From positions 1 through 36,517 of the forward strand of contig JAOUFJ010000026.1 in the NCBI GenBank assembly GCA_029858255.1: a stretch of 36,517 nucleotides of DNA, written 5' to 3'. Both the position numbers and the translations under genes were made by a program. This stretch comes from a candidate division WOR-3 bacterium. Lineage in GTDB: Bacteria > Hydrothermota > Tepidihabitantia > SM23-42. This document shows, one piece after another, positions 1 through 36,517 of this stretch. Under the pieces are notes generated by a model. It was not told the origin of the DNA, did not search any database, and saw only the letters and a list, made by a program, of their open reading frames with translations. Positions within the stretch are counted from its first letter, which is position 1; each line of letters begins with the position of its first letter.

Positions 1-86
1 AACTAACCGGAGGTCAATATTGACAAATAACTAACTACCAAGTATAGTAAAACCTAATCAGGGGAACGCAATTTTTTCATAGGTGA

Positions 87-614
87 CCCCATTCCTACCT
101 AAAGCTAAATGAAATCGAGATCGAAATTGCCAGGGCGGTTTCAGAACAAGAGAAAAGGAAGCAAGAACAGAAAGAGGAAGATCTTAAGAAAATTGAGGCA
201 GAAAAAAGGATTAGACAAGTAGAACAAGAAAGAATTGCCAGATTCGCTGCCCTGAGGGATGGTTGTAATGTTATCGCAAATCCAGATGTTCTCACACGAA
301 ATGAAAGCATTCATAAAGGGAAAATGGTGTTGGTGTGCGGTCGAATATGTCAACTGGGAACACGAGTAGGTGGGTATTATTTTCTTACAAACGCATGTAC
401 GATATTAGAAAAAGATGCGAGACGGGGATTTGTAACGGAGAGCATTATGTGGATAGATTCAAAGATTGCTCTAGTCGAAGGTGACGTGATATGGGTACGT
501 GGGAAATATATAGGCCTAAAATCATATAAGACAGTAATCGGGTTGGAGAAAGTGGTTCCCGAAATTGATGCTGTGTCTATATTTAATAGTGATTTCACAC
601 GCCAATTATATTGA
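87..614 (+). pseudogene. Start-less coiled-coil plus small C-terminal domain gene (remnant)
   Basis: The frame is open from 87 (just after a TGA at 84-86) to the TAA at 612-614, but the first ATG is at 324. The part before that ATG still reads like protein: roughly residues 8-55 are a charged heptad-like helix rich in E, K, Q and R (for example QEKRKQEQKEEDLKKIEAEK), followed by RDGCNVIANPDVLTRNESIHKGK. The part after 324 alternates hydrophobic and polar residues and resembles a small beta-rich, OB-like domain (LVCGRICQLG, GDVIWVRGKYIGLKSYK). No start codon or ribosome site precedes the helix, and the other two frames upstream contain stops. I read this as the 3' end of a gene that lost its beginning. 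A short protein starting at 324 (96 aa) remains possible. I do not recognise the family. Confidence 0.4.
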
Positions 615-650
615 AGAAATAACAATAGCACTAGTTCTAATCAACTACCA

Positions 651-681
651 GGGATCGGCAGTCATCAAAACCGCCGATCCC
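651..681. terminator. Hairpin, possible factor-assisted terminator
   Basis: A perfect 9-bp stem (GGGATCGGC at 651-659 with GCCGATCCC at 673-681) encloses a 13-nt loop. It lies 37 nt after the 87-614 frame and about 310 nt beyond the end of the minus-strand larA operon. Neither side has a good T-run, so intrinsic termination is not assured in either direction. Confidence 0.35.
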
Positions 682-712
682 TATCTCTGTGCGGTATTTG
701 TGTGGTGCATTT

Positions 713-795
713 ACCAAAACAAACGGTAATAGACAGAAAATCCCAAAACGGTCAGAATGGGTGAAAGCATTGTCTGGCTTGCGTCTGCTTGATTT
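713..795 (+). repeat. Dispersed intergenic repeat, copy A
   Basis: The last 41 nt (755-795) match 6957-6997 at 36 of 41 positions, and all five differences are transitions. The first part (ACCAAAACAAACGGTAATAG) resembles 5418-5436 of a more diverged copy. No reading frame is shared, so this is a non-coding repeat. Copies A and B lie in the same orientation on either side of the kamA-larA operon. Confidence 0.55.
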
Positions 796-858
796 CTATC
801 GGTATTTCGAAAGGTATGAAAGCGGAGGAAATTCTTGCGAAGAACAGAGGACAAGTGC

Positions 859-886
859 TTGACTTTAGAACGTAGAAAGTTATATT
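859..886 (+). promoter_or_regulatory. Orphan sigma-70-type promoter
   Basis: TTGACT (859-864), a 16-nt spacer and TATATT (881-886). The spacing equals that of all the other promoter-like sites in this window. It points away from any recognised gene and toward the end of larA on the opposite strand. It could drive the small frame at 922-1020 or an RNA antisense to larA. Confidence 0.4.
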
Positions 887-921
887 AAATGGGGCAAAAA
901 AGACAGGGGAGCAACCTTAGG

Positions 922-1020
922 ATGTCTCTACTAAAAAATGAGCTTTTTTTCCCATTTCACCTGGAACTTGACAGAAGGGAATGGACAGAACTCACTTTCC
1001 CCTTTTTACAGACCGCTTAG
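922..1020 (+). CDS. Possible 32-aa small protein, antisense to the larA end
   Basis: An ATG frame encodes MSLLKNELFFPFHLELDRRE followed by 12 more residues, ending at a TAG at 1018-1020. It begins 36 nt after the -10 element at 881-886, and AGGGGAG lies at 905-911. Its last 29 nt overlap the larA 3' end on the other strand. The frame is short and I recognise no family, so it may be chance. Confidence 0.18.
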   Translation: MSLLKNELFFPFHLELDRREWTELTFPFLQTA

Positions 1021-2266
1021 ATCCCTCTTTCAATTTACATATTATATTTGATCCATTGGGAATAAAGTACGCCATATGTTCCAATCCACAGCGGTCGTTA
1101 ATAAACTGTTTGATTCGTTGAAGGTCATACATGCTGTGCACGTTAATGAATTCTGATGACGTGCCGGCATTATTCGTATATAGGATTATTGTACACCGCG
1201 AGAAGTTCTTCGCAGTTAAGAACGCGCTGTGTACGCCGATATCGATCTCGTTTTGTTGTAGATTAAGCAGATCGGGCAGGGATTTATGCAATGATCTTTC
1301 ATAGACTTCATTTCCCATACCCTGTGGGAATTCGCCGAATACCACGACAATGCCTCCGGGTCGAGTAATAGATGCAGCCGTTGTTATTGCTCTTTGTGCA
1401 CTGTAAAGATTCGCATCACTTGGATAACCGCCACAGCTTACATATGTCACATCAGAATATTGGTTAATAGTTACAGAATTTATTTCATTGCATAATTCAC
1501 ATGCTGCGTTAAAAGCAGTATCAATGTCATCCGCAAAGATACCGGCTAATTCACCACTGTTATTCCTTACCAACTGAATACTGTAATCAACATTCAGCAG
1601 GTGCGCTGCTTCTGTCATCTCTTCATGGATCGGGTTCTTACTTAGTATCCCCACTCCGACGTTCTCCAAGATCACTTTCGAGTGGTTTTCCCTGATATTC
1701 GCGTATGAAGCTACACCGGGTAAAATTATCTTTCTGCCTCCAGTATACCCAGCAAAGACATGAGGAGAAACTGAACTGAGCGTGACAATGAAGTCTGCTT
1801 CTGCCACGTATTTGTTGACGGACAATCTTGAACCGGTTGATAATTTCCCAACATCCCGAAGAAGTGCATTGTCGTTACAGTCATGATCGATGGTCTCCAT
1901 ATCTCTGAGGTTTCTATATCCATATGCCCGCTCATTCTCAGCCGTGGTATGCTTTGAATGCGTGCCATAGGCAATTACGAGATACTTCTTAATCCTACCA
2001 TTTTGGTCAATCAATTTGTTCAACTCTGCGAGGAATTGCGGGTATTCGGGATTATTCCTGGTTTTATCTTCAACGATAACCGCCAGTGTTCGAATATTCC
2101 TGTTTCGCATGGTGCTCTTCAGGGGTTCGATCTTCTGCTTAAATTCAAAAAGGGCATCTGCTAACGGTGAATAATAAGAGGGAATTAGTATTCGATGAAG
2201 GCAACTTTTTTCAACCTCGACATCCACATACACCAATCCAAATTTGACTTTTATGCTAAACCCCAC
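992..2266 (-). CDS. larA: LarA-type nickel-dependent racemase (lactate racemase family)
   Basis: 424 aa, the same length as Lactobacillus plantarum LarA. LarA epimerises 2-hydroxy acids using a nickel-pincer nucleotide (NPN) bound to a lysine. The recalled LarA residues all appear here with a constant offset of 5: D72/R75 as D67/R70 (EDKTR), H108 as H103 (GTH), H174 as H169 (SPHVFAG), K184 as K179 (GGRKIILPG) and H200 as H195 (RENH). The catalytic site and cofactor lysine therefore look intact. The start is a GTG overlapping the end of the upstream ligase gene by 16 nt, which suggests translational coupling. It is the last gene of a four-gene operon. NPN synthesis genes (larB, larC, larE) are not in the window. 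The substrate may be lactate or another 2-hydroxy acid, since the wider family is diverse. Confidence 0.85.
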   Translation of the reverse strand: MGFSIKVKFGLVYVDVEVEKSCLHRILIPSYYSPLADALFEFKQKIEPLKSTMRNRNIRTLAVIVEDKTRNNPEYPQFLAELNKLIDQNGRIKKYLVIAYGTHSKHTTAENERAYGYRNLRDMETIDHDCNDNALLRDVGKLSTGSRLSVNKYVAEADFIVTLSSVSPHVFAGYTGGRKIILPGVASYANIRENHSKVILENVGVGILSKNPIHEEMTEAAHLLNVDYSIQLVRNNSGELAGIFADDIDTAFNAACELCNEINSVTINQYSDVTYVSCGGYPSDANLYSAQRAITTAASITRPGGIVVVFGEFPQGMGNEVYERSLHKSLPDLLNLQQNEIDIGVHSAFLTAKNFSRCTIILYTNNAGTSSEFINVHSMYDLQRIKQFINDRCGLEHMAYFIPNGSNIICKLKEGSKRSVKRGK

Positions 2267-3255
2267 CGCTGGAGAGCGCTTGTCAGTATCTTCTCTATCA
2301 TAGAATTGAACGCAACGCCATTCGATCTACAACACTGAGCAAGTGCCCGGTCAGGATGCAAAGTCGCATCTGCATTGAACTCGAGGAAGTAGTGTTTACC
2401 TGTCTGGTCCACCCTGACATCGAATACACCATAATCAAGTGGTAACAAGATATCATAAAGTTTATCACAATCCTTCAATACCTCGAAGACATCAGGTTGA
2501 TCTATTGCTCGTGCTATTTTTTGATAAATACCTTCCTTTTTTTGAGCAAAAGGGTAAAACCTATCCATTAAGGGCGATCCATCTTCGCGTGTATCTTCAA
2601 TAATACCTTTGAATTTTTTTACTTCGTTGCCAATATATCCTATCTTGTATTCCTTTCCAACAATGAATTCTTCGACAATTACCGGCATTTTTAGGTTCTG
2701 AAGGATGTAATTACATTGTTCATACAATTCCTCTCTATTCGAAACAACGGATCTCTCATGTACACCAATTGATGACCCTTCGTGAGCAGGTTTTACGATC
2801 AGAGGGAACTTCGGAAAATCCCATTGGTCCAAGGCACGAGCGTTATGTATATATATCCACGCGGGTGTCGGGATTTCTAGTTTGTCCATGAACGATTTCA
2901 TAAAATGCTTGTTCTGGCTTATGAATTTAGTATACGGGTCAGCACCGCTGTAAGGTATTCGTGCAAGTTCATAGAGCGATGGTGCAAGTGCCATACGAAA
3001 TCTTGATATAAAACCTACGGATAGGTTGAATATGAAATCAATCTTTCGCTTGAACTTATCCAAGGCATTCACCAGTACTTCAGGTGTACCAATAATAACC
3101 GTTGCGAACCCCAATTTCTCAATGGCCTGTTGTATTGCTGCTATTTCATGCGGCTCCCGCCAATGATAGAAATGATCGATAGTCTGATGCTCTTTTTTCT
3201 CACGGTCGGCATCCTCCCTCACTTCCAGAACGATACCGATGGTCTTAACCTTCAC
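2251..3255 (-). CDS. ATP-grasp ligase related to D-alanine-D-alanine ligase
   Basis: 334 aa. ATP-grasp features are clear: KP at 155-156, the phosphate-binding loop EGSSIGV at 159-165, EEFIVGKEY from 195, RVD at 281-283 and metal ligands E292/N294 in LEFNAD. This is the architecture of Ddl, which joins two D-amino acids using ATP. Substrate-side motifs differ: there is no N-terminal GG-x-S-x-E motif, no YDYxAKY omega loop (MDRFYPFAQKK here), and the N-x-x-PG-x-T-x-x-S segment is replaced by NADATLHPDR. I infer a Ddl-fold ligase with other substrates, possibly D-amino acid plus hydroxy acid or a beta-amino acid. The GTG start at 3255 has GGAG 5 nt upstream. It lies between vanW (14-nt gap) and larA (16-nt overlap). 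Confidence 0.75.
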   Translation of the reverse strand: MKVKTIGIVLEVREDADREKKEHQTIDHFYHWREPHEIAAIQQAIEKLGFATVIIGTPEVLVNALDKFKRKIDFIFNLSVGFISRFRMALAPSLYELARIPYSGADPYTKFISQNKHFMKSFMDKLEIPTPAWIYIHNARALDQWDFPKFPLIVKPAHEGSSIGVHERSVVSNREELYEQCNYILQNLKMPVIVEEFIVGKEYKIGYIGNEVKKFKGIIEDTREDGSPLMDRFYPFAQKKEGIYQKIARAIDQPDVFEVLKDCDKLYDILLPLDYGVFDVRVDQTGKHYFLEFNADATLHPDRALAQCCRSNGVAFNSMIEKILTSALQRWGLA

Positions 3256-3269
3256 ATTTACTCCATATT

Positions 3270-4061
3270 TTACTGGAGTAGAATTGGTTTGTAAGTGTCA
3301 GTTTTTGAGAACGTAAGCTTCCTCACACCGCTGCTCTTGATGATAAATCTCTCTGTCAACACCACCCAACCCTTCCTACCCTTTTGCGGATCAAAACCTG
3401 CGTTGCCAACAGATCTAGGCTCTAGTTCTTTCAAAACCCGATGTTTGATCTCTACCTTATATGGAAGCTCTCGGGGAGAATAGATCTGACAGTTCAAAAG
3501 GAGATCATTTCTATCTACGCTCATTCTGACTGCAATATCAGCTGGATGATCGTTCTTGAATTTAAGATCTCTCTGTGCATACACATATGTTGCATCTTTG
3601 CCAAGGTCTATGAAGCGGTTTTCCCCCCATATATCAGCACTATGATTATGCTTCTGCAGTATCTGCACATTGGCGAGCAAGGCGACATTGAACAACGCCG
3701 TGGAGATCTGACACAAGCCACCACCAACAGAACATGACAGCTGTCCTCCGACAATATTCGGACCTTCCTTAAAACCTCTTTCCTTTGTAGGTTCGCCGAT
3801 CACTTTTTGCACTGAAAAGACCTCCCGGGGGTGCAGGAGAATACCGTCGATGATCCCGCAACTCCTTTCCATATTGCTAATTCTGTTTTCATTGAGCTCC
3901 CCTAATTCATCACGCCACTTGATTTTTGTCGGAAAATCAGCAATAAGGTACCATGTGCTCATGTCTCCCACCGTTTGCTTAGATGTGACGATCCTGGTAT
4001 ACCATCCGTTCACTATACTGTTCAGATCGTCCAGGAGGAGACGTAAGTTCTTGAACTTCAT
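3270..4061 (-). CDS. VanW-domain protein
   Basis: 263 aa. The VanW signature is present: HPREVFSVQKVIGEPTKERG (77-96), the GGGLCQIST core at 113-121 with its conserved Cys, the HNHSADIWG segment at 138-146, GKDATYVYAQRDLKFKN at 154-170, and a C-terminal beta-rich part. VanW occurs as an accessory protein of vanB-type glycopeptide-resistance operons and in many genomes near cell-wall genes; its biochemical role is not settled. No signal peptide or membrane helix is visible, so this version appears cytosolic. It lies 11 nt after the kamA-like gene and 14 nt before the ligase gene, which ties it to the same pathway. The ATG at 4061 is preceded by AAAGAG. Confidence 0.8.
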   Translation of the reverse strand: MKFKNLRLLLDDLNSIVNGWYTRIVTSKQTVGDMSTWYLIADFPTKIKWRDELGELNENRISNMERSCGIIDGILLHPREVFSVQKVIGEPTKERGFKEGPNIVGGQLSCSVGGGLCQISTALFNVALLANVQILQKHNHSADIWGENRFIDLGKDATYVYAQRDLKFKNDHPADIAVRMSVDRNDLLLNCQIYSPRELPYKVEIKHRVLKELEPRSVGNAGFDPQKGRKGWVVLTERFIIKSSGVRKLTFSKTDTYKPILLQ

Positions 4062-4072
4062 GCTCTTTGCTT

Positions 4073-5254
4073 CTATTTCATCTCTTCAATGTCCGGGTAT
4101 GTCACCCAATGATTTTTCCAATTCTTGAATTTGATGATCGGTCTATTGTTCTCATCTCTTGTGTAGATGAAATTATCAGTACCATGTGGTTCCAAGGGAA
4201 TATCATGTTTTCCCTCTATGTGGAATAGGGTGTATTTTGGAAAAGCCGGACCAGGTATTTCTCGTCTTATCTCAGATAGCAAATGTACGCCCCGTTTGAC
4301 ACTCAATCCTCTGTTGCATCTACCAAGTGTGAACGGTGCATAGTGAAAAATATAGTATGGAGTGATCCTGCGTTGGTACAATTTAAGGAGCAGCTCCTGT
4401 AATACTTCTTTCGTATCATTAACCCCGCGAATAAGCGGACTCCTCCATAAGATCAATGGACGGTAGCCTACTTCATCAAACAAACGAAGTTTCTCATCAA
4501 CGATCGGAGATAGCTCTTTAGGATGAGCAAAATGAACTTCGAGTGCTGTCACATTATATTTTTTTATTATTTCAACCAGATCTGTATCGAACCGGAATGG
4601 ATTAAAGGTCAAGGCTCTTGTGTTCAACCTGATCGACTGGATTGAATCGATCGAGGATACATCCAAAAGTATCCTTTCAAGGTTCTCGTTATCAAACATC
4701 AACGGATCACCGCCACTAATTATGATATCGCGGATCTGTGGATTATTCCTCAAATACTGTATTGTTTTCTTCCACATTTCTTTCGTACCTGCGACATTCT
4801 TGGTTTTCTTCTTGTCCATGATCCGTGAAGTCAAATAGCAGTAATTACAGTAGCCAAAGCAGCAATCTACCAACCGTAAGATTGCTCTATCAGGATATTT
4901 ATGGTGGAGCATCCTTGTCGGTAGCTCTTCCGGGTTTTCCCAGTTTTCATGGATGCCATCATAGCATGATGTACCTTGAACCCCATCGTGTTGATCGAAT
5001 CGAAATTGATTCCATATTGGATCATTAAACAAAGGATTCAAATCTTCATCCAGTTCCACCAAGGATAATGTATATGGTGTAATTGCGAAACTGTACTTCT
5101 TGATATAACATTCAAACGTTTGAATATCGGTTTGATTAATATTTGGGAAATAATCCTTTATGTTCGATGCATTATCAAGGCGATTCTGCAGTTGCCACTT
5201 CCAATTGGTCCAGAGTGAGTCATCAAAATCCTTGAATTTCCAGAATCTCTCCAT
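4073..5254 (-). CDS. KamA-like radical SAM amino-acid 2,3-aminomutase
   Basis: 393 aa. The N-terminus (DSLWTNWKWQLQNRL) matches the start of lysine 2,3-aminomutases. The radical SAM cluster motif CxxxCxxC is C132, C136, C139 in a PDRAILRL context. SGGDPL (180-185), RSPLIRGVND (271-280) and a likely PLP lysine K349 in EGKHDIPLEP follow in family order. KamA enzymes move an alpha-amino group to the beta carbon using SAM, PLP and a [4Fe-4S] cluster. The aspartate of the lysine enzyme's VVDAPGGGGK segment (recalled as D330) is missing here (TLFHIEGK), while the GVND aspartate is kept. The substrate may therefore not be lysine. It is the first gene of the operon, and its ATG lies only 8 nt after a -10 element. 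Confidence 0.8.
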   Translation of the reverse strand: MERFWKFKDFDDSLWTNWKWQLQNRLDNASNIKDYFPNINQTDIQTFECYIKKYSFAITPYTLSLVELDEDLNPLFNDPIWNQFRFDQHDGVQGTSCYDGIHENWENPEELPTRMLHHKYPDRAILRLVDCCFGYCNYCYLTSRIMDKKKTKNVAGTKEMWKKTIQYLRNNPQIRDIIISGGDPLMFDNENLERILLDVSSIDSIQSIRLNTRALTFNPFRFDTDLVEIIKKYNVTALEVHFAHPKELSPIVDEKLRLFDEVGYRPLILWRSPLIRGVNDTKEVLQELLLKLYQRRITPYYIFHYAPFTLGRCNRGLSVKRGVHLLSEIRREIPGPAFPKYTLFHIEGKHDIPLEPHGTDNFIYTRDENNRPIIKFKNWKNHWVTYPDIEEMK

Positions 5255-5262
5255 CCGCTTCT

Positions 5263-5290
5263 ATTGTATCTATAGTTCGCGGATAGTCAA
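5263..5290 (-). promoter_or_regulatory. Promoter of the kamA-vanW-ligase-larA operon
   Basis: On the minus strand: TTGACT (5290-5285), a 16-nt spacer and TACAAT (5268-5263). Only AGAAGCGG separates the -10 from the kamA ATG at 5254. Transcription would begin within a few bases of the start codon, giving a leaderless or nearly leaderless mRNA. Confidence 0.6.
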
Positions 5291-5417
5291 TTAGATGTTG
5301 CGAACGTTAGCGCACGTGGGACACCTTGGTCATCACAGTGATAGAATGTTAAAGTAAAACTGGTAGAGCCAGATTTGCTCACCCCCCTACCTTGTGCCAA
5401 ATCTGTGCCATCTCGGC

Positions 5418-5500
5418 ACCAAAACATATGGTAATGACAGAACCTTCAGAATGGACAGAATGGTGCGAGGTGATTGGCTTGTATTTGTGCGATTTCAATG
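5418..5500 (+). repeat. Dispersed intergenic repeat, copy B
   Basis: ACCAAAACATATGGTAATGACAGAA here parallels ACCAAAACAAACGGTAATAGACAGAA in copy A (713 onward). The later part (GAATGGTGCGAGGTGATTGG and on to GCGATTT) is a diverged form of 755-795. It has the same orientation as copies A and C. Confidence 0.4.
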
Positions 5501-5506
5501 AAGTCA

Positions 5507-5543
5507 GGGAGTGATTCATCAGAATCACTCCCCTTTTCTTTTT
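5507..5543 (+). terminator. Strong rho-independent terminator with no gene upstream
   Basis: An 11-bp stem (GGGAGTGATTC at 5507-5517 with GAATCACTCCC at 5522-5532), a 4-nt loop and the tract TTTTCTTTTT (5534-5543). No plus-strand gene lies between 5255 and here. The stem-tail and the following 50 nt (TTGGACAGTTCTTGGACAG, then TGGAATTGGGTA) resemble the terminator and 3' flank of the beta-propeller gene at 9608-9690. It may be the tail of a deleted gene. Confidence 0.7.
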
Positions 5544-5697
5544 GGACAGTTCTTGGACAGTTTCTTGCCCAGAATGTATGGAATTGGGTACACTTCCGAG
5601 CCATAGCAAGACAATGCAAAATAGTGCTTTTTTCACCAAATTACGTAATATAAAGATCTTTCAAGATTGCTGTATTCGGATTCTCTCTCGATATCGA
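5544..5697. other. Intergenic stretch without a recognised gene
   Basis: This AT-rich sequence follows the orphan terminator. It contains the palindrome AAAGATCTTT (5652-5661). I see no convincing reading frame or further promoter here. Confidence 0.3.
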
Positions 5698-5717
5698 AGT
5701 CTCGATCTCTCGAGACT
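5698..5717. repeat. Perfect hairpin next to the broken tRNA
   Basis: AGTCTCGA (5698-5705) pairs with TCGAGACT (5710-5717) over 8 bp with a TCTC loop. It sits 4 nt from the point where the tRNA-Arg sequence breaks off. It could mark a recombination end or simply be a chance palindrome. Confidence 0.4.
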
Positions 5718-5721
5718 GAGA

Positions 5722-5759
5722 TGGAAGTCCGTCGCTCTATCCAGTTGAGCTACAGGCGC
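5722..5759 (-). pseudogene. 5' half of a tRNA-Arg gene (truncated)
   Basis: Read on the minus strand from 5759, the sequence is the 5' half of a tRNA: acceptor strand GCGCCTG, TA, D-stem GCTC/GAGC around AACTGGATA, then ACGGACTTCC entering the anticodon arm. It matches the beginning of bacterial tRNA-Arg of the UCU type. After the anticodon loop the sequence departs: there is no TCCGT partner strand, no T-arm (GGTTCGAATCC) and no CAGGCGC acceptor complement within the next few hundred bases. It cannot fold as a full tRNA, so it is a remnant, probably from integration or rearrangement. Confidence 0.7.
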
Positions 5760-6190
5760 TGGACTGATAACTGATACGGGATGACGGATACCAATTGAAT
5801 TATACTGAAATACCCTAAGCCGTCAACAAATAGCCATCATTACAGGGAATAAAACAAGAGGCGGACGACGAAACAATCTTAGGGGCACTTGATTTCTGTC
5901 AAATGTTTAGCTGAGTTTCAGAGGAGCGAAGTCCCGTTACATAATTGAAAAAGAAATGCATGCGAGATCGGGGATCTGACCCCATTCTTATCAAAAATCG
6001 ACTAAGAATCCCTGCTGGACTATCCACCAGACAGCACCATTTTGACCAGGTTGCGTTCGTCCAACCAGGTTGTAGGAACCCCCACTTAGGCACTGAGAAC
6101 GGGTGGTTCCTGGCGGAAATGGGTGGGGTGAAAATTGACATGGTTTTGCCTGTTTGTTGTCTATAACATCCTGACGAGGTGGACTTTGTA
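5760..6190. other. Degenerate intergenic stretch
   Basis: I see no convincing gene. The GGGG-ATCTGA-CCCC palindrome and following CATTCTTA (5970-5989) resemble TGACCCCATTCCTA at 84-97. A direct repeat ACCAGGTTG occurs twice near 6047-6074. An imperfect hairpin (AGGAACC with GGTTCCT) spans about 6073-6109. The stretch 5993-6018 is nearly the same as 7427-7451 inside the beta-propeller gene and encodes RIPAG in the matching frame. The 73-codon frame at 5945-6166 has no family look and is probably spurious. Confidence 0.35.
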
Positions 6191-6218
6191 TTGACAGTAC
6201 TATGTACATAGCTATACT
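6191..6218 (+). promoter_or_regulatory. Promoter of the small beta-barrel gene
   Basis: TTGACA (6191-6196), a 16-nt spacer and TATACT (6213-6218). The expected start of transcription is near 6225, giving a short leader before the ATG at 6249, with AGTAAGAG just upstream of the start codon. Confidence 0.7.
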
Positions 6219-6248
6219 TTCTGCGAAGCAAGAATAGTAAGAGTTACG

Positions 6249-6833
6249 ATGAAAAATGCAATAGGAATTCTGCTGTTTTTGTTACCATTTGTGGTAAAAT
6301 CTGCTACTGTAGAATGGAACATTGATCTAAATGTTGGTATATTTCATCCTACAGATACGATTTTGCAGAGATATTTCAACAGAAGCAATGTATGTACGTA
6401 TGGTGTTAATTGTAGCGTAGTGAACATCAGAAATAATCTCGGAGCATTTTTTAAATTCCAAAGATTCTCGTTCGATGTTAGTGATACACTTGGAGATGAG
6501 CATGTGCGAGGGAATTGGTTTACCTTTGGCTTGGAGAAGGTTATTCCGATATCCCTTGTTTTTCTATATGGTAGATTAGGGGTAACACTACACTATGACA
6601 GTTATGACCTTTTCTTGAACAATATTCGCCTTGGTTTTCAGCCTGGCTTGGGTATTAGATTGAGTGTCACAAGACGAATAAAACCATTTTTTGAAATAGA
6701 TTATGAGTATACTAGGTTATCTATTCCAACCTACGTGAATATGATTCCTACTCGTCATCAGGAGTATTTGGCTGGCAAAGATTTCCAAGCAGGTGGTATT
6801 TTGGTCAATGCTGGAATTTCATTTACTCTATGA
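6249..6833 (+). CDS. Small outer-membrane beta-barrel-like protein
   Basis: 194 aa. Residues 1-18 form a signal peptide (basic MKN, hydrophobic IGILLFLLPFVV, then KSA cleavage). The rest alternates polar and aromatic/hydrophobic residues in strand-length runs (LGAFFKFQRFSFDVS, NNIRLGFQPGLGIRLSV, IKPFFEIDYEYTRL) and ends GISFTL, like the last strand of an outer-membrane barrel. This suggests a roughly 8-strand porin-like or OmpA-like barrel exported to the outer membrane. I recognise no specific family or ligand. It is a single gene with its own promoter. Confidence 0.6.
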   Translation: MKNAIGILLFLLPFVVKSATVEWNIDLNVGIFHPTDTILQRYFNRSNVCTYGVNCSVVNIRNNLGAFFKFQRFSFDVSDTLGDEHVRGNWFTFGLEKVIPISLVFLYGRLGVTLHYDSYDLFLNNIRLGFQPGLGIRLSVTRRIKPFFEIDYEYTRLSIPTYVNMIPTRHQEYLAGKDFQAGGILVNAGISFTL

Positions 6834-6918
6834 AAAAGGCTAGCTTCAGCCGTCACCTCTAGCAGTGTGTTAAATTGACTCATAAAGATTTTATTGCCCT
6901 AAACGGCACCCTCAACAC

Positions 6919-6963
6919 GGAATAGGAATGGAATAGGAATGGGAATAGGAATGTAGGAATGGG
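6919..6963 (+). repeat. GGAATA/GGAATG short tandem repeat
   Basis: A run of imperfect 6-7-nt units (GGAATA, GGAATG, with small length changes) leads directly into repeat copy C. It could vary by replication slippage. Confidence 0.6.
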
Positions 6964-6997
6964 TGAAAACATTATCTGGCTTGCATTTGCTCGATTT
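6957..6997 (+). repeat. Dispersed intergenic repeat, copy C
   Basis: GAATGGGTGAAAACATTATC and the following 21 nt match 755-795 at 36 of 41 positions, with transitions only. No open frame is conserved between the copies. Confidence 0.55.
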
Positions 6998-7017
6998 TGA
7001 ACGTAATTGCGGAAGTT

Positions 7018-7119
7018 ACGAAAAATCATAGAATCGGATCCGTAGTCCGCCGCGTCTCTCTTGATTTCAAATTAAGATCTACGGACTTATAATCCGCAGT
7101 TTGTATTAATGATTTTCGT
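7018..7119. repeat. About 100-nt nested inverted repeat (structured element or MITE-like)
   Basis: Four nested pairings share one axis: ACGAAAAATCAT (7018-7029) with ATGATTTTCGT (7109-7119), CGGAT (7035-7039) with ATCCG (7092-7096), AGTCCG (7044-7049) with CGGACT (7082-7087), and CTTGATT (7060-7066) with AATTAAG (7070-7076) around a 3-nt loop. It ends 2 nt before the -35 element of the propeller gene. It could be a tiny non-autonomous inverted-repeat element, a cruciform-forming regulatory site, or a folded RNA read from farther upstream. Confidence 0.55.
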
Positions 7120-7121
7120 GC

Positions 7122-7149
7122 TTGACACACAGCACGATCGAACTACAAT
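7122..7149 (+). promoter_or_regulatory. Promoter of the beta-propeller gene
   Basis: TTGACA (7122-7127), a 16-nt spacer and TACAAT (7144-7149). Transcription should start near 7156, about 50 nt before the GTG start codon. Confidence 0.65.
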
Positions 7150-7206
7150 AAATCAGAACTTTCACTGAATTTTAGTAAACTTATAAGCGTATACAGGGAG
7201 GAAATC

Positions 7207-9582
7207 GTGACAAGTAAACAGAAGTACATATTAATATCCACTTCTATTATTCTGTGTCTCCCGTTGCTCGTATCCGCCCAATGGCTTGAAACAACGATCT
7301 ACGTGCCAGATTCCCTCTGTGGAGTCATAATGCCTAGAGCATTCACATATAGCCTGCCGAACAACAGAATCTATGTTGGTGGTGAAGCAGGCAACTGCGT
7401 GATTACGATTGACTGTGAGACGAATGAAAAGATCGCTAGAATCCCTGCTGGCCCAGGTATTCTTTCTCTCTGCTACAATTCGACTGATGATAAAGTCTAC
7501 TGCGCAAATTGTGATGGCGATAATTTAACCGTGATTGATGGAATAACTAATACCGTGATTACCACCATCACGGTCGGATTCAATCCTTATGCTTTACTCT
7601 ATAATCTGACTAACAACAAGATCTATTGTGCAAATCGGTATAGCAATACTGTGACCGTAATCGACGGTACGACCAACAATGTGATCAGCAACATCATGGT
7701 TGGTGATGGTCCCTGTGCTTTTGGATACAATCCGGCCAACAATAAGATCTACTGCGCAAATCAGTATAGCGACAGCGTGACCGTGATCGACGGTGCTACC
7801 AATAGCGTCATTACTAACATAAATGTCGATAGCTGCCCTCGCGCTTTCGTTTACAATCCGACCAACAACAAGATCTACTGCGCAAATAGCTATGGAGATA
7901 ATGTGAGCGTGATCGATGGAGTGACCAACAACGTTATTAGCACTGTCACAGTCGGTGATGGTCCTCGAGCCTTAGTCTATAATCCCTCCAACGACAAAGT
8001 ATACTGCGCAAATCAATACAGCAATAATGTTACGGTGATTGACGGTGCGACTAACGGCGTGATTACCACCATCACGACTGGCAGTAATCCTTATGACTTA
8101 GTCTACAATCCAGCCAACAACACGGTCTACTGCATAAATAGCTACAGCGATAGCACAACCGTGATCGACGGAGCAACTAACAATGTGATTTCTACTATCG
8201 CGGTTGGTGATTGGCCTTGTGCTTTAGCCTACAACCCGACCGATGATGAGATCTATTGTGCTAATAGATATGGTGGTAGCCTGACCGTAATTGATGCAAT
8301 CAACAATAGCATCATCAACACACTCGCGGTCGGCAGCTGTCCTTGTGTCTTTGCGTACAATTCCACAAGCAACACAGTCTACGCTGCAACTCAGTATAGC
8401 GATATTATCACTGCGATTGATGGCGTGACGAACACAGTAATTACAAATATCCCATCCGGTCGCTATCCCCAATCACTTATCTATAATGCCTTCACCAATA
8501 AAATCTACTGTGCAAATGGTGGAAGCAACAATGTAACAGTAATCGACGGAGCCACCAATCTTGTTATTGACACAATCACAGTCGGTCAAAATCCTTGTGC
8601 ATTAGTACGTAATACAAACAATAATATCTACTGTGTAAATAAATATAGTGATAATATGACCGTGATCGATGGAGCGAACGACAGTGTGATTACCACCCTG
8701 AACGTCGGCACTAGTCCTATCAACTTAGTATATAACTCCACAGACAACAAGGTGTACTGCGCTAACCAAGGAAGCAATTCTATAACCATAATTGATGGTT
8801 CGACAAACAACATCATCACCAATATCACAGTCGGTGGTGGTCCATATGCCTTAGTCTATAATTCAACAGATAACAAGGTCTATAGCGCTAATCAGTACAG
8901 CGACAATGTGTCTGTGATTGACGGCGCGGGTGATAGCGTGATTACTACTGTGATAGTTGGTGATTGGCCTGTTGCATTGGTCCATAATTCCATAAACAAC
9001 AAAGTCTATTGTGCGAATGAATCAAGCGACAATGTATCAGTAATCGATGGCGTGATCGACAGCGTGATTGCCACGATCACAGTTGGCAACGTGCCGTGTG
9101 CATTCGTTCACGATTTCGCCAATAACAATGTGTACTGCGCAAATTTTTCCGACAGTAGTGTCACCGTGATTAATGGTGCAACCGATAGTGTAATTACAAA
9201 TCTCGTAGTTGGTGACAAACCTATTTCCTTTACTTTGAATCCTGTTCAGAATCGGATCTACGTAGCAAATTACTATAGTTCAAGTGTTTCGGTGATTTGC
9301 GACTCGGTAACGGGAATAGACGAGTTATCGCAAAGCACTTCGTACTTAACTTTGGCCGTCTATCCCAATCCGACAAAAACGGCACTCACTATTCGTGCTT
9401 ACGGACCGCTGCGCAATGTCAGGATATATGACATCCTTGGTGAATTAGTAAGAACAGTGACTTTGACAAAATTTGATAATGTAATCACAGTCTCGATGAA
9501 TAACATGAGCGCCGGCGTTTATTTTGTGAAGGTGAATACCGAAGACTCTGAGTTAATCAGAAAAGTGGTAGTGACAAAGTGA
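7207..9582 (+). CDS. Secreted YVTN/NHL-type beta-propeller repeat protein with type-A sorting domain
   Basis: 791 aa. The start is GTG with AGGGAGGAAATC immediately upstream. Residues 1-25 are a signal peptide ending LLVSAQ. About 15 tandem repeats of about 42 residues follow, with consensus VTVIDGxTNxVIxTITVG, then PxALVYNPTNNKIYCAN. These are the four-stranded blades of YncE/YVTN-like propellers. Most blades carry a Cys in the YCAN strand. The last 75 residues are a sorting domain (VYPNPTKTALTIRAYG ... VRIYDILGELVRTV ... MSAGVYFVKV) of the kind used by type IX secretion. I infer a cell-surface protein, possibly for binding. Fifteen blades suggests two propellers. The tandem 126-nt DNA units are likely to recombine or mis-assemble. 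Confidence 0.8.
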   Translation: MTSKQKYILISTSIILCLPLLVSAQWLETTIYVPDSLCGVIMPRAFTYSLPNNRIYVGGEAGNCVITIDCETNEKIARIPAGPGILSLCYNSTDDKVYCANCDGDNLTVIDGITNTVITTITVGFNPYALLYNLTNNKIYCANRYSNTVTVIDGTTNNVISNIMVGDGPCAFGYNPANNKIYCANQYSDSVTVIDGATNSVITNINVDSCPRAFVYNPTNNKIYCANSYGDNVSVIDGVTNNVISTVTVGDGPRALVYNPSNDKVYCANQYSNNVTVIDGATNGVITTITTGSNPYDLVYNPANNTVYCINSYSDSTTVIDGATNNVISTIAVGDWPCALAYNPTDDEIYCANRYGGSLTVIDAINNSIINTLAVGSCPCVFAYNSTSNTVYAATQYSDIITAIDGVTNTVITNIPSGRYPQSLIYNAFTNKIYCANGGSNNVTVIDGATNLVIDTITVGQNPCALVRNTNNNIYCVNKYSDNMTVIDGANDSVITTLNVGTSPINLVYNSTDNKVYCANQGSNSITIIDGSTNNIITNITVGGGPYALVYNSTDNKVYSANQYSDNVSVIDGAGDSVITTVIVGDWPVALVHNSINNKVYCANESSDNVSVIDGVIDSVIATITVGNVPCAFVHDFANNNVYCANFSDSSVTVINGATDSVITNLVVGDKPISFTLNPVQNRIYVANYYSSSVSVICDSVTGIDELSQSTSYLTLAVYPNPTKTALTIRAYGPLRNVRIYDILGELVRTVTLTKFDNVITVSMNNMSAGVYFVKVNTEDSELIRKVVVTK

Positions 9583-9607
9583 TATTCGCTGGAATAAGTA
9601 AGTGAAA

Positions 9608-9640
9608 GGGAAGTAACCTAGATTACTCCCCTTTTCATTT
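9608..9640 (+). terminator. Terminator of the beta-propeller gene
   Basis: GGGAAGTAA (9608-9616) pairs with TTACTCCC (9623-9630), with one bulged A, followed by CTTTTCATTT. The stop codon is 26 nt upstream. The sequence after it (GGTCCACTTTTGGTCCAA, then CGGAATTAGGTA) is related to the flank of the orphan terminator at 5507. Confidence 0.7.
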
Positions 9641-10036
9641 GGTCCACTTTTGGTCCAATTTAAGCATAGAATACACGGAATTAGGTAGAATTCTACCGTT
9701 TCTCTTTATCAGCATTTTCAATAATAAGGAAACGAGTATCCTCGTCCCGAAAGCGGGACGGGACGTTCAATAGCGAGAAAGAGCAAAATTCCCGCAAAGC
9801 ATTGATACACCGTAATCTCAGCGAATTCAAAGTGTAGTGTAATCGCATTCGAAGCCCGTATCGTCAAAAACATCGGAAGTTGAGAAGGTAAGAAGTTAAG
9901 AGGCTAAGAAACAGAACGATACTAGCGGAACCGATCGTCTTTTAGTAATTTCGAATTTCGCAACTCCAAATTCAAAATGTTGTTATAACAGTAATAACGG
10001 ACTAAACGAGAATAACGAGCCAAACGAGATTAGCGA
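9641..10036. other. Intergenic region between propeller and transporter genes
   Basis: I see no gene. There is a hairpin CGTCCCG-AAAG-CGGGACG at 9743-9760. The stretch 9890-10030 is purine-rich and low in complexity, with short near-repeats such as GAGAAGGTAAGAAGTTAAGA and CGAGAATAACGAGCCAAACG. Confidence 0.35.
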
Positions 10037-10930
10037 TTATAGCAGAAATATCAATGCAACGCCAATGACGGCAATGATCGTTCCGAGTATGGCTCCGGTA
10101 CTGATCTTTTCTTTGAATATCCAGTATGACAAAGGAATCAGAAGAATCGGCGGCAGTGCCATGAGGGTCGATGCGATGCCTATGTAGGTGTTCTGGACTG
10201 CCACGAGCGACAACCATACTCCCAGAAAAGGTCCGAAGAACGCGCCACCTATCATTGCCGTTGCACCTTTTCTATCGTTAAGCTTAACCACAGTCCGTGG
10301 TACTCGACCCCGAACGAGCGTAATCAGCCAGAGTAGACACGCTGCAACGAAGACCCGGATTATGTTGCCAGAGAGTGCAGAGTAATTGTCGGCGAGACCC
10401 TTTTTGGATAAGATCAGACCGAGTGCCTGGCCCATCGCGCCACCAATGCCACACATGATGCCGAGGATGTAGTGATTTTTTTTGTGACCGTTGTTCCGAC
10501 GTTCTGCGACCACCCATATAATACCAGCAATCACAATTGTAATGGCAAGGAGTTGGGTGAAATCGAGCAACTCGTCCAGAAATAACCATGCAATGAATGT
10601 TCCGAAAACCGGGACGAGTGCCATTAACAGCATGCTTATTCTGGCGCCGAGCAATACAAATGCCCGGAACAGTAGCATATCACCAATGGCAAAGCCGATA
10701 ATCCCGGATAATCCAAACCAGAACCAGTGGTGTTGACTGGCGGCAGTCGGAAAGAACCCTCCAAACGTTACGAAATGAGCGATCATGAGCAGAATCAACG
10801 CTACAACCAGTCGCAGACGGTTCACCGTATTATGACCGAGTCGTCGTGAGGATATGGTGAAGAGTATCGAACCAAAAGACCAGCAGAGTGCCGTACCGAT
10901 GGCTGCGAATTCACCGAAATAGCTGGTCAC
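10037..10930 (-). CDS. EamA/DMT-family transporter
   Basis: 297 aa, mostly hydrophobic, with about ten predicted membrane helices in two EamA halves (roughly residues 7-140 and 150-297). Typical features are the N-terminal GTALCWSFGSILFT, the GFAIGDMLLFRAFVLLGARI stretch in the first half, and the closing GAILGTIIAVIGVALIFLL. EamA proteins export or import small metabolites such as amino acids, and the substrate cannot be told from sequence. It is transcribed alone from a promoter about 200 nt upstream, with a structured leader. A second member of the family is at 28696-29538. Confidence 0.8.
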   Translation of the reverse strand: MTSYFGEFAAIGTALCWSFGSILFTISSRRLGHNTVNRLRLVVALILLMIAHFVTFGGFFPTAASQHHWFWFGLSGIIGFAIGDMLLFRAFVLLGARISMLLMALVPVFGTFIAWLFLDELLDFTQLLAITIVIAGIIWVVAERRNNGHKKNHYILGIMCGIGGAMGQALGLILSKKGLADNYSALSGNIIRVFVAACLLWLITLVRGRVPRTVVKLNDRKGATAMIGGAFFGPFLGVWLSLVAVQNTYIGIASTLMALPPILLIPLSYWIFKEKISTGAILGTIIAVIGVALIFLL

Positions 10931-11040
10931 TGATATGTATTCTGGTATCTAGTATCTAATTATGCGGGTATTTTGGGATACGGATAATCTTGAGTCAGCG
11001 AACTGATCAATGCGTAGGCGGCTGGGTATGATGGTTCCGA

Positions 11041-11091
11041 CGACAATATAAAGACGGACCGTATTGTGCGCTCGATGAGCGATATTTGTCG
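11041..11091 (-). promoter_or_regulatory. Structured leader element in the EamA 5' UTR
   Basis: CGACAATAT (11041-11049) pairs with ATATTTGTCG (11082-11091) with one bulge, and an inner hairpin CGCTC-GAT-GAGCG (11069-11081) stacks on it. An alternative hairpin CAATA/TATTG (11044-11048 with 11062-11066) would compete. It lies within the expected roughly 200-nt transcript leader of the EamA gene. I recognise no known riboswitch class. Confidence 0.35.
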
Positions 11092-11135
11092 TGTAGTTAA
11101 TCTCATGCATCATACTGCGATTCATTTCAACACGT

Positions 11136-11163
11136 AGTATACGTTTTTATCATGAATTGTCAA
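11136..11163 (-). promoter_or_regulatory. Promoter of the EamA transporter gene
   Basis: On the minus strand: TTGACA (11163-11158), a 16-nt spacer and TATACT (11141-11136). Transcription would start near 11129, leaving a leader of about 200 nt before the ATG at 10930. Confidence 0.6.
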
Positions 11164-11280
11164 CAAATATAAATTGACGCTCCAGGAGAGCGGCAACCGT
11201 TTTGTTCGTGATGTTATGGATGTCCTGTCTTCTTCTTGTGTTGCTCTCCGCTGCTCACATCTATCCTGCAAGTTTGGTGA

Positions 11281-11308
11281 TTGACATAATATGGTGGTAC
11301 AATATAAT
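11281..11308 (+). promoter_or_regulatory. Consensus promoter of the NtrC-type regulator gene
   Basis: TTGACA (11281-11286), a 16-nt spacer and a perfect TATAAT (11303-11308). It is the best promoter in the window. Transcription would start near 11315, 75 nt before the ATG at 11389. It may serve the whole downstream signalling and redox cluster if the 235-nt gap after the regulator is read through. Confidence 0.75.
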
Positions 11309-11388
11309 ACTAGGAGAAACGAAAGGCAGTTGTGCTATGTTTGTGAATTGCTCTTATTTATGTGTTATGTGCGATAGAAAGGTGCATT

Positions 11389-12780
11389 ATGCATGAAACA
11401 AGGATATTGATCGCCGATGATGATGAAAACATAAGGAAATCACTGTCAGAATTGCTGACAGGAGATGGACATTATGTTCTGGCAGTAGAGGATGGATATG
11501 CTGCAATTGAGGCCATCGCATGCGACCAGTGGGATTTGGTGATTCTGGACGTAAAGATGCCAAAAATCGACGGGCTCGAAGTATTGAAAAGAATTAAGGA
11601 ATCTAATTCTGGGGCGGATGTGATAATAATTACAGGATATTCTACCGTAGAAAATGCTGTTGCTGTTATGAAAACTGGCGCTGCAGACTACATCGTGAAA
11701 CCATTTACGCCCGATGAGATACGTATTCGCATACGTAACATTATTGACAGGAGACTAATCACAGCTGAGAACATATATCTGCGGCGGGAATTGGAGGAGC
11801 GATTCAAATTCGAGAATATCATCGGAAAGAGCAAAGCGATGCAGGAAATCTTCAGACTGATCGAAAAAGTCGCACCGACTGATTCAACGATTCTAATACG
11901 CGGGCAGAGCGGGACAGGGAAGGAACTAATCGCTCGGGCTATTCATCAACATTCACTTAGAAAAGACGAAAAATTCATTGCCGTAGATTGCGGCGCTCTG
12001 CCGGAGACTCTTCTTGAGAGTGAATTATTCGGCCATGTGAAAGGTTCATTTACAGGTGCAATAGTCACAAAGAGTGGCCTTTTGGAAGTGGCAAGTGGGG
12101 GGACGTTTTTTCTTGATGAAATCGGAGACTTGAGCCCTGGTATGCAGGCCAAGATGCTGCGGGTTCTGCAGGAAAAAGAATTCAGACAAGTCGGTGGCGT
12201 AAAGAATATTAAGGTTGATATTCGACTGGTTGCGGCAACGAATCAGGATCTGGAAATGATGATCAAAAAAGGGATGTTTAGGGAGGACCTCTTCTACAGG
12301 ATCAACATCGTCCCGATCCATCTGCCGCCATTGAGGGAGCGGCAGGAAGATATTCCTCTCTTTGTAGATCATTTCCTCAAGGTGTATAACGAAAGGCGTA
12401 ATAAGCGAATAAAGGGTTTCACCCCTGAAGCGCTGCGTATGCTTATTGAATTTCATTGGCCTGGGAATGTGCGTGAGTTGGAAAATATAATCGATCGTAT
12501 GGTGATAATGAGTGATAGCGAAATTATCGATGTGGAACACGTACCAATATATATCGTCGGTAATCGGGTCTGTTTCAAAATAACCGCTGCTCGGACCGCC
12601 GCCGAGCTGAAGGAATTGAAAAAGCACATAAGAGTAGAGGCGGTCGGGAACGTTGAGAAGGCGTTTCTGACGGAAGCACTCAGACGGAATGAGTGGAATG
12701 TAAGCAAGGCTGCTCGTGACGTGGGGATGCAAAGGCAGAATTTCCAGGCAATGATGCGAAAACACGATATTCGCCCTTAG
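11389..12780 (+). CDS. NtrC-family sigma-54-dependent response regulator
   Basis: 463 aa. The receiver domain (1-120) has acidic pair DDD 10-12, phosphoacceptor D54 (VILDVKMP), T82 and K104. The AAA+ domain (about 143-375) has Walker A GQSGTGKE at 172-179, the sigma-54 contact loop GSFTGA at 219-224 (the usual form is GAFTGA) and Walker B FLDEIGDL at 241-248. The C-terminal Fis-type helix-turn-helix contains NVSKAARDVGMQRQNFQAM. I chose the ATG at 11389, preceded by AGAAAGGTG; the in-frame GTG at 11362 would add nine residues. It should activate sigma-54 promoters after phosphorylation. No partner kinase with a normal His box is in the window, and no convincing -24/-12 site was found downstream. 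Confidence 0.9.
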   Translation: MHETRILIADDDENIRKSLSELLTGDGHYVLAVEDGYAAIEAIACDQWDLVILDVKMPKIDGLEVLKRIKESNSGADVIIITGYSTVENAVAVMKTGAADYIVKPFTPDEIRIRIRNIIDRRLITAENIYLRRELEERFKFENIIGKSKAMQEIFRLIEKVAPTDSTILIRGQSGTGKELIARAIHQHSLRKDEKFIAVDCGALPETLLESELFGHVKGSFTGAIVTKSGLLEVASGGTFFLDEIGDLSPGMQAKMLRVLQEKEFRQVGGVKNIKVDIRLVAATNQDLEMMIKKGMFREDLFYRINIVPIHLPPLRERQEDIPLFVDHFLKVYNERRNKRIKGFTPEALRMLIEFHWPGNVRELENIIDRMVIMSDSEIIDVEHVPIYIVGNRVCFKITAARTAAELKELKKHIRVEAVGNVEKAFLTEALRRNEWNVSKAARDVGMQRQNFQAMMRKHDIRP

Positions 12781-13015
12781 TCTTAAACACCCGCTAGATT
12801 CTACCCTTACTACAATCTGCATATTCATTTCATTCATGCATACTATTTACATGCATCAGTTGAAAGAAAATTCTATTAAATCACAGGATATTTTTACATA
12901 GGTGCATATTTTAGCTTTTCCTGACTAATTTGACTACAAGGGGCACGATGACGCGTAGGCTAATATTGGCGAGAATGGTCGAAAAATCGGACTAAATTAA
13001 CGTTTTAGATATCGT
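12781..13015 (+). promoter_or_regulatory. Intergenic region with repeated TGCAT motifs
   Basis: TGCAT occurs at 12818, 12837, 12852 and 12903. The central pair forms CATGCATA-CTATTT-ACATGCATC, a dyad at about 12835-12857. The same word flanks the start of the regulator gene (GTGCATTATGCATG near 11383-11395). These could be binding sites for the NtrC-type protein. No sigma-54 or N16 sigma-70 promoter is apparent here. The sequence GGGGCACGATGACGCG (12940-12955) has the GGCAC word but wrong spacing to GC. Confidence 0.25.
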
Positions 13016-14839
13016 GTGTTTTTTGGTGATGGGTCGGCACATATTTTGCTATTAGCAACTAATATGCGAACCGGAGACCGAAGGTCCTTACGCAGGCATG
13101 CACATATTGCCGTCATGGACAGCGATCGTGAATGCGTTGGGCTGCTGCTGAAGGAGTTGAGAAACTTGGGCTATAGAGCAGAGGCAGTCGAGCAGACCAA
13201 AACGTTGTTAAGGATGGTCAAAGATGATCTCATTGACGTCTTGATTCTCGCCGTTGATGCTTGGGGAGGTGGGCGTTTTGAGCTGATCCCTTTGATAAAG
13301 AGACTGAACAGATCGCTTCCTATTATTGTGACTTCTGGTGATGATTCATTGGAGACGGCCGGTAAGGTAAGGGAACAAGGTATCCTATTCTATGCAATCA
13401 AACCACTGGATATGCATGAGATTGAAATAGTTCTGAAGAAGGCATTAGCACGAGCGTCAATTTGTCAAAAGCCGATCACCCTGGTAAAACAAACACATGC
13501 AGGGAACGGACTCGAACATGACATTTTAAACATCAACGAAGCCAGTAAGATTCTGAAACTGAGCAGGAACACCTTAACAAAATTAGCCAAGCAAGGCGAC
13601 ATACCAGCATGCAGGATTGCGAACCGGTGGTACTTTATCAGGAATCAGATCTATGAATGGATGAGGATTAGGGCAGCTGGGAACCAATGTAATTATAGCA
13701 CACTGATCCTTGAAACAATGGATGAAGGGGTGGCGGTTGTTGACAGAAGACTCAGAATAATCAGCTGCAACAGTGCTTACCTCAAGGCACTGGATGTCCC
13801 CCGAGACCGTGTTATTGGGGAACCCTGCTACCGGGTCAGTCACCGCTCAGTCAGTCCCTGTGACGAGCCTATATGTCCTGTCCGGAAAGCCTTCAGAACG
13901 CAGCAGGCCGTAAAAGTCCTACATGTCAACTATGACAATGAAGGTAAGGAACGTTACTGTGATGTAGTTGCGCTGCCGATCAAGGATGCTAATGGCAAAA
14001 TCAATAGTGTGCTTGAGATTATTAGAGATAACACGGAAATATACAGCCTCAATAGACATCTCAATAGTGTAATGCGGTTTTTCGCACGCGAGTCAAAGGC
14101 GACGCTAGGTACAGTTATGATGAACATCAGTGCACTCGCTGATGAGAATTTGTCCACAGCAATTGAGAGACCAAAGCGGGATGAGATGCTCGCCAGTTCA
14201 TTATGCAACCTTAAGCTCATGCAAGACATGATAAGGAATTACATATTATCCTATCAAGCAGAAAACGGAAGACTGCAATGCAACAAGAGCATAGTTGATA
14301 TTGTTCATGACATAATTGAACCCGTCATATCCGAAACGATACCGTTTCTTCGCAAGAGGGCAATGTCAATCGACGCTGCTACTGGAAAGTTACGACCTGT
14401 CTTTTGTGACCTCGAACTCTTGAAGGTCGCATTCACTAATATGATTGCTGGTGTGGCGAAATATGCAATGAACACATCCAAGATTCGGTGTTCAACTGAA
14501 ACATATGAAGATTTAGATATTGTCGTGTCAGGTGTAGGTGTCTCAATCCCACATGAAAAATTTCAGGCTATTTCGGACGGCATTTTGGATGTCGAGCATA
14601 AGGAAATGAGCGATGCGGATATGGGACTGCACATCGCAAAAAGGATCGCTGAGATACATGGTGGTATGTTGAGCATTGAGACAGGATATATTATCGAAGA
14701 TAAACATGTCCCATTCGATGAATCTCGGCTGCATGACAGAAGTAACCTTTCAGGGAGAGTTAGTCAGACAGAATTTGTGAAATTTAGGTTGAGAATCCCA
14801 CATGTTGATGCACATTGGGAATACGGAGGTGACAAGTGA
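13016..14839 (+). CDS. Degenerate REC - helix-turn-helix - PAS - kinase-like regulator (probable pseudokinase)
   Basis: 607 aa from a GTG at 13016; an ATG at 13064 is an alternative and neither has a good ribosome site. The receiver-like domain (about 29-145) keeps the acidic pair, T106/S107 and K129, but Ala79 replaces the phosphoacceptor Asp. An excisionase-like helix-turn-helix follows (170-216, LNINEASKILKLSRNTLTKL). The PAS domain (228-340) has a C271/H276/C282/C287 set (GEPCYRVSHRSVSPCDEPIC). In the kinase-like region Arg358 stands where the phospho-His would be (FFARESKATLG), and the G1 box DxGxG is SGVGV. I infer a signalling protein that neither autophosphorylates nor is phosphorylated in the usual way. 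It could bind DNA or a partner in response to redox or metal state. It overlaps the next gene by 4 nt. Confidence 0.75.
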   Translation: MFFGDGSAHILLLATNMRTGDRRSLRRHAHIAVMDSDRECVGLLLKELRNLGYRAEAVEQTKTLLRMVKDDLIDVLILAVDAWGGGRFELIPLIKRLNRSLPIIVTSGDDSLETAGKVREQGILFYAIKPLDMHEIEIVLKKALARASICQKPITLVKQTHAGNGLEHDILNINEASKILKLSRNTLTKLAKQGDIPACRIANRWYFIRNQIYEWMRIRAAGNQCNYSTLILETMDEGVAVVDRRLRIISCNSAYLKALDVPRDRVIGEPCYRVSHRSVSPCDEPICPVRKAFRTQQAVKVLHVNYDNEGKERYCDVVALPIKDANGKINSVLEIIRDNTEIYSLNRHLNSVMRFFARESKATLGTVMMNISALADENLSTAIERPKRDEMLASSLCNLKLMQDMIRNYILSYQAENGRLQCNKSIVDIVHDIIEPVISETIPFLRKRAMSIDAATGKLRPVFCDLELLKVAFTNMIAGVAKYAMNTSKIRCSTETYEDLDIVVSGVGVSIPHEKFQAISDGILDVEHKEMSDADMGLHIAKRIAEIHGGMLSIETGYIIEDKHVPFDESRLHDRSNLSGRVSQTEFVKFRLRIPHVDAHWEYGGDK

Positions 14840-15228
14840 AGTCTAAGAGAGAAATTCTGATAGTGGACGATGATGTTGATTTCGTAGAGGCCACAAAAAT
14901 CGTTTTGGAGAAAAGTGGCTATCATGTTGAAACGTGCCTGTCTGCGGAGGCATGTCTTGAAAAATTGAAGACAATTGACCCCGATCTAATCATCATGGAC
15001 GTCATGATGGAAACCGATCATTCCGGATTTGACCTTTGCCGAGAAATCAAACGGAATTTGAAGACCAAAGATATCCCGGTTCTCATGTTGACCGCCGTGG
15101 AGGAGAAATATCCGATGAATTTTGAAAGTGCTGCCGGTGACGAAACCTGGCTGCCAGTTGACGGTTACATTGACAAACCAGTTGAGGCCGGTGTGCTGCT
15201 GGAACGTATTAATAAATTACTGAGTTAA
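14836..15228 (+). CDS. Single-domain response regulator receiver (CheY-like)
   Basis: 130 aa, one receiver domain: DDD at 11-13, phosphoacceptor D55 (LIIMDVMM), a Thr in PVLMLTAV and a Lys in YIDKPVE. An extra loop of about 15 residues ([17 protein letters not shown]) lies between the Thr and Lys segments. There is no output domain, so it must act through a partner. The GTG start overlaps the stop of the pseudokinase gene by 4 nt (GTGA), and the gene ends 10 nt before the redox genes begin. It is probably part of the same transcript. Confidence 0.85.
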
Positions 15229-15238
15229 ACCTGGCGTT

Positions 15239-16132
15239 ATGAGAGACAACGGTAAGACAGGCGCTACACTTGTGGTCGGTGGAGGCATAGGCGGTATCCA
15301 GGCTGCATTAGATCTTGCGGATTCTGGATTTAGAGTCTATCTGTTAGAGAAAAGCCCAAGCATTGGTGGCGTCATGGCTCAGTTGGATAAAACCTTTCCC
15401 ACTAATGATTGTTCAATGTGCATACTCGCGCCGAAACTGGTCACTGTTGCCAGGCATCCAAATATTACCGTCATTACCGATGGGGATATTGAGCAATTGT
15501 CCGGTGACGCGGGTGATTTCGTTGTTACGATAAGGAAAGAACCACGCTACGTTGATGAGGAGAAATGCACGGGGTGTGGACTCTGTATGCAGAACTGTCC
15601 CGTGCGCCAGATACTATATGATGAATCTCAACCCGAAGATCTGCGGCTTGATCCTGCTGAAGTCGCACAGATTGAGGCAATACTTCAGGATTACCGAGAT
15701 AGGAAAGGTGTTCTGATGCCCGTTCTTCAGGCCATCAATAATGCCTACAACTATTTTCCAAGAGAACTGCTTAAGTACATGGCACGTGAGCTGAAGATTC
15801 CACTGAGTTTGATCTACAACGTTGCTACGTTTTACAAGGCATTCAGCCTGAAAAAGCGGGGCAGGTATGTAATAAGAGTCTGCCAGGGAACGGCGTGCCA
15901 TGTTCGTGGTGCAAAGCGCGTCTTAGAGGAATTCGAACGTGTCCTGGGTATCGAGTCCGGTAATAATACGGATGATCTTCTGTTTACACTGGAAACTGTG
16001 AACTGCGTAGGTGCTTGTGCACTCGCACCAGTCATAATGGTCGGTGATGAGTATTTTGGTCAAATGACACCGGGAAAAGTGCAGACCGTCATTGACAAGT
16101 ATCACAAAGAAGGAAAAGGCTATGCCGAATAA
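15239..16132 (+). CDS. HdrA N-terminal half fused to NuoE-type [2Fe-2S] subunit
   Basis: 297 aa. Residues 1-123 equal the N-terminal part of HdrA: FAD loop GGGIGG 14-19, [24 protein letters not shown] (49-63) and the ferredoxin motif C110/C113/C116/C120. The HdrA sequence then stops and a full NuoE/HydC domain follows (about 135-290) with [2Fe-2S] ligands C215, C220, C256, C260. The missing remainder of this HdrA is found, fused to another domain, in the gene at 17984. Compared with the intact HdrA at 22132, the break lies just after CPV of the first ferredoxin. NuoE passes electrons from the NADH-oxidising NuoF. It lies 10 nt after the receiver gene and overlaps nuoF by 11 nt. Confidence 0.85.
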
Positions 16133-17987
16133 CAGCGCTGACAATTACATCACCGCTAAACAGTCATCATTGCGGGTAAAGCGATACTGCATTAGTATTT
16201 GCGGCGGTACAGGATGCCACGCGTACAAGTGTGAAAAGGTTAGTGAAGCGTTTGTTGAGGAAATAAAAAGAAGGCAGGTAGAAGCTGATATTGAAGTCAA
16301 GACCACGGGCTGTCACGGATTTTGTGAGAGGGGTCCGATTGTCGTCATATATCCTGATCACACTTTCTATCAGAGGGTAAAACCCGAGGACGCGTCACTT
16401 GTCATTGAAAGCCTTCTGAACGGCAAGAAAGTCGTCGAGCATTTGCTGTACGTTGATCCAATCACGCAAGAGAGGGTGACGAGTGTCGATGAAGTATCAT
16501 TCTATAAGAAGCAGTGCCGATTGATCCTTGGTAACAACGGTAAGGTGGATCCGGAGAAAATCGAGGATTACCTTGCCGTTGACGGCTATAATGCGCTCAG
16601 ATCGGTGCTGTTCGGCATGGCTCCAAAGGCTGTGGTTGATGAGATGAAGAAATCTGGCTTGCGTGGGCGTGGCGGTGCTGGTTTCTTAACCGGCCAGAAA
16701 TGGGAGATCTGCAGGCGCGCAGATGGTGAAACAAAGTATATCGTATGCAATGCTGATGAAGGTGATCCCGGCGCCTACATGGATCGAAGCGTCTTAGAAG
16801 GCAACCCCCATAGTGTATTAGAAGGAATGGCCATAGGTGCCTATGCAATCGGCGCAGAAGAAGGGATCGTCTACGTGCGTACCGAGTATCCTCTGGCAAT
16901 AAAGAATCTTCGGACGGCTATTAAACAGGCCCAGCAAGCCAATTTTCTTGGCGACGATATACTAGGTAGTGGATTCAACTTTTCGGTGCGGATATGTCAG
17001 GGCGCTGGTGCTTTTGTCTGTGGTGAAGAGACGGCTCTGATAGCGTCTATTGAAGGTGAACGTTCACCAGAACCCAGGGTCAGGCCGCCGTATCCTGCTG
17101 AAAGCGGTCTCTGGGGTCATCCGACGAATATCAACAATGTCGAAACGTGGGCTAGCGTGCCGCTTATCATCAACAGAGGGGCAGCGTGGTACGCTGCCAT
17201 CGGGACCGAGAAGAGCAAGGGTACTAAGATATTCTCATTGGTTGGAAAGGTGAATAATACCGGTCTGGTCGAAGTGCCGATGGGGATTGCACTACGGGAA
17301 ATCATTTATGATATAGGTGGGGGTATTCCACATAATAAGAAATTCAAGGCCGTGCAGACAGGGGGACCATCGGGTGGATGTGTTCCGGCGAGTCTTCTTG
17401 ATCTTCCCGTTGATTATGAAAGCCTGACCGCGGTTGGTTCAATGATGGGCTCGGGGGGAATGGTGGTCATGGATGAGGATACGTGCATGGTTGATGTGGC
17501 AAAATACTTCCTCAATTTTCTGAAGGACGAATCATGCGGCAAGTGCACTTCGTGCAGGGAGGGCATAGCGCAGATGTATGACATAGTTCTTCGCATAACC
17601 CAGGGCAAAGGTCAAGATGATGATATCGTGCTGCTCGAGAGTCTTGGCCAGATCGTCCAGGCCGCTTCGATGTGTGGGTTCGGTCAAACGGCTGCAAACC
17701 CAGTGGTATCAACGATAAGGTATTTCCGAGATGAATACAAGGCTCATATCCAAGAGAGACGCTGTCCGGCGTTGGTATGCAAGGATTTAATTTCTTACAC
17801 AATTGATCCAGAAAGATGCGGAGGCTGTGTGGTATGTGCAAAGGCTTGCCCGTGCGGGGCTATAATCGGGGAGCCGAAGAAAGTACACAAAATAGACCAG
17901 AAAAAATGCATAAAGTGCGGCATCTGCCATACCAGCTGTCCGCCCAAGTTTAGAGCCGTCAGCATCGTGTCACCGGTGATATCATGA
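16122..17987 (+). CDS. NuoF/HydB-type NAD(H)-binding flavoprotein
   Basis: 621 aa from ATG 16122 (the frame extends 5' but AAGGAAAAGG precedes this ATG). Domains: an N-terminal thioredoxin-like [2Fe-2S] domain (C27, C32, C64, C68), the NuoF core with GRGGAGF for [32 protein letters not shown] and the [4Fe-4S] site [11 protein letters not shown], then two C-terminal ferredoxin motifs ([24 protein letters not shown]). This layout matches HydB of bifurcating [FeFe]-hydrogenases and soluble NADH-oxidising modules. It should oxidise NADH or reduce NAD+ in the cytoplasm and exchange electrons with the fused NuoE and NuoG-like domains of its two neighbours. It overlaps both neighbouring genes, so expression is probably coupled. 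Confidence 0.9.
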
Positions 17988-20900
17988 AAAAACGCAGGAG
18001 CATAAAGAAGAAAATGGGAGATGGACTGCAGGATTCCAAGAAAGAAAGCGCGCTCGTTTCTTTGCTAATCGATGGTATTCCGGTGAAGGTGGAGCCAGGT
18101 ACGACGATACTTCAGGCCGCGAGTGCAGTCAATATCAAGATCCCAACACTCTGTTATCACGAAGCCCTAAGCCCCTATGGCGCCTGTCGGTTATGCGTCG
18201 TTGAAATCAAGAAAAATGGGTGGCGCAAAATCCAGGCCTCCTGTGTCTGCCGTGCTGAAGAGGGTTGCGAGGTACAAACGTCGACGCCCGAGTTGGATAA
18301 TATTCGAAGGATGATGATTGAACTCATCATGGCGCGTGCCCCTGAGTCCAAGAGAGTACAGGATATGGCAGAAAGGCTTGGTGTTAGTCAAACGCGTTTT
18401 ACGCCGAGAAATGATGACTGCATACTCTGCGGACTATGTGTGAGAATGTGCAGCGAGCGCATGGGGCAAAGTGTCATCGGATTTGCCGGTCGTGGCGACA
18501 AGCGAAAGATTTCAACGCCTTTTGATATTCAGTCAGAGAGATGCTTAGTGTGCGGAGCGTGTTTCTCTATTTGCCCCTGTGCCTCTGATAGTCTAAGGAA
18601 ATTGAGCAATAGACCGCCAAGGCCCTTGTATGATGAATTTGACCAGGGACTACGGCAAAGATCAGTGATCCGCATTCCTTTTCCACAAGCCGTGCCGAAC
18701 GCAGCGATCATTGACAAAGAGCACTGTGTACACTTCTTGGATGATAAGTGCAAGATTTGCCAGGATTTGTGCGAGGCGAAAGCGATCGACTTCGGGCAGG
18801 TGGACAAGCTGATTGATCTACGTGTGGGGTCGATCATAGTTTCCAGCGGTTCTGATGTACATAAAGGTAAGATGAAGCGCGAATTCGGTTATGGCAGGTA
18901 TGACAATGTCGTAACCTCCATTGAATTCGAGAGAATACTTTCCGCGTCAGGGCCATTCCACGGTCATGTTCTAAGACCTGGAGACAAGAAAGAGCCTAGA
19001 CGAATTGCCTTTGTGCAGTGTGTAGGTTCGAGGGACGAGGCGCATGACTACTGTTCGTCTGTATGTTGCATGTATGCTACAAAAGAAGCGATCATTGCCA
19101 AAGAGCATGCACCTCACCTTGATTGCACGATATTCTGCATGGATATCAGGGCATTCGGCAAAGGGTTTGATGAATACTATGAGAAGGCGATGAAGAGTGG
19201 TATTCGTTACATACACTGCCGACCTGCATCAATTGATGAAGTGCCCGGTACCAAGAATATAATTATCAAATACTCTGATGAGTGTGAAAAAACCGTGCTT
19301 AAAGAGTACGACTTAGTTGTTTTGTCATGTGGCTTGGAACCATCGCGGTACTTAGCGAATTTGGCCGAACGACTTGATATTAGCGTGAACAAGAGAGGTT
19401 TTTTTAAGACCGCTACATTCAGTCCGGTGGAATCGAGCAGGGAAGGCATATTTGTCTGCGGACCGTGCACCGAGCCTAAAGATATACCGGAGACCGTCAC
19501 TCAATCTTCGGCCGCTGCGGCAAAAGCAATGGAATTATTGAAGGACGTGCGCGGCACGATGATAACGGCGAAGCAGTATCCGCCCGAGTTGCCAGTGCAT
19601 GATCAGGAGCCAAGGATCGGGGTTTTTGTTTGTCACTGCGGTATAAACATCGGCGGTTATGTTGATGTGCCACAGGTCTTGGAGTACACGAGGAGCCTGT
19701 CTAAGGTTGTTTATGCTGAAAGCAATCTCTATACATGTTCTCAGGATAGTCAGAAAAGAATGATCGAGTTGATTGGGCAACACAAGCTCAATCGTATTGT
19801 CGTTGCTTCCTGCACGCCCCGAACGCACGAGCCGCTCTTCCGCGAAACCGTGCGGGAGGCAGGTCTAAATCCGTATCTTTTTGAGATGGCAAACATTCGT
19901 GATCAGTGTTCGTGGATTCATATGAACGACCCACTGGCTGCTACCCGGAAAGCCAAGGATCTCGTCAGGATGGCAGTTGCCAAAGCGGGTGCGCTTGCCG
20001 CGCTTAAGCGCGTTGAGATCAAAGTTATACAGAAGGCGCTGGTAATAGGCGGCGGGGTCGCCGGGATGGCTGCAAGTTTATCTCTGGCAAGGCAAGGATT
20101 CGAGGTTATCTTGGTTGAAAAGGAACATGAACTCGGCGGCAACACCAGGCACATCTATTATACGATTGAGGAAAACGGTGTTCAGGATTTTCTCAAGAAA
20201 ATGGTAAAGGAAGTCTATGAAAATGATTCGATCAGGGTGTACACAAAAGCAAATGTGGAATCGGTTTCCGGTTTTGTTGGCAATTATGTCAGTGAGATCA
20301 TTGTCGAAAATGGGTCAAGAGTAATATGCGAACACGGTGTAATTATCGTAGCAACCGGCGCACAGGAATTTACGCCAGATGAGTATCTATATGGACAGGA
20401 CGATAGAGTCGTTACGCAACGCGAATTGGAGGAAATGATCGCTGATCGTGATCCTGCTATGTCGGAGGTCAAATCTGTTGTGATGATACAATGTGTTGGG
20501 TCAAGGGACGATGCTCATCTCTATTGCAGTAGAAGGTGTTGTTCGCAGGCTATGAAGAACTCACTGAGACTTCTTGAGATGAATCCGAATGTCAAGATCT
20601 ATGTTTTGTACCGCGATGTGAGGACGTATGGTTTCAAAGAGGAATTCTATACGGAGGCGCGCGAAAAAGGCGTTTTGTTCATACGTTTCGATAGTTCCAA
20701 TCGACCTGCGGTTCATGGCAATAATGGGTCTTTGAAAGTTGTGGCATTTGAATCCCTGATGCAAAGGAATATTGAAATCAAACCCGACCTTCTTGTGTTG
20801 TCGGCGGGTATCGTTCCGAACACAGATAACAAACGAATTGCGAAAATGCTCAAAGTACCACTGAATAGTGACGGTTACTTTCTCGAAGCGCACGTCAAAT

Positions 20901-21286
20901 TAAGACCGGTAGATTTCGCCACCGAAGGCGTTTTCGTTGCCGGTCTCGCCCATAGTCCTAAGTTCATCATTGAGGCAATAGCTCAAGCAGAGGCTTCAGC
21001 AGCGCGAGCCGCAACGATCCTTGCAAATGACAAGTACTACGCTGAAGCGACGATCTCACACGTTAACGAGGAACTCTGCGTTGGCTGCGGATTGTGCAGC
21101 AACCTGTGTCCATATGAAGCAATTGAGATCAAAGTGAAGGAAGGGAAACGTGTCTCAGAAGTCAACGAGGCTCTGTGCAAAGGCTGTGGTACATGCGTCG
21201 CCGCCTGCGCTTCCGGGGCGATGGATCAATATGGATTTACGAAAAGGCAGATACTGGGCATGATCAGTACACTAAGGGAGTGGTAA
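17984..21286 (+). CDS. NuoG/HydA-type ferredoxin domain fused to the C-terminal part of HdrA
   Basis: 1100 aa. Residues 22-205 match the N-terminus of NuoG/HydA: [2Fe-2S] ligands C57, C68, C71, C87, then [4Fe-4S] motifs C146/149/152/156 and C187/190/193/197; the His-ligated cluster motif is absent. From about 215 (YDEFDQGLRQRSVIRIPFPQ) it aligns with residues 139 onward of the intact HdrA, including C248/C256/C259/C263, the second half of the first FAD domain, the CHCG Cys-rich module near 550, a full second FAD domain (ALVIGGGVAGMAASLSLARQ) and two C-terminal ferredoxin motifs. The first FAD domain lacks its own GxGxxG, which is on the gene at 15239. No H-cluster or molybdopterin domain is present. 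The two proteins probably assemble one HdrA-like flavin site. Confidence 0.85.
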   Translation: MKKRRSIKKKMGDGLQDSKKESALVSLLIDGIPVKVEPGTTILQAASAVNIKIPTLCYHEALSPYGACRLCVVEIKKNGWRKIQASCVCRAEEGCEVQTSTPELDNIRRMMIELIMARAPESKRVQDMAERLGVSQTRFTPRNDDCILCGLCVRMCSERMGQSVIGFAGRGDKRKISTPFDIQSERCLVCGACFSICPCASDSLRKLSNRPPRPLYDEFDQGLRQRSVIRIPFPQAVPNAAIIDKEHCVHFLDDKCKICQDLCEAKAIDFGQVDKLIDLRVGSIIVSSGSDVHKGKMKREFGYGRYDNVVTSIEFERILSASGPFHGHVLRPGDKKEPRRIAFVQCVGSRDEAHDYCSSVCCMYATKEAIIAKEHAPHLDCTIFCMDIRAFGKGFDEYYEKAMKSGIRYIHCRPASIDEVPGTKNIIIKYSDECEKTVLKEYDLVVLSCGLEPSRYLANLAERLDISVNKRGFFKTATFSPVESSREGIFVCGPCTEPKDIPETVTQSSAAAAKAMELLKDVRGTMITAKQYPPELPVHDQEPRIGVFVCHCGINIGGYVDVPQVLEYTRSLSKVVYAESNLYTCSQDSQKRMIELIGQHKLNRIVVASCTPRTHEPLFRETVREAGLNPYLFEMANIRDQCSWIHMNDPLAATRKAKDLVRMAVAKAGALAALKRVEIKVIQKALVIGGGVAGMAASLSLARQGFEVILVEKEHELGGNTRHIYYTIEENGVQDFLKKMVKEVYENDSIRVYTKANVESVSGFVGNYVSEIIVENGSRVICEHGVIIVATGAQEFTPDEYLYGQDDRVVTQRELEEMIADRDPAMSEVKSVVMIQCVGSRDDAHLYCSRRCCSQAMKNSLRLLEMNPNVKIYVLYRDVRTYGFKEEFYTEAREKGVLFIRFDSSNRPAVHGNNGSLKVVAFESLMQRNIEIKPDLLVLSAGIVPNTDNKRIAKMLKVPLNSDGYFLEAHVKLRPVDFATEGVFVAGLAHSPKFIIEAIAQAEASAARAATILANDKYYAEATISHVNEELCVGCGLCSNLCPYEAIEIKVKEGKRVSEVNEALCKGCGTCVAACASGAMDQYGFTKRQILGMISTLREW

Positions 21287-21702
21287 TGGAAGATTTTCAA
21301 CCGAAGATAATAATATTCTGCTGTAACTGGTGTTCGTACGCCGGTGCCGATCTGGCAGGCGTTTCACGTTTACAGATTGACCCTAACTTTCGGGTAATAA
21401 GGACAATGTGCTCAGGGCGAATTGAACCGGAGTTCATTTTGAGCGCGTTTGAAAAAGGAGCCGATGGTGTTATGATAACAGGCTGTCATCCTGGAGATTG
21501 TCACTATATTAACGGTAATTACAAAACACTCAGAAGGTATCATTTCATGAAAGTGCTTCTGGAAGAATTGGGTATCGATACAAGACGCATTGGATTGAAG
21601 TTCATCTCGGCAGGTGAAGGCATTGAATTTCAGAAGACGGTCAATAATTTTGTTGACCAGGTGAGGCAATTAGGCCCGAATCATTATGGACATAAGGAGT
21701 AG
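21286..21702 (+). CDS. mvhD: MvhD-type [2Fe-2S] electron-transfer subunit (copy 1)
   Basis: 138 aa from ATG 21286, preceded by AAGGGAG and overlapping the previous stop by 1 nt. MvhD signature: CCNWCSYAGADLAGVSR, then MCSGR, then GCHPGDCHYINGNY, supplying the cysteines of its [2Fe-2S] cluster. MvhD links an electron donor module to HdrA in heterodisulfide reductase complexes. It is clearly paralogous to the copy at 25246. Its place directly after the split-HdrA gene suggests that each HdrA has its own MvhD. Confidence 0.9.
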   Translation: MEDFQPKIIIFCCNWCSYAGADLAGVSRLQIDPNFRVIRTMCSGRIEPEFILSAFEKGADGVMITGCHPGDCHYINGNYKTLRRYHFMKVLLEELGIDTRRIGLKFISAGEGIEFQKTVNNFVDQVRQLGPNHYGHKE

Positions 21703-21706
21703 TACC

Positions 21707-22135
21707 ATGAGCGAAGAACAGGTCATAAATGTTAGTGAGCTGGATGCGAAATTCGCCGATGAGGTCATTTCGTACCCAGGTGGCGAGCATCTAAGGAAAT
21801 GCTTCGCCTGCGGGACGTGCACAGCAGGGTGTCCGGTCAGCGAGATCGATGAGAACTACAGTCCGAGGCGTTTAATACGTCAGATTTTGTTCGGTATGCG
21901 TAAAGAAGTGTTGACTTCCCCTGCAATCTGGTACTGCCTCGTCTGTTATCGGTGCTTTGCTCATTGTCCTCAGAACGTCAACTTCCCAGATTTGATGCAG
22001 GTGCTTCGTTACATCGCCATTCGAGAAAAATATGCGGCACCGGATATTGTCGAACGGATAAGTGAGATTGACAAACGTGTGCAGATATTACGGCATGACT
22101 TAATAAAATATGATGTTACAAAACAAGAGCATTGA
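21707..22135 (+). CDS. hdrC: HdrC-type bis-[4Fe-4S] subunit
   Basis: 142 aa from ATG 21707, with AAGGAG 8 nt upstream. Two [4Fe-4S] motifs are visible: CFACGTCTAGCPVSE and CLVCYRCFAHCPQNV, in the helical scaffold typical of HdrC (YSPRRLIRQILFGMRKEVLT, then a C-terminal helix). HdrC normally carries electrons from HdrA to HdrB, which holds the heterodisulfide-cleaving CCG clusters. No HdrB is encoded anywhere in the window, so its partner here is unknown. It sits between the two HdrA systems. Confidence 0.85.
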   Translation: MSEEQVINVSELDAKFADEVISYPGGEHLRKCFACGTCTAGCPVSEIDENYSPRRLIRQILFGMRKEVLTSPAIWYCLVCYRCFAHCPQNVNFPDLMQVLRYIAIREKYAAPDIVERISEIDKRVQILRHDLIKYDVTKQEH

Positions 22136-25100
22136 TTTTGGATCGTTTTTATATGGGTGATCATGAGAGAATTATGAACACGAACGATATCCACAAGAAG
22201 GCAATGGTGATTGGTGGTGGGATTGCGGGCGTGCAGGCAGCCTTGGATCTGGCAGATTCTGGAGTCGAGGTATTTCTCGTGGAACGGGCCCCGAGTATTG
22301 GAGGCCGAATGGCTCAGCTTGACAAGACATTCCCCACTAATGACTGCTCGCTATGTATTCTATCGCCCAAACTTGTGGAAGCTGCAAATCATCCGAACAT
22401 TAATATTATCACCAATGCGGAAGTCGAAAGAGTCGAGGGTTTTGCGCCGCGTTTTGCGGTCAAGGTACGCAAGAAGCCGCGCTATGTCGATGAAGAGAAG
22501 TGTACCGGTTGTGGTATCTGTATGACAAAATGTCCAGTTAAGATACCGGATGATTTTAATGTGGGTTTGTGCGATACACGGTGTATACGTATTCCATTTC
22601 CTCAGGCAGTACCAGCAGTGGCGATTATCGATAGTGCACACTGTATATATTTCAGGCGTGGTAAGTGCCGCATATGTGAGAGGTTTTGTGAACCACAGGC
22701 CATAGATTTCAATCAGAAAGAAGAGTTGATTGACATCGAAGTAGGGAGTATCATCGTTGCCGCCGGGTTGACAGAATTCAGTGCAGTTTCAAAGGACGAA
22801 TACGGTTACAAGATATTTCCCAATGTGATCACCAGTATGGAGTTTGAGCGCATACTTAGCGCCTCTGGTCCAACGCAGGGCCATGTGCTCAGACCTTCGG
22901 ATAGGAAAGAACCAAGGAAAATCGCCTTCCTCCAGTGTGTCGGGTCGCGTGATTCGACAACCGGCAATGAATATTGTTCGGCTATCTGTTGCATGCAAGC
23001 AGCCAAAGATGCAATAATAATCACCGAGCATCTTCAGAATGTAGAAATCTCCGTCTTTGGTATGGATGTAAGGGCGTACGGTAAGAATTTCGACAAATTC
23101 ATCGAGCGTGCGCAAACCGAACACGGAACTAAATTTGTCAGGGCTCGTGTCGCATCAGTCGATATCAATCCGACAAATGACAATCTAATTCTACATTACG
23201 AGGCTGACGGGCATACGAGAAAAGAAGAATTCGAATTGCTCATACTTTCCGTTGGCCTCAAAGCTTCGCCTTATCTGAGGTGTCTTGCGATGCTGCTCGA
23301 TGTCCGTTTGGACGATCTGGGATTCGTCCAGACAACAACATTCACACCAGTTGCGACGTCGCGGCCCGGCATATTTGTCTGTGGTAGCATTTCAGGTCCG
23401 AAAGATATACCCGAATCTGTCATTGAGGCAAGCGGTGCAGCTTCATCGGCCGGTGCGGTGCTGAAGGAATTTCCCCGAAGGGCCATTGTCGTTGAACATC
23501 CGACTGAAGTTCCGGTAGACGATGGAGATCGACCCAGGATAGGTGTTTTTGTCTGTCGTTGTGGGATCAATATTGCCGCGTCAGTTGATGTTGCGAAAGT
23601 TGTCGAGCATGCAGCCAGCCAGCCGTATGTTGTCTACAGTCAGGAACTCATGTTTGCATGTTCGCAGGATTCACAGAAGTTGATTAACGATAAGATACAG
23701 GAGATGGGGATCAATCGTGTCGTAGTAGCGGCATGCACGCCGCGGACCCATGAACCGCTCTTTCAGAATACACTTCAGAATTCTGGGCTGAATCCGTACC
23801 TGTTCGAATTCGCTAATATCCGCGAGCAGTGCTCATGGGTTCACCAGAAAGAGCCGGGAAAAGCAACGGAAAAAGCCAAGGACCTTGTTGAAATGTCAAT
23901 TCGCAAGGCTGCCTACCTTGAGTCCCTGAGCAAGACGAAATTGAGTGTAAACAAGAACGTGCTGGTTATTGGGGGCGGGTTAGCAGGCATGAGTGCAGCA
24001 TTGGATCTCGCACACCAGGATTTTCATGTTGACCTCATTGAGAAGGATGATCAACTGGGTGGTAATCTACGGCGTCTGCATTATACCCTGGATGGCTACG
24101 AGACGAGCACGTTTCGCGAACATCTTATAGATCAGGTTCAAACACATCCGTTGATCAACGTGCATAAGAATGCGGAAATCGAGTCGATAACTGGCTTCAT
24201 TGGAAACTATAGAACTGCGATCAAACATGGCAATGGCAGGAACATCGGATTTAGCAGTACAGGTATTTACGAAGAACGTGCGGAAATCAACCATGGCGTA
24301 GTGATCGTTGCCTCCGGTGCCAATGAGTCCAAACCGAATGAATATCTTTACGGCAAGGATGAGCACGTGATTACGCAGCGCGAATTAGAGGAAAGAATAG
24401 CAGCCGCTGAACCTTCCTTACAGGATCTTAATTCAGTTGTCATGATCCAGTGTGTCGGTTCGCGCAATGAGAGGAACCCGTATTGCAGTAGGGTTTGTTG
24501 CAGTACTGCGATAAAGAACGCAATAAGATTGAAGCAATTGAACCCACTTGTGCGTGTTTATGTCGTGTACAGGGATGTGAGGACATACGGGTTAAAAGAG
24601 ATGTACTATAAAAAAGCACGTGAGGCAGGTATTATTTTCATCCAGTATGATGAAGGCTCAGAACCTGTGGTAGATAAGGTCGATTCGCATTTGTCCGTTT
24701 GCGTGACTGAAAAGATAATCAACAAAACACTGAGGTTTATCCCTGACCTCATTGTTCTGAGCAACGGGATAGTACCGAGTGAAGGCAACAAGGTATTATC
24801 GCAAGCCCTGAAAGTCCCTTTGGGTACGGATGGCTTTTTCCTTGAAGCACACGTAAAGCTGCGACCGGTTGATTTTGCTACAGACGGGGTTTTTGTCTGC
24901 GGGCTTGCACACTATCCAAAAGACATCAGTGAGACAATTGCACAGGCAAAGGCGTCAGCGTCAAGGGCAATAACCATCCTGAGTAAGGATGAGATCGAAT
25001 CAGAAGCAAAGGTGGCATACGTTCACGAGAGCCGCTGTAACGGGTGCGGTCTGTGTGCTGAAATTTGCGCTTACAAGGCATTGGAGATAGATCCGGAAAG

Positions 25101-25245
25101 ACAAGTTGCGGTTTTGAATTCAGCATTGTGTAAAGGGTGTGGTACCTGCGCTGCTTCCTGTCGATCGTGCGCGATTGATATCAGAGGATTTAGAGATGAA
25201 CAGGTACTGGCAGCATTGGACGTGCTGCGTTGGGATAAGAAGTAA
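22132..25245 (+). CDS. hdrA: Intact two-module HdrA flavoprotein
   Basis: 1037 aa if started at the TTG at 22132 (overlaps hdrC by 4 nt); ATG at 22153 or 22174 are alternatives, all before the FAD loop. Module 1: GGGIAG 28-33, [15 protein letters not shown], ferredoxin C124/C127/C130/C134, RIPFPQAVP 153-161 and C171/C179/C182/C186. A middle Cys-rich segment (GVFVCRCGINIAASVDV) precedes module 2 with a second FAD loop (VIGGGLAGMSAALDLAHQ). It ends with two ferredoxin motifs (CNGCGLCAEIC, CKGCGTCAASC). HdrA carries the FAD that bifurcates electrons between a high- and a low-potential acceptor. It is the unsplit paralogue of 15239+17984 and shows where that one is broken. Confidence 0.9.
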   Translation: MILDRFYMGDHERIMNTNDIHKKAMVIGGGIAGVQAALDLADSGVEVFLVERAPSIGGRMAQLDKTFPTNDCSLCILSPKLVEAANHPNINIITNAEVERVEGFAPRFAVKVRKKPRYVDEEKCTGCGICMTKCPVKIPDDFNVGLCDTRCIRIPFPQAVPAVAIIDSAHCIYFRRGKCRICERFCEPQAIDFNQKEELIDIEVGSIIVAAGLTEFSAVSKDEYGYKIFPNVITSMEFERILSASGPTQGHVLRPSDRKEPRKIAFLQCVGSRDSTTGNEYCSAICCMQAAKDAIIITEHLQNVEISVFGMDVRAYGKNFDKFIERAQTEHGTKFVRARVASVDINPTNDNLILHYEADGHTRKEEFELLILSVGLKASPYLRCLAMLLDVRLDDLGFVQTTTFTPVATSRPGIFVCGSISGPKDIPESVIEASGAASSAGAVLKEFPRRAIVVEHPTEVPVDDGDRPRIGVFVCRCGINIAASVDVAKVVEHAASQPYVVYSQELMFACSQDSQKLINDKIQEMGINRVVVAACTPRTHEPLFQNTLQNSGLNPYLFEFANIREQCSWVHQKEPGKATEKAKDLVEMSIRKAAYLESLSKTKLSVNKNVLVIGGGLAGMSAALDLAHQDFHVDLIEKDDQLGGNLRRLHYTLDGYETSTFREHLIDQVQTHPLINVHKNAEIESITGFIGNYRTAIKHGNGRNIGFSSTGIYEERAEINHGVVIVASGANESKPNEYLYGKDEHVITQRELEERIAAAEPSLQDLNSVVMIQCVGSRNERNPYCSRVCCSTAIKNAIRLKQLNPLVRVYVVYRDVRTYGLKEMYYKKAREAGIIFIQYDEGSEPVVDKVDSHLSVCVTEKIINKTLRFIPDLIVLSNGIVPSEGNKVLSQALKVPLGTDGFFLEAHVKLRPVDFATDGVFVCGLAHYPKDISETIAQAKASASRAITILSKDEIESEAKVAYVHESRCNGCGLCAEICAYKALEIDPERQVAVLNSALCKGCGTCAASCRSCAIDIRGFRDEQVLAALDVLRWDKK

Positions 25246-25725
25246 ATGAAGCCTAAGAGTAATAAGGGGAACGAGTTGGGAAAAGACCAATCTTTTGAAC
25301 CGAAGATTGTGGCGTTCTTATGCAATTGGTGTTCGTATGCCGGTGCGGATCTTGCCGGGGTAAGCAGATTCCAGTACCCTACCAACATTCGGATTATCAA
25401 AGTGCCGTGTTCGGGCCGGATCAATCCTCTTTACATAGTGAAAGCACTTTACAACGGCGTCGATGGAGTCCTGGTCTCTGGCTGCCATCCCGGAGACTGC
25501 CACTATATTAGTGGCAACTACTTTGCCCGGAGAAAATTCGCTCTCGTCAAGAAGTTCTTGGAATACGTCGGGATAGAGCCGGAGAGGGTTCAGTTTTCGT
25601 GGATTTCGGCAGCAGAAGGGGTAAGGTTTGCACAGATAATCGACAAGGTAACTAATGATATAAGGAAACTGGGGCCTCTTACATACTTCCGCAGAGGTTC
25701 TGCCAGAACAGGGGATTCAACATGA
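25246..25725 (+). CDS. flxD: MvhD/FlxD-type [2Fe-2S] subunit (copy 2)
   Basis: 159 aa. The ATG directly follows the hdrA stop codon. It has the same signature as copy 1 (LCNWCSYAGADLAGVSR, PCSGR, GCHPGDCHYISGNY), plus an N-terminal extension of about 18 polar residues and a C-terminal tail. Because flxC, flxB and flxA homologues follow, it is the natural FlxD, linking the NAD(P)H-oxidising Flx module to HdrA. It overlaps flxC by 4 nt (ATGA). Confidence 0.85.
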   Translation: MKPKSNKGNELGKDQSFEPKIVAFLCNWCSYAGADLAGVSRFQYPTNIRIIKVPCSGRINPLYIVKALYNGVDGVLVSGCHPGDCHYISGNYFARRKFALVKKFLEYVGIEPERVQFSWISAAEGVRFAQIIDKVTNDIRKLGPLTYFRRGSARTGDST

Positions 25726-26699
25726 AACGAGTCGAGTCCGAACTAATTGAAAACGTAGAAGAACTTCTGAGGGAGAAGAAAGTAGATCTCTTTATAGGTT
25801 ATGAGAGTGGTTCTCTGCCGCTTCAGACGTCTCCATGCTTTGTCACACAGCAGGAAGATGTACAAAAGTTGGTATGGAACAGCTTTTGCGCGAACAATCT
25901 TTCAGTATACCTGAGCTCGCTCATGCGGGAACTGCCAGCAAGTACTAAGGTCGGCATTCTCTGCAAGGGTTGTGATAGCCGTTCTCTTGTCAACCTCATT
26001 GTTGAAAAACAGGTGAAAAGGGAAGATGTGGTAATAGTGGGGATATCATGCCCGGGTATCGTAAATATCGACAAAATAACTAACAAATTGGATGGCCGGA
26101 AGGTATTAGAGGTTGAGGAAAACGATGAAGAAATTATTCTGAAATATGATGTTGGCGAGGATCGATTCAGCAGAATGGATAATTTGTACGAATCCTGCAA
26201 GAATTGCGTTCACCCGACACCGAGCGTATACGATGTTCTCATTCGCGTCGGTGAACACTCGCCAAAATCAGTAACTCCTGATCCAATGATCGCTGAATTC
26301 AGTCAGAAAAGTCGGACAGAGCGGTGGCAGATATTCGAGCAGGAGTTGTCGCGTTGTGTTAGATGCTATGCATGCCGGAATGCGTGCCCAAACTGCTACT
26401 GCAAAGAGTGCTTTGCCGAGCAGACCAAACCGCGCTGGTTCGGTTTGACAAATGAGTTGTCCGATGTGTTATTCTACCATATAGTAAGAATACTTCATCA
26501 GGCAGGAAGATGCGTTGATTGCGGTGCATGCGCGCGAGCCTGCCCCGAAAAAATAAATCTAAGGTTGTTCACGCGCGTGCTGGTTGATGAAGTCAGGGAA
26601 CGGTTTGATTACGTACCCGGGCTTTCCCCAAACGATTCACCGCTACTGGCGATGTTCTCCAACGATGACAGCCAAGAATTCATGGTTGAAGCCGATTAA
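25722..26699 (+). CDS. FlxC-like iron-sulfur protein
   Basis: 325 aa. The N-terminal half (about 1-190) resembles FrhB-type hydrogenase/dehydrogenase subunits (KVGILCKGCDSRSL, VIVGISCPGIVN, and YESCKNCVHPTP). The C-terminal half has two ferredoxin motifs: CVRCYACRNACPNCYCKECF and CVDCGACARACPEKI. In Desulfovibrio the FlxABCD-HdrABC system is a soluble NADH dehydrogenase linked to Hdr, and this gene fits the Fe-S subunit next to FlxD. It relays electrons and no separate catalytic site is obvious. The start is ATGA-coupled to the preceding gene. The FlxC name is by position and general likeness. Confidence 0.65.
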   Translation: MKRVESELIENVEELLREKKVDLFIGYESGSLPLQTSPCFVTQQEDVQKLVWNSFCANNLSVYLSSLMRELPASTKVGILCKGCDSRSLVNLIVEKQVKREDVVIVGISCPGIVNIDKITNKLDGRKVLEVEENDEEIILKYDVGEDRFSRMDNLYESCKNCVHPTPSVYDVLIRVGEHSPKSVTPDPMIAEFSQKSRTERWQIFEQELSRCVRCYACRNACPNCYCKECFAEQTKPRWFGLTNELSDVLFYHIVRILHQAGRCVDCGACARACPEKINLRLFTRVLVDEVRERFDYVPGLSPNDSPLLAMFSNDDSQEFMVEAD

Positions 26700-26710
26700 T
26701 GGAGAGAGAT

Positions 26711-27742
26711 ATGACTAAAGAATTTGTTGTCCATAAAGATGATTTCAACGAATTCCTGACGCTGTTGATTAAAGTATATACTGTATTTGGCCCAACAGGT
26801 GATGATGGTTCTAATGGGATCAAGAGGATTGAAAGACCAGAGCAGTTCAAGTTGCATCATGGCACGAGTCATTTTTCGTTCAAGCATTTCTTCTTGCCGC
26901 AGACCGAGAAGCTGTTTTCCTTTGATCTGGCATCTAATAAGGTTGATGCCCCAAGCGAAGAGCAAGGTGATGACAAATATTCTATCCTTATCGGTTTGAG
27001 GCCATGCGATGCAAAGGCCGTTGAACTTCTTGACCAAGTTTTTATTGAGCGTGATCCAAAAGATATTTTCTATGCAAAGCGAAGGAATAAAACCAGGATC
27101 GTGTCGTTTGCCTGCCGCGAGCCTCGTTCAACTTGTTTCTGCGGATCAGTAGGATGCGGGCCGGATTCTGAAGCTGGCGCCGACGTGGTAATATACGAGC
27201 TGAAAGACCGTTACGTTATGAAAGCGATTACCGGGGGAGGCGACGAGTTGTTGAACAGCGCCAACATATATTTGAACGCCGTTTCGAAGGAAGACCTTGC
27301 TGAAAAAGAGAAGACGATGATTGAGGCTAAGAACCACTTGGTGAACGTCTTCACGAGCGATGGTTTGGATGGGAAAATTAGCGATTTCGATGCCTCCTAC
27401 TGGAAACGGATTTGTCAGAAATGCCTCGGTTGTGGTATTTGTACTTACTTCTGCCCGACTTGTCACTGTTTCGACATCATTGACGAAGTGGATGGTTCCA
27501 AAGGAAGACGAATACGCTCATGGGATTCATGTATGTATCCGCTCTTCACCTTGCATGCATCAGGGCATAACCCCCGACCCACTCGCAAGGAAAGAATGAG
27601 ACAGCGAATCATGCATAAATTTGTCTATAGCATGGAACAGTACGGGAGAAGATTCTGTGTTGGATGCGGCCGGTGCGTTACTCATTGTCCAGTCAATCTC
27701 GATTTGCGCTTCGTCATCAAGGAAATCGTGGAGGCAAAATGA
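26711..27742 (+). CDS. FlxB-like / sulfhydrogenase beta-type Fe-S protein
   Basis: 343 aa from the ATG at 26711, which has GGAGAGAG upstream; an ATG at 26699 overlapping the previous stop would add four residues. It belongs to the family of AsrA and sulfhydrogenase beta subunits: ILIGLRPCDAKAVELLDQVF, FACREPRSTCFCGSVGCGP, then two [4Fe-4S] sites CQKCLGCGICTYFCPTCHC and CVGCGRCVTHCPV. Members pass electrons between the FAD/NAD(P) subunit (here the next gene) and a catalytic partner. No hydrogenase or sulfite reductase gene is present, so the Flx role is preferred. It overlaps flxA by 4 nt. Confidence 0.75.
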   Translation: MTKEFVVHKDDFNEFLTLLIKVYTVFGPTGDDGSNGIKRIERPEQFKLHHGTSHFSFKHFFLPQTEKLFSFDLASNKVDAPSEEQGDDKYSILIGLRPCDAKAVELLDQVFIERDPKDIFYAKRRNKTRIVSFACREPRSTCFCGSVGCGPDSEAGADVVIYELKDRYVMKAITGGGDELLNSANIYLNAVSKEDLAEKEKTMIEAKNHLVNVFTSDGLDGKISDFDASYWKRICQKCLGCGICTYFCPTCHCFDIIDEVDGSKGRRIRSWDSCMYPLFTLHASGHNPRPTRKERMRQRIMHKFVYSMEQYGRRFCVGCGRCVTHCPVNLDLRFVIKEIVEAK

Positions 27743-28578
27743 ACAACCCCTATATTCCAATGCCGACGAGAATCGAAAGAATCACAACTGAAAATGAAGC
27801 ACGTGATATAAAGACATTCGACCTCTCTTTCGTCAATAACGAAGACAGAGATAGTTTCTTGTTTCTTCCCGGACAGTTTGCAGAACTATCGTTGCTCGGT
27901 TTTGGAGAATGCCCTATTGGTATTGCTTCTTCTCCCACTGAGGTCGGTCATCTATTGTTTACCGTGAAGAGAACTGGTTTTGTGACCAAACACTTGCATC
28001 GCGCAGAGGTGGGTGATACCATAGGAATTCGAGGTCCCTTCGGGAATAGTTATCCACTGGATCTGATGGAAGGCAAAAACGTGCTGATTATCGGAGGTGG
28101 ATTCGCATTTACAACTCTTCGCGCTACCGCAATGTATATGCTTGAAGGCAGCAATCGCGCTCGGTTCAAGGAGTTGACGATTGTCTATGGCGCACGTAGT
28201 CCCGGCGAATTGATTTACAAACAAGAACTATGGGATTGGGAGAAATCGACTGACTTGAATATGTTCATTACGGTAGATAAAGGCGATGAAACATGGAAAA
28301 GACGCGAGGGCTTTGTACCGACCGTCCTCGAGGAGATAGCACCTAGTTCTCAGGATACGGTTGCTTTGGTATGTGGTCCACCCGTCATGATAAAATTCAC
28401 GCTGCCAGTTCTTCAGAAACTGGGGTTCCCTCCGGACCGCATCTTTCTGTCTCTTGAAATGCGCATGAAATGCGGCATCGGTAAATGTGGTCGCTGCAAT
28501 ATAGGGCACAAGTATGTGTGCGTGGATGGTCCGGTCTTCTCTTGTGCGCATCTGGGCGAATTACCGCAGGAATATTGA
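27739..28578 (+). CDS. flxA: FlxA-like FAD/NAD(P)-binding subunit
   Basis: 279 aa from ATG 27739 (ATGA overlap with the previous stop). It is a ferredoxin-NADP reductase fold: FAD domain (about 1-105, LPGQFAELSLLGFGECPIGI), NAD(P) domain with VLIIGGGFAFTTLRA near 115-130 and CGPPVMIKF, and a C-terminal [2Fe-2S] site (MKCGIGKCGRCNIG, then CVDGPVFSC). This is the PyrK/sulfhydrogenase-gamma/FlxA family. It should exchange hydride with NAD(H) or NADP(H) and pass electrons to the Fe-S subunits encoded upstream. It is the last gene of the redox cluster, and no clear terminator follows within the 117-nt gap. Confidence 0.8.
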   Translation: MNNPYIPMPTRIERITTENEARDIKTFDLSFVNNEDRDSFLFLPGQFAELSLLGFGECPIGIASSPTEVGHLLFTVKRTGFVTKHLHRAEVGDTIGIRGPFGNSYPLDLMEGKNVLIIGGGFAFTTLRATAMYMLEGSNRARFKELTIVYGARSPGELIYKQELWDWEKSTDLNMFITVDKGDETWKRREGFVPTVLEEIAPSSQDTVALVCGPPVMIKFTLPVLQKLGFPPDRIFLSLEMRMKCGIGKCGRCNIGHKYVCVDGPVFSCAHLGELPQEY

Positions 28579-28695
28579 ACTGGACAACTTGTAGATAGCT
28601 TTCCGATTATCGCCTGTATGGTTTGTGATTTTCTGATTACATTTTGGGGCAGTATATTGAGCATGAGTCCATAGAAGGCAGAGCAATAGGCATCC

Positions 28696-29538
28696 TCATA
28701 ACAATGCCAGGCTTATAATTGCGATTGCCGCGCAAATGATGCCCACTGCTCTGAGTGCGCCAATATTTTCTTTCAAGAACACCGCGGATAGGATAGCGGT
28801 GAAGACGAAGCTCAGTTGGATTATTGGTACTGCAGTGCTAAGTTCTCCTTTCTGTAAAGCTGTGACATAGAAAAAAGTCGCAAGCGCCATCAAGATACCG
28901 TTGAGTGGAGCGATAAAGAAGGTCGCTTTTGGAAACTTGAAATTCCCGTACACGATGTTATACAAAATAACGAAGGCTCCAAAGAAGAGATTCATCAGTA
29001 GGATGAAAGAGAGGGGTGAACTGAAGACCCGTGTCGATAATTTCAGTATGATCTGAAAACCTGCTGCTACTATCATTGCGAGTATCGCGATGAGAAGTGG
29101 TTTGTTTTTCGCGATGAGTCGTTTGGGTTCGTAAAAGAATATGAATATAGCCAGACACGTAAGTGCGATCCCAACGATCTTGTTTGATGATAATCCTTCA
29201 TGCATCAATAATATTGCTGCGGCTGTGGATATGACAAAGCTCGAGCGGAATATGGCATAATTCACACTTGCGTAACCATGAGTTAGGCTATGCAGCATTA
29301 GGGTGAAGCCGGCAAAGCCAAAAATGGCGCTGAGCAGGCTATAAATAACATCTGACCTTTGCCATTTGATACCGCCAGATAGAATCGCGAGCATCAAAAC
29401 GATGATTGTAAAAGATAAACCTTGTACGATTAAATACGAACCAATGGGTACAGCGAGTTGCCGCGCTCGCTTGTTGATCGTATCACCTGCTCCGATCAGT
29501 ACCATCGCCAGTAGTGCTGCCATTATAGAAGTAGTCAT
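28696..29538 (-). CDS. EamA/DMT-family transporter (second copy)
   Basis: 280 aa with about ten hydrophobic helices in two EamA halves. Features: the first helix SIMAALLAMVLIGAGDTINK, the SVNYAIFRSSFVISTAAAIL stretch in the first half, and the end LRAVGIICAAIAIISLALL. The substrate is unknown. It is only loosely similar to the transporter at 10037-10930, so not a recent duplicate. It has its own promoter (29572-29599) and AGGGAA shortly before the ATG. It converges with the end of the redox cluster. Confidence 0.8.
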   Translation of the reverse strand: MTTSIMAALLAMVLIGAGDTINKRARQLAVPIGSYLIVQGLSFTIIVLMLAILSGGIKWQRSDVIYSLLSAIFGFAGFTLMLHSLTHGYASVNYAIFRSSFVISTAAAILLMHEGLSSNKIVGIALTCLAIFIFFYEPKRLIAKNKPLLIAILAMIVAAGFQIILKLSTRVFSSPLSFILLMNLFFGAFVILYNIVYGNFKFPKATFFIAPLNGILMALATFFYVTALQKGELSTAVPIIQLSFVFTAILSAVFLKENIGALRAVGIICAAIAIISLALL

Positions 29539-29571
29539 TTATGTTCCCTATATGGTCGAAAAAATTAAGTT

Positions 29572-29599
29572 ATTATAGCTTCAGGCAACCTCGGGTCAA
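29572..29599 (-). promoter_or_regulatory. Promoter of the second EamA gene
   Basis: On the minus strand: TTGACC (29599-29594), a 16-nt spacer and TATAAT (29577-29572). Transcription would start near 29565, about 27 nt before the start codon at 29538. Confidence 0.6.
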
Positions 29600-29620
29600 C
29601 AAATATCTCTTGTTGAATTA

Positions 29621-29648
29621 TTGACAATGTATCTTTGATTGATACAAT
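29621..29648 (+). promoter_or_regulatory. Promoter of the large secreted protein gene
   Basis: TTGACA (29621-29626), a 16-nt spacer and TACAAT (29643-29648). It gives a leader of about 55 nt before ATG 29709, with GCGAGGAGGAATC as ribosome site. It is divergent from the transporter promoter, and the two -35 boxes are 21 nt apart. Confidence 0.65.
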
Positions 29649-29708
29649 TCTACTGTCAGGCTATCACGGGTCTGGGTCCGTGAAGAAGGCAAACCGCGAG
29701 GAGGAATC

Positions 29709-32339
29709 ATGAGAAGAGTTATTTTTGTAGTAGCAGCTCTGGTAGGAACGTGTTTTGCAGTTTCCCTTTGGACAGAAGAGGATTTTATCAATGCCGATTC
29801 GATCCCGCGTGAATCTCCCGTGCTGCAATCCGCCGTTCATCTAACGCGTGGCGAGTGGCAGCGTTGGAGCTATATCCACGAATTGTGCCAGACCGCAGCG
29901 TTTGTAGCCTCAATGCAGGTATCGGATCCGCTGGATCCGGAATTCGGGGGCATAATTGAAGGGGAAGATGCCCTTACTGTGATTGAAACCGACAACACGC
30001 AGCAAGCGATCTGGGTGTGGTGTCGTTATTATGAAATAACCGGCGATACCACATATTTCGAGAATATCCGGCGTGCCTGGATCTATGTCATGAATTTCCC
30101 CGCCTATCTGGAGGGAAGCGGGGAGAGTATCTTCTACGGCGTCTGGAATTGCGGATTAGGTCTCTTTGCCGAAAGCATGTACAGGAACACTCTTGGTGAT
30201 ACTACTTACCGGGTCTATGCAGACACTTGCGTTGGTTTTATGCTGGCGAATCCTCTTGATTTTACTGGTGTGAGCACATACTATCAGAGGCTGCATCCAA
30301 AGGTCCAGTCTCTCGTTGCTGGTATGTTATACCAATACGGTAAAGAGATGAACAATCAAGTCTGGAAAGATACGGCGGTAGCCTACGGTACAAGAGTGAG
30401 GCAGTGGATCGAATCGAATCCGGATACCAACATAAACGACGAGGTGTGGGCAATGTCGGGCGGTACTGCAGTGTGGGGAATGTGCCGTTCAATATTCGAC
30501 GCCGACACGTCGTATGGGATCAGCTGGCTGAGCACGTATCTTCCGTATATGAAGTACTTTCAACCCACCGGAACCTGGAACAATTCCTGGAATATCTGGT
30601 ACGGCAATGCATACAATCATGCGGCAAGGATCACTCAGAATCTAACGTATGTTGACTATCATCACGCTTTGACCGATAGTCTACTTGTACAAGATTATGA
30701 CGATGACGGCGGTGTCCCGCCGACAAGGGGTTGGACCCAGTATCAAGATCATACATGGGTATCAAACTACATGGTGTTCATGGGTTTTGAAGGGTTGATG
30801 GATTCGATAAGGAATATCGATGCTGGAGTCAACGGTATATACGCGACCGGGCAGGAGCCTTATTTTCTCTCGGATGATACGGTTACGCTGTCGATGCGGA
30901 TTGCCAACTACGGCTTCCAGCCGTTACAGAACGCATATTTCGCCTTGGTCGGCGCACACGCGGGTGATACGATTATCGATTTAGAGATAGGTGTAGAGGA
31001 TTCCATTGCAGTCGCTGGCGTATGGGTGCCCGGCGATACTGGGTATTTTGCGTTTAACGCGTATAGCTCGTATCCGAATGATGGCCGGGTCGAGAACGAT
31101 ACATTCCATGCCTCTATATACATAAATCCGTTGAGACAACTCTCTGGCAACATTAGCGATACTCTGAATGGTAATGGGGTATCTGCCAGATTGTACTTCC
31201 AATTTGTTGACGCAGCCGGAGCCGAATACTTCGACAGTACATTGAGTGATTCGGTGACTGGACACTTCAGCGTCTATTTGATCGATTCACTCTACCGCGT
31301 TATTGTCCAAACCAGGATTCCTTACCCCGAATTGCTAGTCGAGAACGTCTATGTGACTCCGGAATCGATTTCTGTAGTCGATATTGGCACGAGCCCCGCT
31401 GACCTGCTAATTGTCAACCGTGACAATGAAGAAAGATATGCGGAATACTACACAGTGTGTCTCGATACGCTGAACACGACCTACAAGATATGGGCGCCTG
31501 CCAGTCAAGGGATATTTCCCATCAGCAGGATTGATGAATTCAATACCAGTACGATAATATGGTATACGGGCAGAGCCGCAGTGAATACAGTGACGTCAGC
31601 CGAACAGGACAGTTTGATTCAATTCCTTGATGGAGGTGGTAAATTGATCATTACTGGTCAGAATATCGGTGAAGAGATATCCGGTACCACGTTCTACGGA
31701 AGCTGGCTTCATGCACAGCTGGTGAACGATTCGATATCTATCACACGCTGCTATCCCGACACACTTGATTCTCTGGGACAATCTATGATAAAGATATTTA
31801 CGGTCGGCAGCGCGCCGAGCCAGTACTCGCGTGATGTAATTGCATCTGATGGTAGTGCGCATCAGTTCCTTTATTATGATACTCTCCTTACGAATTGCGC
31901 GGCGATATGGTATAATTCACCATTCCCTGATTACCGCGTTATATACTCTGGGTTCGGGCTTGAAGCGATTAACCAGATCCCTGGACACATGAGCCTTACC
32001 GAAGTACTCGCAGCTTTTCTTGATTGGTTCGGCATATTGTCGGTGGAAGAGGACCAGATGGGTAGAATTAACATCCCTCTTTGTACGGTGTTTCCTAATC
32101 CGGTCAGAGGTCTAATGCAAATAAGGATGGGGAGTACTGTTATTGGTGAGTTTGGGTCAATTCTGGTCTATGATGTTGCGGGAAGGTTGGTGAGGACTGT
32201 GCATGAAGGACAGTTGCCCGATGCTATTATGTGGCATCTCAAAGATGATATCGGCCGCCAGCTGCCCAGTGGTGTATACTTCATTAACTTGAGGACGAAA
32301 CAGCGAGGTGAGATGCTAAAGGTCGTTGTTGTTGATTAA
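29709..32339 (+). CDS. Secreted multidomain protein with type-A sorting domain
   Basis: 876 aa. Signal peptide 1-17 (VIFVVAALVGTCFA). Residues about 45-370 are Trp/Tyr-rich and helical, with spaced W-G and Y-x-x-x-H segments (NDEVWAMSGGTAVWGMCRSI, WNIWYGNAYNHAARI), suggesting an alpha/alpha-barrel like those of six-hairpin glycosidases; no catalytic residue can be assigned. About 380-560 are beta-rich Ig/carboxypeptidase-regulatory-like domains. About 575-770 resemble a class I amidotransferase-like fold (TIIWYTGR, FLDGGGKLIITGQNI), as seen in other secreted repeat proteins. The last 85 residues are a sorting domain (VFPNPVRGLMQIRMG, ILVYDVAGRLVRTV, LPSGVYFINL). I infer a surface or extracellular protein, possibly acting on polysaccharide. 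It ends tail-to-tail with dnaE, the stops overlapping. Confidence 0.65.
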   Translation: MRRVIFVVAALVGTCFAVSLWTEEDFINADSIPRESPVLQSAVHLTRGEWQRWSYIHELCQTAAFVASMQVSDPLDPEFGGIIEGEDALTVIETDNTQQAIWVWCRYYEITGDTTYFENIRRAWIYVMNFPAYLEGSGESIFYGVWNCGLGLFAESMYRNTLGDTTYRVYADTCVGFMLANPLDFTGVSTYYQRLHPKVQSLVAGMLYQYGKEMNNQVWKDTAVAYGTRVRQWIESNPDTNINDEVWAMSGGTAVWGMCRSIFDADTSYGISWLSTYLPYMKYFQPTGTWNNSWNIWYGNAYNHAARITQNLTYVDYHHALTDSLLVQDYDDDGGVPPTRGWTQYQDHTWVSNYMVFMGFEGLMDSIRNIDAGVNGIYATGQEPYFLSDDTVTLSMRIANYGFQPLQNAYFALVGAHAGDTIIDLEIGVEDSIAVAGVWVPGDTGYFAFNAYSSYPNDGRVENDTFHASIYINPLRQLSGNISDTLNGNGVSARLYFQFVDAAGAEYFDSTLSDSVTGHFSVYLIDSLYRVIVQTRIPYPELLVENVYVTPESISVVDIGTSPADLLIVNRDNEERYAEYYTVCLDTLNTTYKIWAPASQGIFPISRIDEFNTSTIIWYTGRAAVNTVTSAEQDSLIQFLDGGGKLIITGQNIGEEISGTTFYGSWLHAQLVNDSISITRCYPDTLDSLGQSMIKIFTVGSAPSQYSRDVIASDGSAHQFLYYDTLLTNCAAIWYNSPFPDYRVIYSGFGLEAINQIPGHMSLTEVLAAFLDWFGILSVEEDQMGRINIPLCTVFPNPVRGLMQIRMGSTVIGEFGSILVYDVAGRLVRTVHEGQLPDAIMWHLKDDIGRQLPSGVYFINLRTKQRGEMLKVVVVD

Positions 32340-35119
32340 TATTGCATCCCTTCAGACTGTCGGTAGTAGTTGATTTCATCCCGTGCTCCGGTGAATACGA
32401 ACGGTATGTTTGTATATGAATCTGCGATCAATGAATCATCCTGCATGGTTCCAGATATTTCCATTATGGGTCCGATCTTACTTAGATCATATTTGTTAGG
32501 GAATATTACGACCTCAAGAACGTCTGTCTCGTCGTCTATGGTCAGGAAGCACATCAATTTGTTGTTTCTTGTACGGATCGTCCTCCGGGTAATAAGAGTA
32601 CCGATGAGTTTTGCTTTATTGACGGGTCTTGATAAACGCAGCCGACGTTTCGGGTAGAATTTCTCCAGGATATGTTGTCCGGGGATGAACCCGAGCGTTT
32701 TTAGCTGGTCCAATACTTTAATATTATCGCTAAAGTCACTTAATTTAGGGACTTTTTCGCATAAGTTAGGAATTACTTGTTTGGATGCTTTTGAGTCCAG
32801 TAGGAGAAAATACAGCTCGGGCCAGGTATTCCCGAAGATATCGAGGCTTCTGGATTTTATGAGTGGGATGCCTTCGTCGATCGAAGGCCGTACTCGATAA
32901 AAGAAATCCCGTGCATTTCGGTATGTCCGCATTTTGATTATTTTCCCGATCGTTTCTCTGGAGAGCTCACTTATTTCATCCAGTCCAGTAAGGAGCGATG
33001 AACCGCAGACCGTAAAACTGCGTTCGCTCTTGCTGACATCCGGTGCGATTATTTTTATTCCCCTTCTTCTTGCTTCGTTGATATATGCGACAGTTGGATA
33101 GTAACCTCCTTTATTATTTATTACCTGACAGAAAAATTTTTCCGGTTCGTGATATTTTTGATAGGCCGATAAATATGCAAGAGTCGCGTAAGTTATGCTG
33201 TGTGATTTATTGAAACCGAAAGACGAGAACGATCTTATGCGATCCCAGACCGGTTCTATTTCGCGTAAATGGTAGCCCATATTTTCCGCTTTGGAGAAAA
33301 ATATTTCTCTGAGTTCTTTCATACTGTCTGGACTACGTGCTTTGGTCATTGCCCGTCGTAGCATATCACCATCACTCAGGGAGAAATCGGCGAAGTCGTG
33401 GGCAATTTGTAGTATCTGTTCCTGGTATACAGGTATGCCCAGGGTATCAAGCAATGCTTTTTGGAGTCTTGGATGGGGATAGTCTATTTTTTCCTCTCCC
33501 TTGATACGTTTTAAAAATCTTTCTTTCATACCACCTTGAGCCGGCCCGGGACGGATGATGGCTATGGCATTGGCAATGTCCATAATTGTTTTTGGATTTA
33601 TTCTTTTTAGCATGTACCTGACCATAGGGCTTTCTATTTGAAAACAGCCCAGGGTTTTTGCTTCACTAATGAATTTGTATACTTCGGGATCGTTAAAGTT
33701 GACTTTTCCTCTTGATAGATATAACTGAGGGAAGCCTCTGACTCCGAGTATATCAATTTTCACAAGCCCGATCATCTCTACTCCATCCTTGTCCAGATGG
33801 GTGATTTGATCTGCCGGGCTGGGGTATAGGGGTACATGGTCGCGTATGCTATTGGGTGTTATTACGATACCGCTTGGATGGCACGAAAAATAGTGGGGGT
33901 AACCGATGATCTTTTCGGAAAGTTCGTGTATGGCGCGGATAGTTCTCTCTTCGATATGATTTTTGATCACCCTCAGTTCACGCGGTGAAATACCGTGAAC
34001 GCGGGCTGTTTCGCGGAAACTCGCCCGGCGTTTGAATCGATTGATTACCGAAATGTGCGAGACGCGGTCGCTGCCAAATTTTTTATAGATTTCTTTTATT
34101 AATCTCTCGCGCTCGCTGAATTCGACATCGACATCGATGTCGGGCGGTTCGGTACGCTGGGGATTAAGGAATCGTTCGAATGGCAGGTTATGCTTGAGCG
34201 GGTCTGTTATTGATAGCCCTAGTTTATAAAGAATAAAAGAAGATGCAGCCGAACCACGTACATTCATGCCGATGCCCTTTTCGAGAGCGAATTCCTTCAG
34301 ATGGTATACTAGGGAAAAATGTGGGGCAAATCCAGTATCGGTGATGATCTTATATTCATGCTCGAGCCGTTTTTTTTCTTCACTGGTCAATCTTTTGCAC
34401 TTTTGTTTTATTATTTCATGCAGGGTTCCGTTCGATGCCGGGAATATCCATCCTTTGTTTTCCGGAATGTAATTACACATTTCGGATAATTCGATATTAT
34501 TGCGTACCGCAGCCGGGTATTCAGCAAATATCCTGTTGAATTTTTCGTTACTCAAGAGGTGGGTCGGTAGTAGGGGTTCGTTTTCGTAAGGATTTTCTTT
34601 TATGGCACACATTAATCTATACAATTCCTTTTCTTTTTTTGTGACGTAGAGTATTTCGTTTGTGGCAACTGCCGGGAATGCGTTATCTATTACTGCATGA
34701 CAGGGGAGAAGGAGATAGTATTTTAGTGGGAATGACGGTCCTAATCTTCTTAATAGCTTCAGTGAGTTTGTGAGCAGAATAATACCTCTGGTATGCTCTT
34801 TTATATAAGCAATATTAAATCTATTGAAAGAGATTTCGGTGACTATTTTGCAGAGATTGCTATAGCCTTCTTGATTTTGTACGATCAGATATGATTTGTT
34901 GCCGTTTTCTTTGGCAATGGGAATCCTTGTGCCAATAATGGGTTTTATGCCGTATTGTTTCGCGTGTTTTATGAATTCGTGTAATCCGAAGAATGTGATG
35001 TCGACCAGTCCACAACTCTTCAGATTATTCCTGCGCAGGTGTTCGAACAGGGTTTCGAAGTCGGAACCGCCGATACCATAATTACTGTGATAAAGAAGGG
35101 GTGTGTAGGGTGTAGCCAT
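32336..35119 (-). CDS. Short DnaE-type DNA polymerase III alpha (DnaE2/ImuC-like)
   Basis: 927 aa, against about 1050 for DnaE2 and 1160 for DnaE1. Polymerase core: PPDIDVDVEF with D329/D331 and the third Asp in GLVKIDILGVRGF; GRP-like FSSFGFNKSHSITYATLAY is kept. The N-terminal PHP domain is degenerate: YHSNYGIGGS replaces the usual HxHSxYS and LVDITFFG replaces TDHGNMFG, so it should not proofread. The C-terminal OB domain (AKLIGTLITRRTIRTRNNKL) is near the end, and the tau-binding tail is missing. It is encoded immediately after dinB with a 38-nt overlap. Together they look like a damage-tolerance cassette related to imuB-dnaE2. It is unlikely to be the main replicase. Confidence 0.8.
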   Translation of the reverse strand: MATPYTPLLYHSNYGIGGSDFETLFEHLRRNNLKSCGLVDITFFGLHEFIKHAKQYGIKPIIGTRIPIAKENGNKSYLIVQNQEGYSNLCKIVTEISFNRFNIAYIKEHTRGIILLTNSLKLLRRLGPSFPLKYYLLLPCHAVIDNAFPAVATNEILYVTKKEKELYRLMCAIKENPYENEPLLPTHLLSNEKFNRIFAEYPAAVRNNIELSEMCNYIPENKGWIFPASNGTLHEIIKQKCKRLTSEEKKRLEHEYKIITDTGFAPHFSLVYHLKEFALEKGIGMNVRGSAASSFILYKLGLSITDPLKHNLPFERFLNPQRTEPPDIDVDVEFSERERLIKEIYKKFGSDRVSHISVINRFKRRASFRETARVHGISPRELRVIKNHIEERTIRAIHELSEKIIGYPHYFSCHPSGIVITPNSIRDHVPLYPSPADQITHLDKDGVEMIGLVKIDILGVRGFPQLYLSRGKVNFNDPEVYKFISEAKTLGCFQIESPMVRYMLKRINPKTIMDIANAIAIIRPGPAQGGMKERFLKRIKGEEKIDYPHPRLQKALLDTLGIPVYQEQILQIAHDFADFSLSDGDMLRRAMTKARSPDSMKELREIFFSKAENMGYHLREIEPVWDRIRSFSSFGFNKSHSITYATLAYLSAYQKYHEPEKFFCQVINNKGGYYPTVAYINEARRRGIKIIAPDVSKSERSFTVCGSSLLTGLDEISELSRETIGKIIKMRTYRNARDFFYRVRPSIDEGIPLIKSRSLDIFGNTWPELYFLLLDSKASKQVIPNLCEKVPKLSDFSDNIKVLDQLKTLGFIPGQHILEKFYPKRRLRLSRPVNKAKLIGTLITRRTIRTRNNKLMCFLTIDDETDVLEVVIFPNKYDLSKIGPIMEISGTMQDDSLIADSYTNIPFVFTGARDEINYYRQSEGMQY

Positions 35120-36278
35120 GATCGCTGTCTTTGAAATGTTTCTTTAACACGGTGGTATTGGCAGCAAAAAGAGTATTGAATCCGAATTTATTCCGTGCCC
35201 TATCCAGGGCGCCATTCAATCGATTAAGACGTTCCTCCTTTAACATAAACATGGAGGACTGCAAACCGTCGTATTCAAAACCTGATAAGGCGATGCCGAT
35301 CAGTCTTATTCGTTTTTTTTCCTTCAGAATTTCCTCTAAGATCCTTGCGCTGAGTTCAAAAATTATTTGCTGGGCATTACCAGCGGGTATTTTGGTTCTC
35401 CTGGATATCGTTTTGAAGTCGGAAAACCTCGTTTTCACCGTCACTGTTTTGGCGAGTAATTTATTTTTGCGCAGTGTACTGCATGCGCGTTCTGTAAGGT
35501 AATATAATAATGCATAAATAAGGTTTCGATTCAAGGTGTCTTCATGTAAGGTTGTTTCACGGCTAATGGATTTCATCGTATCTGAGCATTGATAGTCACC
35601 ACCTTGTATGAAAAATTTGAGTATTTTATAATAACTGCCCAAGGCAGTTTCCAATATCCAGTCTGGGGTTTTTATTAATTCTTGTACTGTGGTGATATTC
35701 AGATTTTTAAGAACGGCAACATTTTTTGGTCCGATGCCGGGTAGGACGTTGACACCAAGGGGCGTGAGAAACGGTATTTCATCTTTTTGCGGGACCGCGA
35801 TAGTACCGTTAGGCTTAGATTGTTCACAGGCGATTTTCGAGAATACTCTTGTTCGCGCAATACCGATGGAGGATGGAATGTTCAGGGTTTCTTTGATCTC
35901 ATTTTTCATTTTATAGGCCAATTCGAGAGGAGGTCCGAATAAACGCTGGGTTCCCGTTGTATTGATATATGCTTCGTCTATTGAGACCATGTCTACTTCC
36001 GGAGAATAGGAACTTATGATCTCATAAAATCGGTTCGAATATAGCCGATAGTGCTGGAAATTTCCTCTTAAGAATATTGCCCGGGGGCAGAGTCGGTAAG
36101 CAAGGGATGTGGGCATACCTGAGTGGATGCCGAATTTTCTTGCTTCATACGATGCCGAGGCGACTACGCCTCTTTCCTGGGGTAGTCCGCCGACAATTAC
36201 TGGTTTGTATAGTAATGACGGATCCAGCGCTTGCTCTACGGAAACAAAGAAAGCATCCAGGTCAATGCAGATATACAT
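35082..36278 (-). CDS. dinB: Y-family DNA polymerase IV (DinB)
   Basis: 398 aa from ATG 36278, which has GGAG 8 nt upstream; the GTG at 36287 would add three residues. Catalytic acids are intact: D6 and D8 in CIDLDAFFVSVE, and D101/E102 in VSIDEAY. Other DinB features are VASASYEARKFGIHSGMP, the HhH-type LPGIGPKNVAVLKNLNITTV and a little-finger domain (KTRFSDFKTISRRTKI). It copies damaged DNA at low fidelity. Being active, it differs from ImuB, the inactive partner usual beside DnaE2. It overlaps the dnaE gene by 38 nt. No LexA-like box or N16 promoter was found upstream. Confidence 0.85.
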   Translation of the reverse strand: MYICIDLDAFFVSVEQALDPSLLYKPVIVGGLPQERGVVASASYEARKFGIHSGMPTSLAYRLCPRAIFLRGNFQHYRLYSNRFYEIISSYSPEVDMVSIDEAYINTTGTQRLFGPPLELAYKMKNEIKETLNIPSSIGIARTRVFSKIACEQSKPNGTIAVPQKDEIPFLTPLGVNVLPGIGPKNVAVLKNLNITTVQELIKTPDWILETALGSYYKILKFFIQGGDYQCSDTMKSISRETTLHEDTLNRNLIYALLYYLTERACSTLRKNKLLAKTVTVKTRFSDFKTISRRTKIPAGNAQQIIFELSARILEEILKEKKRIRLIGIALSGFEYDGLQSSMFMLKEERLNRLNGALDRARNKFGFNTLFAANTTVLKKHFKDSDHGYTLHTPSLSQ

Positions 36279-36340
36279 AACATGCACTCCAGGTCATAGT
36301 GCCGTTCTTCCTTCTTATGTTACCGCGACAGTGAGGAGCG

Positions 36341-36415
36341 GAGATTGCTTCGGGGCTGCGCCCCTCGCAATGACAACTCTTTTTCTGTCATTGCGAGCGT
36401 AAGCGAAGCAATCTC
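36341..36415. repeat. Dispersed palindromic repeat (GAGATTGCTTCG...GCAATGACA type)
   Basis: GAGATTGCTTCG at the left end and CGAAGCAATCTC at the right are inverted, as are GCAATGACA (36367-36375) and TGTCATTGC (36386-36394). The core AGATTGCTTCG...CGCAATGACA is a well-known type of dispersed intergenic palindrome in several bacterial and uncultured lineages. It lies upstream of dinB. Confidence 0.65.
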
Positions 36416-36449
36416 ATGATAATAGAACCCACGCGATGGCAAGCATAGT

Positions 36450-36500
36450 GATTCCGCGCAATGAGGGGGAAGCTCCTCGCAATGACAATGGGAGAAATGG
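36450..36500 (+). repeat. Partial further copy of the palindromic repeat
   Basis: CCGCGCAATGAGGGGGAAGC followed by TCCTCGCAATGACAATGG repeats the GCAATGA words of the neighbouring 75-nt palindrome, with the same CTCGCAATGACA end. No gene is visible from 36288 to the end of the window. Confidence 0.4.
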
Positions 36501-36517
36501 GGTTGTTGTTCCTCTTT

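Follow-up and report, generated by a model that had tools for sequence, protein, structure and literature searches.

Several described systems come close to parts of the locus examined here. The pyrrolysine pathway (PylB-PylC-PylD) places a radical SAM mutase ahead of an ATP-grasp ligase, a logic like that of the present gene set. Enzymes of the KamA family make β-amino acids that serve as osmolytes, and LarA superfamily enzymes often act in hydroxy-acid catabolism. Within that superfamily, the LarAH6 malate racemases carry a signature of histidine or glutamine, and lysine, at LarA1 positions 358 and 359 (PMC11770544). A 2024 study identified L,D-transpeptidases within the VanW family (PMC12729407); a review gives the roles of the other VanW proteins as unknown.

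The window, which is the whole 36,517-nucleotide stretch of DNA analysed, carries four packed genes on its minus strand. These encode: a KamA-like radical SAM protein of 393 residues (4073–5254; Radical_SAM and 2a5h matches); a VanW-domain protein of 263 residues (3270–4061; Pfam VanW); a Ddl-like ATP-grasp ligase of 334 residues (2251–3255; Dala_Dala_lig_C); and a nickel-pincer 2-hydroxyacid racemase or epimerase of the LarA superfamily, 424 residues long with a GTG start (992–2266; Lar_N). Gaps of 11 nt (4073 to 4061) and 14 nt (3270 to 3255) separate the first three genes, and the ligase end at 2251 and LarA start at 2266 give a 16-nt overlap. All four open reading frames are confirmed at these coordinates, and the families named in the earlier note are correct at the superfamily level (Lar_N 2.3e-37, Dala_Dala_lig_C 1.7e-20, VanW 2.3e-36, Radical_SAM 1.6e-10). 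None of the four proteins reaches a curated NCBIfam cut-off. The placement of the genes behind one promoter fares less well. The promoter-like match (TTGACT-16-TACAAT, minus strand, 5263–5290) lies 8 nt before the KamA ATG and does not stand out from background, with 20 such matches in the region against 15.2 ± 4.0 expected.

The same four genes occur in identical order in a Brevinematales spirochaete (L021), where every gene overlaps the next. Relative to the window, LarA is less conserved (37% identity) than its cassette neighbours (45–50%). In L051, a genome of the same family as L021, the KamA-VanW-Ddl trio is kept and LarA is missing; a convergent D-2-hydroxyacid dehydrogenase gene, a single case lying outside the operon, abuts the trio where LarA would be. 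A source of D-2-hydroxyacid, LarA or dehydrogenase, is present at all three loci. As order and gene overlap are retained in another phylum, the grouping is not accidental and the four families make up a genuine cassette; the co-occurrence on which the earlier note staked its reading is borne out. The three cassette KamAs form one clade (support 100/100, stem of ~2 changes per site), as do the three cassette ligases (support 100/100, again with a stem of ~2 changes per site), and the active-site residues peculiar to the cassette are invariant in all three carriers. No carrier beyond these three turned up among 390 relatives of the window genome, 393 Spirochaetota genomes and 18 members of the class that contains G147. 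In viral contigs, there were ten KamA matches at 27–29% identity and no relatives of the ligase; phage KamAs occur in other gene contexts. The cassette is rare and probably moves horizontally.

The KamA-like protein shares with the lysine, glutamate and arginine 2,3-aminomutases (KamA/AblA, GAM) its fold, chain length, SGG[DE]P motif and CxxxCxxC cluster motif, the last with C132, C136 and C139 invariant in the cassette KamAs. Its sequence matches lysine 2,3-aminomutase (LAM; 2a5h) at 1.6e-53, and its structural model aligns to 2a5h with a Z of 37.3 over 344 residues at 30% identity. It differs in the active site. The column of the PLP Schiff-base lysine (K337 of LAM) is occupied by D351 in 3/3 cassette KamAs, and the aspartates for the lysine side chain are likewise replaced in all three: D293 by A306 (or P307 by pairwise alignment), and D330 by F344. 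An invariant lysine that is new relative to LAM, K349, lies two residues before the D351 column; this residue might replace the missing PLP lysine. With no model cut-off reached and key residues replaced, an ordinary lysine, glutamate or arginine 2,3-aminomutase was rejected as an assignment. Loss of the PLP-position lysine and both side-chain aspartates suggests that the cassette KamA may not be an aminomutase, which weakens the earlier claim that it makes β-amino acids.

The ligase retains the ATP-grasp fold family and the nucleotide and Mg residues of Ddl and VanA-type ligases (equivalents of K144, K215, D257, E270 and N272). In contrast, the Ddl substrate and oxyanion residues are replaced in the cassette ligases (R255 by V/T, Y216 by K/S, G276 by T and S281 by R), and the VanA-type omega-loop histidine (H244) is K, K and S in the three sequences. 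The cassette ligases also have motifs of their own, an N-terminal HWREPxE and N[AT]DATLHPxR. Against TIGR01205 (Ddl), the operon ligase scores 98.7 bits, below the cut-off of 245.65, and the best D_ala_D_lac score is 39.9 against a cut-off of 550. A separate, canonical Ddl is encoded in the same genome (PRK01372 353 bits, cut-off 243; 292 bits as Ddl by TIGR01205). On the scores, the residues and the separate Ddl, an ordinary D-Ala-D-Ala or D-Ala-D-Lac ligase was rejected, and with it the possibility, allowed for in the earlier note, that the enzyme simply makes D-Ala-D-Ala.

Cassette LarA keeps what is common to its superfamily: the catalytic histidine pair and the NPN-binding arginine, lysine and histidine. 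The cofactor genes larB, larC and larE, proposed earlier as a search elsewhere in the genome, are all present; they score over their cut-offs in 3/3 carrier genomes, completing the NPN cofactor pathway. The differences concern the substrate. None of the described specificity classes has the selectivity residues seen here (V/A-F and H-S; V/F and H/S in the window protein), and the carboxylate contacts are changed, Q295 to S/H and K298 to R. Closest are the LarAH6 malate racemases, whose model the protein matches at 288 bits, short of the cut-off of 500; positions 358 and 359 hold histidine and serine, and the malate racemase signature is absent.

The VanW protein scores 124.6 bits against PF04294 (cut-off 27), and C117 and H140 are invariant in 7 VanW sequences. 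Neither a signal peptide nor a membrane segment was found in it (N-terminal hydrophobicity maximum KD19 0.5 to 1.0), and from its sequence it looks cytoplasmic. A fold search gave no good match; the only resemblance, a weak one, was of the C-terminal residues 196–263 to G5 domains (Z about 4.5).

The gene order kept across two phyla and the changed active sites suggest that the cassette probably makes a small molecule that nobody has described. The reading favoured here, which we hold tentatively, is that of a rare, probably mobile cassette that makes a small molecule by ligation, using an amino acid produced by the radical SAM enzyme and/or a D-2-hydroxy acid. For this pathway we infer the reaction order, both substrates, the product and the VanW role. 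The route would involve: conversion of one carboxylic acid to an acyl phosphate by the ATP-grasp enzyme, and its joining to an amine or hydroxyl acceptor; provision of one partner as a D-2-hydroxy acid by LarA, or in L051 probably by the D-2-hydroxyacid dehydrogenase; provision of the other as an amino acid that the KamA-like enzyme has rearranged (a β-amino acid or related compound); and trimming or transfer of the acyl product by the cytoplasmic VanW, acting as a Cys/His enzyme like the L,D-transpeptidases. The earlier proposal that an amino or hydroxy acid is made and ligated stands in part. The four-gene set in another phylum and the trio beside a dehydrogenase in L051 fit a supply of D-hydroxy acid. 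Ligation of a β-amino acid fits sister cassettes in the same phylum that couple a true LAM-type KamA to a Ddl-like ligase; two of these cassettes have an S58 peptidase next to the pair. A more specific version is doubtful. In it, four parts would together yield an undescribed conjugate of a hydroxy acid and a β-amino acid: a KamA-fold enzyme put to new use, with its PLP lysine shifted by two residues or with PLP lost; an ATP-grasp ligase that is not a Ddl; a nickel-pincer racemase; and a VanW acting in the cytoplasm as an acyltransferase. If true, it would be the first known use of VanW for making a small molecule, and the first of LarA in a pathway dedicated to ligation other than D-Ala-D-Lac.

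One alternative places the cassette in cell-wall synthesis. Here, the ligase would make D-Ala-D-X or a β-amino/hydroxy-acid dipeptide for MurF to add to the stem, LarA would supply the D-hydroxy acid, and VanW would serve as an L,D-transpeptidase fitted to the modified stem. Membership of the ligase in the Ddl superfamily, the D-2-hydroxyacid source at each locus, and a VanW family that includes L,D-transpeptidases (PMC12729407) and accompanies vanB-type operons are all consistent with this role. However, the ligase lacks Ddl Y216 and VanA H244 and has R255 and S281 replaced, the host retains its canonical Ddl, and the VanW has no export or membrane signal. Moreover, no VanX, VanY, VanRS or MurF-like gene is found among the cassette genes, and no VanX, VanY or VanRS among the window neighbours. 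We consider this reading unlikely, and the altered peptidoglycan terminus envisaged in the earlier note loses its footing.

A compatible solute is somewhat less likely still. A β-amino acid or hydroxy-acyl amino acid would accumulate as an osmolyte, like the N-epsilon-acetyl-β-lysine of AblA/AblB. The osmolyte precedent in the KamA family, the GNAT acetyltransferase that sister cassettes in the phylum also carry, and a potassium channel and cNMP-binding protein encoded just upstream of the L021 cassette on the same strand point this way, but the window cassette has no GNAT, the LAM lysine-binding residues are lost, and known osmolyte pathways give VanW and LarA no role. Catabolism or detoxification, in which an external amino or hydroxy acid is captured, converted and then inactivated through conjugation by the ligase, is improbable: the LarA precedent and the rare, mobile-looking nature of the set would suit it, but the operon contains no transporter, transcriptional regulator or dehydrogenase, and ligation at the cost of ATP is unusual in catabolism.

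The genomic setting bears on transfer. Positions 9848–36221 are colinear with the complete genome of a same-genus relative (G089; about 81% nucleotide identity), and the cassette-bearing segment 1–9847 has no counterpart at the syntenic place upstream of that block. None of the other 146 genomes searched in the phylum of the window encodes VanW. The operon is outlying in tetranucleotide bias (0/300 chunks), but this is weak evidence for transfer because neighbouring stretches are outlying too, one of them partly shared with G089. No convincing repeats were found at the cassette ends. That four unrelated metabolic genes merely hitchhiked on such an apparently acquired segment, or met by chance with no common pathway, is largely refuted and very improbable, given the order and overlaps kept in another phylum at 37–50% identity, the clade-specific active sites and the trio in L051.

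The biosynthetic reading concerns four well-studied superfamilies whose substrate residues each match no described member, kept together across phyla by selection. Our literature search found no paper joining VanW, aminomutase and ATP-grasp, or aminomutase, ATP-grasp and D-alanine-D-alanine ligase. If confirmed, the cassette would represent a new ligation pathway that relies on a nickel enzyme together with a radical SAM mutase, would assign a function to a VanW protein that has no membrane anchor, and would put to the test whether the KamA fold can work when its PLP lysine has moved or is gone. Its VanW shares the VanW domain and the invariant cysteine and histidine with the C. difficile L,D-transpeptidases LdtCd4 and LdtCd5; those enzymes are membrane-attached and carry PG4 domains, whereas the cassette protein has neither and is encoded beside small-molecule enzymes. 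The pyrrolysine pathway uses other families and the cassette has no PylD-like gene. With vanB/vanG-type resistance operons, the cassette has in common a VanW, a Ddl-superfamily ligase and a D-2-hydroxy acid source; it differs from them in lacking VanX/VanY/VanRS and the VanA/VanB/VanG ligase signatures, in its additional radical SAM enzyme, and in the use of LarA for VanH.

The four minus-strand genes lie at the positions that the earlier note gave them. In reading direction, a KamA-like gene (5254-4073) is followed after 11 nt by a VanW gene (4061-3270) and after a further 14 nt by a Ddl-like ATP-grasp ligase gene (3255-2251), which a LarA gene (2266-992) overlaps by 16 nt. The superfamilies of the four proteins are confirmed by Pfam; none of them reaches a curated NCBIfam cut-off, and most miss widely. 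The single promoter that the note proposed could not be demonstrated: promoter-like matches occur at background level in the region, the best-placed one ending 8 nt upstream of the KamA ATG.

The gene set and its conservation stand. Scanning genome contigs with the ligase identified a Brevinematales contig (L021; ligase identity 50%) carrying all four families in the same order, with every gene overlapping its follower; compared with the window's proteins, its KamA is 50% identical, its VanW 45% and its LarA 37%. A genome of the same family (G149, locus L051) has the KamA-VanW-ligase trio without LarA. Here, the stop codon of a convergent gene for a D-isomer-specific 2-hydroxyacid dehydrogenase lies 3 nt from that of the ligase. 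Since a D-2-hydroxy acid can come from either a racemase or a dehydrogenase of this kind, the replacement is consistent with a role in supplying one, as a single case in which the dehydrogenase is outside the operon. In the maximum-likelihood trees of KamA and of the ligase alike, the three cassette members form one clade with 100/100 support on a stem of ~2 changes per site. Divergent from the L051 cassette is a sulfur-assimilation set (4743-10302), with genes for a Cys/Met PLP enzyme, ThiF-like and DsrE-like proteins, a JAB protease and a sulfite-reductase/TusA fusion.

At the level of sequence, the existence of the cassette, its conservation and its departure from known specificities are established. 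It is most likely a mobile biosynthetic cassette, whose substrates, reaction order and product we infer: the radical SAM KamA-like enzyme would rearrange an amino acid, and this would be joined to a D-2-hydroxy acid as an amide or ester.

VanW occurs in 1/147 genomes of the window's phylum, the window's own, and a close VanW in 2/393 Spirochaetota genomes (G147 and G149). No other genome of the 18 in the class of G147 and G149 carries the cassette KamA. The 390 relatives of the window's genome held no further cassette-type ligase, the next-best genomes there having a KamA-Ddl-Ddl-GNAT arrangement. An HdrA-like gene, 87% identical to that of a complete congeneric genome (G089), marks the contig as native to its genus; with G089, 9848-36221 is colinear at about 81% nucleotide identity. 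Nothing in the cassette-bearing segment, 1-9847, matches the stretch of G089 that was compared. Recent gain in this lineage and loss among relatives both fit; the outlying composition of the operon is not operon-specific. The colinear part has HdrA-like, FlpD, NuoE/F-like and two-component genes, an electron-transfer set, and at 32336-36287 a DnaE-like polymerase adjoins an IMS-type DNA polymerase. Among homologues of the window's HdrA-like protein (in G077, G078, G080 and other genomes), many have a single in-frame TGA that is read through, suggestive of selenocysteine. At 29709-32339 and at 7207-9582, the latter inside the unmatched segment, lie genes for repetitive beta-propeller proteins and large secreted proteins whose sorting domains (Por_Secre_tail) are those of type IX secretion.

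The KamA-like AlphaFold model matches lysine 2,3-aminomutase (LAM; 2a5h) with Z 37.3 over 344 residues, and the enzyme retains the cluster cysteines and SGG[DE]P. Where LAM has its PLP lysine, K337, each of the three cassette KamAs has Asp, and an invariant Lys stands two positions before it. D293 and D330, with which LAM binds the side chain of lysine, are replaced by Ala (Pro by pairwise alignment) and Phe. All three residues are kept in the seven other aligned KamAs; an inserted residue prevents safe placement of the carboxylate arginine, R134. Either the shifted lysine holds PLP, or the enzyme catalyses something other than the classical 2,3-amino shift. KamA genes also occur in large phages of about 195-735 kb (LR756500.1, MT366760.1 and Pseudomonas putida phages PP496436-PP496444), some annotated as lysine 2,3-aminomutase; a Vibrio phage copy lies near queC and topoisomerase genes.

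Sister KamAs in the window's phylum keep the LAM residues and have one or two Ddl-like ligases alongside. LAM-type KamA with two tandem ligases is found in several families (L024-L027, L035, L036). A GNAT acetyltransferase gene, checked in L024 and L035, follows the ligases in L024 (8251-12022) and lies between KamA and the ligases in L035 (15753-19504); L025 and L026 share the gene layout of L024, and L036 (7983-11613) that of L035. Two further loci, L028 (8537-12119) and L029 (1905-5567), pair KamA and one ligase with a slightly overlapping convergent gene for a peptidase of family S58, which includes beta-peptidyl aminopeptidases. We found no description of KamA with tandem Ddl-like ligases in the papers searched. 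These systems support a general theme in which Ddl-like ligases join beta-amino acids made by KamA; the four-gene cassette is a far-diverged, more elaborate version of it. A methyltransferase-ATP-grasp (Ddl-like) fusion is confirmed in L031 (10224-12128); six loci of the same phylum (L032, L033, L034, L037, L038, L039) have open frames of similar length (about 630-690 aa).

The altered peptidoglycan terminus of the earlier note is possible, with less support than a biosynthetic cassette. That the ligase simply makes D-Ala-D-Ala is not borne out, because a separate canonical Ddl is encoded on contig C7 (353 bits against a cut-off of 243), Ddl residues are replaced in the operon ligase, and cassette-specific motifs are shared. 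With residue roles as in DdlB and VanA, the ATP/Mg residues (equivalents of K144, K215, D257, E270 and N272) are kept, while R255 becomes V/T, Y216 K/K/S, the P275-G276 loop A-T and S281 R. Two motifs are common to all three cassette ligases, HWREPxE close to the site of the first substrate and N[AT]DATLHPxR close to that of the second. VanA-type D-lactate specificity finds no support in these residues.

Cassette LarA keeps the catalytic histidines and NPN-binding residues, and each of the three carrier genomes has larB, larC and larE. A protein search of G147 returned no LarA relative besides the cassette copy. At the positions used to predict LarA function (F175, F176, W358 and T359 of LarA1; PMC11770544), the window has V, F, H, S and L021 has A, F, H, S, matching no class described there. 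Of the carboxylate contacts Gln295 and Lys298 (PMC11623692), the former is replaced by Ser/His and the latter by Arg.

The VanW model (mean pLDDT 76.6) gave no informative match in a fold search, its C-terminal 65 residues being weakly similar to G5 domains. Clostridioides difficile VanW proteins are L,D-transpeptidases that carry a triad of Cys, His and a small residue; certain other VanW proteins lack this activity and have unknown roles (PMC12729407). Since Cys and His are invariant and no signal peptide or membrane segment was seen in any of the three cassette VanWs, cytoplasmic acyl transfer or hydrolysis is likelier than wall cross-linking. Like the C. difficile L,D-transpeptidases, the cassette VanW has its invariant pair, Cys117 and His140.

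Follow-up and report, generated by a model that had tools for sequence, protein, structure and literature searches.

In the HdrABC-MvhADG and FlxABCD-HdrABC complexes, HdrA is intact. Double HdrA proteins (type II; ANME HdrA3/4) are presented, in passages of PMC9012536 and PMC12054007, as single chains with two FAD domains. Passages of the latter study, from 2025, also describe type III HdrA, known there from nine archaeal sequences, in which a nicotinamide module (GltD) lies in frame within the inserted ferredoxin of one HdrA chain and for which NADH use was proposed. In the Bam-Bfu system (class II benzoyl-CoA reductase, BamGHI + HdrA), a Bfu core and HdrA belong to one complex for which two-stage bifurcation was proposed; the relevant passages of PMC9304861 describe separate subunits and mention no fusion or split. 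Other Bfu enzymes include HydABC, NiFe-HydABCSL and the tungsten aldehyde oxidoreductase.

Here we analyzed a 36,517-nucleotide stretch from a candidate division WOR-3 bacterium (the window), which contains no N letters. Like type III HdrA, it has a nicotinamide module in the HdrA inserted ferredoxin, but the insert is a three-gene Bfu cassette and HdrA is in two chains. A Bfu core and HdrA in one complex, as in Bam-Bfu, are proposed here too, with the difference that the subunits are fused; domain scans named no BamB tungsten subunit among the window proteins scanned. The NuoE and NuoF subunits resemble HydC and HydB (7t2r, 8a6t), and HdrA stands in place of the third-substrate part of the HydABC-type enzymes. 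As in the HdrABC-MvhADG and FlxABCD-HdrABC systems, HdrA, HdrC, MvhD and Flx-like genes lie alongside, but the first FAD domain (FAD1) is split and no HdrB was found (an HdrB probe from locus L009 matched nothing in the window at E≤1e-5). If joined, the two chains would resemble a double HdrA. GltD insertion in HdrA has already been published for archaea; for the split form we found no publication in the open-licence PMC literature.

Anatomy of the divided hdrA gene

The original prediction described two hdrA-nuo fusion genes with nuoF between them, and this order as well as the coordinates of all the ORFs were borne out (Table 1). The first gene encodes the start of HdrA joined to NuoE: Pfam detected a Rossmann region and one Fer4 motif up to residue 124, followed by 2Fe-2S_thioredx at residues 145-288 (E 7e-49). 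Its HdrA motifs are GxGxxG, TNDCxxC and the first ferredoxin motif (Pfam, PDB alignments, AF2 model), and the nuoF ATG lies inside its end. The second fusion begins with a NuoG/HydA N-terminus (Fer2_4) and continues as HdrA (Pfam, PDB alignments). Its NuoG-N portion carries one 2Fe-2S and two 4Fe-4S motifs and best matches 9mqx_A, by title an electron-bifurcating tungsten aldehyde oxidoreductase, while the following half of FAD1 carries the second ferredoxin motif (C248, C256, C259, C263) together with E316 and K367, equivalent to E356 and K409. A GltD domain is absent from this split pair and present at other loci.

Table 1. Features of the split hdrA locus and its neighbors
Feature	Position	Strand	Basis
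Chain 1: HdrA FAD1 N-terminal half + NuoE/HydC 2Fe-2S subunit	15239..16132	+	Pfam, PDB 5odc_A and HydC chains, alignments, AF2
HdrA portion, chain 1 (residues about 1-125)	15239..15613	+	PDB alignment, comparison with intact HdrA
NuoE/HydC portion, chain 1 (residues about 141-292; Cys215/220/256/260)	15659..16114	+	Pfam, alignments
NuoF/HydB (BfuB)	16122..17987	+	ORF, Pfam, PDB match, motif patterns
Chain 2: NuoG/HydA N-terminal domain + remainder of double HdrA	17984..21286	+	Pfam, PDB, alignments, AF2
NuoG-N (BfuA-like) portion, chain 2 (residues about 20-213)	18041..18622	+	PDB, alignment
HdrA FAD1 C-terminal half, chain 2	18623..19663	+	PDB, alignments
HdrA N-domain, complete FAD2 domain, C-terminal ferredoxin, chain 2	19664..21286	+	PDB, VIA-align
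MvhD/FlpD	21286..21702	+	PF02662; ATG at 21286 likely (start chosen by us)
HdrC-like dicluster protein	21686..22135	+	Fer4 families; HdrC name inferred from cluster context
Intact double HdrA (comparator of the original prediction)	22132..25245	+	Pfam
Second MvhD/FlpD	25246..25725	+	PF02662
Flx-like genes C, B, A	25722..28578	+	Fer4_8; Fer4_22; NAD_binding_1 with DHODB_Fe-S_bind; Flx names proposed by us

The two HdrA pieces do meet almost without loss: aligned with the intact HdrA of the window, the first stops at '...CPV' and the second resumes at 'YDEFDQGLRQRSVIRIPFPQA'. On the Methanothermococcus thermolithotrophicus HdrA (5odc_A), chain 1 aligns to residues 141-258 and chain 2 resumes at about residue 260; with 8rvu as reference, the two matches adjoin at 270/271. 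The break separates the two Cys motifs of the 2[4Fe-4S] ferredoxin inserted in HdrA. The comparator is intact, as had been stated, but it is not a single unit: as a double HdrA it contains two FAD domains, of which only FAD1 is split in the chain pair. A nuoE-nuoF-nuoG cassette occupies the hdrA frame (ORFs, Pfam, alignments), and the complementary coverage of chains 1 and 2 agrees with the earlier view that FAD1, and likewise its ferredoxin, would be completed only by two polypeptides. Taking HdrA as one polypeptide with a FAD domain, FAD1 falls outside this definition by lying on two chains; FAD2 is whole.

The inserted Bfu module

The gene between the fusions had been read as nuoF. It is present but encodes more than a plain NuoF, namely a full bifurcating-type HydB whose best PDB match is 7t2r_B (814 bits; residues 20-607 of 621). 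It comprises an N-terminal 2Fe-2S region, an FMN/NADH domain, the B1 and CPAxxC motifs and a C-terminal 2[4Fe-4S] region, and holds the BfuB cluster motifs (B1-B5). The NuoE cysteines C215, C220, C256 and C260, which characterize BfuC, did not vary within sets of 13 and 17 sequences. The inserted module is thereby identified as a HydBC ('Bfu') core of the electron-bifurcating kind. It should bifurcate in its own right, with ferredoxin as a substrate, and it is placed where HdrA has its low-potential (ferredoxin) port. A plain NADH dehydrogenase is ruled out by the HydB likeness of NuoF over its whole length. The hard-wired NADH-HdrA bifurcating enzyme first proposed is partly supported: the cassette inside the hdrA frame, its recurrence and purifying selection speak for it, but the module is of the HydBC/'Bfu' type and not merely an NADH oxidase.

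A pattern census of 34 NuoF proteins from split loci found B1 in 34, CPA in 32, the N-terminal Cys pair in 29 and the C-terminal dicluster in 24. Since the dicluster is missing in 10 of the 34 (GltD takes its place in 8), not all relatives hold the full BfuB motif set. All seven nuoF-nuoG gaps examined contained a CBS gene, and six a PHP gene too (from translations, with Pfam for L152 and L061), as if a whole operon had been inserted. At one locus (L069), the two fusions occur without nuoF between them.

Recurrence, conservation and proposed assembly of the two chains

The genome search suggested in the original prediction, for NuoE proteins with an HdrA N-terminus near HydA-N/HdrA-C proteins, found the arrangement in other genomes. 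The chain 1 fusion occurred in at least 22 of 147 genomes of the phylum, a lower bound as the survey scored up to 16 candidates per genome, and chain 2 was also present in 21 of them. G124 has chain 1 without chain 2 (E≤1e-80); in G131 chain 2 is on a different contig from chain 1, and in G010 it is elsewhere, with the neighbor of chain 1 interrupted by a scaffold gap. A contig scan of the best 80 of at least 584 candidates gave 79 loci, 17 of them with chain 1, from ten bacterial phyla or candidate divisions named in record titles. In the phylum of G157, one of the four genomes reached had a match, a figure not used as a rate. Two carriers titled as archaea (L063, L066) were not counted as such because archaeal L15e was found in neither genome (0/2; the control was positive in four archaea); their rows were retained in trees and the AU test. 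The WOR-3 genome itself harbors a second, diverged copy on contig C9.

Conservation across the break was high. We compared 29 alignable pairs, drawn from 36 split loci by leaving out five partnerless ones and two with a truncated chain 2 (L151, L153); all 29 retain across the two chains the eight ferredoxin Cys, C58/C61, E356 and K409. E356 and K409 were proposed, in passages of PMC12054007, as marks of bifurcating HdrA. G14, G16 and G19, at the start of the FAD Rossmann fold, were invariant among 17 chain 1 sequences, and of 43 columns conserved in ≥95% of unsplit HdrAs, 42 hold the same residue in ≥90% of split HdrAs. The dN/dS ratio was 0.04-0.10 in the seven segments measured between the window and L139, and <0.2 in all comparisons with unsaturated dS. 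The split arrangement is under purifying selection.

Misassembly or gene decay might come to mind, as the 17 named records are titled MAGs, single-cell or uncultured assemblies and L140 is interrupted by a scaffold gap. We rejected this explanation, whose probability we regard as negligible, because the arrangement recurs: both junctions appear in many independent assemblies and twice in this genome, with dN/dS below 0.2.

The reading we favor, at a probability of roughly two in three, is that a HydCBA ('BfuCBA') cassette lies inside hdrA and that chains 1 and 2 complete FAD1 and its ferredoxin in trans, wiring the module to HdrA. The cassette would have entered the hdrA loop between the two cluster motifs, the first gene becoming fused in frame to the 5' part of HdrA and the last, truncated behind its Fe-S domains, being joined to the 3' part. 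Together, chains 1 and 2 would then make up a single FAD domain and a single 2[4Fe-4S] ferredoxin in trans. The clusters of such a ferredoxin are normally each bound by three ligands of one motif and a fourth from the second motif, so each of the two chains should contribute ligands to both clusters. Since the NuoG-N Fe-S chain ends directly at the HdrA ferredoxin, the NAD(H)/ferredoxin module would exchange electrons with HdrA-FAD1, through the former ferredoxin port, and from FAD1 onward the path may lead to the N-domain, FAD2 and the HdrC/MvhD/Flx partners. We infer this assembly and route, together with reversible NADH/ferredoxin-linked (tandem) bifurcation. In keeping with assembly in trans, AF2 models of single chains gave pLDDT <50 at the orphan half-ferredoxin of both chains, at residues 102-128 of chain 1 and, with short breaks, over 143-268 of chain 2, a span that also includes NuoG's own dicluster; these low values may be due only to 17-row alignments and absent clusters. 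VIA-align covered mainly FAD2 and NuoE, and the FAD1 halves barely.

Two other readings deserve consideration. The HdrA fragments could serve for docking without reconstituting FAD1, with the last 4Fe-4S motif of NuoG pairing in cis with the second HdrA motif and the chain 1 piece docking NuoE on another HdrA. The NuoG motif (CxxCGACxxxCP) does occupy the place of the first HdrA motif in chain 2, and an intact double HdrA is encoded close by. We consider this quite unlikely, as NuoG-N has two 4Fe-4S motifs of its own, single-FAD HdrAs (class B) are broken at the same place as double HdrAs, within a few residues, and the 29 pairs keep motif 1 and C58/C61 in chain 1 as well as E356/K409 in chain 2. 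The retention of these last two residues in FAD1 also speaks against a second reading, somewhat less improbable, in which the split HdrA does assemble in trans, yet its FAD1 has lost bifurcation and serves only as a wire from Bfu to FAD2 and Hdr/Flx, with bifurcation solely at the Bfu FMN site. The complete Bfu core and FAD2 domain would suit such a wire, and the ferredoxin port may be obstructed by what is inserted there, a point that passages of PMC12054007 make for type III HdrA. Should assembly in trans hold, two bifurcating cores (HydB-type FMN, HdrA-type FAD) would be physically built into each other, and two fused subunits would share an enzyme domain, Fe-S clusters included, by gene design. 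The tandem Bfu-HdrA bifurcation proposed for Bam with separate subunits could be tested with a defined three-gene unit, and hdrA/nuo clusters of uncultured anaerobes would gain a rule for their interpretation.

GltD insertions and the history of the split

At 23 other loci, a GltD domain lies in the same HdrA loop, about 30-35 residues further on where loci were compared, which rules out an identical insertion residue for GltD and Bfu. A derivation of GltD-inserted HdrA by deletion from NuoF-GltD forms is not favored, the two GltD sets being nearly apart. Split and GltD-inserted forms interleave on two HdrA trees, where the split state of double HdrAs changed repeatedly, with 9 and 11 changes, 8 of them on each tree forced by starred branches. 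A single clade for all 20 split double-HdrA rows was rejected (p-AU 8.9e-54) in an AU test that omitted 16 of 43 unsplit double-HdrA rows (long branches L111 and L115 and 14 of one large clade) and from which identical rows had been removed; one for the ten rows of the window's order was not (p-AU 0.26).

The split might have arisen once and spread with its flanks through recombination between hdrA copies, instead of by repeated insertion, a history that we entertain with reserve. The breakpoint shared by double and single HdrAs and the ten-row clade that was not rejected are consistent with it, while the rejected 20-row clade and the number of changes argue against it; HdrA trees fit repeated insertion and cassette transfer by recombination alike. 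The best overall reading is a socket that recurrently takes up nicotinamide modules, with a hard-wired Bfu-HdrA enzyme as the product. In its full form, which we advance tentatively, the HdrA inserted ferredoxin would be a general socket repeatedly plugged with whole nicotinamide enzymes, GltD in cis or a three-gene Bfu that splits HdrA. The result would be a tandem FMN-plus-FAD bifurcating machine, joined at a ferredoxin in which two polypeptides ligate both clusters. A NuoF tree lent weak support to repeated capture.

Organization of the split locus and position of the cut

The host genome comprises 2.72 Mb in 82 contigs. In the window, nuoF is flanked by two fusion genes: chain 1 joins the N-terminal part of HdrA to NuoE, and chain 2 joins the N-terminal domain of NuoG to the remaining double HdrA (Table). 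Chain 2 is followed by MvhD, an HdrC-like protein, an intact double HdrA, another MvhD and three Flx-like genes; from chain 1 to the Flx-like genes, a single co-directional run with overlapping ends was observed. No HdrB match was found within the window. A second copy, on another contig of the genome, encodes a chain 1 55% identical to that of the window; it includes a NuoF-GltD fusion and is preceded by HdrC- and HdrB-like genes. Response regulator genes lie directly upstream of the window locus, and apparently of the second copy as well.

Table. Coordinates of split and inserted HdrA loci and associated genes
Feature	Location	Remarks
Response regulators	Window, 11362-15228	Sigma-54 response regulator, PAS/HTH/response-regulator protein, single response regulator
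Chain 1	Window, 15239-16132	Same strand as neighbours
NuoF	Window, 16122-17987	Between the two fusions; ends overlapping
Chain 2	Window, 17984-21286	Co-directional
Class B split HdrA	L069, 8557-11705	Fusions adjacent, no nuoF between
NuoF with GltD-like domain	L009, 6572-9784	Fer4_20 + Pyr_redox_2
nuoF-nuoG gap genes	L061, 3884-6192	CBS (with HATPase) and PHP domains
nuoF-nuoG gap genes	L152, 10326-12411	CBS and PHP domains
GltD-inserted HdrA	L143, 7826-12409	
GltD-inserted HdrA	L157, 5728-10269	
GltD-inserted HdrA	L158, 9408-13880	

The original prediction of an HdrA divided between a NuoE and a NuoG fusion, with nuoF between them, was borne out: in a PDB alignment, chain 1 matched residues 141-258 of the solved Methanothermococcus thermolithotrophicus HdrA (5odc_A) and chain 2 picked up at about 260. 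The cut separates the two cysteine motifs of the ferredoxin embedded in the first FAD domain (FAD1), chain 1 retaining the first motif and chain 2 retaining C248, C256, C259 and C263. In 2[4Fe-4S] ferredoxins, each cluster draws ligands from both motifs. All 29 split pairs that could be aligned had the eight ferredoxin cysteines, C58 and C61, and also E356 and K409 (5odc numbering; in chain 2, E316 and K367). According to PMC9012536, Cys197 of one HdrA ligates the N-domain cluster of its partner; provided that the numbering agrees, it would align with C61 of chain 1, which would be a further cross-chain ligand.

Distribution and conservation

The genome search suggested with the original prediction, for NuoE carrying an HdrA N-terminus beside an HdrA C-terminal partner, recovered chain 1 in at least 22 of 147 genomes of the phylum, 21 of them with chain 2 (none in G124 at E<=1e-80). 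This count leaves out a 23rd matched genome, G136, whose match was a GltD-inserted HdrA only, and includes partial matches in G078 and G079, the latter with a stop. The fusion occurred in 10 of 27 genomes of the window's order and 12 of 65 of the class. Among the best 80 of 584 matches to named records (79 loci), 17 loci had chain 1, under titles of Stahlbacteria, Cloacimonadota, Fibrobacterota, Spirochaetales, Gemmatimonadales, Candidatus Sulfotelmatobacter (Acidobacteriota), Planctomycetota, KSB1, Zixibacteria, TA06, an unnamed bacterium and two "archaea". Archaeal ribosomal protein L15e was not found in either genome titled archaea (L063 and L066); these titles may be wrong or the genomes incomplete. 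G010 (L140), listed as one contig, is a scaffold with unread stretches, and its NuoF breaks at one.

Columns that are strongly conserved in unsplit HdrA were retained in split HdrA in 15 of 15 and 27 of 28 cases, with site entropy correlations of 0.88 and 0.90 between the two forms. Between the window and L139, dN/dS was 0.04-0.10 over seven segments (dS near 1). Together, these results indicate that the split pieces evolve like working HdrA. The split arrangement is real, conserved and widespread.

In single-chain models, NuoE, the N-domain and the second FAD domain (FAD2) mostly had pLDDT above 70. Values below 50 were found in chain 1 at the orphan ferredoxin half (102-128) and the FAD loop (42-58), and in chain 2 at 143-268 with short breaks, a span that also takes in NuoG's own dicluster. 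Low values at the orphan halves are as expected if each needs its partner, though shallow alignments can produce a similar picture.

The inserted module and a proposed electron route

The window NuoF is HydB-like along its whole length (7t2r_B, 814 bits, query 20-607). By simple pattern census, split NuoFs had the B1 motif in 34/34, CPA in 32/34, the N-terminal Cys pair in 29/34 and the C-terminal dicluster in 24/34. Among the enzymes compared in PMC8880783, clusters B2-B5 were found only in bifurcating hydrogenases. A GltD domain takes the place of the dicluster in 8 of the 10 split NuoFs devoid of it. NuoF/HydB proteins with a GltD-like domain in place of the C-terminal ferredoxin were noted in L009, L065, L073, L144, L145, L146, L149 and L156, and such NuoFs occur in non-split loci too. 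The NuoG N-terminal domain, with 9mqx_A as top match among NuoG-type chains, has the 2Fe-2S cysteines and two 4Fe-4S motifs. CBS/PHP-type genes accompany hydABC operons; a CBS gene was seen in each of the seven nuoF-nuoG gaps inspected, and a PHP gene in six of them (checked by Pfam in L152 and L061 only).

This organization places the NAD(H)/ferredoxin module at the ferredoxin port of HdrA. Electrons could pass reversibly from FMN through the NuoG clusters and the cross-chain ferredoxin to FAD1, then to the N-domain/FAD2 and on to HdrC, MvhD and Flx partners. Two-stage bifurcation of this kind is proposed for Bam in PMC9304861, with separate subunits. No description of the split form was found in the open-licence literature searched; it is a variation on HdrA and HydBC-type bifurcating (Bfu) enzymes that are already known.

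Host frames and history of the split

The 36 split loci comprised 22 double HdrAs (class A), nine single HdrAs whose N-domain belongs to chain 1 (class B) and five with no partner within the stretch examined. L151 was counted as class A, its class B look coming from a contig end. In 23 further loci, GltD is inserted into HdrA within one chain: 18 double, three single with the N-domain first and two incomplete or unclear (L082 and L100). The Bfu cut falls directly after CPV; the GltD site is some 30-35 residues further on, ahead of the second motif. PMC12054007 describes nine archaeal GltD insertions (type III), traces them to two events and proposes that NADH is used via the inserted ferredoxin. 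The GltD-inserted HdrAs found here, mostly double and of about 1,500 aa, extend beyond those nine, both to several bacterial phyla and to records titled archaea.

For the FAD1 halves (123 rows), a quick LG+G4 tree required nine changes for class A, eight forced by starred branches, and four for class B, three forced. With the remaining 880 residues (79 rows), class A required 11, eight forced. A single clade was rejected for the 20 class A rows (p-AU 8.9e-54), but not for the ten from the window's order (p 0.26). These results indicate recurrent changes of state, and they are compatible both with repeated insertion and with cassette transfer by recombination. On the NuoF tree, split rows and the others were separated by eight changes, modestly supported. 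In both HdrA trees, the split L145 grouped with the GltD-inserted L143 and L157 (support 95 and 94).

Several relatives carry a single in-frame TGA in HdrA genes (matches of about 800 codons), possibly encoding a selenocysteine HdrA.
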